A stretch of DNA of 64,000 bases from Actinokineospora sp. NBRC 105648 (GTDB lineage Bacteria; Actinomycetota; Actinomycetes; Mycobacteriales; Pseudonocardiaceae), in the NCBI RefSeq assembly GCF_030269645.1, contig NZ_BSTR01000025.1, forward strand, positions 1 to 64,000, read 5' to 3'. The translations under genes and the position numbers were made by a program. Every line of letters begins with the position of its first letter. The first letter of the stretch is position 1. The notes beneath the pieces were generated by a model. The model made no database searches and was not told the origin of the DNA. It saw nothing but the letters and a program-made list of their open reading frames with translations. Below, piece after piece: positions 1-64,000 of the stretch.

Positions 1-90
1 GGCAGGGTAAGGGCATCCCCACCCACGGCAAGTTTAGCGGCACTCTCCCCCCACACGAAGCGAGTCCACTAGATCGAGCATCCGTAACGG
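1..90 (-). repeat. Partial arm of the nested palindromic element (copy 1)
   Basis: The minus strand reads through the same block found in the two full copies further on: CTAGTGGACTCGCTTCG, then a C/G-rich run, then the conserved CGCTAAACTTGCC core and the GGTGGGGATGCCC segment. Only one arm is in the window and the element runs off the left edge. There is no coding signal. Confidence 0.75.
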
Positions 91-93
91 GAC

Positions 94-360
94 TTGCGTA
101 CCAGCGGGGTCGGCCTCACCGCTGCGGATTGGTGGGGGGACGGGACCCTGTCGAGTGCCAGCGGGGCCAGCCTGCCGCTGCGGTACCAGCGGGGCGGGAA
201 CCTGTGCTTTCCAGCCGAGCTGGGATCTTGTCGCGTTCCAGCGTGGTTGGCCTATCTGCTGCGGCACCAGCGGGGGGATTCTCTTGCGTTCCGGCGGGGC
301 CGGGAACCTGTTGCGTGCCAGCGTGGTCGGGAATTCTCTTGCGTGCCAGCGACAGCAACA
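94..360. repeat. Degenerate ~27-base tandem repeats beside element copy 1
   Basis: Units built around TTGCGTNCCAGCGGGG recur about every 27 to 28 bases, clearest at 280-350 where three follow one another; others are spaced irregularly. The same units, in opposite orientation, flank the other two copies of the palindromic element. They have no unique spacers and no stable reading frame, so they are neither CRISPR nor coding. The stretch 361-407 holds only the tail of the slipin gene's downstream region. Confidence 0.6.
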
Positions 361-407
361 ATAGTCCTAAGTGGACTTTAGATTCGCAGCGAGCGTGGTG
401 GTGGTGG

Positions 408-1232
408 TCACCGGACGGTAGCGGGGTGGCCGTTGGTCTCCTCTACCGGTGGTCGGGCCGCGGTCTGGGTCTCGCCGGTTCCGGTGGCCCGGTCGAAGAA
501 GCGGAGCAGCTCGACCGGGAACGGCATCACCAGGGTGCTGTTCTTATCGGCGGCGACGTCCACGACCGTTTGCAACAAGCGCAGTTGCAGTGCCCCCGGG
601 GTGTCGCCCATCGCCGCCGCGGCCTGGGCGAGCTTGGTCGAGGCCTGGAATTCCCCGTCAGCGGCGATGACTCGGGCGCGGCGTTCCCGTTCGGCCTCGG
701 CCTGTCGGGACATCGAGCGCTTCATGGTCTCCGGTAGTGCGATGTCCTTGACTTCGACGCGCTCGATGCTCAGTCCCCACGGGCCCTCGGTCGGGGCGTC
801 GATGACCGCCTTGAGCTCGGCGTTGACCTGGTCGCGGTCGGACAGCAGCGTGTCCAGGTCCGCGCGGCCGATCACCGAGCGCAGGGAGGTCTGGGCGACC
901 TGGGAGACCGCGGTCGGGTAGTGCTGGACGTTGATGATGGCCTTGACCGGGTCGATCACCCGGTAGTAGACGACCGCGTCCACGGTCAGTGTGACGTTGT
1001 CCCGGGTGATCGCGCCCTGGGCCGGGATGCCCATCACGATCGTCTGCATGGAGACCTTCCGCAGCCGGTCGACCAGCGGGACGATCAGTTGCAGGCCGGG
1101 TTGGCGGATGGTGGGCAGCAGCCTGCCGAAGCGGAAGACGATCCCCTGCTCGTACTGCTGCACCATCCGGACGCCGGAGCCCAGCAGCAGCAGGGCGACC
1201 AAGACGATGGCGGCGATGACGAAGGCGGTCAT
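408..1232 (-). CDS. SPFH/stomatin-like (slipin) membrane protein
   Basis: A 274-residue membrane-anchored scaffold protein of the stomatin/slipin branch of the SPFH (band 7) family. One N-terminal hydrophobic segment (about residues 2-20) is followed by the SPFH core with the family stretch QQYEQGIVFRFGRLL, then a charged helical region (QAEAERERRARVIAADGEFQ) typical of the oligomerisation coiled coil. The ATG at 1232 is preferred over the longer frame because TGAGGAC lies just upstream. It is transcribed divergently from the phosphoketolase operon across about 390 bases. Bacterial slipins are linked to membrane microdomains and membrane stress; the partner here is unknown. The usual neighbouring NfeD protease gene is not visible. 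Confidence 0.9.
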   Translation of the reverse strand: MTAFVIAAIVLVALLLLGSGVRMVQQYEQGIVFRFGRLLPTIRQPGLQLIVPLVDRLRKVSMQTIVMGIPAQGAITRDNVTLTVDAVVYYRVIDPVKAIINVQHYPTAVSQVAQTSLRSVIGRADLDTLLSDRDQVNAELKAVIDAPTEGPWGLSIERVEVKDIALPETMKRSMSRQAEAERERRARVIAADGEFQASTKLAQAAAAMGDTPGALQLRLLQTVVDVAADKNSTLVMPFPVELLRFFDRATGTGETQTAARPPVEETNGHPATVR

Positions 1233-1618
1233 GGTGTCCTCAGCCCGCGGTGCGGGCGGTCGGGTCGTCACGGGGCGCCGGGGGCGGGTACGCCCGGGCG
1301 GAGCCGACGGCGTGTCGGGTGGTCTCGTCCGGTCAGCGACCGATCCGATGACCGAGGGGGCGTCGGCTCGGCGCTCGACGGACTCCCGGTAGCACCCACG
1401 CTACGCCGCCCCGGCAACCCCGCGGCCGGTCCGGGGCGCGCGCGGGCCGCCCGGTGGGCGCGGGCGCGGGGGCGTAGTGTCGGAGGACCGAGTGCACCTC
1501 TTGTGCCCGCGTTTCGCGATCAACCGATGCGACACGACTCGCCTCATTCGACACCCACCACCGTCCCCGGCCCCCGGACGGCACGCCACGAGCGCGATCG
1601 CCGCGAGGAGGCACTGCT
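1233..1618. promoter_or_regulatory. Divergent intergenic region between slipin and phosphoketolase
   Basis: These 386 bases separate two divergent genes and must hold both promoters. A good ribosome binding site (CGAGGAGG) precedes the GTG start of the phosphoketolase. I see no confident operator or riboswitch; the frames crossing it look like shadows. Confidence 0.45.
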
Positions 1619-4000
1619 GTGCTGTCCACCCACGACCACGGACCGGTCCCGGTCATCGACCGCAAGGACCTCGAGCTGCTCGACGCCTACTGGCGCGCGG
1701 CCAACTACCTCTCGGTCGGGCAGATCTACCTGCTGGCCAACCCCCTGCTGCGCGAGCCCCTGCTGGCCGAGCACGTCAAGCCCCGCCTGCTGGGGCACTG
1801 GGGCACCACCCCCGGCCTGAACCTGCTCTACGCGCACCTGAACCGGGTGATCTCCCGGCGCGGGCTGGACGTGCTGTACGTGACCGGTCCCGGCCACGGC
1901 GGCCCCGGGCTGGTGGCCAACGCCTACCTGGAGGGCACCTACAGCGAGGTCTACCCCGACATCACCCAGGACGAGGACGGCCTGCGCAAGCTGTTCCGGC
2001 AGTTCTCCTTCCCCGGCGGTATCCCCAGCCACGTGGCCCCCGAGACACCCGGGTCGATCCACGAGGGCGGCGAGCTCGGCTACGCGCTCGTGCACGCCTT
2101 CGGCGCGGTGTTCGACAACCCCGACCTGGTGGCGCTCTGCGTGGTCGGTGACGGCGAGGCCGAGACCGGCCCGCTGGCGGCGAGCTGGCACTCGAACAAG
2201 TTCCTCAACCCGGTGACCGACGGCGCGGTGCTGCCGGTGCTGCACCTCAACGGCTACAAGATCGCCAACCCGGCGGTGCTGGCCCGGATCCCGGAGCCCG
2301 AGCTGGCCGCGCTGCTGCGCGGCTACGGCTACGAGCCGCACTTCGTCACCGGCGACGACCCGGCCACCGTGCACCGGCTGCTGGCCACGACGCTGGACCG
2401 GGTGTTCGACCGCATCGCCGCGATCCAGGGGGCCGCCCGCACGGGGCTGAGCACCGAGCGCCCGGCGTGGCCGATGGTCGTGTTGCGCACCCCCAAGGGG
2501 TGGACCGGCCCGAAGGAGGTCGACGGCGTCGCGGTCGAGGGGACCTTCCGCGCGCACCAGGTCCCGCTGGCCGCGACCAGGACCAATCCCGAGCACCGCG
2601 CGATGCTGGAGGAGTGGCTGCGCGGCTACCGGCCGGAGGAGCTGTTCGACGACTCCGGCAGGCTGCTCCCCCACCTGCGCGCCCAGGCGCCCGCGGGCAC
2701 CAAGCGGATGAGCGCGAACCCGCACGCCAACGGCGGGCGGCTGCTGCGTGAACTGTCCATGCCGGACTTCCGCGACCACGCGGTGCCGGTCGAGCGCCCG
2801 GCGGTCGAGTCCAGCGAGGCGACCCGGGTGCTGGGCGGGTTCCTGCGCGACGTCGTCGCGGGCAACACCGACCGGTTCCGGATCATGGGCCCGGACGAGA
2901 CCGCGTCGAACCGGCTGGGGTCGGTGTTCGAGCGGACCGACCGGGCCTGGAACGCCGAGACGCTGCCCGGCGACGACCACCTCGCGCGGGACGGCCGGGT
3001 GATGGAGGTGCTCTCCGAGCACCTGTGCCAGGGCTGGCTGGAGGGCTACCTGCTCACCGGCAGGCACGGGCTGTTCAACTGCTACGAGGCGTTCATCCAC
3101 ATCGTCGACTCGATGCTCAACCAGCACGCCAAGTGGCTCAAGACCAGCCGCGGCATCCCCTGGCGGGCGCCGATCGCCTCGCTCAACTACCTGCTGTCCT
3201 CGCACGTCTGGCGCCAGGACCACAACGGCTTCTCCCACCAGGACCCCGGGTTCATCGACCACGTGGTGAACAAGAAATCCGAGATCGTCCGCGTGTACCT
3301 GCCGCCGGACGCCAACACCCTGCTGTCGGTGACCGACCACTGCCTGCGCAGCAAGGACTACGTGAACGTCATCGTCGCGGGCAAGCAACCGGCGCTGACC
3401 TACCTGGACATCGACGCCGCCGTCGCGCACTGCGCGCGCGGGGTGGGCATCTGGCCGTGGGCGGGCAACGGCGGCGGTGAGCCGGACGTCGTGCTCGCCT
3501 GCGCGGGCGACGTCCCGACCCTGGAGGCGGTGGCCGCGGCCGACCTGCTGCGCACGCACCTGCCCGAGCTCCGGGTGCGGGTGGTCAACGTGGTCGACCT
3601 GATGCGCCTGCAATCGGCGTCCGAGCACCCGCACGGGATGTCCGATGTGGACTTCGACGCGGTGTTCACCACCGACAAGCCGGTGGTCTTCGCCTTCCAC
3701 GGCTACCCGTCGCTGATCCACCTGCTGACCTACCGGCGGGCCAACCACCGCAACCTGCACGTGCGCGGGTACAAGGAGGAGGGCACCACGACCACCCCGT
3801 TCGACAACGTGATGCTCAACGACCTGGACCGCTTCCACCTGGTGATGGACGTGATCGACCGGGTGCCCACCCTGCGGGAGAACGCGGCCGAGCTGCGCCA
3901 GCGGATGGCCGACAACCGCGCGGCGGCGCGCCGGTACACCCGGGAGCACGGCGAGGACGACCCGGCGATCGCCGGGTGGACCCTGCGGGCTGGGGGCTGA
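1619..4000 (+). CDS. xfp: Xylulose-5-phosphate/fructose-6-phosphate phosphoketolase
   Basis: A cytoplasmic thiamine-diphosphate enzyme of 793 residues, the usual family length. It cleaves xylulose 5-phosphate (and often fructose 6-phosphate) with phosphate to acetyl phosphate and glyceraldehyde 3-phosphate (erythrose 4-phosphate from F6P). Family motifs are visible: [22 protein letters not shown], the ThDP-binding [11 protein letters not shown] and HLNGYKI, and a transketolase-like middle with FNCYEAF and [12 protein letters not shown]. The GTG start has the ribosome binding site GAGGAGG. Acetate kinase follows two bases after the stop, which gives a direct route from acetyl phosphate to ATP and acetate. 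It heads a four-gene operon. Confidence 0.97.
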
Positions 4001-4002
4001 CC

Positions 4003-5088
4003 GTGCGGGTGCTCGTGGTCAACGCCGGTTCGTCGAGCCTGAAGCTGCGCCTGCTCGACCACGACGACGCGGTGCTGCGCGCGGCCGAGCCGACCAGCCC
4101 GGCCGGTCTCGCCTGCGCGCTGCGCGGCTGGGAGCGGCCGGACGTCGTCGGGCACCGGATCGTGCACGGGGGCACCGAGTACACCGGCCCGGTGCGCGTT
4201 GACGACGAGGTCCGCGCGAGGTTGGAAGAGCTGACCGATCTCGCGCCGCTGCACCAACCCGCCGCGCTGACCGCGCTCGACGAGGTGACAACGCTGTTGC
4301 CGGGCGTGCCCGCGGTCGCGTGCTTCGACACCGCGTTCCACGCCGGTATGCCCGCCGCCGCCGCGACCTACGCGGTGCCGGCAGAGTGGCGCGAGCGCTA
4401 CGCGATCCGGCGCTACGGGTTCCACGGCCTGTCCCACGCCTACTGCTCCCAGCGAGCCGCCCGGATGCTGGACCGGCCGCGGGCCGGGCTCCGCGTGGTG
4501 ACCTGCCACCTGGGCGCGGGCGCGTCCCTGGCGGCCGTGCTCGACGGTCGGGGTGTCGACACGACAATGGGTTTCACCCCGTTGGAGGGCCTGGTCATGG
4601 CGACCCGATCCGGCACCGTCGATCCGGGGCTCGTGCTGTGGTTGCAGGAGCACGGCGGCCTCTCGGCGCACGAGGTGGCAACGGCCCTGGAACACCGGTC
4701 CGGGCTCGTCGCGCTGGCGGGTAGCGCGGACCTGCGGGAGGTCGAGGCGGCCGCCGGCCGCGGCGCGCCAGACGCATTGCTGGCGTTGGCGGTCTACACC
4801 CACCGACTGGTCGCCGGGATCGCCTCGATGGCGGCGGCGATCGGCGGCTTGGACGTGCTCGCGTTCACCGGCGGGGTCGGCGAGAACTCCGCGACCGTAC
4901 GCGCTCGCGCGACAGACCGGCTCGCTTTCCTCGGTGTGGCAATAGATCCGGCGGGTAACCGGTCCGCGTCGGGCGACACCGACATCAGCGCGCCGGGGGC
5001 CGCCGTGCGCACGGTGGTGGTCGCCGCCCGCGAGGACTTGCAGATCGCCCACGAGACCAGGCTCCTGTCCGAGCGTGCGCCCCGATGA
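4003..5088 (+). CDS. ackA: Acetate kinase
   Basis: Converts acetyl phosphate and ADP to acetate and ATP, the step after phosphoketolase. Motifs of the ASKHA acetate kinases are present: the N-terminal phosphate loop VNAGSSSLK, GHRIVHGG, the general-acid region CFDTAFH, YGFHGLSH, CHLGAGASLAA, the long TMGFTPLEGLVMATRSG block and FTGGVGENS. At 361 residues it is somewhat shorter than the usual ~400. The GTG at 4003, two bases after the phosphoketolase stop, puts the conserved VLVVNAGSS at the N-terminus; a GTG nine codons upstream would overlap xfp. The last bases overlap the next gene as ATGA, suggesting coupled translation. Confidence 0.96.
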   Translation: MRVLVVNAGSSSLKLRLLDHDDAVLRAAEPTSPAGLACALRGWERPDVVGHRIVHGGTEYTGPVRVDDEVRARLEELTDLAPLHQPAALTALDEVTTLLPGVPAVACFDTAFHAGMPAAAATYAVPAEWRERYAIRRYGFHGLSHAYCSQRAARMLDRPRAGLRVVTCHLGAGASLAAVLDGRGVDTTMGFTPLEGLVMATRSGTVDPGLVLWLQEHGGLSAHEVATALEHRSGLVALAGSADLREVEAAAGRGAPDALLALAVYTHRLVAGIASMAAAIGGLDVLAFTGGVGENSATVRARATDRLAFLGVAIDPAGNRSASGDTDISAPGAAVRTVVVAAREDLQIAHETRLLSERAPR

Positions 5089-7718
5089 CCGCCACCAGGG
5101 TCGACACCACCCGGGCGGGAGCGCCCGACGACATCGTGACGGCCGCGTCCCGCCCCGCCGCCGACGTGCTCGCCGAACTCGGCGTCATCGCCGAGCTCGG
5201 CCGCACGGCCGAGGAGGTACTGCGCGGGCAGGCGAAGTGGGGCCCGAACGCGGTGTCGTCGCACCGCGCCCGGCTGCTCCCCGTGCTGTGGCACCAACTC
5301 CGCTCTCCGCTGCTCGGCCTGCTGTTGGCCGCGGCAGTGGCCTCGGCCCTGTTCGGCCAGCGCGGCGACGCGATTATCATCGCCGCGATCGTGCTCGTCT
5401 CGGTGGGGCTGGGCTGCGCCAACGAGTACCGCGCCGAGCGGGCCGCCGAGGCCCTGCACTCCCGGATCCGGCACGGCAGCGGCGTGCTCCGGGACGGTGT
5501 CCGGTCCACTGTGGACGTCACCGGCCTGGTGCCCGGCGACGTGGTGGAGCTGCGGCTGGGCGATGTCGTCCCGGCCGACCTGCGGCTGCTCTCGGTCACC
5601 GGCCTGGAGTGCGACGAGTCCGTGCTGACCGGCGAGTCCCTGCCGGTCGACAAGTCCACCGGCCCGGTACCGCCCGGCACGCCGCTGGCCGACCTGTCCG
5701 GGGCGGCGCTGATGGGCACCGTGGTCCGGGCGGGCTCGGGGGTCGGCGTCGTGGTCGCCACCGGCGCCCGCACCCGGTTCGGCTCGATCGCCGCCGGGCT
5801 GGACACCCACCCGCTCGACACCGAGTTCCAGGTCGGGCTGCGCAAGTTCTCGCTGCTGCTGGTCTACGTCGGGGGCGCGCTCACCACGGCGATCTTCCTG
5901 GCGAACATCCTGCTGGACAAGCCGATCCTGGACGCGCTGCTGTTCTCGCTGGCGATCGCGGTCGGCATCACCCCGCAGCTGCTGCCCGCGGTGGTCTCCA
6001 CCAGCCTCGCCGCCGGGTCGCGCCGGATGAGCCGCCGCCGGGTGCTGGTCAAGCGGCTGGTGTGCATCGAGGACCTGGGCAACGTCGACGTGCTGTTCAC
6101 CGACAAGACCGGGACCCTCACCGAGGGCCGGGTCCAGTACGTGCGCGCGGTCCCCGGCGCTAGCGACACATCTGCGGAAGTCCTGCGGTGGGGCCTGTCG
6201 TGCACCGAGGCGGCGGCGCGAACAGGCGGCGGGAGTCCGCTGGACCAAGCCCTGTGGGCAGCACCCGCCGCGGCCGGGCTGCCGACCACCACGCCGGTGG
6301 CCACCCTGCCGTTCGACCACGACCGCCGGATGGTCTCCGTGCTCACCCGCGACGCCGCGGGCGCCTCGACCATGGTCACCAAGGGCGCGCCGGAGACCGT
6401 GCTGGAGCGCTGCGTGGCCGTGCCCGCCAAGGCGCGCGACGCCCTCGCGGCGGAGTTCGCAGCCGGGAACCGGGTGGTCGCGGTGGCGGTGCGGCCGATG
6501 GGCGACCGCACGGCGCTGACTCCGGAGGACGAGCGGGGCCTGCGGTTGAGCGGGTTCCTGGTCTTCCTCGACCCGCCGAAGCGGGACGCCGCCGCGGCGC
6601 TGCGCAGGCTGGCCGACCTCGGCATCGCGGTGAAGGTCGTCACCGGCGACAACGCCGCCGTCGCCGTCAAGGTCTGCCGCGACCTCGGGCTGGCCGGGGG
6701 CGGCGCGCTCACCGGCGCCGACATCGACGCCCTCGACGACGACGCGCTCGCCGCCGCGATCCCCGAGACCACGGTCTTCGCCCGGGTGGGCCCCGAGCAC
6801 AAGGCCCGGATCGTGCGGGTCCGGCGGCGCGGCGCGACCGGGGTGGCGTTCCTCGGCGACGGGGTCAACGACGCGCTCGCCCTGCACGCCGCCGACGTGG
6901 GCGTCTCGGTCGACTCGGCCACCGACGTGGCCAAGGACGCCGCCGACGTGATCCTGCTCGACAAGGACCTCGGCGTGCTGGCCGACGGTGTCGTGGAGGG
7001 CAGGCGGATCTTCGCCAACACCATCAAGTACGTGCTGATGGGCACCTCCAGCAACTTCGGCAACATGGCCTCGGCCGCGGTGGCGTCGCTGTTCCTGCCG
7101 TTCCTGCCGATGCTGCCCTCGCAGATCCTGCTCAACAACCTGCTCTACGACACCAGCCAGCTCGCCATCCCCACCGACCACGTCGACGAGGAGCAGCTGC
7201 GCCGACCGTCGCACTGGGACATCGCGTTCATCCGCCGGTTCATGCTGCGCTTCGGCCCGCTCAGCTCGGTGTTCGACCTCGCCACCTTCGGGCTGCTGCT
7301 GTGGGTGCTGCACGCCGGGCCCGAGGAGTTCCACACCGGCTGGTTCGTCGAGTCGCTGGCCACCCAGACCCTGGTGATCTTCGCGATCCGCACCAGGACC
7401 GTCCCGTTCTTCCGCAGCCACCCCAGTCTCCCACTGGCCCTCTCGGCGGTCGGCGTGGCCGTCATCGGCGCGGTCCTGCCCGCGACCCCGATCGCGCACG
7501 CCCTGGGCTTCCGACCGCTGCCACCCGCGTTCTACGCGTTGCTGGCGGGCATGGTGGTGGGCTACCTGGTGCTGATCGAGATCGGCAAGCGCTACTTCTA
7601 CCGCGCGCAACCGGTTCCGCCACCGGCAGTGCCCCCGGCGTCGCGTGGGCTCCGGCGCCGCGCCCGGCGGTTCAGCACGGCCACCCCCACGCCACGACGA
7701 ACAGGAGTTCCCCGATGA
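5085..7718 (+). CDS. mgtA: Magnesium-translocating P-type ATPase (MgtA-like)
   Basis: An 877-residue P3B-type cation pump of the cytoplasmic membrane, predicted to import Mg2+ with ATP hydrolysis. Seen in order: an N-terminal cytosolic segment with the WGPNAV start of the cation-ATPase N-domain, paired membrane helices, the actuator motif TGES (about residue 182), the phosphorylation site DKTGTLTEG (about residue 340), MVTKGAPE in the nucleotide-binding domain, LGDGVNDALAL (about residue 590), and a C-terminal membrane block with NNLLYDTSQ, the MgtA-type membrane motif. ATGA overlap with ackA at the start and with the stress-protein gene at the end. Its presence in a phosphoketolase operon is unusual; Mg supply for ThDP and ATP enzymes is a possible link (inference). 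Confidence 0.93.
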   Translation: MTATRVDTTRAGAPDDIVTAASRPAADVLAELGVIAELGRTAEEVLRGQAKWGPNAVSSHRARLLPVLWHQLRSPLLGLLLAAAVASALFGQRGDAIIIAAIVLVSVGLGCANEYRAERAAEALHSRIRHGSGVLRDGVRSTVDVTGLVPGDVVELRLGDVVPADLRLLSVTGLECDESVLTGESLPVDKSTGPVPPGTPLADLSGAALMGTVVRAGSGVGVVVATGARTRFGSIAAGLDTHPLDTEFQVGLRKFSLLLVYVGGALTTAIFLANILLDKPILDALLFSLAIAVGITPQLLPAVVSTSLAAGSRRMSRRRVLVKRLVCIEDLGNVDVLFTDKTGTLTEGRVQYVRAVPGASDTSAEVLRWGLSCTEAAARTGGGSPLDQALWAAPAAAGLPTTTPVATLPFDHDRRMVSVLTRDAAGASTMVTKGAPETVLERCVAVPAKARDALAAEFAAGNRVVAVAVRPMGDRTALTPEDERGLRLSGFLVFLDPPKRDAAAALRRLADLGIAVKVVTGDNAAVAVKVCRDLGLAGGGALTGADIDALDDDALAAAIPETTVFARVGPEHKARIVRVRRRGATGVAFLGDGVNDALALHAADVGVSVDSATDVAKDAADVILLDKDLGVLADGVVEGRRIFANTIKYVLMGTSSNFGNMASAAVASLFLPFLPMLPSQILLNNLLYDTSQLAIPTDHVDEEQLRRPSHWDIAFIRRFMLRFGPLSSVFDLATFGLLLWVLHAGPEEFHTGWFVESLATQTLVIFAIRTRTVPFFRSHPSLPLALSAVGVAVIGAVLPATPIAHALGFRPLPPAFYALLAGMVVGYLVLIEIGKRYFYRAQPVPPPAVPPASRGLRRRARRFSTATPTPRRTGVPR

Positions 7719-8617
7719 AGGACACCATGTCGCGCCCACCAGTGGTCGCCGGTGTGGACGGATCGGTCTCGGCGCACCACGCCGCCCTGTGGGCCGCGAC
7801 CGAAGCCGCCCACAGGCAGGTACCGCTGCGCCTGCTGCACGCGGTGGACATCGCCGCGTACGCCCACGCGGGCGGGTTCGGCGCCCCGCACGGCTTCTTC
7901 GAAGCGGTCGAGGCCGATGGCCAACGCATGCTGGGCGCACTGCGCGAGGAGTTGCTGGCGGTGCACCCGACCCTTCAGATCGACACCGAACTGCTGGCCG
8001 CGGACGCGGTTCCCGCACTGGTGTCGGAGTCCGCCAAGGCGGGCCTGGTCGTGCTCGGTTCCCGCGGCCTGGGCGGCTTCAGCGGCATCCTGGTCGGTTC
8101 CACGGCCGTCGCCCTCACCGCCCAGGGCCAGTGCCCGGTGGCGGTGATCCGCGGCCGCACCGCCGACGAGGCCCCACCGACCGATGGCCCGGTGGTCGTG
8201 GGCGTCGACGGCACCCCCACCAGCGAGCCCGCCCTGGCGACGGCCTTCGAGCACGCCTCCACGCACGACGCCGAACTGGTCGCCGTGCACGCGTGGACCG
8301 ACTTCGAGACGGTCACCGCCCACACCTACGCCAACCAGTTCGACGTCGACTGGGACGCGATGGAGAACAGCGAACGCGAGGTGCTCGCCGAACGCCTGGC
8401 GGGCTGGCAGGAGAAGTACCCGGACGTGACGGTGAATCGTGTCGTCAGCCGGGACAGGCCGGTGCGGGCTCTGTTGGCCGGCGCCGAGGACGCCCGGCTC
8501 CTGGTGGTCGGCAGCCGGGGCCACGGCGGTTTCACCGGCATGCTGCACGGCTCGACCAGCCAGGCGCTGATCTACCACGCGCCGTGCCCGCTGCTGGTGG
8601 TCCACTCCGCCCGCTGA
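7715..8617 (+). CDS. Tandem-domain universal stress protein
   Basis: A cytoplasmic protein of 300 residues with two UspA domains. Domain 1 opens with VVAGVDGSVSA and ends in the ATP-binding type motif GSRGLGGFSGILVGST; domain 2 opens with VVVGVDGTPTS and carries GSRGHGGFTGMLHGST. Both therefore look competent for ATP binding (G2xG9xG[S/T] pattern). The ATG at 7715 has CAGGAG upstream and overlaps the mgtA stop as ATGA. A longer frame reaching back into mgtA is a shadow. As the last gene of the phosphoketolase operon it points to a stress, low-oxygen or stationary-phase role. Tandem USPs beside P-type ATPases are known in mycobacterial dormancy regulons. Confidence 0.95.
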   Translation: MKDTMSRPPVVAGVDGSVSAHHAALWAATEAAHRQVPLRLLHAVDIAAYAHAGGFGAPHGFFEAVEADGQRMLGALREELLAVHPTLQIDTELLAADAVPALVSESAKAGLVVLGSRGLGGFSGILVGSTAVALTAQGQCPVAVIRGRTADEAPPTDGPVVVGVDGTPTSEPALATAFEHASTHDAELVAVHAWTDFETVTAHTYANQFDVDWDAMENSEREVLAERLAGWQEKYPDVTVNRVVSRDRPVRALLAGAEDARLLVVGSRGHGGFTGMLHGSTSQALIYHAPCPLLVVHSAR

Positions 8618-8689
8618 CCCCGGGGCCAAACTGTACAAACAGGACTCATCCAGGCCGGCACCAACGAGTTCTCGCACTCTCTGAGCCCA

Positions 8690-8722
8690 TGCCCGCTGGT
8701 ACGCAACACCCGCTACGCCAGT
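8690..8722. repeat. Short ~27-base repeat units left of element copy 2
   Basis: CCCGCTGGTACGCAACACCCGC matches the units left of copy 3 (28120-28262) and, on the opposite strand, the units right of copy 1. The stretch 8618-8689 before it holds no recognisable gene or terminator. Confidence 0.5.
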
Positions 8723-8723
8723 G

Positions 8724-9105
8724 CTTGATTGGGTGGACTGCCTTCGTGTGGGGGGAGGCGACCGCTAAACTTGCCTCAGTGGTGGGGATGCCCTTCTCCC
8801 CACGCTTTTTCCCCACGCGGTCGCCTAGGGGCCCCACGCGAAGACAGTCCAGCCAATCGAGCCTCCGCTTTACTCGGGCAGCTCGTGGGGTGTGCCGCAC
8901 GCCGACCTACGGTCGACCGTCTTCGGCGGCTCATCGTGGGGGCTGCCCGAGGAAAAGCTGGGGGCTCGATCTAGTGAACTCACTTCGCGCGGGGCCCCTA
9001 GAGCACCGCGGTGGCGAAAAAAGGGCGGGTGAAGGACATCCCCACCACACGGCAAGTTTAGCGGCACTCCTCCCCCACACGAAGCGAGTCCACTAGATCG
9101 AGCAT
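8724..9105. repeat. Nested palindromic element, copy 2 (complete)
   Basis: Two arms of about 138 bases (8727-8862 on plus, 8963-9102 on minus) form a large inverted repeat around a ~100-base centre. Each arm can itself fold: 8734-8746 pairs with 8839-8851 and GGCGACCGC (8757-8765) pairs with GCGGTCGCC (8817-8825), enclosing the conserved core CGCTAAACTTGCC (8763-8775). The centre starts with a perfect 10-base pairing, 8873-8882 with 8942-8951. There is no transposase or coding frame. It could be a MITE-like element or a structured RNA. Confidence 0.8.
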
Positions 9106-9240
9106 CCGTAGCGGGACTTGCTTTCCAGCGGGTCGGCCTCATCGCTGCGGATTGATGGGGGCGGGAACCTGTTGTGTTCTGGCGGGGTCGGGGTTCTCTT
9201 GCTACCAGCGGGGTTGGCGCGCTCTCCGCTGCTGATGGTT
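9106..9240. repeat. Degenerate ~27-base repeats right of element copy 2
   Basis: Units such as ACTTGCTTTCCAGCGGGTC and TTGCTACCAGCGGGGTTGG repeat in the same orientation and spacing as beside copy 1. No gene is seen from here to the end of the propeller gene at 9316. Confidence 0.5.
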
Positions 9241-9315
9241 CACACCGCTCCCGACCATTTTTGTCCACTTAGGACTAGCCCCAGTCGGACCTGATGCTCT
9301 TAGTTCGCAATCGTG

Positions 9316-11154
9316 TCAGGCGACCGAGTGGGTGACGGTGGCCGTGTAGGTGCCCACGACCGAAGTCAGCGGTACTGACACGACCAGGGTTGGGTTCCAG
9401 GTCGCCTGGTTCGCGCCACTCCCGCTGGTGAGCGTGAAGGCCGTGCGCGATGTCGTGAGGACCTGCGCCGCGCCTGCGGTCGTCTGGCCGGGGGTGAAGG
9501 TCCCGGTGCCGGTTGTCGCGGTTGCGGTGCCGGACCAGTACTTCACGTTGGCCAGCGCGACCGTGCCTCCCGTGGTGGTGAACGTGGTGGACGAGACAGT
9601 GCTGGTCCAAGCCGCGCTCGCGCTGCCGCGGTTGTCGATGACCTGGATGGCGCCCAGGGCGGCGCTGCCGGTGGCGCCGATCACGATGGCGCCCAGGTTC
9701 TTCGTGGCCGGTGCGGTGATCGACAGGGTCCCCGCGGTCACGGTGAGCGTGAAGGACTGGGTGGCGTCCGTGCCGGAGGTGTTGTGGGCCGTGATGGTCA
9801 GCGGGTAGGTCCCCGCGGTCGTCGGGGTCCCGGCGAGCGTGGCCGTGCCGTTCCCGTTGTCCACAAAGGTCACACCGGTGGGCAGGGTGCCGGTCTTGGT
9901 GACGGTGGGGGTGGGGAACCCGGTGGTCGTGACGGTGAAGGTGCCGGGCACGCTGACCGCGAACGTCGTGCTGTTCGCGCTGGTGATCGTCGGTGCCGAC
10001 ACGGTGGTGGAGAGCAGGACGGACAGGTTGGGCCCGTACTGGTTGGTGACCGCCATGTCGCCGCGGCCGTCGGCGTTGAAGTCGCCTGCCACCACGGAGT
10101 ACGGCCCACTGCTGCCGACCGAGAAGTCGACCTTGGCGTTGAACGTGCCGCCCGCGTTGCCGGTCAGCACGGACAGGGTGTTCGGGCTGTTGTTGGCCAC
10201 CACCAGGTCCAGGACCGCGTCGCTGTTGACGTCGGCCGCGGTGACGCCATAGGGGAACACACCCGTGGCGTAGTCGACCTTGGCGTTGAAGGTGCCGTTG
10301 GCGTTGCCCGTCAACACCGACACCGTGTTCGGGCCACTGCTGGTGACGGCGAGGTCGGGGCGGGTGTCGCCGTTGAAGTCGGCGACCGCGACCGAGTACG
10401 GGCTGCTGCCCACGGTGTAGTTCACCCTGGCGGCGAAGGTGCCGGTGCCGCTGTTGAGGAACACCGACACGGTGCTCGCCGAGCCGTTGGTGACCACGAT
10501 GTCGGGGCGGTTGTCGCCGTTGAAGTCCGCGAGCGCGATGCCGCGCGGTCCGGCGCCCGCGCCGTCGGTGTAGTCGACCTTGGCCGCGAAGGTGCCGGTG
10601 CCGCTGTTGATCAGGACCGACACCGTGCTGGCGTTGTTGTTGGCCACCACGATGTCGGGGCGGTTGTCGTTGTTGAGGTCGCTCATCGCGACGCCGTACG
10701 GGCTGGTGCCGGTGGCGTAGTCGACCTTGGTGTTGAACGTGCCGTTCGCGTTGCCGGTCAGCACCGAGACGGTGTTGGACGAGCTGTTGACCACCGCCAT
10801 GTCGGCCCGGGTGTCGTTGTTGACGTCGGCGAGCGCGATGGCGTACGGGAACGTCCCGGTGGTGTAGTCGACCTTGGTGTTGAAGGTGCCGTTCGCGTTG
10901 CCGGTCAACACCGACACCGACGTCGTGCCGCTGTTGGCCACGGCCAGGTCGAGCCTGCCGTCGCCGTTGAAGTCGCGCGTCACGAGCCCGAACGGACTGG
11001 CACCGGTGGTGTAGAGGACGGCCGTGGCGAAGGTGGGCGTCGTGACCGCCCCCGCCGCGGGGCTGAGGGACACCAGCGCTGTCGCCACGAGCGCGGCGAC
11101 CACTCCGAGTTCGGCCCACCGCGCTCTCCTCGCGCGTTGGGCCCGCTCGGTCAA
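9316..11154 (-). CDS. Secreted seven-bladed FG-GAP propeller protein with WxL-like C-terminal domain
   Basis: A 612-residue exported protein. The TTG start at 11154 overlaps the upstream stop as TTGA and gives an Arg-rich signal peptide ending near PAAGA (about residue 36). Seven repeats of about 47 residues follow, each with a DxNxDxxxD-type calcium loop (for example DFNGDGRLD, DVNNDTRAD) and the refrain SVLTGNANGTFN, matching an FG-GAP/VCBS beta-propeller. Next come an Ig/cadherin-like block (GTFTVTTTGFPTPTVT) and a C-terminal domain resembling the neighbouring WxL-like protein (AIQVIDNRG, then TWNPTLVVSVPLTSVVGTY). Likely held at the cell wall by the DUF916 protein encoded just upstream; the ligand is unknown. 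A longer frame to 11412 is rejected because it overlaps that gene. Confidence 0.85.
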   Translation of the reverse strand: MTERAQRARRARWAELGVVAALVATALVSLSPAAGAVTTPTFATAVLYTTGASPFGLVTRDFNGDGRLDLAVANSGTTSVSVLTGNANGTFNTKVDYTTGTFPYAIALADVNNDTRADMAVVNSSSNTVSVLTGNANGTFNTKVDYATGTSPYGVAMSDLNNDNRPDIVVANNNASTVSVLINSGTGTFAAKVDYTDGAGAGPRGIALADFNGDNRPDIVVTNGSASTVSVFLNSGTGTFAARVNYTVGSSPYSVAVADFNGDTRPDLAVTSSGPNTVSVLTGNANGTFNAKVDYATGVFPYGVTAADVNSDAVLDLVVANNSPNTLSVLTGNAGGTFNAKVDFSVGSSGPYSVVAGDFNADGRGDMAVTNQYGPNLSVLLSTTVSAPTITSANSTTFAVSVPGTFTVTTTGFPTPTVTKTGTLPTGVTFVDNGNGTATLAGTPTTAGTYPLTITAHNTSGTDATQSFTLTVTAGTLSITAPATKNLGAIVIGATGSAALGAIQVIDNRGSASAAWTSTVSSTTFTTTGGTVALANVKYWSGTATATTGTGTFTPGQTTAGAAQVLTTSRTAFTLTSGSGANQATWNPTLVVSVPLTSVVGTYTATVTHSVA

Positions 11155-12176
11155 GACCTCCCGAGCGGCTCGAGATCGGCCACTCGGGGGGGATGGCGGT
11201 CGGACTTGCGGCGGCGCACGAGCAGGTAGACCAGGACCGCCAAGAGCAGGAGCACGGCGATCGCCAGACCGATCAGCAGCGGCCGGTTGCGGTCGAACCA
11301 GGTGTCCGGCGCGACGGTCGCCCCGGTCGCGCCCGCGGCGGAGGGGAAGGTGATGGTGGCGGTCACGGTGCGCTCGAGGGCACCGCTGCGCAGCGTGAGC
11401 CGCGCGGTCCACGGTCCGTCCGGCAGCCTGCTGTCCAGCATGATCTGCACCGCGGCGGTGCCGTCGGGCAGCAGGGTGGTGCCCAGGGTGGCGGGGAACG
11501 GACCCGCGCTCAGCGAGCCCGGCCCGTCCGAGAGGGCCATGTCACCGGCCAGGTCGACCGCGCGGCCACCGGTGTTGTGCACGGTGGCCAGTACCTGCGG
11601 TCGGCCGTCCTGGCCGCGCACGGGGGTCAGGCCGCTGACGGCGAAGTCGGAGGCGGGCTCGCCGCCCGCGCCGACGTCGAGGTAGGTGCGGATCCCGACC
11701 CGGCTGGTCAGCAGGACCGCGTCCGCGCCGTCGAACGGCGCGCTGGTCTGCGCCCAGACGACGGCGAACCGCTCGCCGGGGGCGGCGATGGGGTCGACCC
11801 TGATGGTGACCAGCACGCGGGCGCTCTTTCCCGGATCGAGGTCGAGTTGGCCCTTGTCGACCGAGATCCAATTCGTCAGCTCGTTGACCGCGCGACCGGG
11901 CATCAGCTCGAAGGCGTTGTCGGTGACCCGCGCCGCACCGGGGAAGACCTCGATCCGGCGGACCGTCGACGAGCTGTTGGTGATCTGCACGGCCCGTTTG
12001 ATCACGGCACCGGGTGCCAGGTGATCGACGATGTAGTTCTGCGCGCGGGGGTCGTCACGACGGCTCACCGGCGCCTCGAGGAGTTTGATCCCGATGGCGT
12101 TGTCCGGCTCGTCGGCGCGAGCCGAGGTGCTCATGCCAGCGCTGCTGATCGCGGCCAGCAGAAGTGGCACGAGCAC
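11151..12176 (-). CDS. DUF916 family WxL-interacting membrane protein
   Basis: About 341 residues with an N-terminal signal peptide (to about SARA, residue 21), an extracytoplasmic part matching WxL-interacting protein features (NYIVDHLAPGAVIKRAVQITN, NWISVDKGQLDLDPGKSARV, GERFAVVW), and near the C-terminus one membrane helix followed by a basic tail RRRKSDRHPPR. In Firmicutes such WxLIP proteins form surface complexes with WxL proteins on peptidoglycan. It lies 13 bases after the WxL-like gene and overlaps the propeller gene by four bases, so the three make one operon. The GTG at 12176 has a weak ribosome binding site; GTG at 12170 is an alternative. Confidence 0.85.
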   Translation of the reverse strand: MLVPLLLAAISSAGMSTSARADEPDNAIGIKLLEAPVSRRDDPRAQNYIVDHLAPGAVIKRAVQITNSSSTVRRIEVFPGAARVTDNAFELMPGRAVNELTNWISVDKGQLDLDPGKSARVLVTIRVDPIAAPGERFAVVWAQTSAPFDGADAVLLTSRVGIRTYLDVGAGGEPASDFAVSGLTPVRGQDGRPQVLATVHNTGGRAVDLAGDMALSDGPGSLSAGPFPATLGTTLLPDGTAAVQIMLDSRLPDGPWTARLTLRSGALERTVTATITFPSAAGATGATVAPDTWFDRNRPLLIGLAIAVLLLLAVLVYLLVRRRKSDRHPPRVADLEPLGRS

Positions 12177-12189
12177 TCGGGACAGGGAC

Positions 12190-12738
12190 TTAGGCGACCT
12201 GATGGCTTATCGTCCCGGTGTAGAGGGTGCCCGCCACGGCGGTCAGCGGAATGGCGACGGCGAGCGTCGGATTCCAGGAGATCGTGTTACCCCCGGCGGT
12301 GGTGTTGGCGTAGGTGTAGGCGGTGAGCGCGGCGACCGCGCTCGCCCCGGGGGACCCGGCGGTCCCGGCGGTGACGACCGGCGTGCCGGGCGCGGACGTC
12401 GCGGTGGTGGCGCCCGGGGTGTAGGTGACCCCCGCGTTGGTGATGGCGACACTGCCCGGTCCGGTGAACCCGGTGGTGGAGTACACGCTGGCCAGCCAGC
12501 CCGCGGCGGTCCCGCGCGCGTCATTCACCGTCACTGTCCCGAGTGGACCGTTGACGGTTCCGCCCGGAGCGGTGGAGCCACCGGTCAGGGTGGCCGTCGC
12601 GGCGGCGGTGATCGTGAGGGCGCCGCCGGTCGTGGTGAATGTCACGGTCGTGTCGGCCGCGTTCGCGGGAAGGGCGGTGAATGCCACTCCCGCAGTCGCG
12701 CCTGCCAGGGCAAGCGCGGCGATGCCTCTTCGATTCAT
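12190..12738 (-). CDS. Secreted WxL-like surface protein
   Basis: A 182-residue exported protein, first gene of the three-gene surface operon. The ATG at 12738 is chosen for its strong site AGGAGG four bases upstream and because it gives a clean signal peptide (MNRRGIAALALAG to LPANA). The mature part has the pattern of WxL domains: LGTVTVNDARGTAAGW near the middle and SWNPTLAVAIPLTAVAG towards the C-terminus, ending in ISHQVA. The classic Trp-x-Leu motifs are degenerate, so the family call rests on overall pattern plus the adjacent DUF916 gene. It shares this domain with the propeller protein's tail. Confidence 0.8.
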   Translation of the reverse strand: MNRRGIAALALAGATAGVAFTALPANAADTTVTFTTTGGALTITAAATATLTGGSTAPGGTVNGPLGTVTVNDARGTAAGWLASVYSTTGFTGPGSVAITNAGVTYTPGATTATSAPGTPVVTAGTAGSPGASAVAALTAYTYANTTAGGNTISWNPTLAVAIPLTAVAGTLYTGTISHQVA

Positions 12739-12960
12739 GGTCCTCCTGAATTCGTGGGTGAAATGCGAACTTACCACGTGTCGCGGCAATTAACCACCAT
12801 TTGCGAATTCAGTAAATGGATCACAAGAATGACACTCACGGTTACCGATCACCGTTTCCGACCTGCGCAATGCCAAGGAAAGCCTGGTTTTCTTTCGATC
12901 TCACCCGCGATCAGGTCCGATTGTCACGGTCTGTGGGTGTGGACCGGCCCGCGCCCCGCC
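12739..12960. promoter_or_regulatory. AT-richer promoter region of the WxL operon
   Basis: This 220-base gap is clearly richer in A/T than its surroundings (for example GCGAATTCAGTAAATGG) and contains the promoter for the WxL operon. No regulator site could be assigned. Confidence 0.4.
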
Positions 12961-13398
12961 CTAGCCGGGGGTGGTCGCCGCGGGCCGTTTCGCCGGGTCT
13001 TGCCCGGCCTGGCCGAGCACGACGTACCACCGGTCGTCCTGGCGGGTCAGCGTCAGCCGCTCGACGTACTCCCCGGCCGAACCGGTGCCGCTGAGCCGGG
13101 CCGCGGCCACGTCCGGGGAGAGCTCGCTCGAGATGTCGGCGCCGACGAGCCGGATGTCCTGGCCACCGTCGTCCTCGATGCGACGGCGCACGTCCTCGGT
13201 GGCGTCGTTGCCCGGGGGCGCGAGCCGCTGCATCGCCGCGGTGTCACGCGCGTTGAGGGCCTGGACGTAGGCGTCGACGGCGGCGCGCGGGGCGTCCGCG
13301 CCGGTCTCGGCGGCGGTGCCCGCGCACGCGGTGAGCAGGCCGAGACCGGCGAGGGCGGTGAACAGCCCTCGCCGGTTCCAGTGGGCTGGGTGGCGCAC
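12961..13398 (-). CDS. Small NTF2-like lipoprotein
   Basis: A 145-residue exported lipoprotein. A twin-Arg-containing n-region (WNRRGL) and a short hydrophobic stretch lead to the lipobox LLTAC (Cys about residue 25). The mature part (AAVDAYVQALNARDTAAMQRLAP ... ADISSELSP ... DDRWYVVLGQ) has the helical-then-sheet pattern of small NTF2-like or DUF4878-type lipoproteins. The GTG start has GAGG nine bases upstream. It lies 41 bases downstream of the amidase gene and is probably cotranscribed with it. The function is unknown; a role at the cell envelope is inferred. Confidence 0.75.
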   Translation of the reverse strand: MRHPAHWNRRGLFTALAGLGLLTACAGTAAETGADAPRAAVDAYVQALNARDTAAMQRLAPPGNDATEDVRRRIEDDGGQDIRLVGADISSELSPDVAAARLSGTGSAGEYVERLTLTRQDDRWYVVLGQAGQDPAKRPAATTPG

Positions 13399-13439
13399 TG
13401 TGCGATACCTCGGGTTCGGTGGGCTCGGTCTCAGCGGGC

Positions 13440-14627
13440 TCAGGTCCGGTGCGCGTAGTACCAGGCGTCCGGCGCCGAGGCGATGAAGCTGCTCAGCGGC
13501 TTGTTGTGCGTGTTGTTGCTGTGGTAGGTCACGTACAGCTCATTGGCGTATTGGCCGGAGCCCGACCTGCCGGTGACGAACAACGAGTGGCTGATGTTGT
13601 TGTCCCGGTCGAAGTCGACCTGGAGAACATCCGTCACCAACATTTTCCACACGTTGTCAAGATAGCTCGTGCGCCCGGATTCGTGCGCGGCGAACCAGTA
13701 CCAGTTCTCCGCGGCGGGCCACGAGTAGCTGGTCGTCCAGGTGAAGCTGCCGTAGAACCACTTCGAGTTGTCCGCCCGGCTGTCGCCCGGCCACGACCCC
13801 ACCGTCGACCACCCGCCGTACCTGGTGATCTGGGAGACGAAGTTGGTGCAGTCGCCGCCGTTGCCGCCGTAGGTCCGGTAGGAGCCGTTGTAGTTCGAGT
13901 CGCTGGGCCCCCAGTACTGGTTCGCGTAGTTCAGCATGGCGCTGTAGTCGTAGAGGACCGTCGAGGTGCCCGCCGCGATCCCGGGCTTGGCCGCCGCCGC
14001 GGGCGCGGCGCGCAGTTGGGCCTCGGTGGGGCGGTCCACGGCGGTGTTCGGCCGCTTCGCGCCGCTGTTCTCGACCACCGCGGGCGCTGCGGCGGGATCG
14101 GTGTCCGGCGCGAGCTCGCCCTGGGCGAGATCGACCACGTCGCCGGTCAGCCGCCACCCGTTCGGGGTCGCCTGGAAGGTGAGCCGACGGTCCACGCCGT
14201 ACTCCTCGTACTTCGGCGCGTCCGGTAGGGCGCGGGCGAAGTACAGCTTCGTGTGCTCGGTGAACGCCACGTCGACGCTGCTCCCGCGGGCGTCGAACAC
14301 CGGGTGGAGCACCGCCACCTCCGCGCGGGTGTGCCCGCCGTTGACCTTGCGCAGCAGGGTCCGCCTGGCATCGATGGCGGCCAGGTCCCCCGCGAGTTCC
14401 GCGCCGACCGCGGCGTCGACCGCGACCGAGGTGAGCCGGTGCGTGGTGACCCCGTCCGGGGCGGTCAACCGGTCAGCGCGGTCCTGGAGGTAGCGCCGCG
14501 CGAGCGTGACGAGTTGCGCCTGGTCGGCCGCGACGACGTCCCCTGGGGTCGCCAGCGCTGGTGCCCCACTCAGCCCGGTACCCGCGACGACGGCCAATAC
14601 AATTGGAATTATTAATTTTCCCCGCAC
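13440..14627 (-). CDS. Secreted Amidase_6 domain protein (putative cell-wall amidase)
   Basis: A 395-residue exported protein. The GTG at 14627 is chosen because AGGAGGAA lies just upstream and the signal peptide VRGKLIIPIVLAVVAGTG then starts the protein; a longer frame lacks support. The N-terminal part (LARRYLQDRADRLT ... TRAEVAVLHP) resembles the regions found before such amidases. The C-terminal third (about residues 230-395) is the Amidase_6 domain: YDYSAMLNYANQYWG, then GGDCTNFVSQ with the catalytic-type Cys, and a late HSLFVTGR with His. Members are putative peptidoglycan or peptide amidases. It is followed by the small lipoprotein gene in the same direction. Confidence 0.85.
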   Translation of the reverse strand: MRGKLIIPIVLAVVAGTGLSGAPALATPGDVVAADQAQLVTLARRYLQDRADRLTAPDGVTTHRLTSVAVDAAVGAELAGDLAAIDARRTLLRKVNGGHTRAEVAVLHPVFDARGSSVDVAFTEHTKLYFARALPDAPKYEEYGVDRRLTFQATPNGWRLTGDVVDLAQGELAPDTDPAAAPAVVENSGAKRPNTAVDRPTEAQLRAAPAAAAKPGIAAGTSTVLYDYSAMLNYANQYWGPSDSNYNGSYRTYGGNGGDCTNFVSQITRYGGWSTVGSWPGDSRADNSKWFYGSFTWTTSYSWPAAENWYWFAAHESGRTSYLDNVWKMLVTDVLQVDFDRDNNISHSLFVTGRSGSGQYANELYVTYHSNNTHNKPLSSFIASAPDAWYYAHRT

Positions 14628-14794
14628 ACTTCCTCCTAAAGGAAGGTTTGACGCTCGAAATATCACCCCTCGCCATCCAAGCTCGCAGCCTGCCCAGGGA
14701 AAGACAATCCGCCAATTGGCTTACCCCATTCGAGCGGAAGTGGTCGGACATCACCCGTCGCACCCTAAGGAAATGCACCCGCCGGTGATTGGTT
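14628..14794. promoter_or_regulatory. Promoter region of the Amidase_6 gene
   Basis: About 170 bases with a comparatively low G/C content lie between the Amidase_6 start and the next possible gene. They presumably hold the amidase promoter. No hairpin or operator was recognised. Confidence 0.35.
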
Positions 14795-15109
14795 TCAGTG
14801 CGCCCGGGTGGCCTTCCAGTAGCCGCAGAACATCGTGCGGTCCTTGGGCGGGCCCGAGCGGACCCAATGCCCGCGCACGGCGACCGCGAGCCCCGACTCC
14901 CCCACCGTCCAGCCACAGGAATTGTCCGGCGCCGGCAACGCCTCCGCGGCGGCCAGCACAGCCGATCCCCGCGGCCCGTCCAAGTGGAACGCCCGCATCG
15001 AGTAGCCGCGGATGACCGGCCGCTCGCTCTTGGAGATCATCAGGTCGCGCGCGTAGGACACCGCCGTCGACCGGTTCGGCATCCGGGCCAGCGAGTCCGG
15101 TGCGGACAC
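14795..15109 (-). CDS. Hypothetical small protein
   Basis: I do not recognise this frame. It reads about 104 residues from GTG 15109, or 95 from ATG 15082, and ends DRTMFCGYWKATRAH. Segments such as RAFHLDGPRGSAVLAAAEALP and CGWTVGESGLAVAVRGHW have the look of a real, mixed-composition protein with two cysteines. Neither start has a convincing ribosome binding site, and the frame continues upstream as an obvious shadow of metE. It lies downstream of the metE terminator, so it would need its own promoter. Confidence 0.45.
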   Translation of the reverse strand: MSAPDSLARMPNRSTAVSYARDLMISKSERPVIRGYSMRAFHLDGPRGSAVLAAAEALPAPDNSCGWTVGESGLAVAVRGHWVRSGPPKDRTMFCGYWKATRAH

Positions 15110-15176
15110 CGGGAGGAGGAGCCTCGTCCTCCGCGAAGTTGGCCTACCTGATTTGCGAACAGCCGTGCAGACCAAC

Positions 15177-15208
15177 AGGCGGGCGGCCCGACACCGGACC
15201 GCCCGCCT
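15177..15208 (-). terminator. Terminator hairpin after metE
   Basis: AGGCGGGCGG and CCGCCCGCCT form a 10-base perfect stem about 20 bases after the metE stop. There is no T-run, as is common in high-GC actinomycetes. Confidence 0.7.
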
Positions 15209-15228
15209 CCTGGGTCCGCCGTGCGTCC

Positions 15229-17511
15229 CTACTCCCCGCGCACCGTTCGAGCGGCGGTGACGAGGTTGCGCAGGGCGGGGTTGACCTCGGCGTAGCGGCG
15301 GGTCTTGAGGCCGCAGTCCGGGTTGCCCCAGAGGCGTTCGGCGGGCACCGCGCGCACGGCCTCCCGCAGCAGTGCGGTCAGTTCGGCGGTGTCGGGGACG
15401 CGGGGTGAGTGGATGTCGTAGACACCGGGGCCGACGCCGCGGGCGAAGCCGATGGCGGCGAGGTCGTCGAGGATCTCCATGTGCGAGCGGGCGGCCTCGA
15501 TGGTGGTGACGTCGGCGTCGAGGCCGTCGATGGCCCCGATCACCTCGCCGAACTCCGAGTAGCAGAGGTGGGTGTGGATCTGGGTCGAGGGCGCCGCGCC
15601 CGCGGTGGCGAGCCGGAAGGCGCCGACCGCCCAGTCCAGATAGCACTTCCGGTCCTCGGCGCGCAGCGGCAGGGTCTCGCGCAGCGCGGGCTCGTCGACC
15701 TGGACCACCGCGAGCCCGGCGGCGGCCAGGTCGGCGATCTCGTCGCGCAGGGCGAGGGCGACCTGGTCGGCGGTGTCGGCCAACGGCTGGTCGTCGCGGA
15801 CGAACGACCACGCGAGGATGGTCACCGGGCCGGTGAGCATTCCCTTGACCGGTTTCGCGGTGAGCGACTGGGCGTAGGCGCTCCAGCGCACCGTCATCGG
15901 CGCGGGCCGGGAGACGTCGCCGTGCAGGATCGGGGGGCGCACGCAGCGCGAGCCGTAGGACTGCACCCAGCCGAACTCGGTGTGGGCGAACCCGTCGAGC
16001 TGTTCGGCGAAGTACTGCACCATGTCGTTGCGCTCGGGCTCGCCGTGCACCAGCACGTCGAGCCCGATCTCCTCCTGCAACCGGATGACCCGCTCGACCT
16101 CCGCGCGCATCCGCTCGTCGTAACCCGCCTCGTCGATGATCCCCTTGCGCCGGTCCGCCCGCGCCCGCCGCACGTCCGAGGTCTGCGGGAACGAACCGAT
16201 CGTGGTCGTGGCCAACGGCGGCAGCCCGAGCCGCTCGGCCTGCGCGGCGGCGCGCTCGGCGTAGGGCGCGCGGGACCGGTCGGTGGGTTCGAGCGCGGCG
16301 ACGCGGGCGCGGACGACGTCGTCGCGGCGAGCGGCGGCGACCCCGCGGCGCACCTCCTCACCAGAGCGCGCCAACGCCTCGGCGACGACCACACCGTCGC
16401 CGCTGAGCACCTTGCCGAGCGTGACGACCTCGTCGACCTTCTGCCGGGCGAAGGCGAACCTGCTCCGCAGCGCCGGGTCGAGGTCGGGTTCGGCGTCGAG
16501 ATCGTAGGGCACGTGCAGCAGCGAGCACGAGGTCGACACCGCCAACGTCTCGGCCGACCCGAGCAGCGTCGCGCACAACGTGGCGGCGGCCCGCAGGTCC
16601 GCGCGCCAGACGTTGCGGCCCTCGATGACACCGGCGACCAGGGTCTTGCGCCGCAGCCCGGTGATGGTCGGGATCCGCTCGGCTGCCTGGGGCCCCGCCA
16701 CCAGGTCCACCGCGATCGCCTCGACGGCGGTGTCGGCCAAGACCGGCAGCGCGTCGCCGAGGTCGCCGAAGTAACCCGCGACCAGCAGCCTCGGCCGGTC
16801 GGACAGCGCTGAGAGCCGGTCGTAGGCCCGGCGCAGCGCCGCCAGCTCGGCGCCGGTGCGATCGGCCACGAACGCGGGCTCGTCCAGCTGGACCCACCCC
16901 ACGCCCGCCCCGGCCAAGATCGCCAGCAGCTCGGCGTAGCGGTCGAGCAGGCTGTCGAGCAGGTCCAGCGGCGCGAACCCCTCGGGCGCGTCCGGCGCGG
17001 CCTTTGCCAGCAGCAGGAAGGTCACCGGCCCGACCAGCACCGGCCGCGTGGTCACGCCGAGCGCCAGCGCTTCCAGGTATTCCGCCACCGGCTTGTCACC
17101 GGACAGCGCGAAGGTGGTGTCCAGGGCGATCTCCGGGACCAGGTAGTGGTAGTTGGTGTCGAACCACTTGGTCAGCTCCAGCGGCGCCACCTCGGCGGTG
17201 CCGCGGGCCATGGCGAAGTAGGTGTCCAGCTCGCCCAGGCCCAGATCGCGGTAGCGGCGCGGGACGACGCCGAACAGCGCGGCGGTGTCGAGGACCTGGT
17301 CGTAGTACGAGAAAGTGTTGCCCGGCAACGAGTCCAGCCCGCTGTCGGTCAGCTCGTGCCAGGTCCGCGCGCGCAGGTCGGCCGCGACCGAACGCAGCCC
17401 GGACTCGTCCAGCGCGCCCGACCAGTACCGCTCGACCGCTCGCTTGAGTTCCCGGTTCGGCCCGATCCGCGGATAACCCAGGACGGTGGCGCCGATGGGG
17501 GGATTGTTCAC
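15229..17511 (-). CDS. metE: Cobalamin-independent methionine synthase
   Basis: Transfers the methyl group of 5-methyltetrahydropteroyltri-L-glutamate to homocysteine without cobalamin, giving methionine in the cytoplasm. At 760 residues it has normal length. The N-terminal half starts with [19 protein letters not shown]; the C-terminal catalytic half carries the zinc ligand region [22 protein letters not shown] and the closing [11 protein letters not shown] (His, Glu and two Cys ligands). The GTG at 17511 has GAGGAGAGAG upstream and places the family N-terminus correctly; the long upstream extension runs through the riboswitch and is not coding. A cobalamin riboswitch in the leader should shut the gene off when B12 is available, when MetH can take over. 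Confidence 0.97.
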
Positions 17512-17650
17512 GGCTCTCTCCTCGCGAGCTCGAAGAACAGCCCGGGGCGCACGGGCGGAGCACGAGGACGGCCCAGGACCGGGCCGTGTCGCGCGGGCCC
17601 ACCCGAGAGGCCCCGGACCAGCGCGCACCGGTCGGCACGCGCACCGTCGG

Positions 17651-17830
17651 CAGATCTTCGGACTCGCGGGCACCCGATCTCTCGGACCTAGTGGCCGTCG
17701 CTTCCCAGGCGGATCGCGCCCAGTGCTGATGACGGCGGTCGTTCCCACTCACCGCTGCGGGGCAGTCCCGGACTCGCACCGGGTTCCCTGTTGCCTCGCC
17801 ACGGGCGCGAACACCCGGGCGAACCAACGG
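17651..17830 (-). promoter_or_regulatory. Cobalamin riboswitch controlling metE
   Basis: On the minus strand the leader reads, in order, GGGAACCCGGTGCGAGTCC, GGGACTGCCCCGCAGCGGTGA, a GGAACGACCGCC arm, TCATCAGCACTGG, GGGAAGCGACGGCC and GCCCGCGAGTCCGAAGA. This is the order of conserved blocks of the long (adenosylcobalamin-type) cobalamin aptamer, including the B12 box region. About 140 bases separate it from the metE start and should form the expression platform. Confidence 0.93.
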
Positions 17831-17898
17831 CACCTCGACCATAGCGCTGGGAAGCCGCGTTCGACAGGTGAAATCGCGGTTCCCACCTGTCGGGACCG

Positions 17899-18362
17899 GT
17901 CGACGAGTTGGCCGGGGTGGGCGAAGAGCGCGCTGCCGGAGTACACAGTGCCATCGGAGTTCGTGCTGCTGGATTCGCTGCCCACCACGGTGAACCGCAA
18001 CGTGGACCGCGCGGCACTGCCCGAGCCGGATCGCGCGGCCACCAGGGCGCTTCGGGACGCGAAGCCATGCTGGCCAGTCTGGTCGCCGCGGTGTTCGGGC
18101 TGCCCTTGACCGCTCGTCGCTGCAGTGGAGGCAGTCGTGGCGGCGCACCCGGTGCTGCGGGCGCGGTTCACCGGCGACTCGCTGGTCGTCGGTGCCGAAC
18201 CTGCGGCGGACGTGGTGACCAGGGTGGACGCCACCGGCGTCTATGGTCCTCAGTGGACAGATCGGCTGGCGGTCGTGGCCGAGGCGGCCGTCGCCGCGCT
18301 GGACCCGGCGGCGGGGCGCGTGCTCCAGGTCGTGTGGTTCGACCGCGGGCCCGGCGAACCGT
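17899..18362 (+). pseudogene. Decayed NRPS fragment (adenylation C-terminus joined to epimerization start)
   Basis: A relic of nonribosomal peptide synthetase gene. Bases 17899-18108 translate, with a frame shift near the start, to [20 protein letters not shown] and [19 protein letters not shown], matching the A-domain end at about 63350-63565 of the large NRPS. Bases 18118-18361 match the following epimerization start ([19 protein letters not shown]) at about 62790-63055. The intervening ~300 bases with the whole carrier domain are missing, and the fragment stops just before the terminator at 18363. An extra G in GCCGGGGTGG breaks the frame. By eye most bases match, so it is a fairly recent partial copy, not a gene. 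Confidence 0.88.
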
Positions 18363-18391
18363 GCCGCCCCCGCCGCACGGGCGGGGGCGGC
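18363..18391 (-). terminator. Strong GC terminator hairpin
   Basis: GCCGCCCCCGCC pairs perfectly with GGCGGGGGCGGC around a five-base loop, 11 bases beyond the stop of the secreted cobalamin-binding-like gene. It would stop transcription from that gene and lies exactly at the end of the NRPS relic. Confidence 0.85.
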
Positions 18392-18401
18392 AGCGGTGGG
18401 A

Positions 18402-19427
18402 CTACGGGCAGGCCAGGGTCGGCGCGCCGTTGGACGACCCCGCCGACGACAGCGTGCCCAGCGGCGCCCCGCGCAGGCCCAGGATCGCCTGGGCGGTCGC
18501 GCGCGGTGCGGTGCCGGCGTTGAAACCGCTTGCGTCGTAGGCGATCGCGCCGCGCTGGTCGACCGGGCCGGAGCAGGTGACCCGCAACGACACGATGAAC
18601 TGGTGCGCCTTGACCGCGGCGACGACCCGGCCGCTGGCGCGGAAGGCCTGGCCCGCCAGACCGGTGGTGTTCGCGTTCGGGGTGCCGGAACCGTTGCCCA
18701 CGGCCAGACCGCCACCCACCTGCTGCTTGGACTTCAACCAGGTCAACGCTTCCTGGGCGTCGGTGGTGCGACCGGTCGCGATCAGGGCCTGCACCACGAT
18801 GGCGGTGGCGTCGGTGTCGCTGTCGCACGTAGGCGCGCCGTAGAACAGGGGGTAGCCGCCGTCCGGGCACTGAGCGCCCGCGGTGAAGTTCACCGCGGAC
18901 ACTGGGGCACCCGCGGCGGTGCGGTCGAGGGCGATGACGGCGAGCGACTGGGTGAAGGCGTTGCTGTAGTCCCCGTAGATCGAGCGGTCTGAGTAGCGGC
19001 CGGACGGGGTGAGCAGCGAGTTGAGCCGCGCGACCAGGTCGACCCCGCCGAAGGAGGCCGGGTTGCCGCCACGGACCTCGACCGCGAGGGCGGTCTTGGC
19101 GGTGGCGCCCGCGTAGGCCTCGGTGCCGTCGCCGATGTATCCGGTGAGGACGGTGGGCTGCGCGAGCCAGGTCAGCGCTGCGGCGCCGTAATTGTTGGCG
19201 GTCCCGGCCGCGGCGAAGCCGAACACGGCGTCGATGGTCAGACCCGCGTCGGGGTAGGACACGCCGCCGAAGTCGGTCTCCAGGTGGTCGCCGCCGACGA
19301 ACTGGCGGGCCAGCCACCCGGCGGCCGCGTCGGCGCGGTTGTGGGTCGTGGTCGCGACCGCGGCGGGGGCCGCGACGACGGTGGCGCTCAAGCAGGCCAG
19401 GGCGACGAGCGTGGAACGGAGTCTCAT
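18402..19427 (-). CDS. Secreted transcobalamin/intrinsic-factor-like alpha-toroid protein
   Basis: A 341-residue exported protein with signal peptide MRLRSTLVALACLSATVVAA (cut near VAT). The mature part is one alpha/alpha-toroid of the terpenoid cyclase/prenyltransferase-like fold: repeated helical pairs such as AAAGWLARQFVGGDHLE, AALTWLAQP, ALTWLKSKQQVGGGLA and NANTTGLAGQAFRASG. This fold forms the alpha domain of human intrinsic factor and transcobalamin. The cobalamin riboswitch directly upstream and the adjacent ECF importer operon support a role in capturing cobalamin outside the cell (inference). It has no membrane anchor, unlike the related 880-residue protein further upstream. GGAAAGG precedes the ATG. 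Confidence 0.8.
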   Translation of the reverse strand: MRLRSTLVALACLSATVVAAPAAVATTTHNRADAAAGWLARQFVGGDHLETDFGGVSYPDAGLTIDAVFGFAAAGTANNYGAAALTWLAQPTVLTGYIGDGTEAYAGATAKTALAVEVRGGNPASFGGVDLVARLNSLLTPSGRYSDRSIYGDYSNAFTQSLAVIALDRTAAGAPVSAVNFTAGAQCPDGGYPLFYGAPTCDSDTDATAIVVQALIATGRTTDAQEALTWLKSKQQVGGGLAVGNGSGTPNANTTGLAGQAFRASGRVVAAVKAHQFIVSLRVTCSGPVDQRGAIAYDASGFNAGTAPRATAQAILGLRGAPLGTLSSAGSSNGAPTLACP

Positions 19428-19442
19428 GTGGACCTTTCCGGC

Positions 19443-19492
19443 AGCGCGGGCCGGAACAGGCGCCGTGGCACCTGTTGCCCGGCCCGCGCTCC
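19443..19492 (-). terminator. Expression-platform hairpin of the riboswitch
   Basis: AGCGCGGGCCGG and CCGGCCCGCGCT, with inner AACAGG and CCTGTT arms, form a long hairpin between the cobalamin aptamer and the start codon, ending next to the ribosome binding site. It can act as regulated terminator or sequester translation. Confidence 0.65.
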
Positions 19493-19499
19493 ACGACGG

Positions 19500-19640
19500 G
19501 TGGGGGATCTCGGCGCTCGGGGCGGGCGATCGGACTCGCCACCGCCGGGCAGTGGCTCACCGTTGCGGGTCAGTGCCGGACTCTCACCGGACTTCCCCCG
19601 CCACCGGGCGCTATTCGGTTGTGGGCCAAGTCTTTCAGGC
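19500..19640 (-). promoter_or_regulatory. Cobalamin riboswitch for the secreted alpha-toroid gene
   Basis: The minus strand reads GGGGGAAGTCCGGTGAGAGT, CCGGCACTGACCCGCAACGG, TGAGCCACTGCC and GGCGAGTCCGATCGCCCGCC. These are the core blocks of a shorter cobalamin aptamer without the long peripheral arm present in the metE copy. It fills the gap between the S-component gene and the secreted protein gene. Confidence 0.9.
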
Positions 19641-19652
19641 GAACCGCAGCCG

Positions 19653-20549
19653 TCAATCGGCCATCCGGCCGCGCGTGGCGGGCCGAGCGGGCAGGAAGTT
19701 CGGTGGCGTGGCCCCGAAGGTGGGTCGGGTGCCGAAGGACGCCTTGCGCGCGGCCCGGCGGAGGGTGGCCAGCACGGCCGGACCGATCACCAGGATCGCC
19801 ACCGTGTTGGTGATCGCCCGCCCGGTGTCCCAGCCCGCGGTGGAGGTCAGCAGCGTGAACACGGCGAACCGGTGCAGGTTCTCCAGCACCGGGTCGCCGG
19901 GCACGTAGGAGATGTGGCCGTCGTGGTAGGGCACCTCGGCGCCGGTGATGAACGGCCAGAACCACAGGTTCATCAGGAACCCGAACAGGTAGGACACCAC
20001 GATGCCGTAGCCGACCAGCATGGCGATCTCCGCGCGGCCGGTGACCCGGCGCGGCAGCAGGCCCGCCCCCATCCCGATCCACGCCGAGCTGAGCATCTGG
20101 AACGGCAGCCAGGGTCCGACCCCCGCGGTCAGCAGCGCCGAGGCGAACAGCGACGTGCAGCCGAGCACGAAACCGAACCCCGCGCCGAAGACCCGGCCGG
20201 ACAGCACCAGCATGAAGAAGACGGTCTCGATCCCCGCGGTGCCCGCGCCCAGCGGCCGCAGGGCGGCGTTGACCGCCGAGAGCACCCCGAGCATGGCGAG
20301 CGCCTTGGCGTCCATGCCGCCCTCGGAGAGCTCGGCGAGCACGATGACGATCAGGATCGGCAGGATGCCGACGAAGACGAATGGGGCGTCTGGTCCGTGC
20401 TGCATGCTCTGCGGCTCGACCCGGACCAGCAGTGGCCAGATGAACATCATCAGGCCCGCGAGCGAGGCGAGCACCAGGACGGCGGTCGACCGGGGGCCGA
20501 CCCGGACGGCCTGGTCCGCCCGCCCCCACTGCCGCACCCGCGCGCTCAT
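19653..20549 (-). CDS. ECF transporter S component (predicted cobalamin-specific)
   Basis: A 298-residue integral membrane protein, the substrate-binding part of an energy-coupling factor importer. About six hydrophobic helices are visible (for example STAVLVLASLAGLMMFIWPL, FVFVGILPILIVIVLAEL, FFMLVLSGRVFGAGFGFVLG, ALLTAGVGPWLPFQM, VGYGIVVSYLFGFLMNLWFW), with the glycine-rich helix faces usual in S components. The ATG overlaps the stop of the fused ATPase gene as ATGA, so it closes the T-A-S operon. Substrate is inferred from the cobalamin riboswitch at the operon head and the cobalamin-capture-like genes on both sides; the sequence alone does not fix specificity. Confidence 0.88.
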   Translation of the reverse strand: MSARVRQWGRADQAVRVGPRSTAVLVLASLAGLMMFIWPLLVRVEPQSMQHGPDAPFVFVGILPILIVIVLAELSEGGMDAKALAMLGVLSAVNAALRPLGAGTAGIETVFFMLVLSGRVFGAGFGFVLGCTSLFASALLTAGVGPWLPFQMLSSAWIGMGAGLLPRRVTGRAEIAMLVGYGIVVSYLFGFLMNLWFWPFITGAEVPYHDGHISYVPGDPVLENLHRFAVFTLLTSTAGWDTGRAITNTVAILVIGPAVLATLRRAARKASFGTRPTFGATPPNFLPARPATRGRMAD

Positions 20550-22150
20550 CGGGTTCCCTGCGGCAGCGCGGCGGCTACGTCGGCCACGGTCAGCCACTCC
20601 GCGCCGAGGATCTTGGCCACCTGGGTGGCGAACGCGGGCGAGCCGCCGAGCACCTCGGCGGTCGGGCCGTCGGACACGATCTCCCCCTCGGCCAACACGA
20701 CCACGCGGTCGGCGATGGTGGCGACGAACTCCACGTCGTGGGTGGCCACCACGACCGAGCGCCCCTCGGCGGTGAGGGCGGCGATCATCGCGCCGAGCGC
20801 GGCCTTGGCCGGGTAGTCCAGCCCGCGGGTGGGTTCGTCGAGCAGCATGACCCGCGGCGCGGCGGACAACTGCACGGCGAGCACCAGCGCCAACCGCTGT
20901 CCCTCCGACAGATCACGGGGATGGCGAGCCGGGTCGATCCCCGGCGCGAGCCGGTCCAGCAGGGCGCGGCAGGCCCCCGGTTCCGCGCCGGACTCGGCGT
21001 CGGCCGCCGCGCACTCACCGGACACCGTCTCCAGGTAGAGCAGGTCACTGGCGGTCTGCGGCACCAGCCCGACCAGTTCGCGGGCCTTGGCACTGGAGAG
21101 CTGCTTGGGATCGACACCCCCGACGCGCACCGTGCCGCCTTGCCGGGGACCCGATCCCTGCAGGGCCCATAACAGCGAGGACTTGCCGGAACCGTTGCGG
21201 CCCATCATGGCCAGGACCTCGCCCGCACGCAGGTCCAGGTCGACACCGCGCACCGCGACCGCGGGCCCGTAGCGAACCACGACACCACTGCCGGAGAGCA
21301 CTGGCGGCCCGGTGAGCGGCTGGGTGCGCCGAGGGGCGGGCCCTAGATCTGCGCGCAGCGGTGTCGCCGCTCGCCGGGCGTCGCGCACCGACAGCGGCAG
21401 CGGGTCCCACCGCGCCAGCCTGCCCAGCTCGACGATCGGCGGCACCACCGGCATGGTCCGCAACACCTGTTCCGGCACACCGTCCACCACTGTCCCGTCC
21501 CCCGGCACGTAGACCACCCGGTCGGCGAACGGGACCACCCGCTCCATCCGGTGCTCGGCCATCAGCACCGTCGTGCCCAGGTCGTGCACAAGCCGAGCCA
21601 GCGTGGCCAGCACGTCCTCGGCCGCGGTCGGGTCCAGCGCCGAGGTGGGCTCGTCGAGCACCAACACCTTGGGGTGCATGGTGAGCACCGAGCCAACCGC
21701 GACCCGTTGCTGCTGACCGCCGGAGAGCGTGCGCAGCGCGCGCCTGCGCAGCTCGGCGATGCCCAGCAGGTCCAGCGTCTCCTCGACCCGGCGGCGCATG
21801 ACCTGCGGCGACACGCCCAGCTGCTCCATGCCGTAGGCCAGCTCCTCCTCGACGGTGTCGGTCACGAAGCCCGCCAACGGGTCCTGACCCACGACGCCGA
21901 CCAGGTGGGCGAACTCGCGTGGCGGGCGGGAGTGCGTCGGGATCCCGGCCACCGACACCACCCCGTCGAGGTGGCCGCCGGTGAAGTGCGGGACGAGCCC
22001 GTTGACCGTGCCCAGCAGGGTCGACTTGCCCGCCCCGGTCTGGCCCGCGAACAGGACGAGCTCACCCTCACCGATGGACAGGGTGATGTCGGCCAGCACC
22101 GGTTCGGGCTGGCCGTGGTACCAGAAGGTGACCTGGTCCCATTCGATCAC
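20546..22150 (-). CDS. Fused ECF transporter ATPase (A-A') with two ABC domains
   Basis: A 534-residue cytoplasmic protein combining both ATPases of an ECF importer. Domain 1: Walker A GQTGAGKST (about residue 36), signature LSGGQQQRVAVGS, Walker B VLVLDEPTSALDP, H-loop AEHR. Domain 2 (from about residue 290): Walker A GRNGSGKSS, degenerate signature LSEGQRLALVLA, Walker B VMLLDEPTRGLD, H-loop ATHD. Both domains keep catalytic Glu and switch His. The GTG start at 22150 overlaps the T-component stop (GTGA). ATP hydrolysis drives toppling of the S component via the T component. Confidence 0.94.
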   Translation of the reverse strand: MIEWDQVTFWYHGQPEPVLADITLSIGEGELVLFAGQTGAGKSTLLGTVNGLVPHFTGGHLDGVVSVAGIPTHSRPPREFAHLVGVVGQDPLAGFVTDTVEEELAYGMEQLGVSPQVMRRRVEETLDLLGIAELRRRALRTLSGGQQQRVAVGSVLTMHPKVLVLDEPTSALDPTAAEDVLATLARLVHDLGTTVLMAEHRMERVVPFADRVVYVPGDGTVVDGVPEQVLRTMPVVPPIVELGRLARWDPLPLSVRDARRAATPLRADLGPAPRRTQPLTGPPVLSGSGVVVRYGPAVAVRGVDLDLRAGEVLAMMGRNGSGKSSLLWALQGSGPRQGGTVRVGGVDPKQLSSAKARELVGLVPQTASDLLYLETVSGECAAADAESGAEPGACRALLDRLAPGIDPARHPRDLSEGQRLALVLAVQLSAAPRVMLLDEPTRGLDYPAKAALGAMIAALTAEGRSVVVATHDVEFVATIADRVVVLAEGEIVSDGPTAEVLGGSPAFATQVAKILGAEWLTVADVAAALPQGTR

Positions 22151-23292
22151 GCGGGCACCTTCTCGATCTGCGGCCCCGGCACGTCCAGGGCGGCGGCGAA
22201 CGGCGGTTCGGGCGGTGGCGAGAGGAAGGCGGGCAGCACCCCGAGGAGCACACCCGCCAGCGGCGGCCAGGACAGCATCGGCCAGGACAGGACGATCAGC
22301 GACGGGTTGAGGTTGGTCGGGTCGACGCTCGAGGTGGCGAACAAGACCACGGCGACGCCCACACCGCTGGCCGCCACGACGATCTCGGCCAGCGACCACC
22401 GACCCGGCCGGTACCGGCTGCGGTGCACCCGGGCACCCGCGGCGCGGAAACCGATCAACGCCACGACGAGCCCACCGATGAGCACCGGCGCGGCGAGGAA
22501 GCGCGGTGTGGTCCCGTCGAGGGTGGCGTAGACCCCGACGCAGACACCGATCAGGCCCACCACCATCAGCGCGCCGGTGATCAGCCTGGTCCGCGCGCGT
22601 ACCGTGCCCGCACGCCCATACCCTCGCGAGTCCATCGAGGCCGCCAACCGCAGGGAGCGGTCGAGCGCGTCGGCGAGGACCGGGATGACGATGGCCCGCA
22701 ACGCGTGGAACCGCTTGTCGCCGGTGCCGCCCCGCAGCTTGCGGGCCCGGCGCACGCGCAGGGCGCTCTCGGCCAGCTGCGGGAAGACCGACAGCGCGAC
22801 GATCACCGCCGTCCCGGCCTCGTACAGCGCGGACGGCATGGCCTTGAGCAGGCGCTTGGGGTTGGCCAGCGCGTTGGCCGCGCCGAGGCAGACGACCATC
22901 GTCGCCAGGCGCAGACCGTCGTAGAACCCGCCCAGCAGCGACTCGGCCGACACGTCGCCGAGCAGGCGGATGCCCGCGGCCCACTCCGGCAGCGGGATCT
23001 CCGGCAGGCGCAGGACGATCGTCGACCCCTCGGCGCCGCCGAAGACCAGGCGGAAGAACACCCGGAAGAACACGATCACCGCGCCGAGCACGAGGTAGAG
23101 CCGGAAGGCCATCGCCCACGGCGCGTCGGTCCGCCTGGCGACCACGACGTAGCCGACGACGGCCAAGATCGTCAGCAGCAGCCAGGGGTTCGTGGTCCGG
23201 CTCGCCGCGACCGCCAGGCCCAGCGCCCACAGCCACCACGCGCCCGGGTGCAGGTCGCGCGGCAGGAAGTACGTCGTGCGGGCGCCGCCCAC
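22147..23292 (-). CDS. ECF transporter T component
   Basis: The 381-residue membrane scaffold linking the ATPases to the S component. Hydrophobic helices flank a cytosolic helical region with RVRRARKLRGG, FHALRAIVIPVLADALDRS and SMDSRGYGR, which corresponds to the Ala-Arg-Gly type coupling motifs that dock on the ATPases. The GTG at 23292 overlaps the preceding stop by one base (TAGTG) and has AGGGA upstream; a start 14 codons earlier would overlap the upstream gene. It is longer than minimal EcfT proteins (~260), with extra C-terminal helices ending in a Pro-rich tail. Confidence 0.9.
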   Translation of the reverse strand: MGGARTTYFLPRDLHPGAWWLWALGLAVAASRTTNPWLLLTILAVVGYVVVARRTDAPWAMAFRLYLVLGAVIVFFRVFFRLVFGGAEGSTIVLRLPEIPLPEWAAGIRLLGDVSAESLLGGFYDGLRLATMVVCLGAANALANPKRLLKAMPSALYEAGTAVIVALSVFPQLAESALRVRRARKLRGGTGDKRFHALRAIVIPVLADALDRSLRLAASMDSRGYGRAGTVRARTRLITGALMVVGLIGVCVGVYATLDGTTPRFLAAPVLIGGLVVALIGFRAAGARVHRSRYRPGRWSLAEIVVAASGVGVAVVLFATSSVDPTNLNPSLIVLSWPMLSWPPLAGVLLGVLPAFLSPPPEPPFAAALDVPGPQIEKVPA

Positions 23293-24281
23293 TAGGCGTC
23301 CCTGGCGCGTCTGCGGCGCCGGGCCGTCAGCCACGTCGCCGCGGCCAGCAGCACGACCGCGGCGCCTGCCACCCAGGGCGCGTAGTCGCTCGCGCCGGAC
23401 TGCTCCTTGACCACCTGGTTGACGTCGGCGGCGTTCTCCCCGCCGGTGTACGCCACGTTCTGCGCCGGGTCGGCGGTCTGCGGCGCGGCGGAGCCGGACC
23501 TGGGAACCGGCGGCGGCAGCACCCGACCGGCGGGATCACTCGTCAGCGCGGCCGCCGAGGTGGGTGCCGACGCGCCAGTCGGGACAGGGACAGGGGCGCC
23601 CGCCGTCGAGGTGGGTACGGGTGCGGCACCTCGGCCATCGGGGACCGGTGCGGCCGGAACCGGCGGGCTGGGCTGTTTCGCGTTGGGGTCGTCGGAGTCC
23701 GGCGGCGGTTCGACCACCGCGACGCACGGCTGCCCGGACGTACCCGGTCGCACCGGGGCGATGCGGGGAACGGGGTTGGAGTCGGCGGTGGCGTTGAGGG
23801 AGAACGACCAGCCCTCGAAGCCGCCCTGGGTGAAGTCGCGGTTCTTCACGCCCCACTGGCTGTAGGTCCAGGGGCAGTTGTTGCCCGCGTGCCAGTAGGA
23901 CCAGTAGCCCGCGCCGGGTGGTGTGTCCACACAGGACTCGCGGTAGTGCTCCCGGCCCTTGATGGGCAGTTCCTCGACCGCCGAGGGCCGGTTCTCGACC
24001 CGGCAGATGAACGACTCGCCCCACCGGGCCACGCCCGCGACCTGGAAGCCGGCGCCCTTGAGCGCGTCCAGACCGGTCCCCCTTGTGCCCTGGGGGAAGC
24101 AGCGCACGATCGTGGTGCCGCCGAGCTGCTGGAAGTCGACCACCACGGTGACCCCGGTGCCGGTCGCGCAGAACCCGGGCTGCCCCTTGGTGTGGTCGAC
24201 GGCGAGGGCGGGCCACGGGCTCACGGCGGCCACCGCCGCGGTGACCGCCGTGAGGACGAGGAGCTTGGCGAACCGGGTCAC
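23292..24281 (-). CDS. Membrane-anchored DUF4430/transcobalamin-beta-like protein
   Basis: A 329-residue exported protein. The signal peptide (VTRFAKLLVLTAVTAAVAAV) is followed by a domain with GVTVVVDFQQLGG, LDALKGAGFQVAG, FICRVENRPS, YWSYWHAGNNCPWTYS and GGFEGWSFSLN. These resemble the small beta domain (DUF4430) that completes the cobalamin site of transcobalamins. Five or more cysteines could form disulfides. A long Pro/Ala/Val-rich linker leads to one membrane helix and an RRRRRARDA tail, so the domain is displayed from the membrane. The start overlaps its paralogue's stop as GTGA. Cobalamin binding is inferred from family resemblance and the riboswitch operon. Confidence 0.78.
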   Translation of the reverse strand: MTRFAKLLVLTAVTAAVAAVSPWPALAVDHTKGQPGFCATGTGVTVVVDFQQLGGTTIVRCFPQGTRGTGLDALKGAGFQVAGVARWGESFICRVENRPSAVEELPIKGREHYRESCVDTPPGAGYWSYWHAGNNCPWTYSQWGVKNRDFTQGGFEGWSFSLNATADSNPVPRIAPVRPGTSGQPCVAVVEPPPDSDDPNAKQPSPPVPAAPVPDGRGAAPVPTSTAGAPVPVPTGASAPTSAAALTSDPAGRVLPPPVPRSGSAAPQTADPAQNVAYTGGENAADVNQVVKEQSGASDYAPWVAGAAVVLLAAATWLTARRRRRARDA

Positions 24282-25153
24282 TGCACCGTCAGGGTCGCGG
24301 TCGAGTAGACCGAGCCGCCGGTGCCGGTGGCCTTCACCGTGTAGGTGTAGGTCCCCTTCGCCGTCGGGGTGATGGACTGCGTGCCGCCGGGGTTGGCCAA
24401 CGCGCCGGTCCAGGTGCCGCCGCCGGTGGTGGGCGAGACGGCGAAGGCGGTGACCGCGGTGGCGTTGGTCGAGGTCCAGGTCAACGTCGTGCTCTGGCCG
24501 AGGTTGATCTTGCGGTCCAGGTCGTCGACGGACAGGCTCACCGTCGGGTTGCTCGCGCCCACCGCGGGGTTGGTCGGCGTGACGTCGGGGGCGGGGTTGG
24601 TCGAGGCGGTCTTGTTCAGCGAGAACGACCAGCCCTCGAAGCCGCCGGGGACCACGTTGCGGTTGAGCGCGCCGTAGCTGCTGTAGGTCCACGTGCTGCC
24701 CGACCCGTTGGCGTGCCAGTAGGACCAGTACGCCTCGGCGGGCGGGGTGAACGCGCACGCCTCCTTGTAGGTGGGGTTGGAGGTGCGCGGGATCGTCTCG
24801 GTGGACGACGGCCGGTTCTCCAGCCTGCACACGAATCCCAAGCCCCACTGGGCGGTCCCGGCCACCGCGATGCCCGCGTCCTGCAGCGCCTTGATCCCGG
24901 TGCGCTGGGTGCCCGGGCTGGCGTTGGGCGAGCAGCGGGTGATGGTCGGCGCGGCGGTGCCGCCGTTGCCGTCGAGGTCGTTGAAGTCGATCACGACGGT
25001 GACCCCGCTCAGCGAGTCCGCGCCGGTGCAGATCCCGGCGTAGCCCTTGGTCGGGTCGATCGCCGAGGCCGGCGCGGACCCGACGACGGCCAGCCCGGCG
25101 GCCAGCCCGAGGGCGGAGGCCAGTCCGGCGAACAGCGTGGAGATCCTTCTCAT
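24278..25153 (-). CDS. Secreted DUF4430/transcobalamin-beta-like protein with Ig-like tail
   Basis: A 291-residue exported protein and paralogue of the next gene: GVTVVIDFNDLDG, IKALQDAGIAVAG, FVCRLENRPSS, YWSYWHANGSGSTWTYS and GGFEGWSFSLN line up with it. The signal peptide is MRRISTLFAGLASALGLAAG (cut near ASA). Instead of a Pro-rich linker and membrane helix, the C-terminal third is an Ig-like domain (VSLSVDDLDRK to the end at TATLTVQ). It thus looks like a soluble or wall-associated partner. ATGA overlap with the large alpha-toroid gene shows cotranscription. Confidence 0.78.
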   Translation of the reverse strand: MRRISTLFAGLASALGLAAGLAVVGSAPASAIDPTKGYAGICTGADSLSGVTVVIDFNDLDGNGGTAAPTITRCSPNASPGTQRTGIKALQDAGIAVAGTAQWGLGFVCRLENRPSSTETIPRTSNPTYKEACAFTPPAEAYWSYWHANGSGSTWTYSSYGALNRNVVPGGFEGWSFSLNKTASTNPAPDVTPTNPAVGASNPTVSLSVDDLDRKINLGQSTTLTWTSTNATAVTAFAVSPTTGGGTWTGALANPGGTQSITPTAKGTYTYTVKATGTGGSVYSTATLTVQ

Positions 25154-27792
25154 GCGGAAACCGCCTTGCGGGTAGTGGTCCGGTGGGTGCGGTGGCGCAG
25201 CCCCCAGGAGGCCGCGAGCGCGAGGACGAAGCCGACGCCGAGCAGGCCGACCGCCTGCCAGACCGGCATCCGTTCCGCGGTCTGGGAAACGGCCGCCGCC
25301 GCGTGGTCGACCGGCGGCGCGAGCGGCAGCCGCAGGGCCGGGGTCACCGGCGAGTCCGCCGCGGCGACCCACGACCGGCCCGCGACCCCGGGAGCCGCGG
25401 CCACGCTGGTGGCCAGATCGCTCTCCGACCCGGTCGCCTTAGCCGCACCGCCGTCCGGGGACAGCAGCGCGCCGAGGGCCCGCGCGGTGGCGCTGACGTC
25501 GAGCCCGGCCGCTTGCCGTCCACTTGCGACTATCGCACTCAGAGCAACGTCGGGGGTATCGGGCGATCCCGGGATCAGACCGTCTGATGTGGACTTGTTC
25601 GTGAGGGCGGTGGCCGCGGCCACGAGAGCGGAGGAACGCCTCGTCTGCCAACCGGCGGGGACACCGTTGCCCGTGGGTGCGGTGGTGGTCGTCTGGTCTG
25701 CGTCGGCGGTCGATCGAGGGCTGCCGTTGAGCGCGAGCACGGCGGTGGCCGTGGCTGCTAGGTCACCGGACGAGCAGCGGTCGGCGCGCAGGTCGACCGG
25801 GAAGGTGCCGTCGGCGCATTGTTGGCGGAGCAACGTTTCCAGCGCGGGCGAGCTGTCCGCAGTGGGGGTAGCGATGGTCGCCAGCGTGGCCCACACGTGG
25901 CGGCGGACCGATCGCGAGGTGTCAGCCTGCTCGCCGGTGTCGACGAACTCGCCCTCGCCAGTGCGCAGGACCGCCAGGTCGGTCGCCAGGGTGTGCTCGA
26001 TCTCCGACGAGCCGCCGTCGAAGCCGGCGAGCAGCCGGAGTTTCGCCAGCGGCTCGGCGTAGGCGGCGGCGCCCGGTTCGTACGGGGCGCCGTGGGCGTA
26101 TGCGCTGATGGAGGCCGGGTCCAGCAAGAACCGCGTGGCGTTGTCGGCCGCTTCGGGCTGTTCTCCCAGCGCGCGCAAGGCGAACACGAGGTCGGCGGTG
26201 GCGTCGTAGTCGACGAACGTCCCGCCGTCCTGGGTGACCTCGACGTGATCACCGTCGACGAGCCTGCTCACCAGGAAGGCGGCCAACCGACCGGCCGGCG
26301 TGCCTTGACCGACCGCCGTCCCCTGCGGCGGCACCGTGCCCTGGACCGGCTGCGGGGCGGGCGGGACGACCACGGTACCGACCGGGGTGCGCGGACGCGG
26401 CGCCCGCGCACCGGCTTTGGCGCTGACCGGCCGTTTCCTCGCCACGGCCGCAGGTTCGACCACCCGCGCAGGCGGGGCAGTCACGGGTGGCGCTGTGGTC
26501 GTGGGCGGCGCTGTGGTCGTGAGTGGCGCGGTGGTCGTGGGCCGCACGACCGGTGGAGTCGTTCCACCAGGCGGGTCTTCCCCGCCCGGGACCTTGCCCT
26601 TGGCCAGGTCGAGGAAACCCACCTGGGACAACCCGAGCGACGCCTGGGCGCCCGCCCGGATCCAGGTGTCCAGCCCGCTCACCCCGGTCGTGCGCGCGGA
26701 CTCGTGCTGCTCCGGCGTGTAAGCGATCGCTCCGATGTCGGTGGCCAACGCGGTCCCCGCGTCGGCCGCGGTCACCTGCGCGGACGTCAGGTAGGCCACG
26801 CCGCGGGCGACCTCGGCGTCGGACCCGCCCGCCTCGGCGAGCGCCTGGACGATCAGGCCGGTGCTGTTGGTGTTGGGCGCCCCGGTCGTCACACCACCAC
26901 CCCAGCCACCGCTCGCGGTCTGGTTCGCCTTGAGCCAGGCGATGGTCGTGTCGATGGGGCGGTCGAGCCCCGCCGCGCCCGCGGCCCGGGCGGCCAGCAT
27001 CGCCGAGAGGGCGAGCCCGGTCGTGTCCCCGTCCGGCGCCGACTGGTCGAACGACTTGCCCTCGTCACACGAGGAGATCTTGAACCCGTTCGGCAGCACG
27101 TGGTCGCCGACCTCGGTGGTGGGCACCACCCCGAAGAAGATCCGGAAGTAGCCCTCCGAGCACTGCTGGGTCAGCATCTTGTCGATCGCGAGCTGGTCGT
27201 TCTCCCCCACCGCGGCCAACCCGATGACGGCCAGCGCCTGGCCGAACATGTTGGCCTCGTTGCTGACGAAGTCGGCGAAGTCCGGGTTCTTCGAGTAGTC
27301 ACTCACCCGGCCCTTGTGCGGACCGGACCGCATGATCGCGGCCTTGGTCTCGGCGACCATGTCGTACCCGCCGAAGTGCCGTGGATCACGACCGGCGACC
27401 TCCGCGGCCACCAGCGCCTTCGCGGCCTGCCCACCCCGGATGATGGCGTCGTAGCCCTGTCCGGGCAACAACCCGTCCCAGGTGAAGAAGTCACTCGCGT
27501 GCCGCCCGTCGTCCAGGAACCGCACCACCGGCTCAGCGAGCTCCCCCTGCCCGGACGCGTACGCGGCGAACAGGATGTCGATCATCAGACCGTGGTCGGG
27601 CAACGCCCCACCCAGCGGGTTCTCCAGGGTGCCGTCAGCGGAGAGCTTGCTGGTCAACCAGTGCACGGCGGAACGGGCAGCAGGCCGGTCGGGCACAGCC
27701 GAGGCGAGCACGGGAGCACCGGCGAGGACGATCCCGACGATGGAGAACAGCGCGGCCACCGACCGCGAACGCACACCCCGAGCCTGACCCAC
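25150..27792 (-). CDS. Large membrane-anchored double alpha-toroid protein (transcobalamin-alpha-like)
   Basis: An 880-residue exported protein that heads the cobalamin operon. After a signal peptide (residues 1-32) comes an alpha/alpha-toroid of about 370 residues (AVHWLTSKLSADGTLENP, HFGGYDMVAETKAAI, IAWLKANQTASGGWGGG), then a Thr/Pro linker with TTTAPPTTTAPP repeats and a basic stretch. A second toroid-like half follows (FLVSRLVDGDHVEVTQDGG, LRQQCADGTFPVDLR), then a C-terminal membrane helix. It matches the secreted 341-residue protein in fold. Beta-like domains are encoded by the next two genes, so alpha and beta halves of a transcobalamin-like binder appear to be separate polypeptides. 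GTG start with GAGGG upstream. Confidence 0.8.
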   Translation of the reverse strand: MGQARGVRSRSVAALFSIVGIVLAGAPVLASAVPDRPAARSAVHWLTSKLSADGTLENPLGGALPDHGLMIDILFAAYASGQGELAEPVVRFLDDGRHASDFFTWDGLLPGQGYDAIIRGGQAAKALVAAEVAGRDPRHFGGYDMVAETKAAIMRSGPHKGRVSDYSKNPDFADFVSNEANMFGQALAVIGLAAVGENDQLAIDKMLTQQCSEGYFRIFFGVVPTTEVGDHVLPNGFKISSCDEGKSFDQSAPDGDTTGLALSAMLAARAAGAAGLDRPIDTTIAWLKANQTASGGWGGGVTTGAPNTNSTGLIVQALAEAGGSDAEVARGVAYLTSAQVTAADAGTALATDIGAIAYTPEQHESARTTGVSGLDTWIRAGAQASLGLSQVGFLDLAKGKVPGGEDPPGGTTPPVVRPTTTAPLTTTAPPTTTAPPVTAPPARVVEPAAVARKRPVSAKAGARAPRPRTPVGTVVVPPAPQPVQGTVPPQGTAVGQGTPAGRLAAFLVSRLVDGDHVEVTQDGGTFVDYDATADLVFALRALGEQPEAADNATRFLLDPASISAYAHGAPYEPGAAAYAEPLAKLRLLAGFDGGSSEIEHTLATDLAVLRTGEGEFVDTGEQADTSRSVRRHVWATLATIATPTADSSPALETLLRQQCADGTFPVDLRADRCSSGDLAATATAVLALNGSPRSTADADQTTTTAPTGNGVPAGWQTRRSSALVAAATALTNKSTSDGLIPGSPDTPDVALSAIVASGRQAAGLDVSATARALGALLSPDGGAAKATGSESDLATSVAAAPGVAGRSWVAAADSPVTPALRLPLAPPVDHAAAAVSQTAERMPVWQAVGLLGVGFVLALAASWGLRHRTHRTTTRKAVSA

Positions 27793-27879
27793 GCCCTCAT
27801 CCTCATCCCCACGAGCAGGAAAGGAGAGACCGGCGCGACAACGCCGACGTCACCTCTGCTCTCGCGACAGCGGTACGAC

Positions 27880-27990
27880 ATCCACCTGCCCGCACGGTGA
27901 TCCGACTTGCCACTGGTCAGTGGCCCACGGTTGCGCGACAGTGCCGGAGTTCGACCGGCTTCCCCGTCGCGGGCAGTGAGTATGCAGTTG
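27880..27990 (-). promoter_or_regulatory. Cobalamin riboswitch heading the ECF uptake operon
   Basis: The minus strand reads CGACGGGGAAGCCGGTCGAA, CTCCGGCACTGTCGCGCAAC, CGTGGGCCACTGACCAGTGG and CAAGTCGGATCACC, the conserved blocks of the cobalamin aptamer core. About 90 bases separate it from the GTG of the first operon gene and can hold the expression platform. It should repress the six-gene uptake operon when cobalamin is plentiful. Confidence 0.88.
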
Positions 27991-28119
27991 TTCTTGCCCG
28001 AGCGTAACACCCGTCCGCGCGCGACCGACACCACCGAACGGCGGTCCCTCCTCAACACCCCAGGTAGCCGGTCACGCGCCGGACAGTCCACAGTGGATGA
28101 TCAGCGCGCAGCCGACTTC

Positions 28120-28262
28120 GAGGCGAACCCCCACCCCGCTGGTCCGCGAGAGCATCCCGCCCCCGCTGGGGGGCAACAGGATGCCGCGCCCGCTGGTTCG
28201 GGAGAGAATGCTGACCCCGCTGGTTCGCAAGAGAATGCCGCGCCCGCTGGTACGCAACACCC
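28120..28262. repeat. ~27-base tandem repeats left of element copy 3
   Basis: Five units of the pattern CCCGCTGGTTCGCAAGAGAATG follow each other, with changes at a few fixed positions. They are the inverse orientation of those right of copies 1 and 2, so the units point away from, or toward, the palindromic element symmetrically. There are no spacers. Confidence 0.65.
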
Positions 28263-28272
28263 GCCACCAATG

Positions 28273-28637
28273 TGCTCGATTTGCTGGACTCGCTTCGCGT
28301 GGGGGAGGAGTACCGCTAAACTTGCCGTGTGGTGGGGATGCCCTTCACCCGCCCTTTTTTCGCCACCGCGGTGCTCTCGGGGCCCCGCGCGAAGTGAGTT
28401 CAGTGAATCGAGCCTGCGTCTTAGTCGGGCAACCTGTATGAGCTACGCTCGGCCAATTAAAGTAGCCCATACAGGTTGCCCAAGTTAAGAGCGGGGCTCG
28501 ATCTAGTGAACTCCCTTTGCGCGGGGCCCCGAGAGCACCGCGTGGGGAAAGAGCGTGGGGTGAAGGGCTTCCCCACCACACGGCAAGTTTAGCGGTACTC
28601 CTCCCCCACACAAAGGGAGTCCACTAGATCGAGCATT
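28273..28637. repeat. Nested palindromic element, copy 3 (complete)
   Basis: Plus-strand arm 28274-28412 and minus-strand arm 28496-28634 form an inverted repeat. Each arm folds on itself: 28285-28297 with 28390-28402 and GAGTACCGC (28308-28316) with GCGGTGCTC (28368-28376), enclosing the core CGCTAAACTTGCCG. The centre starts with a perfect 14-base stem, 28427-28440 with 28468-28481. Compared with copy 2 several stem positions differ but still pair. No protein is encoded. Confidence 0.8.
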
Positions 28638-28689
28638 CGTAGCGGGGCCGGCGGTTCCAGCGGTGGGGTCTCTAGGGAGTGAGGAAAAA

Positions 28690-28860
28690 ATGCATGAGGG
28701 CAAGCTGGAGGGCGGCTAGGCCGGGCTGGGGCCGAGTTGGGCTGGGACCGGCTGGGCCGGGGCCGAACTGGGGCGGGCCAGGGCTGAAGTGGGAGCTTGA
28801 GGGGTGAGGTAAGGCGAGGCGAGCGAGGGGCTTCTGGGTTTGGGCTGTGGACGCGGTAAT
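28690..28860. repeat. Low-complexity G-rich tract
   Basis: Degenerate units like GGGCTGGGGCCGAGTTGGGCTGG repeat without frame. It lies downstream of the aryl carrier protein gene. No gene is seen between 28638 and 28889. Confidence 0.5.
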
Positions 28861-28889
28861 GGTGCGGTGGGGCTGGCTAGGAACTGGCC

Positions 28890-29117
28890 CTAGCGGGCCG
28901 CTGTGTTTATCAAGGTTGTCCATGCGGCCACGGTTGGGGACTCTGCCAGGTCCGCGAAGCCGATCTCGGTGCCTTGGCCGTGCCAGGTCTCGATCAGGGT
29001 AAGGACCCGGATGGAGTCGAGGCCGTGGTCCAGGAGGTTGTCGTCGTCGGCGATCTCGGTCGGTGGGATCTCGAGGAGAGCCGCTACCTGTGCGCGCACC
29101 TGGTCGGTGGTGGTCAT
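28890..29117 (-). CDS. Stand-alone aryl carrier protein for 2,3-dihydroxybenzoate
   Basis: A 75-residue acyl carrier-type domain. The phosphopantetheine site is the Ser in NLLDHGLDSIRVLTLIE, and the helical pattern matches the aryl carrier domain usually fused to the C-terminus of EntB/DhbB. Its ATG overlaps the isochorismatase stop (ATGA), so the normally fused pair is split here. DHB-AMP ligase would load DHB on it for delivery to the first NRPS condensation domain. It is the last gene of the DHB operon. Confidence 0.92.
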   Translation of the reverse strand: MTTTDQVRAQVAALLEIPPTEIADDDNLLDHGLDSIRVLTLIETWHGQGTEIGFADLAESPTVAAWTTLINTAAR

Positions 29118-29755
29118 CGGGGGCCTCCGGCGAGCTGGTCGATGAGTCGTGCGGCGGTGAGCGTGGTGGCGCATCGGCCTGCTGCCCAGCGCAGGGCCAT
29201 GGCGTGGTCCTCGGCGGAGAAGTCTGCGACTGCGTCGGCGACCAGGAAGGGTTGGATGTCGCGCATGAAAGCGTCCGCTGCCGTCATGAGGCAGCCGATG
29301 TGGGCGTAGACGCCGGTGATGATCAGTTGGTCGCGGGAGCCGAGGACGTCGGCGAGTTCGGTGCGGTGGAAGGCGTTGTAGCGCCACTTGGTCATCCGCA
29401 GGTCGCTGCCCGCCGGGGTCAGTGGTGCGACGATCTCGGCGTCGGCGGGGTCGGGACCGATGCCGCGGCCCCACATGTCCAGTTGTAGGCCGCGCTGGTC
29501 GGTGGTCTGGCCGCCGGGTTGGGCCGAGAAGACCACCGGGATGCCCTGTTCGCGGCAGACGTCGCGCAGCCTGGTGATGTTGCCGACCAGTTCCGAGACC
29601 GGTGAGGCGCCGGTCTCGAACGCCCGCAGGAAGTGGTTCTGCATGTCGTGCACCAGCAGGACCGCGCGGTCCGGGTCGCAGGTCCACTCGACCCGGTTCT
29701 TCGGCAGCTCCGACTCGGTGGGCATCGGGTACGGGGCGATGGTCGGTAAACCCAT
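29114..29755 (-). CDS. dhbB: Isochorismatase
   Basis: Hydrolyses isochorismate to 2,3-dihydro-2,3-dihydroxybenzoate and pyruvate. The 213 residues match the isochorismatase domain alone: LPKNRVEWTCDPDRAVLLVH with the catalytic Asp in VHDMQNHFL, VVFSAQPG, LRMTKWRYNAFHRTEL, and IITGVYAHIGCLMTAADAF containing the nucleophile-type Cys region. The carrier domain found at the end of EntB and DhbB is encoded as the next gene. The start is one base after the ligase stop (TGACATG). Confidence 0.95.
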   Translation of the reverse strand: MGLPTIAPYPMPTESELPKNRVEWTCDPDRAVLLVHDMQNHFLRAFETGASPVSELVGNITRLRDVCREQGIPVVFSAQPGGQTTDQRGLQLDMWGRGIGPDPADAEIVAPLTPAGSDLRMTKWRYNAFHRTELADVLGSRDQLIITGVYAHIGCLMTAADAFMRDIQPFLVADAVADFSAEDHAMALRWAAGRCATTLTAARLIDQLAGGPR

Positions 29756-29756
29756 G

Positions 29757-31394
<1,638 letters not shown>

Positions 31395-31428
31395 GGGGCG
31401 CTCCGATCGATTGTCCACAGTAGATCGC

Positions 31429-32202
31429 TCACCCGACGAGGGTGGCGCCGCCGTCGACGTAGAGGTTCTGCATGGTGATGTGCCGCGCCCGGTCCGAGGC
31501 CAGGAACAGCACGGCGTCGGCGATGTCGGCGGCGTCGGCGATGCGACCGAGCGGGATGCCCACCCGGTAGGCCTCGGGGGCACCGTCGATCACCCGCTGC
31601 GGACTGTCCGGCCCGGTCCACAGCGCGCGCTGCATGGCTGTGTCGGTCGAGCCCGGGGACACGACGTTGCAGCGGATGCCGTACGCGGCCAGCTCAAGGC
31701 CGAGGCAGCGGGTGAACATGGTGGCCGCTGCCTTGGACGCGGCGTAGGCGGCGAAGTCCATCCGCGGCACGCCCGCGGCGTTGGAGCCGACGGTGATGAT
31801 CGAGCCCGCGCCGCGCGGCACCATCCGACGCGCGACCGCGCGGGAGGCGAAGTAGACACCGTCGGAGTTGACCGCGAACGTCGACCGCCAGTCCTCGTCC
31901 GTGGAGGACAAGACCGGGGCCGCGCGCAGCACACCCGCGACGTTGACCAGGACGTCGATCGGCCCGAGCTCAGCCTCGACCCGGTCGACCACCTCGTCGA
32001 CGGCCGCCGAGTAGGTGACGTCGGCGGTGTAGGCGCGGGCCCCCGGTAGCTCGGCCGCGACGGACTCGACCTGGACCCGGTCCTTGTCGACCGCGGCGAC
32101 CCGGACGCCCTCGTTGGCCAAGGCCGCGGCGACGGCGGCCCCGATCCCTTGTCCCGCACCGGTCACGAGGGCGACCCTGCCTGCGAAACCCGAGCCGGAC
32201 AT
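31429..32202 (-). CDS. dhbA: 2,3-Dihydro-2,3-dihydroxybenzoate dehydrogenase
   Basis: An NAD-dependent short-chain dehydrogenase of 257 residues making DHB from the isochorismatase product. The cofactor loop is VTGAGQGIG, followed by NVAGVLR, the catalytic Ser in ITVGSNAA and YAASKAA with the Tyr-xxx-Lys pair, and [11 protein letters not shown]; the C-terminus [17 protein letters not shown] is typical of EntA/DhbA. It is the first gene of the dhbA-E-B-ArCP operon, with an iron box just upstream. ATG 32202 is preferred; an ATG at 32241 would start almost inside the operator. Confidence 0.95.
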
Positions 32203-32244
32203 CAGTGCGCCCCCCTGTGCGGCGGCACGGAGAACCGCCATTGA

Positions 32245-32263
32245 TTAGGTGAGGCTAACCTAC
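32245..32263. promoter_or_regulatory. Iron box (DmdR/IdeR type) of the DHB operon
   Basis: TTAGGTGAGGCTAACCTAC matches the actinobacterial 19-base iron box TTAGGTTAGGCTAACCTAA at all but two or three positions. It lies about 45 bases upstream of dhbA, so an Fe2+-loaded repressor would block the operon. Confidence 0.9.
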
Positions 32264-32311
32264 TATTTCACCGTCGGACTGTCCATGCCCCTGTGACGGA
32301 GTCCCGGGTGG

Positions 32312-32327
32312 ACCCGCCGCGGCGGGT
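32312..32327 (-). terminator. Terminator hairpin after the siderophore-interacting protein gene
   Basis: ACCCGCCGCGGCGGGT is a perfect palindrome three bases beyond the stop. Confidence 0.55.
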
Positions 32328-32329
32328 GT

Positions 32330-33124
32330 CTACAGGCCCGCCTCGGCGTAGATCCCGTCCACCACGTCGAAGTACTGCTCGTCGTCGGCGATCGCCTCCG
32401 CCGCCGCGATCTTCGGGTCGATCACCGCGGCGACCTCCCGGTAGCGCCGCTGCCAGCGCTCGGCGTCCAGTCGCCAGTAGCCGATGGTGTCGTAGCACTC
32501 GGCGGGCAGCCCCAGCGTGTGCCGCAGGTGCCCGCGGACCGTCCGGGTCGCCGCGGCCTCCCCCGCCACCCACAGGTACTCGTCGACACCCGGTCGCGCC
32601 CGGTCGCGGACCGCCTGGACGACGGCCTCGCCAGCACCGCGGTGGTCGGCGTAGACCCACTCGATCGTGGCGTGCGTGACGATGTCCTGCCGCTCGGCCG
32701 GGTTGTCCACCACGCACACCGCGTGCCCGGCCACCGTCGGCGGCAGCTCTTCCAAGATCCGGCCAATGGCGGGCAGGGCGGTCGCGTCGCCGACGACCAG
32801 CAGCCGCTCGGCGGTCTCGGGCAGGCGGTACTTCCCGGCGGGCGAGCCGCTGATCGTGATCTCGTCGCCCGGGCGCGCCGACCGTGCCCAAGTGGCGGCC
32901 ACACCCCCCTCGTGCAGCACGAAGTCGATGTCGAGCTCGCTACGCTCGGGGTGCCTGCGGCGGATCGTGTAGTTGCGGGTCAGCTCGCCGAAGCGCACCC
33001 GGCAGGACTCGTCGGGCAGCCCACTGCCCTCGTACTCGGCCAGCCCCGGACCGCCGACGGTGATCCGCACCATCAGCGGGGTGACGTGCTCGGTCCGGCG
33101 GACGGTCACCCGGTATCCGGTCAT
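32330..33124 (-). CDS. Siderophore-interacting protein (ferric-siderophore reductase, ViuB-like)
   Basis: A 264-residue cytoplasmic FAD flavoprotein that reduces ferric siderophore to release iron. The FAD-binding barrel has RNYTIRR (the RxYT/S flavin motif) and a long ITISGSPAGKYRLP stretch; the NAD(P)H-type domain has LLVVGDATALPAIGRILEEL and VAGEAAATRTVRGHLR, ending in YDTIGYWRLDAERWQ, all usual for the SIP family. ATG 33124 has AGGAGAG upstream. It is divergent from the binding lipoprotein gene across a shared iron box. Confidence 0.95.
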   Translation of the reverse strand: MTGYRVTVRRTEHVTPLMVRITVGGPGLAEYEGSGLPDESCRVRFGELTRNYTIRRRHPERSELDIDFVLHEGGVAATWARSARPGDEITISGSPAGKYRLPETAERLLVVGDATALPAIGRILEELPPTVAGHAVCVVDNPAERQDIVTHATIEWVYADHRGAGEAVVQAVRDRARPGVDEYLWVAGEAAATRTVRGHLRHTLGLPAECYDTIGYWRLDAERWQRRYREVAAVIDPKIAAAEAIADDEQYFDVVDGIYAEAGL

Positions 33125-33160
33125 GGGGCCCTCTCCTGTGATGGCAGACGCGTTGTCAGA

Positions 33161-33179
33161 ATAGCTTAGCCTCACCTAA
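33161..33179. promoter_or_regulatory. Iron box shared by two divergent siderophore genes
   Basis: ATAGCTTAGCCTCACCTAA is, on the other strand, TTAGGTGAGGCTAAGCTAT, close to the first iron box of the window. It sits between the siderophore-interacting protein and the siderophore-binding lipoprotein and can control both. Confidence 0.88.
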
Positions 33180-33235
33180 CCTCCGCGTCACGGTCACCCG
33201 ACCGAGTCACGCGAACCATCACTTGGAGCAACCAC

Positions 33236-34225
33236 ATGAGAGCGACAGCCCACCCGCCTCGGACCTCGACGGGCCGCGTGCTCGCCCTCGCGGCCGCGGG
33301 CGTCCTCGCGCTGGCCACGGCGGCCTGCGGCTCCTCCACGGACGCGGGCTCGACCCCCTCGGCAGCCGGGCAGTCCTCGGCGGCGGCCCCGGCGAAGCGG
33401 ACGGTGCAGACGCCCAAGGGACCGGTCGAGGTGCCCGGTGACCCGAAGAAGATCGTCGCGATCGACTTCCAGATCCCGTACATCCTGCTCGACCTCAAGG
33501 CCAACCTGGCGGGCGCGATCGACCTGACCGGCGCCAAGGACGGCGCGCCGTTCAAGCAGCTCACCATCATCGGCACCGAGACCGGCGAGCTGAACTACGA
33601 CAAGATCGCCGAGCTGGACCCGGACCTGATCCTGGCCGGGGACTACCAGGAGGCGGACTACGAGAAGCTCAAGGACCGCTACCCGACGGTGCTGATCCCG
33701 GCCGTCGGCGACATCCCGGGCTGGAAGCCGCAGGTCAAGGCGGTCGCCGAGGCGGTCGGCAAGGCGGGCGAGGTGGACGGGCTGGAGAAGGCCTACCAGG
33801 CGAAGGTCACCGAGCTCAAGGACAAGCACAAGGACAAGCTCGCCGGGAAGAAGTGGGCGACGCTGGGCACCTACGACGGGTCCGGCTGGTACCTCTACGA
33901 CAAGGTGAGCGGCCCCTCGACCGCGCTGGCCGACCTGGGCGCCACCTTCGACGAGGCCACGACCAAGGTGGCCGACGGCAACGTCGCGCAGTACTCAATC
34001 GAGCAGCTCAACACGCTCAACGGCGCCGACGTGCTGCTCTTCGACGACCTCGGCCCGCCGGTCACCGCGCCGGGCGCGGCCGAGAAGCTGAAGGCGAACC
34101 CGCTCTACACCTCGATCACCGCGGTCAAGGCGGGCAAGGTGTACGACGGCGAGTACAACATCCTCGACTACGGCGACGCGATGCGCGTGCTGACCAAGCT
34201 CGACGAGGTGCTCGGCAAGCTCTGA
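33236..34225 (+). CDS. Iron-siderophore ABC transporter substrate-binding lipoprotein
   Basis: A 329-residue lipoprotein of the FepB/FhuD (type III periplasmic-binding-like) family. A long signal peptide ends in the lipobox ATAACGSS, followed by a Ser/Ala-rich tether. The binding domain has VEVPGDPKKIVAIDFQIPYI, LDPDLILAGDYQEADYEKLK, the long backbone helix with KHKDKLAGKK, NVAQYSIEQLNTLNGADVLLF and a C-terminal LTKLDEVLGKL. It should capture the ferric siderophore at the outer membrane-face and hand it to a permease, whose genes are not in the window. GGAG precedes the ATG. Confidence 0.94.
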   Translation: MRATAHPPRTSTGRVLALAAAGVLALATAACGSSTDAGSTPSAAGQSSAAAPAKRTVQTPKGPVEVPGDPKKIVAIDFQIPYILLDLKANLAGAIDLTGAKDGAPFKQLTIIGTETGELNYDKIAELDPDLILAGDYQEADYEKLKDRYPTVLIPAVGDIPGWKPQVKAVAEAVGKAGEVDGLEKAYQAKVTELKDKHKDKLAGKKWATLGTYDGSGWYLYDKVSGPSTALADLGATFDEATTKVADGNVAQYSIEQLNTLNGADVLLFDDLGPPVTAPGAAEKLKANPLYTSITAVKAGKVYDGEYNILDYGDAMRVLTKLDEVLGKL

Positions 34226-34240
34226 TCCCGATCAGAGCGG

Positions 34241-34273
34241 AACGGGGCGGGTCCACTGTGGACCCGCCCCGTT
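34241..34273. terminator. Bidirectional terminator between convergent genes
   Basis: AACGGGGCGGGTCCAC and GTGGACCCGCCCCGTT form a 16-base perfect stem around a single T, 15 bases after the lipoprotein stop and 20 bases past the NRPS stop. It can end transcription from both sides. Its tip is the palindrome GTCCACTGTGGAC that recurs elsewhere in the window. Confidence 0.9.
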
Positions 34274-34292
34274 CTGCTGCGCTCCGACGCCG

Positions 34293-37200
34293 TCAGAGCC
34301 GCTCGCGCAGCAGGGCGCCGAGCCGGGCCGCCATCCGCGGCGAGACGACCTGCGCGTGCCTGCACTCGAACGGGAACGCCTCGACCGCGCCCGACACCAG
34401 CGGCCGCCAGTCCTCGGACGCGGGCCGGTGCGTGGACTCGAACCCCTCCTCCGGGACCAGCGCGTCGACCACGACGACGTCGCCGTCGTAGACCGGGTGG
34501 ACCGCCGAGGCCAACAACCGTTGGCTGGTCAGGTAACTCGCCACGACCGCGGCGATCGTCGCCTCGTCGAACTCGGCCATGATGTCGCCCCGCGCCCGGA
34601 TGATCTCCACCGCGGCGGGCATGGTCAGCTCATCCCGCTGGGCGGGCGAGAGCGGGTAGTCCAAATCGGACAGAAGACCCACCAGTGCCGCGGTCTCGTC
34701 CGTGGGCACGGTGTCCAACGCCGGGTCGAACAGCCGCGAGTCCAGCAGCGCCAGCAGCGAGACCTCCCGCCCGCGCGCCCGCAACTCCCCCGCCATCAGG
34801 TGCGCCAGGTTGCCGCCGAACGACCAACCCACCAGCCGGTAGGGCCCCTGCGGCTGGGTGGTGACGATCTCGTCGACGTAGCGGGAAGCCAAGGCGGACA
34901 ACGACTCGAACCGCGCTGACGGGTCAGCCAGCAATGGCGACTGCAACCCGTACATCGGGATGTCGGGCAGGTGCGCTTTGAGCCCGGCGAACTGCCAGGC
35001 GAGTCCGCTCGCCGGGTGTACGAAGAACACCGGCGTGCCCACCCCGGACCGCAGGCGCACCAAGGGCTCCAGCCCGCCCGAGTCCGCCTTGGTGTCCCAC
35101 CTGGCAGCCAGCGCGGCCACGGTCGGCGCGGCGAACAGCGTGGTGATCGGCAGCACGACCCCGAGCCGGGCGGTGATCGCCGCGCTGAGCCGCACCAACA
35201 GCAGCGAGTGGCCGCCGAGGGCGAAGAAGTCGTCGTCCACACCGACCTCGGCGATCCCGAGAACCTCGCCGAACAGTTCGCAGAGCACCCGTTCGCGTTC
35301 GGTCGAAGGCCCCCGCACCGCAGCGGGGGCGAAGTCGGGCGCGGGCAGCGCGCGCCGGTTCACCTTCCCGTTGTCGGTCAACGGGAACTCGTCGAGGACG
35401 ACGAAGGCCGATGGCACCATGTAGTCCGGCAGCCGGTCGGACACCGCGGCTCGCAGCGCCGCCGGGTCGCCACCCACCGTGTAGGCGACGAGCCGGGAGT
35501 CCCTGGCCACCACCACCGCGCGGGCCACACCATCCACAGTGGACAGCACCGCCTCGATCTCGCCCGGCTCGACCCGGAACCCGCGCACCTTGACCTGGTC
35601 GTCGGCCCGGCCCAGGTACGCCAGCGAGCCGGACGGGGTCCAGCGGGCGAGGTCGCCGGTGCGGTAGAGCCTGCCCGCACCGAACGGGTTCGCGACGAAC
35701 CTGGCGGCGGTCAGCCCCGGTCGCGCGTGGTAGCCGAGCGCGACACCCGCCCCGCCCAGGTAAAGCTCACCGGCCACACCGGCGGGGACGACCTGGAGCC
35801 GCGCGTCGAGCACGTGCGCCTGCGTCGCCCGGATCGGCTCGCCAATGACCACGGGACCACCGTCGACCTCGGCACTGGTCGACCACACCGTGGTTTCGGT
35901 CGGTCCGTAGAGATTGACCACTCGGCGAGCCCGCGCGGCGAGTTCGGCGGCCAGCGGTGCAGGCAGTGCCTCCCCGCCGACCAGCACGGTGGTGTCCGCT
36001 AGCGATATCCCGGCCTCCAGCACCGCCTGCCACAGCGATGGCGTGGCCTGCATGAACCCGTCGACCGACGGCAGCAGGCGCGGGTCGAGCACCTGCTCGC
36101 GCGGCACCACCCGCACGGTCGCACCCAGGGTGAGCGGCACCAGCAGCTCCAGCACCGCGATGTCGAACGACAGCGTGGTCACCGCGTGCACCCGGTCCCC
36201 CGGCCCGAAACCGACGACCTCGGCCATCGCGGCGGCGAAGTTCGCCAGCGCGGAGTGCGGGACCAGCACGCCCTTGGGCCGCCCGGTCGAGCCCGATGTG
36301 TAGATCACGTACGCGGTGTCGTCCGGATCGGGCAGCGCACCGGGCGTGCCCGCGAACTCGTCGGCCAGGGTCAGCGTGGGCACCGGCACGGGGATGGCTT
36401 CGCGCAGCTCAGGGGTGGTGACTAGCAACGTGGGCTGGGCGTCGGTCAGCATGTACGCCAGCCGGTCGGCCGGGTAGCCGGGGTCGAGCGGCAGGTAGGC
36501 CGCGCCCGAGCGCAGCACGGCCAGCATCGCCACGACCATCCCGGTCGTGCGCGGCAACGCGAGGGCGACGACCTGCCCCGGCCCGGCGCCCCGCCGGACC
36601 AGCTCGCCCGCGAGGGCGTCCACCCGGTCCGCCAGCTCGCGGTAGGTCAGCTCGCCGTCCTCCCCGGTCAGCGCCACGGCCCCCGGCGTGCGGTCCGCTT
36701 GGGCGAGCACCGACTCCGGCAGGGTGGCCCGAACTGGCTCGTCGAACCGGTTCCAGCCGGTCAGCAGGGTCGAGCGCTCGGCGGTGTCGAGCAGGTCGAC
36801 TGAACCGACCCGCAGGCCGGGCTCGGCGGCCAGCGCCGCGACCAGCCGGACCAACCGGGCGGCGATGACCTCGGCGGTGGCCCGGTCGAACAGGTCGTCG
36901 GCGTACTCGACGGTGCCGGTGAGGCCGTCGGCCAGCTCGGTGAAGGTGAAGGTGAGGTCGAACCGCGCTGTGGTCGTGCTCTCGGTCTGCTCCGCGGTCT
37001 CCACCCCGGGCAGCCCGAGGTCGCGGTCGTCGGCGTCGTGGAAGATGACCATGGTCTGGAACAGCGGGTGCCTGCCCATCGACCGGCCCGGGTTGAGGAC
37101 CTCCACCAGCCGCTCGAACGGCACGTCTTGGTGGGCGTAGGCGGCCAGGTCGGTCTCTCGGACCCGGCGCAGCAGCTCCGCGAAAGTCGGGTCGCCGGAG

Positions 37201-40200
37201 ACGTCGGTGCGCAGCACCAACGTGTTCAAGAAGAACCCGACCAAGCCGTCGAGCGCCTCGTCGGTCCGCCCAGCGATGGGTGCGCCCAGCGGGATGTCCT
37301 CCCCCGCGCCCAGCCGCGACAGCAGGGCGGCGACCGCTGCTTGGGCCGCCATGAACAGCGTGGCCCCCGCCGCTCGGGCCGTAGTCCGCAGCGCTCGCGC
37401 GGTCTCGGCGTCGAGGTCGAACCGGACCTCGCCACCGCGGTAGGTCGCCACCGCGGGCCGGGGGCGGTCGACCGGGAGCGCCAGCTCCTCCGGCATCCCG
37501 GCGAGCGCGTCCCGCCAGTGCGCCAGCTGCGTCGACACCACGCTACCACTGTCCTCTTCGGACCCGAGCAGCTCGCGCTGCCACAGCGTGTAGTCCGCGT
37601 ACTGCACTGGCAGCGGCGCCCAGTCCGGCGCCGCACCCGCCTGGCGGGCGGCGTAGGCGGCACCCAGGTCGCCGAGCAGCGGCGCGGTGGACCACTCGTC
37701 GGCGGCGATGTGGTGCAGCAGCACGACGATCACCGACTCGGCCGCCGAGAGGCGGAACAGCCAGGCGCGCACGGGGATCTCGGCCGACAGGTCGAGGCCG
37801 TACTCCCCCGCCGCCGCGACCAGGGAGTCGACCTCCGCCGGACTCGTGTCGACGACGTCCAGCTGAACATCCACAGTGGACAGCACGTGCTGGCGGGGAA
37901 CGCCGTCGTGGTCCGGGAAGACGGTGCGCAGGCTCTCATGCCTGGTCACCACGTCACCCAGGGCCAACCGCAGCGCGGCCGCGTCGACCGCGCCGGTCAG
38001 CCGGGCCGTCAGCGGGATGTTGTAGGTGGTGCTGGGCCCCTCCATCCGGAACAGGAACCACAACCGCTGCTGGGCGAACGACAACGGCAGCCGCTCCGGC
38101 CGCTCGGCGCGCGCCAGCGCCCGCCGGACCGTACCGCCCGCAGGCAGTCGCTCGACCAGACCGGCGACCGTGGACGCCTCGAACACGTCCCGGATGGTCG
38201 GCTCCACGCCGAGCACCGACCGGATCCGGCTCACCAGCTTGGTGGCGAGCAGGGAATGGCCACCCAGGGCGAAGAAGTCGTCGTCCAGACCGACTTCCTC
38301 CCGGCCGAGCAGGTCGGCGAAGACCCCGGCCACCAGCTCTTCCCGAGGCGTGCGCGGAGCCGGGCGCGGGCCGCCGTCGACCACTGGCTCGGGCAGCGCG
38401 CGCCGGTCGACCTTGCCGTTGGCGGTCATCGGGAGCGCGTCGAGGACCACGAACGCCGAGGGGACCATGTAGTCGGGCAGCGCGCTCTTGGCCCAGTCGG
38501 CCAGATCCGTGGGCGCGGAGCCGTCGGGCACCACGTGCGCGACCAGGGAAGACCCCTGCCAGACGGTGACGACCGCGGACCGCACGCCGGGGTGGCGCAG
38601 CAGCGCGGCCTCGACCTCCTCGAGCTCCAGCCGCATGCCGCGGATCTTGACCTGGTTGTCCGCGCGGCCGACGAAGTCCAGGGTCCCGTCGCCCGCCCAG
38701 CGCACCAGGTCCCCGGTGCGGTAGAGGCGGCCTGGGCCGAACGGGTTGGCCACGAACCGTGCCGCGGTGAGGTCCGGCCGGTGCACGTAGCCGCGCCCCA
38801 GCAGGTAGCCGCCGACGTACAGCTCGCCCGCGACGCCGGGCGGAACCGGGTTGAGCGCGGTGTCGAGGACGTAGAGCTGGGTGTTCGGGTTCGGGCCACC
38901 GATGGAGGTGGCGATCCGGTCGGCGTCGGCGCGGTAGACCACGTGCGAGACGCCGATCGTGGTCTCGGCGGGGCCGTAGCCGTGGTACATCGTGGTGTCC
39001 AGCGCGGCCCGGAAGCGGTCGAACAGCTCCGGGGTCAGCACTTCGCCGCCGCACCAAACGTGCTTAAGCCCGCGCAGCGCGGGGGTGCCGTCGGCCAGCT
39101 CCAGCAGGGCGTCGAGCATCGAGGACGGCAGGTAGACGAAGGTGACGCCCTCGCCATCGATGAGGTCAAGCAGGTAGCGCGGGTCGCGCTCACCGCCGGG
39201 CTCGGCGATGACCACCCGGCCGCCGGTGAGCAGCGGCAGCAGGATCTCGTTGACCGAGATGTCGAACGACAGCGGTGCCTTGAACAGCGCCGCGTCGCCG
39301 ATCCCGAAGCCGAGCAACCCGCTCTGCCAGACCATCCGCGCGCAGATGGCCTCGTGCCGGATCATCGCGCCCTTGGGCGTGCCGGTGGAGCCCGAGGTGA
39401 ACATGACGTAGGCCAGCTGCTTGCCGTGCGCGGGCACGTCCGGGCCCGAAGCAGGATGTCCACTGTGGACCCAGCGGTTCAGGTCCGCGGACACGGTGTC
39501 CGCGGCGGCAGGCACACCGCCCGGGCCGGTCACGGTGAGCACTGCCCCCGACTCGCTCAGCACGGTCTCCCGACGGGAAAGCGGCCAGGTCGGGTCGAGC
39601 GGCACGAAGGCGCCACCCGCCCGCAAGATCGCCAGCAGCGCTACGACCATCTCCGCGCCGCGGGGCAGGCCGATCGCCACCACCCGCTCCGGACCGACAC
39701 CGCGCAGCCGGAGCTCGTGGGCGAGCTGGCTGACGCGGGTGTCGAGGTCGCGATAGGACAGTCTGGTTGTCCCGGATACCAAGGCGATCTCGTCGGGATG
39801 GGCCGCGAACGTGGTGGCCAGCAGCTCCGGCAGGGTCCGGGTGACCTCGGGTTCGGCGGTGTCGTTCCACGTCCGCAGGACGAGTTCACGCTCGTCGGCG
39901 GAGAGCAGGTCGACCCGGCGCACCGGCTGCTCGGCGTCGTTGGCGACCGCCGCGAGCAGGCGGACGAGCCGAGCGGCGAGGTTGGCCACGGTGGCGCGGT
40001 CGAACAGGTCGGTGGCGTACTCGATCGACCCAGCCATGCCCTCCGGGGTGTCGGCGAAGCCGAACGACAGGTCGAACTTGGCGGTCGTGGCGGCGACGTC
40101 GCGGGCGGTGGTCGCGGTGCCGGGCAGCCCGAGATCGCCCTCGTCCCGCGGGGTGTGCGTGACCATGACGTGGAACAGCGGGTGCCGGGCCATCGACCGA

Positions 40201-43200
40201 GCCGGGTTCAGCAGCTCCACCAGCCGCTCGAACGGCACGTCCTGGTGAGCGTAGGCGGCCAGGTCGGTCTCCCGGACCCGGCGCATCAGCTCGCCGAAGG
40301 TCGGGTCGCCGGAGACGTCAGTGCGCAGCACCAGCGTGTTGACGAAGAACCCGACCAGCCGGTCCAGCCCCTCGTCGGTGCGGCCCGCGATAGGCGTGCC
40401 CAGCGGGATGTCCTCCCCCGCGCCCAGCCGCGACAGCAACGCCGCGACCGCCCCCTGGACGACCATGAACATCGTGACACCGTTGTCCCGCGCCAGTTCC
40501 CGCAGGCGGGCAGCGACCTCGGGCGGCAAGTCGAAACGCAGGTCGGCGCCCCGGTAGGAGGCCACGGCCGGGCGCGGTCGGTCCAGCGGCAGCGCGATCT
40601 CGTCGGGCGAGCCCGCCAGCGCGCCACGCCAGTAGGCGACCTGTTGGGCGATCACGCTGCCCGGGTCGTCCTCGGCGCCGAGCAACTCGCGCTGCCAGAG
40701 CGTGTAGTCGCCGTACTGCACCGGCAGATCAGTCCACTCAGGACTCTCACCCCGCAGTCGGGCGGCGTAGGCGGCGCCCAGGTCGCCGAGCAGCGGCGCG
40801 GTCGACCACTCGTCGGCGGCGATGTGGTGCACCAGCAGCACGATCACCGACTCGTCGCCACCCGTGCGGAACAGCCACGCCCGCACGGGGATCTCGGTGG
40901 ACAGGTCGAAGGCGTACTCGGTCGCCTCCTGGACCCGCGCGTCGACCTCGGTCGTGTCCACCACGTCCAGCGGGACCACGGCGTCCGCGAGCACCCGCTG
41001 GTGCGGCGTGCCGTCATGGTCACCGAACACCGTGCGCAGGCTCTCGTGCCGGGCGACCACGTCGTCCAGCGCGAGCCGCAACGCGGCCGGGTCGACCTCG
41101 CCGGTCAGGTGCGCGACGAACGGGATGTTGTTGGTGGCGCTGGGCCCCTCCATCCGGAACAGGAACCACAACCGCTGCTGGGCGAATGAGAGCGGCAGCG
41201 GCTCAGGCCGCTCGACCCGGGTCAGCGCCGGGCGCTCTGTGGACACAGTAAGTCGCGCGGCGATACCCGCGACGGTGCGGGCCGCGAACACGTCCCGGAT
41301 CGAGAGCTCCACGCCGAGCGCGGCGCGCACCCGGGAGGTGAGCCGGGTGGCCAGCAGCGAATGGCCGCCGATGGTGAAGAAGTCGTCGTCCGGGCCCACC
41401 TCGGGCAGACCCAGGACCTCGGCGAACAACCCGGCGATGATCTCCTCGGCCGGGGTGCGCGCCGCTCGGCCGCCACCGGCGGCCAGGTCGGGCGCGGGCA
41501 GCGCCTTGCGGTCGACCTTGCCGCTGGGCGTGGTCGGCAGTTCGGCGAGCACGACCACGGCGGCGGGGACCATGTTGTCGGGAAGCCGCTTCGCCGCGTG
41601 CGCGCGGACGGCGGCCGGGTCCAGCTCCCCGGCGGCCACGACGTAGCCGACGAGTCGCTCGTCCCGCACGGCGACCGACGCGCGGGCGACACCGGGCGCG
41701 GTGGCCAGGACGGCCTCGACCTCACCCGGCTCGATCCGGAAGCCGCGCACCTTGACCTGGTCGTCCACCCGGCCGAGGAACTCCAGCGAACCGTTGGCGT
41801 CCCAGCGGACCAGGTCACCGGTCCGGTAGAGCCTGCCCCCGCCCGCCGGATCGGCGACGAACCGCTCGGCGGTGAGCGCGGGCAGGTTGAGGTACCCCCG
41901 CGCCAGGCCAGGGCCACCGAGGTAGAGCTCTCCCGGCACCCCGGGCGCCACCAAACCGAGCGTGGGGTTGAGCACCACGGCCGCCAGGTTCGCCACCGGC
42001 CTGCCGATGACGACGTCGGCGCCCCGAACCTCGGCGAATACAGCATCCACAGTGGACTCTGTGGGGCCGTAGAAGTTGACCGCGGTCACCTCCGCCGTCG
42101 CGAGCGCCGCCCACAGCGCCGGGCTGACGGCCTCGCCGCCGGTGCCCACCACGCGCAGATCAGTGTCGAGCAGGCCCTCCTCGATCAACCGGGACAACAA
42201 CGCCGGGGCAGCGTCGAGGTAGCCGATCCCGTTCGCGCGCACGTAGTCGACGAGCGCGGCGGGGTCCAAGACCGACGCAGGCTCCACAACATGCAGTTCG
42301 TGTCCCGCGAACAGCCACAGCAGCCCGTCGACGGACGCGTCGAAGGAAAACGACGCGGCGTTGAGCACTCGCAGGCGCTCCACGGGCATGACCGACGCGC
42401 GGTGCGAGGCGAGCAGGTTCACCAAGCCCGCGTGCTCGACCACGACGCCCTTGGGCCTGCCCGTCGATCCAGACGTGTACACCACGTACGCCGCGCCGAG
42501 CACCTCAACCGGGGAGAACGGCGCCGGTTCGACGGTGTCGAGGGCGACAGCGGCAGAGCCGAATCGGGGAGCCAGGTCGGCGGTCGTGAGCACGATGCCG
42601 GGATTGGTGTCGTAGAGCATGAAGGAAATGCGGTCGTCCGGGTACGCCGGGTCCAACACCAGGTACGCCGCCCCGGACTTCCACACCGCGAGGATCGCCA
42701 CGACCAGCTCGACCGACGCGGGCAGCGCCAATCCGACGACGTCACCGGCGGCCACGTCCAGTCCGCCCGCCAGGGCAGACGAGCGCTGGTCGAGGTCGGC
42801 GAAGGTCAGCGCGCCGTCGGGCGCGACGACCGCGACGGCGTCCGGGGTCTCGGCCACCTGGCGGGCGAACACCGACAGCAGCGAGGTGTCCGCGACCGGG
42901 ATTCGCGGTCCCTGCCCGGCTTCGGCCAAAGCGAGGCGGTCCTGCGGTGACACAAGATCAACGCTGTGGATCGGGCGCTCGGGGTTCTCCGCCAGCGCGG
43001 TCAGCGCCAGGATGAGCCGGTCGGCCACCCGCCGCACCGCCGCGTGGCCGAGGACGTCCGGGCGGAACTCCAGCGACAGCTCGAGCCCGGCCCCGACCTC
43101 GGCGGTGAGGGTGAGCGGGTAGTCGGTGGCGTCGGTGCCCGACACCCCGGACACGGTCAGCCCGGCGGCGGCCTCGGCGGCGCCGAGCGCGTCGGTGTCG

Positions 43201-46200
43201 ACCGGGTAGCTCTCGAAGACGGTGAGCGTGTCGAACAGCTCGGGCAGCCCGGTCCCCCGGCGGATGTCGGCCAGGCCGAGGTGCTGGTGCTCGATCAGCA
43301 CCGACTGGGCCGCCTGCAGCGCGCGGGCCGCCGCGCCCACGGTGTCGGCCGGGTCGACCCGGACCCGCACCGGGACGGTGTTGATGAACAGCCCGATCAT
43401 CGACTCGACCCCGGGCAGGTCGGCGGGCCGCCCGGAGACGGTCGCGCCGAACACGACGTCGTCGCGGCCCAGTCCGCGCGCCAGGGTGAGCCCCCAGGCG
43501 AACTGCACGGCGGTGTTGAGGGTGATGCCCAGCCCCCGAGCGGTCTCGGTGAGCTGGTCGGACAACGCGCGCGAGACCTCGACCGCGACCTGCTCCGGGC
43601 GAACCGCGGTGGTCGCCGCGACGCCGGTGCCCGCGACCAGGGTCGGCTCCTCGAGCCCGGCGAGAGCAGTGGCCCACGCGGTGAGCGCGGCTCGCCGGTC
43701 CTGTGTGGACAGCCAGGTGAGGTAGTCGGCGAACGGCTTGGGCCTGGGCAGGGCGGTGCCCGCGTAGAGCTGGAAGAGCTCTTGGCCCAGCAGCGGTGTC
43801 GACCAGCCGTCGAGCAGCACGTGATGGTTGGTGATCACCAGGCGGTGGCCGCCGTCGGGCAGCCGGACGAGCAGGAACCGGATGAGGGGCGCCGTCGCCG
43901 GGTCGAACCGGGTGTCGCGGTCCGCGGCGAGCAGGGCGTCGAGGTCACCGGTCGCCTCACGCCACGGGGCTCGGACCCCGTCGAGGACGAGCTGCACGGG
44001 CTCGCCGGAGGGGCGGGCGCGGAAGCAGGCGCGCAGGTTCGGGTGGCGCTCCAGCAGGGCGTCGGCGGCGGTGCGCAACCGGGCGGCGTCGACCGGCCCC
44101 TCCAGGTGCAGCACGGTCTGGACGGTGTAAACGTCCTGGTCCGCACTGTCCAAACCGGACAGGAACAGCAAGCCCTCCTGCAACGGCGTGAGCGGCCAGA
44201 CCTCCGCCAGCCGTGGCTCGGCTGCCGCCAGCGCGTCGATCTCGCCCTGGTCGATCGCCACCAGGGGGAAGTCCGACGGCGTGTGACCGCCGGTGGCGCT
44301 GCCCAGCTCGGCGAGCGCGGCGAACCAGTGCGCGCCGAGTTCGGCGATCTTCGCGGCGGTCAGGACGCCGTCGGCCCAGGTCCAGTCGACGGTGAGCACC
44401 GGGCCGCCGGGTCCGTCGAGGGTGGTGAGGTCGATCTGCAGCGCGTGGTCCAGCGGCATCGCGGGGTCGGCGCCGCCGCCGATGCCCGCCACCGGCTCCC
44501 ACGGACCGGCCTCGGCCGCGCCGGAACCGAACCGACCGAGGTAGTTGACCAGCACCTGCGGCCGGTCGAGCGCGGCCAGGCGAGCGGCGGTGTCGGGGTT
44601 GAGGTGGCGCAGCAGTCCGTACCCGGTGCCCTCGCCGGGGGTCGCGCGCAGCTGTTCCTTGACCCGCTTGAGGGTCGCGGCGACGTCGGTCGGGTCGATG
44701 CCCGCCAGCCGGACCGGGTACAGGCTGGTGAACCAGCCGACGGTGCGGTGCAGGTCGGCGCCGTCGACCAAGCCCTCGTCGCGGCCGTGGCCCTCGCGGT
44801 CGAGCAGCAGCGCGGTGCGACCGGGCCGCCACCGCGCGACGGCAACGGCCAAACCGGCCAGCAGCACGTCGTCCACGGTGGCGTGGAAGCGAGCGGGGAC
44901 GTTGGTGAGCAACGGTTCGGTGAGCGCGGGCGCCAACTCCGTGCGGTGCGTACGCGCGGTCGCGAGTGTGTCCGCCGCGGTGAGGGCTCGGGCGCCGAGC
45001 GGCGGGTCGCCGCCGTCGAGCACTCCGACCCAGTGATCGAGCTGCGCGGTGTCCGCGGCGGCCTCGACCAGTCCGGTGGCCCAGCGGCGGAACGACGTGC
45101 CGACCGGCGCGAGCTCGTGGCCGTCGTGCGCGGCGGCCAGGTCGGGCAGCAAGATCCGCCAGGACACGCCGTCGACCACCAGGTGGTGCGCGGCGACCAA
45201 GACCTGGTCACCGGCCAGCACGACGCGAACGACAACGCCGGCCGCCGGGTCCAATTCACCGAGCACGGCGTCCACGTCCAGCCGCTCCGCCACGCTGACC
45301 ACGGTGCGCGCATCGATGCGTTCAGCGACCAGCAGCCCCTCAGGGGTCAGCCGGGCGCGCAGGACCTCGTGGATGTCCAGCACTGCCTGCACCGCGCGGA
45401 CCAAGGCGGACTCGGTGAGTCCGGCGGGCGCTCGGACGACCTGGACCTGGGCGAACCGGTCGATCGGACCACCCAGCTCGAGCAGGTCGCGCATGATTGG
45501 GGTGAACGGGACGAGACCAACCCCCGCACCCGCCTCCTCAGACACCGGGACGGTGTCCGTCGTGGCGACCGTGGCGAGCGCCGCAGGCGTGCGCTGCTCG
45601 AACACATCGCGCGGGGACAGCCGCAGGCCCGCCGCGCGGGCCCGGCTGACCAGCTGGATGGAGACGATGCTGTCGCCGCCAAGGGTGAAGAAGTCGTCGT
45701 CCACCCCGACCGTCGGCAGGCCGAGCACCTGGGCGACCAGGTCGCGCAGCAGCGCCTCGGCGGGGGTGGCGGGCTCGCGACCCGCGGTGACCAGTCCGGC
45801 GAAGTCGGGCGCGGGCAGGGCCGCACGGTCGACCTTTCCGTTGGGCAGCAACGGGAACTCGTCGAGCGACACCACCGCGGCGGGCACCATGTGCTCCGGC
45901 AGCACAGCACTGGCGTGCGCGCGGGCGGCATCCGCGTCGCCGGTCACGTACGCCACCAGCCGGGCAACGCCGGGCTGGTCCTCGCGCACCACGACGACCG
46001 CGCGGCCGGCGACCTCGGCGAGCACGGACTCGACCTCGCCCGGCTCGATCCGGAAGCCGCGCACCTTGACCTGGTCGTCGGCCCGACCGACGAACTCCAG
46101 GGAACCGTCGGCGGACCAGCGGACCAGGTCGCCGGTGCGGTAGAGGCGGCCGTCGCCGAACGGGTTCGCCACGAACCGCTCGGCGGTGAGCCCAGGTCGG

Positions 46201-48517
46201 TTCAGGTATCCCCGCGCGACACCGGGGCCCCCGAGGTAGAGCTCTCCCACGACCCCGGGGCCGACCCGGGTGAGCGCGGTGTCCAGCACGTGCGCCGCGG
46301 TGTTGGCGACCGGGCGACCGATGACGACGTCGACACCCGCCACCGGCGCGACCACGGCGTCCACAGTGGACTCGGTGGGGCCGTAGAAGTTGAACGCCTC
46401 GGCCCGCGCCGCCGCTAGCCGCCGCCACAGCGCGGACGGCACGGCCTCGCCACCGGTGCCGACCACGGCGATGTCGGTGTCCAGCAGTCCGGCGTCGACC
46501 ACCTGCGTCAGCAGGGCAGGCGCGGCGTCGAGGTAGCCGATGCCGTGGTCGCGCACGTAGTCGACCAGCGCGGCGGCGTCACCCATGAGATCCGCGTCCG
46601 CGATGTGCAGTTCATGGCCCGCCAGCAGCCACAGCAACGGGTCGAGCGCGGCGTCGAAGGAGAACGACGCCGCGTGCACCACCGACCCCGGCCGCATCAC
46701 CGATACGCGGTGCGCGGCGAGGAGGTTGGCCAAGCCCGCGTGCTCGACCACCACCCCCTTGGGCCGCCCAGTGGACCCAGAGGTGTAGATCACGTACGCC
46801 GCGCCGTCGGCGGGCAGCGCGAAGGTTTCTGCGGGCAGGTCCGGCAACTCGCGGAGCACTACCGCAGGCTCGGCGTCAGTGAGCATGAAGTCGATCCGCT
46901 CGGCCGGGTAGCCGGGGTCGACGGGCAGGTGGACGCCACCGGCCTTCCACACCGCGAGCAGCGCGACGACGGCGTCGGGCGAGCGCGGCAGCAGGGAGGC
47001 GACCACCGACCCCGGGCGAACATCCTGATCACGCAGCCACGCGGCCAGCCTGCCCGAGCGTTCATCGAGTTCAGCGAAAGTCAGGGTGCTGTCGGCGTGC
47101 CGGACCGCGATCGCCTCGGGCGTGGCCGCGACGCTGTCGGCGAAGACCTCCAGGACCGAGCCACTGACCTCGACCACCGGCCCACGACTGGCCGTGTCGA
47201 TCGCCTGTCGCTCCACATCGGACAACAGATCAAGGGTGCGCACCCGGGTCTCGGGAGCCTCGACGAACGCCGCGAGGGCACTGATCAGCTTGCGTGACAA
47301 CAACTCCGTCGTCATGCCGTCGATCACGTCCGGTCGGTGGTCGATCCACGCGGTCAACCCGTCGGTTGCCTCGGCGGTCAGCGTCACCGGGTAGTTGGTG
47401 TCGTCGGTGCCCTCGGCGCTGAGCACGCGCAGGCCCGCGGTCGCCTCCGCCTTGCCCAGAGCCGCCGTGTCGACGGGGTAGCTCTCGAAAACGGTGATCG
47501 TGTCGAAGAGCTCCGCGAGCCCGGTGTGTCGCTGCACGCGGGAAAGCCCCATGTACTGGTGGTCCATCACCCTGGCCTGCTCGGCCTGCACGCGCCGCAG
47601 GAAGTCGGCGACGGTCTCGGCCGGGTCGAGCCGCACCCGCACCGGCACGGTGTTGATGAACAGCCCGATCATCGACTCCACACCGGGTAGGTCGGCGGGC
47701 CTGCCGGACACCGTCGCGCCGAACACGACATCGGCCCGACCGAGGTGCCGGGCGAGCACCAGCCCCCAGGCCGCCTGCAGCACGGTGTTGACCGTGATCC
47801 GCAGCGAGCGGGCCACCTCGGCGAGCCGGGTCGCCAGCTCGTCGGTCACCTCGACCGGCACGCGCGCGGTGAGCGAGCCCGAGTTGGACGCTCCGGGCGG
47901 GCCGAGCAGCGTCGGCTCGGTGACCCCGGCCAGCGCCGCAGCCCAGGTGCGCTCGCCCGCGTCGCGGTCCTGCCGCGCCAGCCACACCAGGTAGTCGCGG
48001 AACGGCCGCACGCGGCGCAGTCCGGACGCCTCGCCGCGGGCTCCGTAGATCTCGAACAGCTCGCCGAGCAGCAGCGGCGTCGACCAGCCGTCGACCAGGA
48101 TGTGGTGGTTGGTGAACAGCAGCCGGTAGCGGTCCGGGCCCAGCTTGGCGACCAGGAACCGCACCAGCGGCGGGGTGGCCAGGTCGAACCTGGTCGCCCG
48201 GTCGCGCTCGAGGATCCGCGCCCACTCGTCCTCGGCGTCGGCCCGCTCGGACAGGTCGACCTCGACCCACGGCAGCCCCACCCGCGCGGGGATGAGCTGC
48301 ACGGGCCGGTCGCCCTCCTCGGCGGAGAAGCACGCGCGCAGGTTCGGGTGGCGGCGCAGCAGCGCCTGCGCCGACTCGCGCATCAGCTCGCTGTCCAACG
48401 CGCCCTCGACGTCCAGCACGGTCTGCACCGTGTAGATGTCCACAGTGGACTTGTCGTAGCCCGCCAGGAAGAGCAGCCCCTCCTGCAGCGGCGACAGCGG
48501 CCAGATGTCCTGCAGGC

Positions 48518-48521
<4 letters not shown>
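34293..48521 (-). CDS. Four-module terminal NRPS: C-A-T-E, C-A-T, C-A(hOrn)-T, C-A(Gly)-T-TE
   Basis: A 4742-residue peptide synthetase with a GTGA overlap to the upstream NRPS. Module 1 (about 48521-44230): D-C-L type C with [11 protein letters not shown] with GGDSIVS, and E with [12 protein letters not shown]. Module 2 (to 41260): [11 protein letters not shown] with GGHSLLA, no E. Module 3 (to 38140) and module 4 (to 35110) have C domains with HHIAADEWS. The TE (35060 to the end) has GWSFGG with the catalytic Ser. A-domain pockets read by alignment to GrsA: modules 1 and 2 DADDGGFVDK (acidic, likely a basic residue), module 3 DINYWGGIGK (N5-hydroxyornithine), module 4 DILQLGLVWK (glycine). 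It should complete and release the siderophore peptide. Confidence 0.95.
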
Positions 48522-57204
<8,683 letters not shown>

Positions 57205-57208
<4 letters not shown>

Positions 57209-60200
57209 GAGCTCCACTCCGAATCGAACTCGTCGAGCTCGTCTTGGGACAGGTCAGCGAAGGTGAGGTCCGAGGGGGTGTGGCCACCCGCGCCCGCCTC
57301 GGCGTGCCGGGCCAGCGCCCGCAGCGCGTCGAACCAGGCGTGCGCCAGCTCGCGGGCGTCGGGCTCGGCGACGACCGCGCCGCCCCAGGCCCAGGTGGCC
57401 GAGAGCCGCGGCCCGTCGGGACCGTCGAGGGTGATGGCGTTGACCTGCAGGGCGTGCGAGATGGGCAGCTCGGGGTCGACGGCGCCGCCGAGCCCGGTCC
57501 CGGCCCAGTCGCCGTGCTGCTCGGCCCCGATGTCGAACCGGCCCAGGTAGTTGACCAGGACGTCCCTCGGCGGCAGGTCGTGGTCGCCGAGGCCGAAACC
57601 GATGCCGTTGTCCGGGATAGCGCGCAGGTGCTCCTTGACCCGCTTGACCGCCTCGCCCGCCGCGTGGCCGCCGGTCAGCGCGTCTGCCACGTCGATGCTG
57701 TGCAGGTCGAGGCGGACCGGGTAGACGGTGGTGAACCAGCCGACCGTTCGGGACAGCTCCGTCCCCGGCACGGCTTGCTCTTCGCGGCCGTGACCCTCGA
57801 CGTCGACCACCCGGGCGAGATTGCCCCGCGTGTGCGCGATGGCGAGCGCCAGTCCGGCCAAGAGGACGTCGTTGACGGTGCCGTGGAAGAGGTCCGGCAA
57901 CGTGGTGAGCAGCGGCAGGGTTTCCTCGGTGGTGAGCTCCAGCTTGAACTCCCGTCCGGTGTGGACGGTGTCGGCACCGGTGATCGGGCGGCTCGCGAGG
58001 ACCTGCCCGGTGCAGTCGGCGAGGCTCCGCCAGTGCTCGCCATCGGGGTTGGAGGCACGCAAACCAATGGCCCACTGGCGGAAGGAGGTGCCGATGGGGT
58101 CGAGCGGCTCGCCCCGGTATGCCTTGACCAGGTCCGGTTCCAGCACTCGCCAGGACACCCCGTCGACCACGAGGTGGTGGGCGACAAGCAGCACCTTGCC
58201 CTGGCCGCCGGCGCGGTCGAGCCACACCACCCGCAGCATGACGCCCTTCCGCGGGTCCAACTCATCGGCTACCGCCGACGCCAGTTCCTCGTCGGTCCGC
58301 CCGGTCGCGTCGATTCTCGACACGTCCGGCGCAGTGGCGTGCTCGGGGACTTCGAGCCCTTCGTCAGTGAGCCGCGCGCGCAGGATGTGGTGCGTGTCAA
58401 GCAATGCGGTGACGGCCTGCTCCAGTTTGGCGAGGTCCAGGTCCTTGGGTGCGTTCAACAACCGGGCCTGTGCGAACTTCGCGATCGGCCCGCCGCGGCG
58501 CAACGTGTCCCGCATGATCGGCGTGAACGGCACCAGCCCGATGCTCGCCCCCACCTCCTCGACCGCGGCCACCGCGTCGACCTCGACGACCAGCGCCAGG
58601 CCGGCGACCGTGCGCCGCTCGAACACATCTCGCGAGGAGAACCGCAATCCCGCCGCACGAGCGCGGGCCACCAGTTGGATGGACACGATGCTGTCACCGC
58701 CGAGGGTGAAGAAGTCGTCGTCGACCCCGACGTTGGGGAGCCCGAGCACCGCCGCGACCAGTTCGGCCAGGGTTCGCTCCACATCGGACTCCGCCGCGCG
58801 GTCGCCGACCAAGGCAGCGAAGTCCGGGTCCGGCAACGCCTTTCGATCGGTCTTGCCGCTCGGGGTGAGCGGGATCTGCTCCAGCGTCACGAACGCCGAG
58901 GGCACCATGTGCTCCGGCAGCACGCGTCGCAGCGCCTCTCGGACGTCGTCGTGCTCGGCGTGGTTGCGGTTGGCGTGGTTGCGGTTGGCGTGATCGTGGT
59001 CGGCGCTGCCGACCAGGTAGCCGATGAGCCGGTCATCCCGGACCACGACGACCGCCCGCTCCACACCGTCCACTGCGGACAGTGCGGCCTCGATCTCGCC
59101 CAACTCGATCCGGAAGCCGCGCAGCTTCACCTGCTCGTCCGCCCGGCCGAGGTAGTCCACCGAACCATCGGGGTGCCAACGCGCGACATCCCCCGTGCGA
59201 TAAAGCCGCTGCCCCTTGTTGAACGGGTCGGCCACAAACCGCTCAGCGGTCAGACCCGGCCGATTGAGATATCCCCGAGCAAGCTGGACGCCCGCGAGGT
59301 AAAGCTCACCAGCACCACCGACCGGCACGGGCCGCAGGAATCCATCGAGCACATACAGCCGCGTATTCCACACCGGCCGCCCAATAGACACCCGACCAAC
59401 ATCGACCCGCGTCGCAGTCACATCGACAGAGGCTTCAGTGGGTCCGTACAGGTTATGCAACTCAGCACCCGAGACAGCGACAAACTCGTCCCTGAGGTCG
59501 TCGGGCAGCGCCTCCCCAGAACACAGCACACGCCGAAGTCCCTTGGCCTGCAACGCGACTGGCACGAACGCGCGCAGCATCGAAGGCACGAAATGCACCG
59601 TGGTGACACTGTGCCGCTCAATCACCTCAGCCAAATACGCAGGATCCCGATGCCCACCCGGCTTGGCCACCACAAGAGTCGCCCCAACCACCAACGGCCA
59701 GAAAAACTCCCACACCGACACATCAAAACTCGCCGGAGTCTTCTGCAGAACCCGCTCACCCCGAGCAAGCCCATACTCACCCTGCATCCACAACAACCGG
59801 TTAACAATCCCCGACTGCCCCACCACAACACCCTTGGGCCGCCCCGTCGACCCCGACGTATAAATCACATACGCCGCACCACCCCCCGACTCACCCCCTA
59901 CACCAACCCATCCTCTCCCGCCATCCCCACCACTCCCACCATCCAGCCAGCTCCCGCCGTCCACACCACTTCCAAGATCATCCCCCACCCCCAGGGCAGC
60001 CCCCGCCCTCCCAGGGGGGCGGCCCACTTCCAGCTTACTAGCCGCGCCCGGCGCAGCGAAAGCCCCGCCTGTCAACCCTGTGGACAACTCGCCCTGTGGA
60101 TAACCAAAAGCACGATCGCCGACCCCGGGTCCATCATGGTCAGACCAACCGGAAAGGGCCACCCCATGATCATCCACAAGCACCGTCGCGCAGTCCTGAG

Positions 60201-63200
60201 CAGACCCGGCGACCACCACCACCGGCCGCGCGTCGGCGATCATCATCGCGAGCCGCTCGGCCGGGTATTCCGGATCCAGCGGCAAATAGGCCGCACCGGC
60301 CCGCTGCACGGCCAGCAACGCCACGACCAACGCGGCCGACCGCTCCAGCGACACGCCGACGATCGTCCCCGCGACCACCCCGTGTTCCCGCAGCACCAAC
60401 GCCAGAGCGTCCACCCGCGCGGCCAACTCCCGATAGGACAACGAGGCCCCACCGTCGACCACCAAAGCCACACCATCCGGGTCCGCGGCCGCCCGTGCGG
60501 CGAACAGCGCCGGAATGGTCGTCGCGGGCAGTTCCACAGCAGCGCCCTGCCAACCGCGCACCACAAGATCGCGCTCGGCCGCGGGCAACAGGTCGACCGC
60601 GTGCACCGGCCGCCCCAGATCGTCGGCGATCGTCTCCAACGCACGCGCGACCCGCCGCAGCAGGGCGTTCGCGGCATCAGCGCCGACCACATCCGGCCGG
60701 AAGCGCAACGTCAGCGTGGTCGAAGCCCCCGGCAACACGAGAAGGGTCAACGGGTAGTGCGTGGCGTCGCGACCGACGACCTCGGTCACGACCAGCCCCG
60801 CCGCGGACTCGGCGCGCGCCAACGCCTCCGAGTCCACCGGGTAGCTCTCGAACACGGTCAACGTGTCGAACAGCTCCCCGATCCCGACCACGCGCTGGAT
60901 GTCGGCAAGCCCGACGTGCTGGTGGTCCAACAGCGCCGACTGTTCGCGGTGCAGTCGGGCCAGCAGCTCGCCCAACGGCTCGGCCGGGTCGAGCCGCACC
61001 CGCACGGGCACGGTGTTGATGAACAGACCGACCATCGACTCCGCGCCCGCCACCGACCCGTCGCGCCCGGACACGGTCGCGCCGAACACGACGTCGCGGC
61101 GGCCGGTCCACTGCGACAGCACCAAGCCCCACGCCGCCTGCACGGCCGCGTTCACCGTGACCCCGACCCGCCGCACCGCCGCGGTGAGTCGAGCGGTCAC
61201 CTCAGCAGGGAGGTCGATATCCAGCTGCTCCGGTAGCACCCCCGCGCGTGCCGCGTCCGGCGCGACGATCGTCGGCTCGTCGAGTCCGGCGAGCGCGGTC
61301 CGCCACGCAGTCTCCGCGGCGGCGCCGTCTCGCGTCGCCAGGTCGGCGAGGTGCGAGCGGTAGGGGGGAACAGCGGGCAGCGAGTCACCTGCGTACAACG
61401 CGAACAGCTCACGGGCCAGCAGCGGTGTCGACCAGCCGTCCAGGATGGCGTGGTGGTTGGTCAGCACCAGCCGCGAGGTGTCCGGGCCGAGTCGGATGAG
61501 CAGGAACCGCAGCAGCGGACCGGCGGCCAGGTCGAACCTGGTGGCCCGCTCGGCGTCGACGAGGCGCGCGGTCTCGGTCTCGTCGGCCGTCACCTGCCGC
61601 CACGGCACCGTGGTCCGGCGGGCGATGACCTGCGCCACCGTGCCGGACGCCAGCGCCGGGAACGACGCTCGCAGCGTGTCGTGCCGGTCCACCAGGGCCT
61701 GCGCCGCGGCGCGCAGCCGTGCGCCGTCGACCTCGCCGGTCAGCGAGAGCACCTGCTGCGTGGTGTAGACGTCCACTGTGGACTCGTCGAACCGGGACAG
61801 GAACAGCAGACCGGCCTGCAACGGCGTGGTCGGCCACACATCGGCCACGTCCGGGTGCCGCGCGTCGACCTCGTCCACCTCGTCCTGGGTGAGTCCGGCC
61901 AGCGGCCAGTCCGACGGCGAGTGGCCGCCGACCGGTCGCTGGGCGAGCTCGCCCAGGGCGGCGGCCCAGCGGTCCGCCAGCCCCCGGACCGTGGCGTCGG
62001 CCACCGCGCCGACCCAGGCCCAGTGGGCCACGAGCACCGGACCGTCGGCACCCTCCTCGACGAGGACGTTCACCGCGATCGGGTGCCCCACCGGCAGGTC
62101 CAGGTCCGCGCCGCCCGCCAGCGTCGCGGCCTCGGGTGCACCCGCCCACTCACCGGACTCGCCCACGCCGATGCGGCCGAGGTAGTTGAACAGCACGTCC
62201 CGCCGGGGCGCCGCGATGTCCAGCAGCCCGAATCCGAGCCCGTCCCCCGGTACCGCGCGCACGGCGTCCTTGACCCGCTTGAGGGTCGCGCTGACGTCGG
62301 CACCGAGCTCGAGCCGGACGGGGTGGATCTCGGTGAACCAGCCCACCGTGTCGGTCGGGTCGAGCCCGGCGACCTCCGCACGCCCATGCCCCTCCACGTC
62401 GACCACGAGGGTCTCCCCGGCGGCCCAGGCCAGCCCGGCCAGCAGGACCTCCGTGGCGCCGGTGTGGAACAGCGCGGGCAACCCGGTGATCAACCGCTGG
62501 GCGTCCGGGATCCGCACCGTCAGCGATTGCCCCAACCCGACTGTGTCCGTGGTCGGGTCCAGGGCCCGCGTGCTCAGCGAAGCCCCGGGGAGCACGATCC
62601 GCTCCCACGCCTCCCGCTCCACCTCCAGGTCGGCAGCACGCGCACGAGTGGCCGTGGCCCAACCGCGGAACGACACAGCAGCGGGCTCCAGTCGCTCCCC
62701 GCGCGTGGCCGAGGCCAGCGCAGGGATCAGGACCCGCCACGAGACCCCGTCAATCACGAAGTGGTGAGCCACCACCAGCAACCGTCCGGGTTCGCCGGGC
62801 CCGCGGTCGAACCAAACAACCTGGAGCACGCGCCCCACCGCCGGGTCCAGCGCCGCGACGGCCGCTTCGGCCGCGACCGCCAACCGGTCTGTCCACTGCG
62901 GACCGTAGACACCGGCGGCATCCACCCTGGTCACCACGTCCGCCGCAGGTTCGGCACCGACGACCAGCGAGTCGCCGGTGAACCGCGCCCTCAGCACCGG
63001 GTGCGCCGCCACGACCGCGTCCACCGCGGCGACGAGCCGGTCAAGGGTCAACTCCGCCGGACTGGTCACCAACCGCGACTGGTGGAACCGGTTGATCGGT
63101 CCGCCTCGACTGACCAGTTCACGCATGACGGGCGTCAACGGGATCACGCCCACCGCCGAGTCGTCAGTCCGCCGCACGGCGACGCCGAACTCGGCCACCC

Positions 63201-64000
63201 GGGCCATCTCGGCGACCGTGCGCGCCTCAAAGACCTGTCGGGTGGTCAAGCGGATCTCCGCGGCCCGAGCGCGCGCGACCAGCTGCATTGACACGATGCT
63301 GTCGCCACCGAGGGTGAAGAAGTCGTCGTCCGCACCCACCTCGGGCAGGCCCAACACCGCGGCGACCAGACTGGCCAGTGCGGCTTCAGCGGCGTCCCGG
63401 GGCGCCCTGGTGATCACCACAGCGCGATCCGGTTCGGGCAGTGCCGCGCGGTCCACCTTGCCGTTCACCGTGGTGGGCAGGGAATCCAGCAGCACGAACG
63501 CCGACGGCACCATGTACTCCGGCAGCGCGCTCTTCGCCCACCCGGCCAACTCGTCGACAGACAGCGCCTGCTCCGGCACGACATAGGCCGCCAGGTACGG
63601 CGCGGGCGACTTGCGCACCGTGACCACGGCCCGCCGCACAGCCGGGTGGGCCGACAGCGCGGACTCGACCTCTTCCAGCTCCAGCCGCATGCCGCGGATC
63701 TTGACCTGGTTGTCCGCCCGTCCGACGAAGTCCAGCGACCCGTCGGCGTTCCACCGCGCCAGGTCGCCGGTGCGGTAGAGGCGGGCCCCGGCCGGACCGT
63801 ACGGGTCAGCCACGAACCGCGCCGCCGTCAGCCCAGGGGCACCGACGTATCCGCGCCCGAGGAGGTAACCCCCCGCGTAGAGCTCGCCCGTGCGCCCCAC
63901 CGGCACCGGCCGCATGTGCGGGTCGAGCACGTAGAGGCGGGTGTTGGGGTTCGGTTTGCCGATGGAGGTGGCGATCCGCTCCGCGGTGTCCCGGTAGACC
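57205..64000 (-). CDS. NRPS, 5' end missing: ...A-T-E, C-A(Ser)-T-E
   Basis: The first NRPS of the line; about 2264 residues are visible and the start lies beyond the right edge. From the edge: C-terminal part of an A domain ([34 protein letters not shown]), T with [10 protein letters not shown], and E with [11 protein letters not shown]; then C with [14 protein letters not shown] with [10 protein letters not shown], and E with [12 protein letters not shown]. The complete A pocket reads DVWHLSLVDK, the serine code, so D-serine is predicted. This A domain (about 59200-60160) uses NNG/NNT codons unlike the rest and has a ~90-residue Gly-rich insertion before YTSGSTG. The first A resembles the hydroxyornithine A domain of the last synthetase, which suggests but does not prove that substrate. 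Confidence 0.93.
58955..59000. repeat. Short tandem repeat in the serine module
   Basis: The 15-base unit GCGTGGTTGCGGTTG occurs two to three times, encoding [14 protein letters not shown] in the C-terminal lobe of the A domain. It stays in frame. Confidence 0.7.

Follow-up and report, generated by a model that had tools for sequence, protein, structure and literature searches.

Analysis of a 64,000-nt stretch of DNA from Actinokineospora sp. NBRC 105648 (NZ_BSTR01000025.1; hereafter the window) identified a locus that is likely to be a corrinoid-scavenging system, in which a split transcobalamin-type binder feeds an ECF importer. The window encodes two exported proteins that between them carry three alpha/alpha-toroid domains, two beta proteins, also exported, and the T, fused A-A' and S parts of an ECF importer. 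A preliminary description of the locus had tied transcobalamin-like two-domain capture proteins to an ECF importer; this is now supported by the fold match of a relative, the link between the beta and DUF4430 profiles, the presence of DUF4430 in the same operon slot, domain fusions and riboswitches. The general idea is not new, having been predicted for other bacteria in passages of Burroughs et al. 2007 (PMC1796856). That prediction mainly concerned Firmicutes, and the system in the window is a divergent actinobacterial variant.

All genes and riboswitches of the locus lie on the minus strand. An AdoCbl-type cobalamin riboswitch (27845..27991; Rfam RF01482, 47.8 bits, E 2.8e-6) precedes alpha-L (25150..27792), an exported protein of 880 residues with toroids at residues 38–400 and 498–820 and a C-terminal membrane helix at 847–865. 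Next come beta-B (24278..25153), an exported protein of 291 residues comprising a predicted transcobalamin-type beta domain and a tail without a C-terminal helix, and beta-A (23292..24281), an exported protein of 329 residues with a Pro-rich linker, a VAYTG stretch noted by eye and a C-terminal membrane helix at 301–319. The importer genes follow: CbiQ-like EcfT (22147..23334), the 534-residue EcfA-EcfA' protein with two ATPase domains in one chain (20546..22150; GTG start at 22150) and the putative S component (19653..20597), which has six hydrophobic segments by hydropathy. A second AdoCbl-type riboswitch (19507..19624; RF01482, 42.2 bits, E 5.8e-5) lies upstream of alpha-S (18402..19427), an exported, 341-residue single-toroid protein lacking a C-terminal helix. 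The third cobalamin riboswitch found by Rfam in the window (17632..17843; RF00174, 87.7 bits) lies outside the importer, before metE, a neighbouring gene whose name (B12-independent methionine synthase) was assigned by eye from its ORF.

Export and anchoring of the window proteins were judged by hydropathy alone. An N-terminal hydrophobic segment was found in all four alpha and beta proteins, and a C-terminal helix only in alpha-L and beta-A, bearing out the earlier division into two proteins with and two without such a helix. The four reading frames were likewise confirmed in coordinates and strand, and the toroid proteins are indeed separate exported chains, but alpha-L carries two toroid domains and not the one described. 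Beta-A and beta-B share 53% identity across 145 residues. The C-terminal helix of beta-A weakly matches sortase-substrate models, under their cut-offs, and the tail of beta-B gives weak Ig-like matches.

The T, A and A' subunits required of an ECF importer are all present, as EcfT matched PF02361 (41.1 bits, cut-off 25) and EcfA-EcfA' matched TIGR01166 (cbiO) in two stretches (220.8 bits, cut-off 211.8). EcfA-EcfA', whose NCBIfam query started one codon upstream of the GTG, also matched TIGR04520 under its cut-off (271 versus 315 bits). The S component is less clear: its match to the ECF S family PF07155 is weak (22.1 bits, cut-off 26.7), and no sequence relation to solved S components in the PDB was detectable.

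Family searches placed the capture proteins at a distance from known families. Alpha-S and alpha-L matched NCBIfam SCO2321_fam with E values of 1.8e-34 and 2.6e-20, respectively, both under the family cut-off (119.3 and 72.7 bits for the two window alphas, versus 300), and beta-B weakly matched SCO2322_fam (E 7.1e-7; 28.7 and 29.7 bits for the two window betas, versus 85). At least in part, these low scores are explained by circular permutation, since both the alpha and the beta domains of Streptomyces-type loci are circularly permuted relative to those of the window. A Pfam scan of the single window alphas gave generic toroid matches only, with no match to Cobalamin_bind (PF01122) at E 1; a search of 49 genomes gave no PF01122 match, which is weak evidence given that no control matched either, and 5 of 58 alpha relatives matched it weakly (best 2.7e-4). 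Against the sequences of solved structures, neither alpha-L nor beta-B alone found a match and the beta profile returned chance rows only, while the best 60 of 92 matches of the alpha profile comprised squalene cyclases and complement C3 fragments and included no B12 carriers.

The window betas are not members of Pfam DUF4430 (PF14478), which they did not match and which was found in just 1 of 74 beta relatives (E 0.019). Profile-profile comparison with hhalign linked beta to DUF4430 distantly (probability 89%, E 2.4e-6, 94 columns), with four unrelated control pairings at 0.2–0.3%; in the home-made DUF4430 profile, row L158 comes from a shifted position, and L164 was dropped because of a stop. 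The label DUF4430-like, given earlier to the window betas, is therefore correct at the profile and fold level alone. According to a passage of PMC4350170, animal transcobalamin, intrinsic factor and haptocorrin have DUF4430 as their C-terminal domain.

Fold evidence came from models of two relatives, L085 and L061, rather than of the window chains. The model of the alpha-beta fusion relative (pLDDT 92.5, pTM 0.78) was searched against the PDB with Foldseek, and the top 15 rows (chains) were all transcobalamin, intrinsic factor or haptocorrin, with E values of 1.1e-10 to 9.8e-9 over 419–469 columns; the following row was at 1.2e-5. The isolated beta domain of human transcobalamin (5no0) matched the same model at 7.6e-4. 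Domain placement in the model differs from that in the crystal structures (rmsd about 21 Å). In the AF2 models of both L085 (residues 304–407) and L061 (residues 23–130), the predicted beta elements run strand-strand-helix-hairpin-three strands, strand 4 of L061 being just two residues long. This order defines the transcobalamin-like clade in passages of PMC1796856. The two window betas share 48% and 53% identity with the L061 beta domain, and VIA-align on the L061 model covered essentially the toroid alone. The models thus indicate a transcobalamin-type fold in one relative and an identical element order in the second.

The arrangement recurs in 61 related loci selected by a beta match, 49 of which also contain alpha, T and S. 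Single-chain fusions occur in both orders, alpha-beta in five genomes and beta-alpha in five; an apparent alpha-beta ORF of L057, with an incomplete toroid part, was excluded from this count. Of 20 DUF4430 loci, 10 are sister operons in which a genuine DUF4430 takes the slot of beta alongside T, S and alpha, and in 3 of the 20 the toroid is fused to S (S-helix-alpha). An anchored beta is nearly constant (56/61 loci), and a single anchored beta plus a single free alpha is the most frequent combination (16/61). In 11 of 61 loci each domain type occurs exactly once anchored and exactly once free, and the window itself has three toroids to two beta domains; the anchored pair and released pair proposed earlier is one arrangement and not the rule, and was an over-reading. 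Streptomyces-type loci have both domains in circularly permuted form. These permuted forms are absent from alignments A1, which took in 74 of 82 beta stretches, and A2, which took in 58 of 71 alpha stretches; the other omissions are mostly near copies. The folding alignments left out relatives L118–L120, L124, L126, L129 and L131; alignment A4, in which toroid-only rows overlay the beta domain, was discarded, and before A5 the misplaced beta row L128 (in A3) and the alpha row L121 were removed and window alpha-S was added.

The riboswitches that had been described upstream of the capture genes do precede alpha-L and alpha-S, both scoring just under the Rfam gathering score of 50. A regular-expression search found 51 riboswitch cores spread over 38 of the 61 related loci, against 0.2 expected from simulated sequences, and 48 of the 51 are followed within 900 bases by an alpha, beta or DUF4430 domain as the first domain downstream. 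The association of riboswitches with these loci is far above chance. The expression undercounts, because it gave zero matches in 20 DUF4430-type loci, whereas Rfam found a strong cobalamin riboswitch in 9 of 10 such loci.

We propose that a transcobalamin-type binder is here divided between separate chains, with the exported toroid proteins as one half and the exported beta-grasp proteins as the other, and that the two halves would clasp a single corrinoid at the cell surface. At least one half, mostly the beta protein adjoining the EcfT gene, would be held at the membrane or wall, and anchored proteins may pair with free ones. The loaded corrinoid would be handed to S and then imported by T and A-A', and high intracellular adenosylcobalamin would switch the genes off via the riboswitches. 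A bolder version, which we regard as doubtful, is that the anchored set feeds S while the free set (alpha-S and beta-B) acts after release as a diffusible trap for B12 (a protein 'cobalophore') and re-docks on anchored partners; the locus would then belong to an overlooked, large actinobacterial branch of the ancestral B12-carrier machinery with separate, exchangeable surface halves. On this view, the retention of both halves together in Streptomyces despite their permutation would point to selection as an interlocking pair.

The system probably takes up a corrinoid and not cobalt destined for synthesis, because CbiC is missing from 34 of the 60 carrier genomes (29 of the 55 of good quality), which, by this one marker family, probably have no corrin ring synthesis to supply. 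A role of the ECF module in cobalt-ion import for B12 synthesis, with another task for the surface proteins, appears very improbable, even though T matches a family named 'Cobalt transport protein' (PF02361), B12 riboswitches control cobalt uptake genes too, and CbiC is present in the window genome. Besides the CbiC counts, the weak resemblance of S to a vitamin S component and the fusions, toroid-S and alpha-beta, that link the surface proteins to transport argue against it. Less improbable, though still unlikely, is a cargo other than cobalamin, either another corrinoid (cobinamide, other cobamides) or a precursor fragment, for example a lower ligand. Transcobalamin-type proteins bind complete corrinoids, and a two-domain clamp would seem unneeded for a small lower ligand; on the other side, riboswitches report the end product and not the cargo, and cobinamide is also carried by ECF-CbrT, according to passages of PMC5997447.

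The toroid proteins could instead be secreted enzymes, terpene-cyclase or glycosidase-like, with the betas as accessories. In VIA-align the toroid had its top matches among squalene-hopene and drimenyl cyclases. Of 58 alpha members, 48 match SQHop_cyclase_C and most retain a D-x-D-x-T motif. However, squalene and terpene cyclases share a conserved catalytic acidic DxDD motif, which here has given way to D-x-[DN]-x-T: the second Asp is Asp in 43 and Asn in 14 of the 58 members, and most have Ala, Thr or Ser at the fourth position. Since the full-length Foldseek ranking also favours B12 carriers, and export under riboswitch control would ill suit a cyclase, we give the enzyme reading almost no weight.

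The corrinoid-scavenging reading offers a testable function for a riboswitch-controlled cluster found in many Actinobacteria, the SCO2321/SCO2322 families included, and proposes a dedicated B12 importer for them. Under it, bacterial proteins related to human intrinsic factor and transcobalamin are linked directly to an importer, natural toroid-S fusions being one such link. With its split chains, fusions of either order and circular permutation of both partners, the system is a good natural experiment on the way in which a two-domain clamp binds cobalamin.

Several known systems resemble the locus. Passages of PMC1796856 describe the bacterial transcobalamin-like SLBB (DUF4430) clade as predicted B12 scavengers: beta-grasp proteins, secreted or anchored, whose helix is followed by a hairpin and which have a toroid fused on either side, in operons with CbiO and CbiQ and often a second paralogous SLBB protein, in low-GC Gram-positives, planctomycetes and some euryarchaea that usually lack B12 synthesis. 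The window similarly has exported beta proteins whose operon also encodes CbiO/CbiQ and a toroid partner; unlike that clade, its betas lie outside Pfam DUF4430, its alpha and beta are carried on separate chains, and CbiC is retained in its genome. The words Streptomyces, riboswitch and permut- are absent from the main text of PMC1796856. Animal transcobalamin, intrinsic factor and haptocorrin have both folds of the alpha-beta fusion relatives, and in the same order, whereas the window chains are separate, have no significant PF01122 match and are linked to an ECF importer. The Streptomyces SCO2321/SCO2322 families (NCBIfam NF053823, NF040672) are homologous to alpha and beta and share the T and S neighbourhood, but both are circularly permuted, and their model descriptions carry no function. 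No functional paper on these families was found in the open-access literature searched; SCO2321 is named in PMC9237094, whose title concerns a skin-delivery peptide. The folds of the Bacteroides lipoproteins BtuG, BtuH and BtuJ differ from those of the window, and these proteins use a Gram-negative outer-membrane, TonB-dependent route. As described in passages of PMC13398666, they resemble the predicted window system in riboswitch-controlled surface B12 capture feeding an importer. ECF-CbrT of Lactobacillus delbrueckii is, like the predicted window importer, an ECF-type corrinoid importer; CbrT itself binds cobalamin with nM affinity, in passages of PMC5997447 that mention no surface clamp.

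The cobalamin locus lies on the minus strand of the window, which belongs to an 8.4-Mb genome, and opens with an AdoCbl-type riboswitch (27991–27845). This is followed by alpha-L (27792–25150), an exported protein with two toroid domains, the exported transcobalamin-type proteins beta-B (25153–24278) and beta-A (24281–23292), the CbiQ-like EcfT component T (23334–22147), the fused EcfA–EcfA' ATPases A-A' (22150–20546) and the S component (20597–19653). With the gene boundaries used here, the end of each gene from alpha-L through S overlaps the start of the next, suggesting that they share one transcript. A second AdoCbl-type riboswitch (19624–19507), the toroid gene alpha-S (19427–18402) and a third cobalamin riboswitch, before metE (17843–17632), complete the series. 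The set of genes, the hydrophobic segments for export and anchoring, the gene linkage and the folds all come from computation. As first described, two of the four exported proteins carry a C-terminal membrane helix; these are alpha-L and beta-A, whereas beta-B and alpha-S have none. The C-terminal region of beta-A also gave weak matches, below cut-off, to sortase-substrate models. A short way upstream of the alpha-L riboswitch, a nested inverted repeat of ~360 bases (28273–28635; arms of 94, 57 and 20 nt, 84–95% complementary) is a palindromic element dispersed through its own genome, where it has 97 matches, the long copies matching on both strands. By eye, the locus also adjoins a catechol-siderophore type cluster (28890–33175; isochorismatase, DHB-AMP ligase, dehydrogenase and siderophore-interacting protein).

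Sixty wide loci plus the window (n = 61), selected through a beta match and thus containing beta by design, were annotated with profiles built in this analysis. Alpha, T and S accompany beta in 49 of the 61, six have T and S without alpha, and the remaining six lack S or T inside the stretch examined. Beta-B matches 30 of 120 relatives; the NCBIfam model of the Streptomyces-type beta, SCO2322, matches 54 of 396 genomes from the phylum, 12 of them above the model's cut-off, and 0/14 control genomes. Riboswitch cores numbered 51, in 38/61 loci, versus 0.2 expected from simulated sequence. In 48 cases, the first domain to follow within 900 bases was alpha (35), beta (12) or DUF4430 (1); the other three cores are the metE riboswitch of the window and single cores in L052 and in L053. 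Rfam, run on 17 of the 60 wide loci, placed cobalamin riboswitches at gathering score in 5/8 loci of one set, where that of L076 lies on the strand opposite to its operon, and in 3/9 of another.

The beta proteins had been called DUF4430-like. A Pfam scan did not assign them to DUF4430, but their family profile aligns with that of DUF4430 end to end (probability 89%, E = 2.4e-6; 0.2–0.3% in four control pairings of beta or DUF4430 with alpha or T), so that the likeness holds at the level of profiles and the membership does not. Predicted structures of two relatives (L061 and L085) show the strand-strand-helix-hairpin-three strands order given by Burroughs et al. 2007 (PMC1796856). DUF4430 itself is present in 51/296 actinobacterial genomes. 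Among 20 loci around its matches, ten hold DUF4430, T, S and alpha together, with DUF4430 adjoining T, the slot of beta in the window; five have DUF4430 alone and five a partial set. Cobalamin riboswitches (68–116 bits, operon strand) were found in nine of the ten DUF4430 loci run in Rfam. DUF4430 also occurs in 3/61 window-type loci, adjoining alpha in L076 and L102. In L189, a cobalamin riboswitch and the DUF4430 gene flank the gene of an 848-aa protein (3948–6494) that by eye resembles a secreted beta-propeller and is possibly another B12-capture part.

The alpha proteins form a divergent family of toroids. Of 58 members, 48 match squalene-hopene cyclase C at E 0.1; at this threshold 30 match Prenyltrans, 18 match complement TED and five match the eukaryotic model for cobalamin binding, with 2.7e-4 as the best value. 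Toroids encoded in DUF4430-type operons are also of this family (hhalign 100%, E = 6.2e-43); three such operons encode S, an extra helix and a toroid in one open frame (L190:1917–3953, L194:1919–3871 and L195:10754–12340). Alpha and beta of Streptomyces-type loci (SCO2321 and SCO2322 proteins) both show circular permutation relative to their window-type counterparts. Rotated alpha profiles gave single-domain matches of 190–209 bits (cut 125; five proteins, L071–L075), whereas unrotated ones matched in two pieces only, at best 130–155 bits. For beta (six proteins, the same loci and L077), the corresponding values were 66–77 (cut 80) and 38–49 bits.

The system probably works as follows. At low adenosylcobalamin the riboswitches would open and the toroid and beta proteins would be exported; the toroid would bind a corrinoid, beta would close over it, and the loaded pair would pass it to S, cycled by T and A-A'. 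A cobalt importer feeding B12 synthesis is one alternative. CbiC is required for corrin synthesis, and a CbiC match is absent from 34/60 carrier genomes, including 29/55 of good quality (a single marker, with some genomes incomplete); there, cobalt import for B12 synthesis would be pointless, whereas corrinoid import would not. Because CbiC is present in the genome that the window comes from, corrinoid import may here serve to recover or supplement cobalamin.

Burroughs et al. 2007 (PMC1796856) predicted that bacterial toroid and SLBB proteins in CbiO/CbiQ operons scavenge B12 and that the animal proteins originated in bacteria. The clade is placed there in low-GC Gram-positives and planctomycetes and more rarely in euryarchaea; the words Streptomyces and riboswitch do not occur in the paper's main text on text search. 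Among the papers listed in searches of an open-access collection, outside which most subscription papers lie, we found no other described bacterial transcobalamin-like importer with a surface clamp. We therefore regard the window system as a variant of a kind already predicted. NCBIfam names the SCO2321 and SCO2322 families without function, and a recent review (PMC12713380) states that ECF-type constituents are not known to be encoded by any mycobacterium.

The preliminary description proposed an anchored pair and a released pair. One anchored and one free copy of each of alpha and beta do occur in 11/61 loci, but anchoring sets vary, making two neat pairs one arrangement among several: one anchored beta with one free alpha (16 loci), one anchored beta without separate alpha (12), one anchored alpha with one anchored beta (10) and other sets (12). 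Anchored betas, one or more per locus, occur in 56/61 loci; by eye, the anchored copy is usually the one adjoining T. Since the window has three toroids versus two betas, beta-B may simply be docked on one of the alpha-L toroids. By eye, alpha-beta fusion proteins of L084, L085 and L090 end in cell-wall-binding-like repeats.
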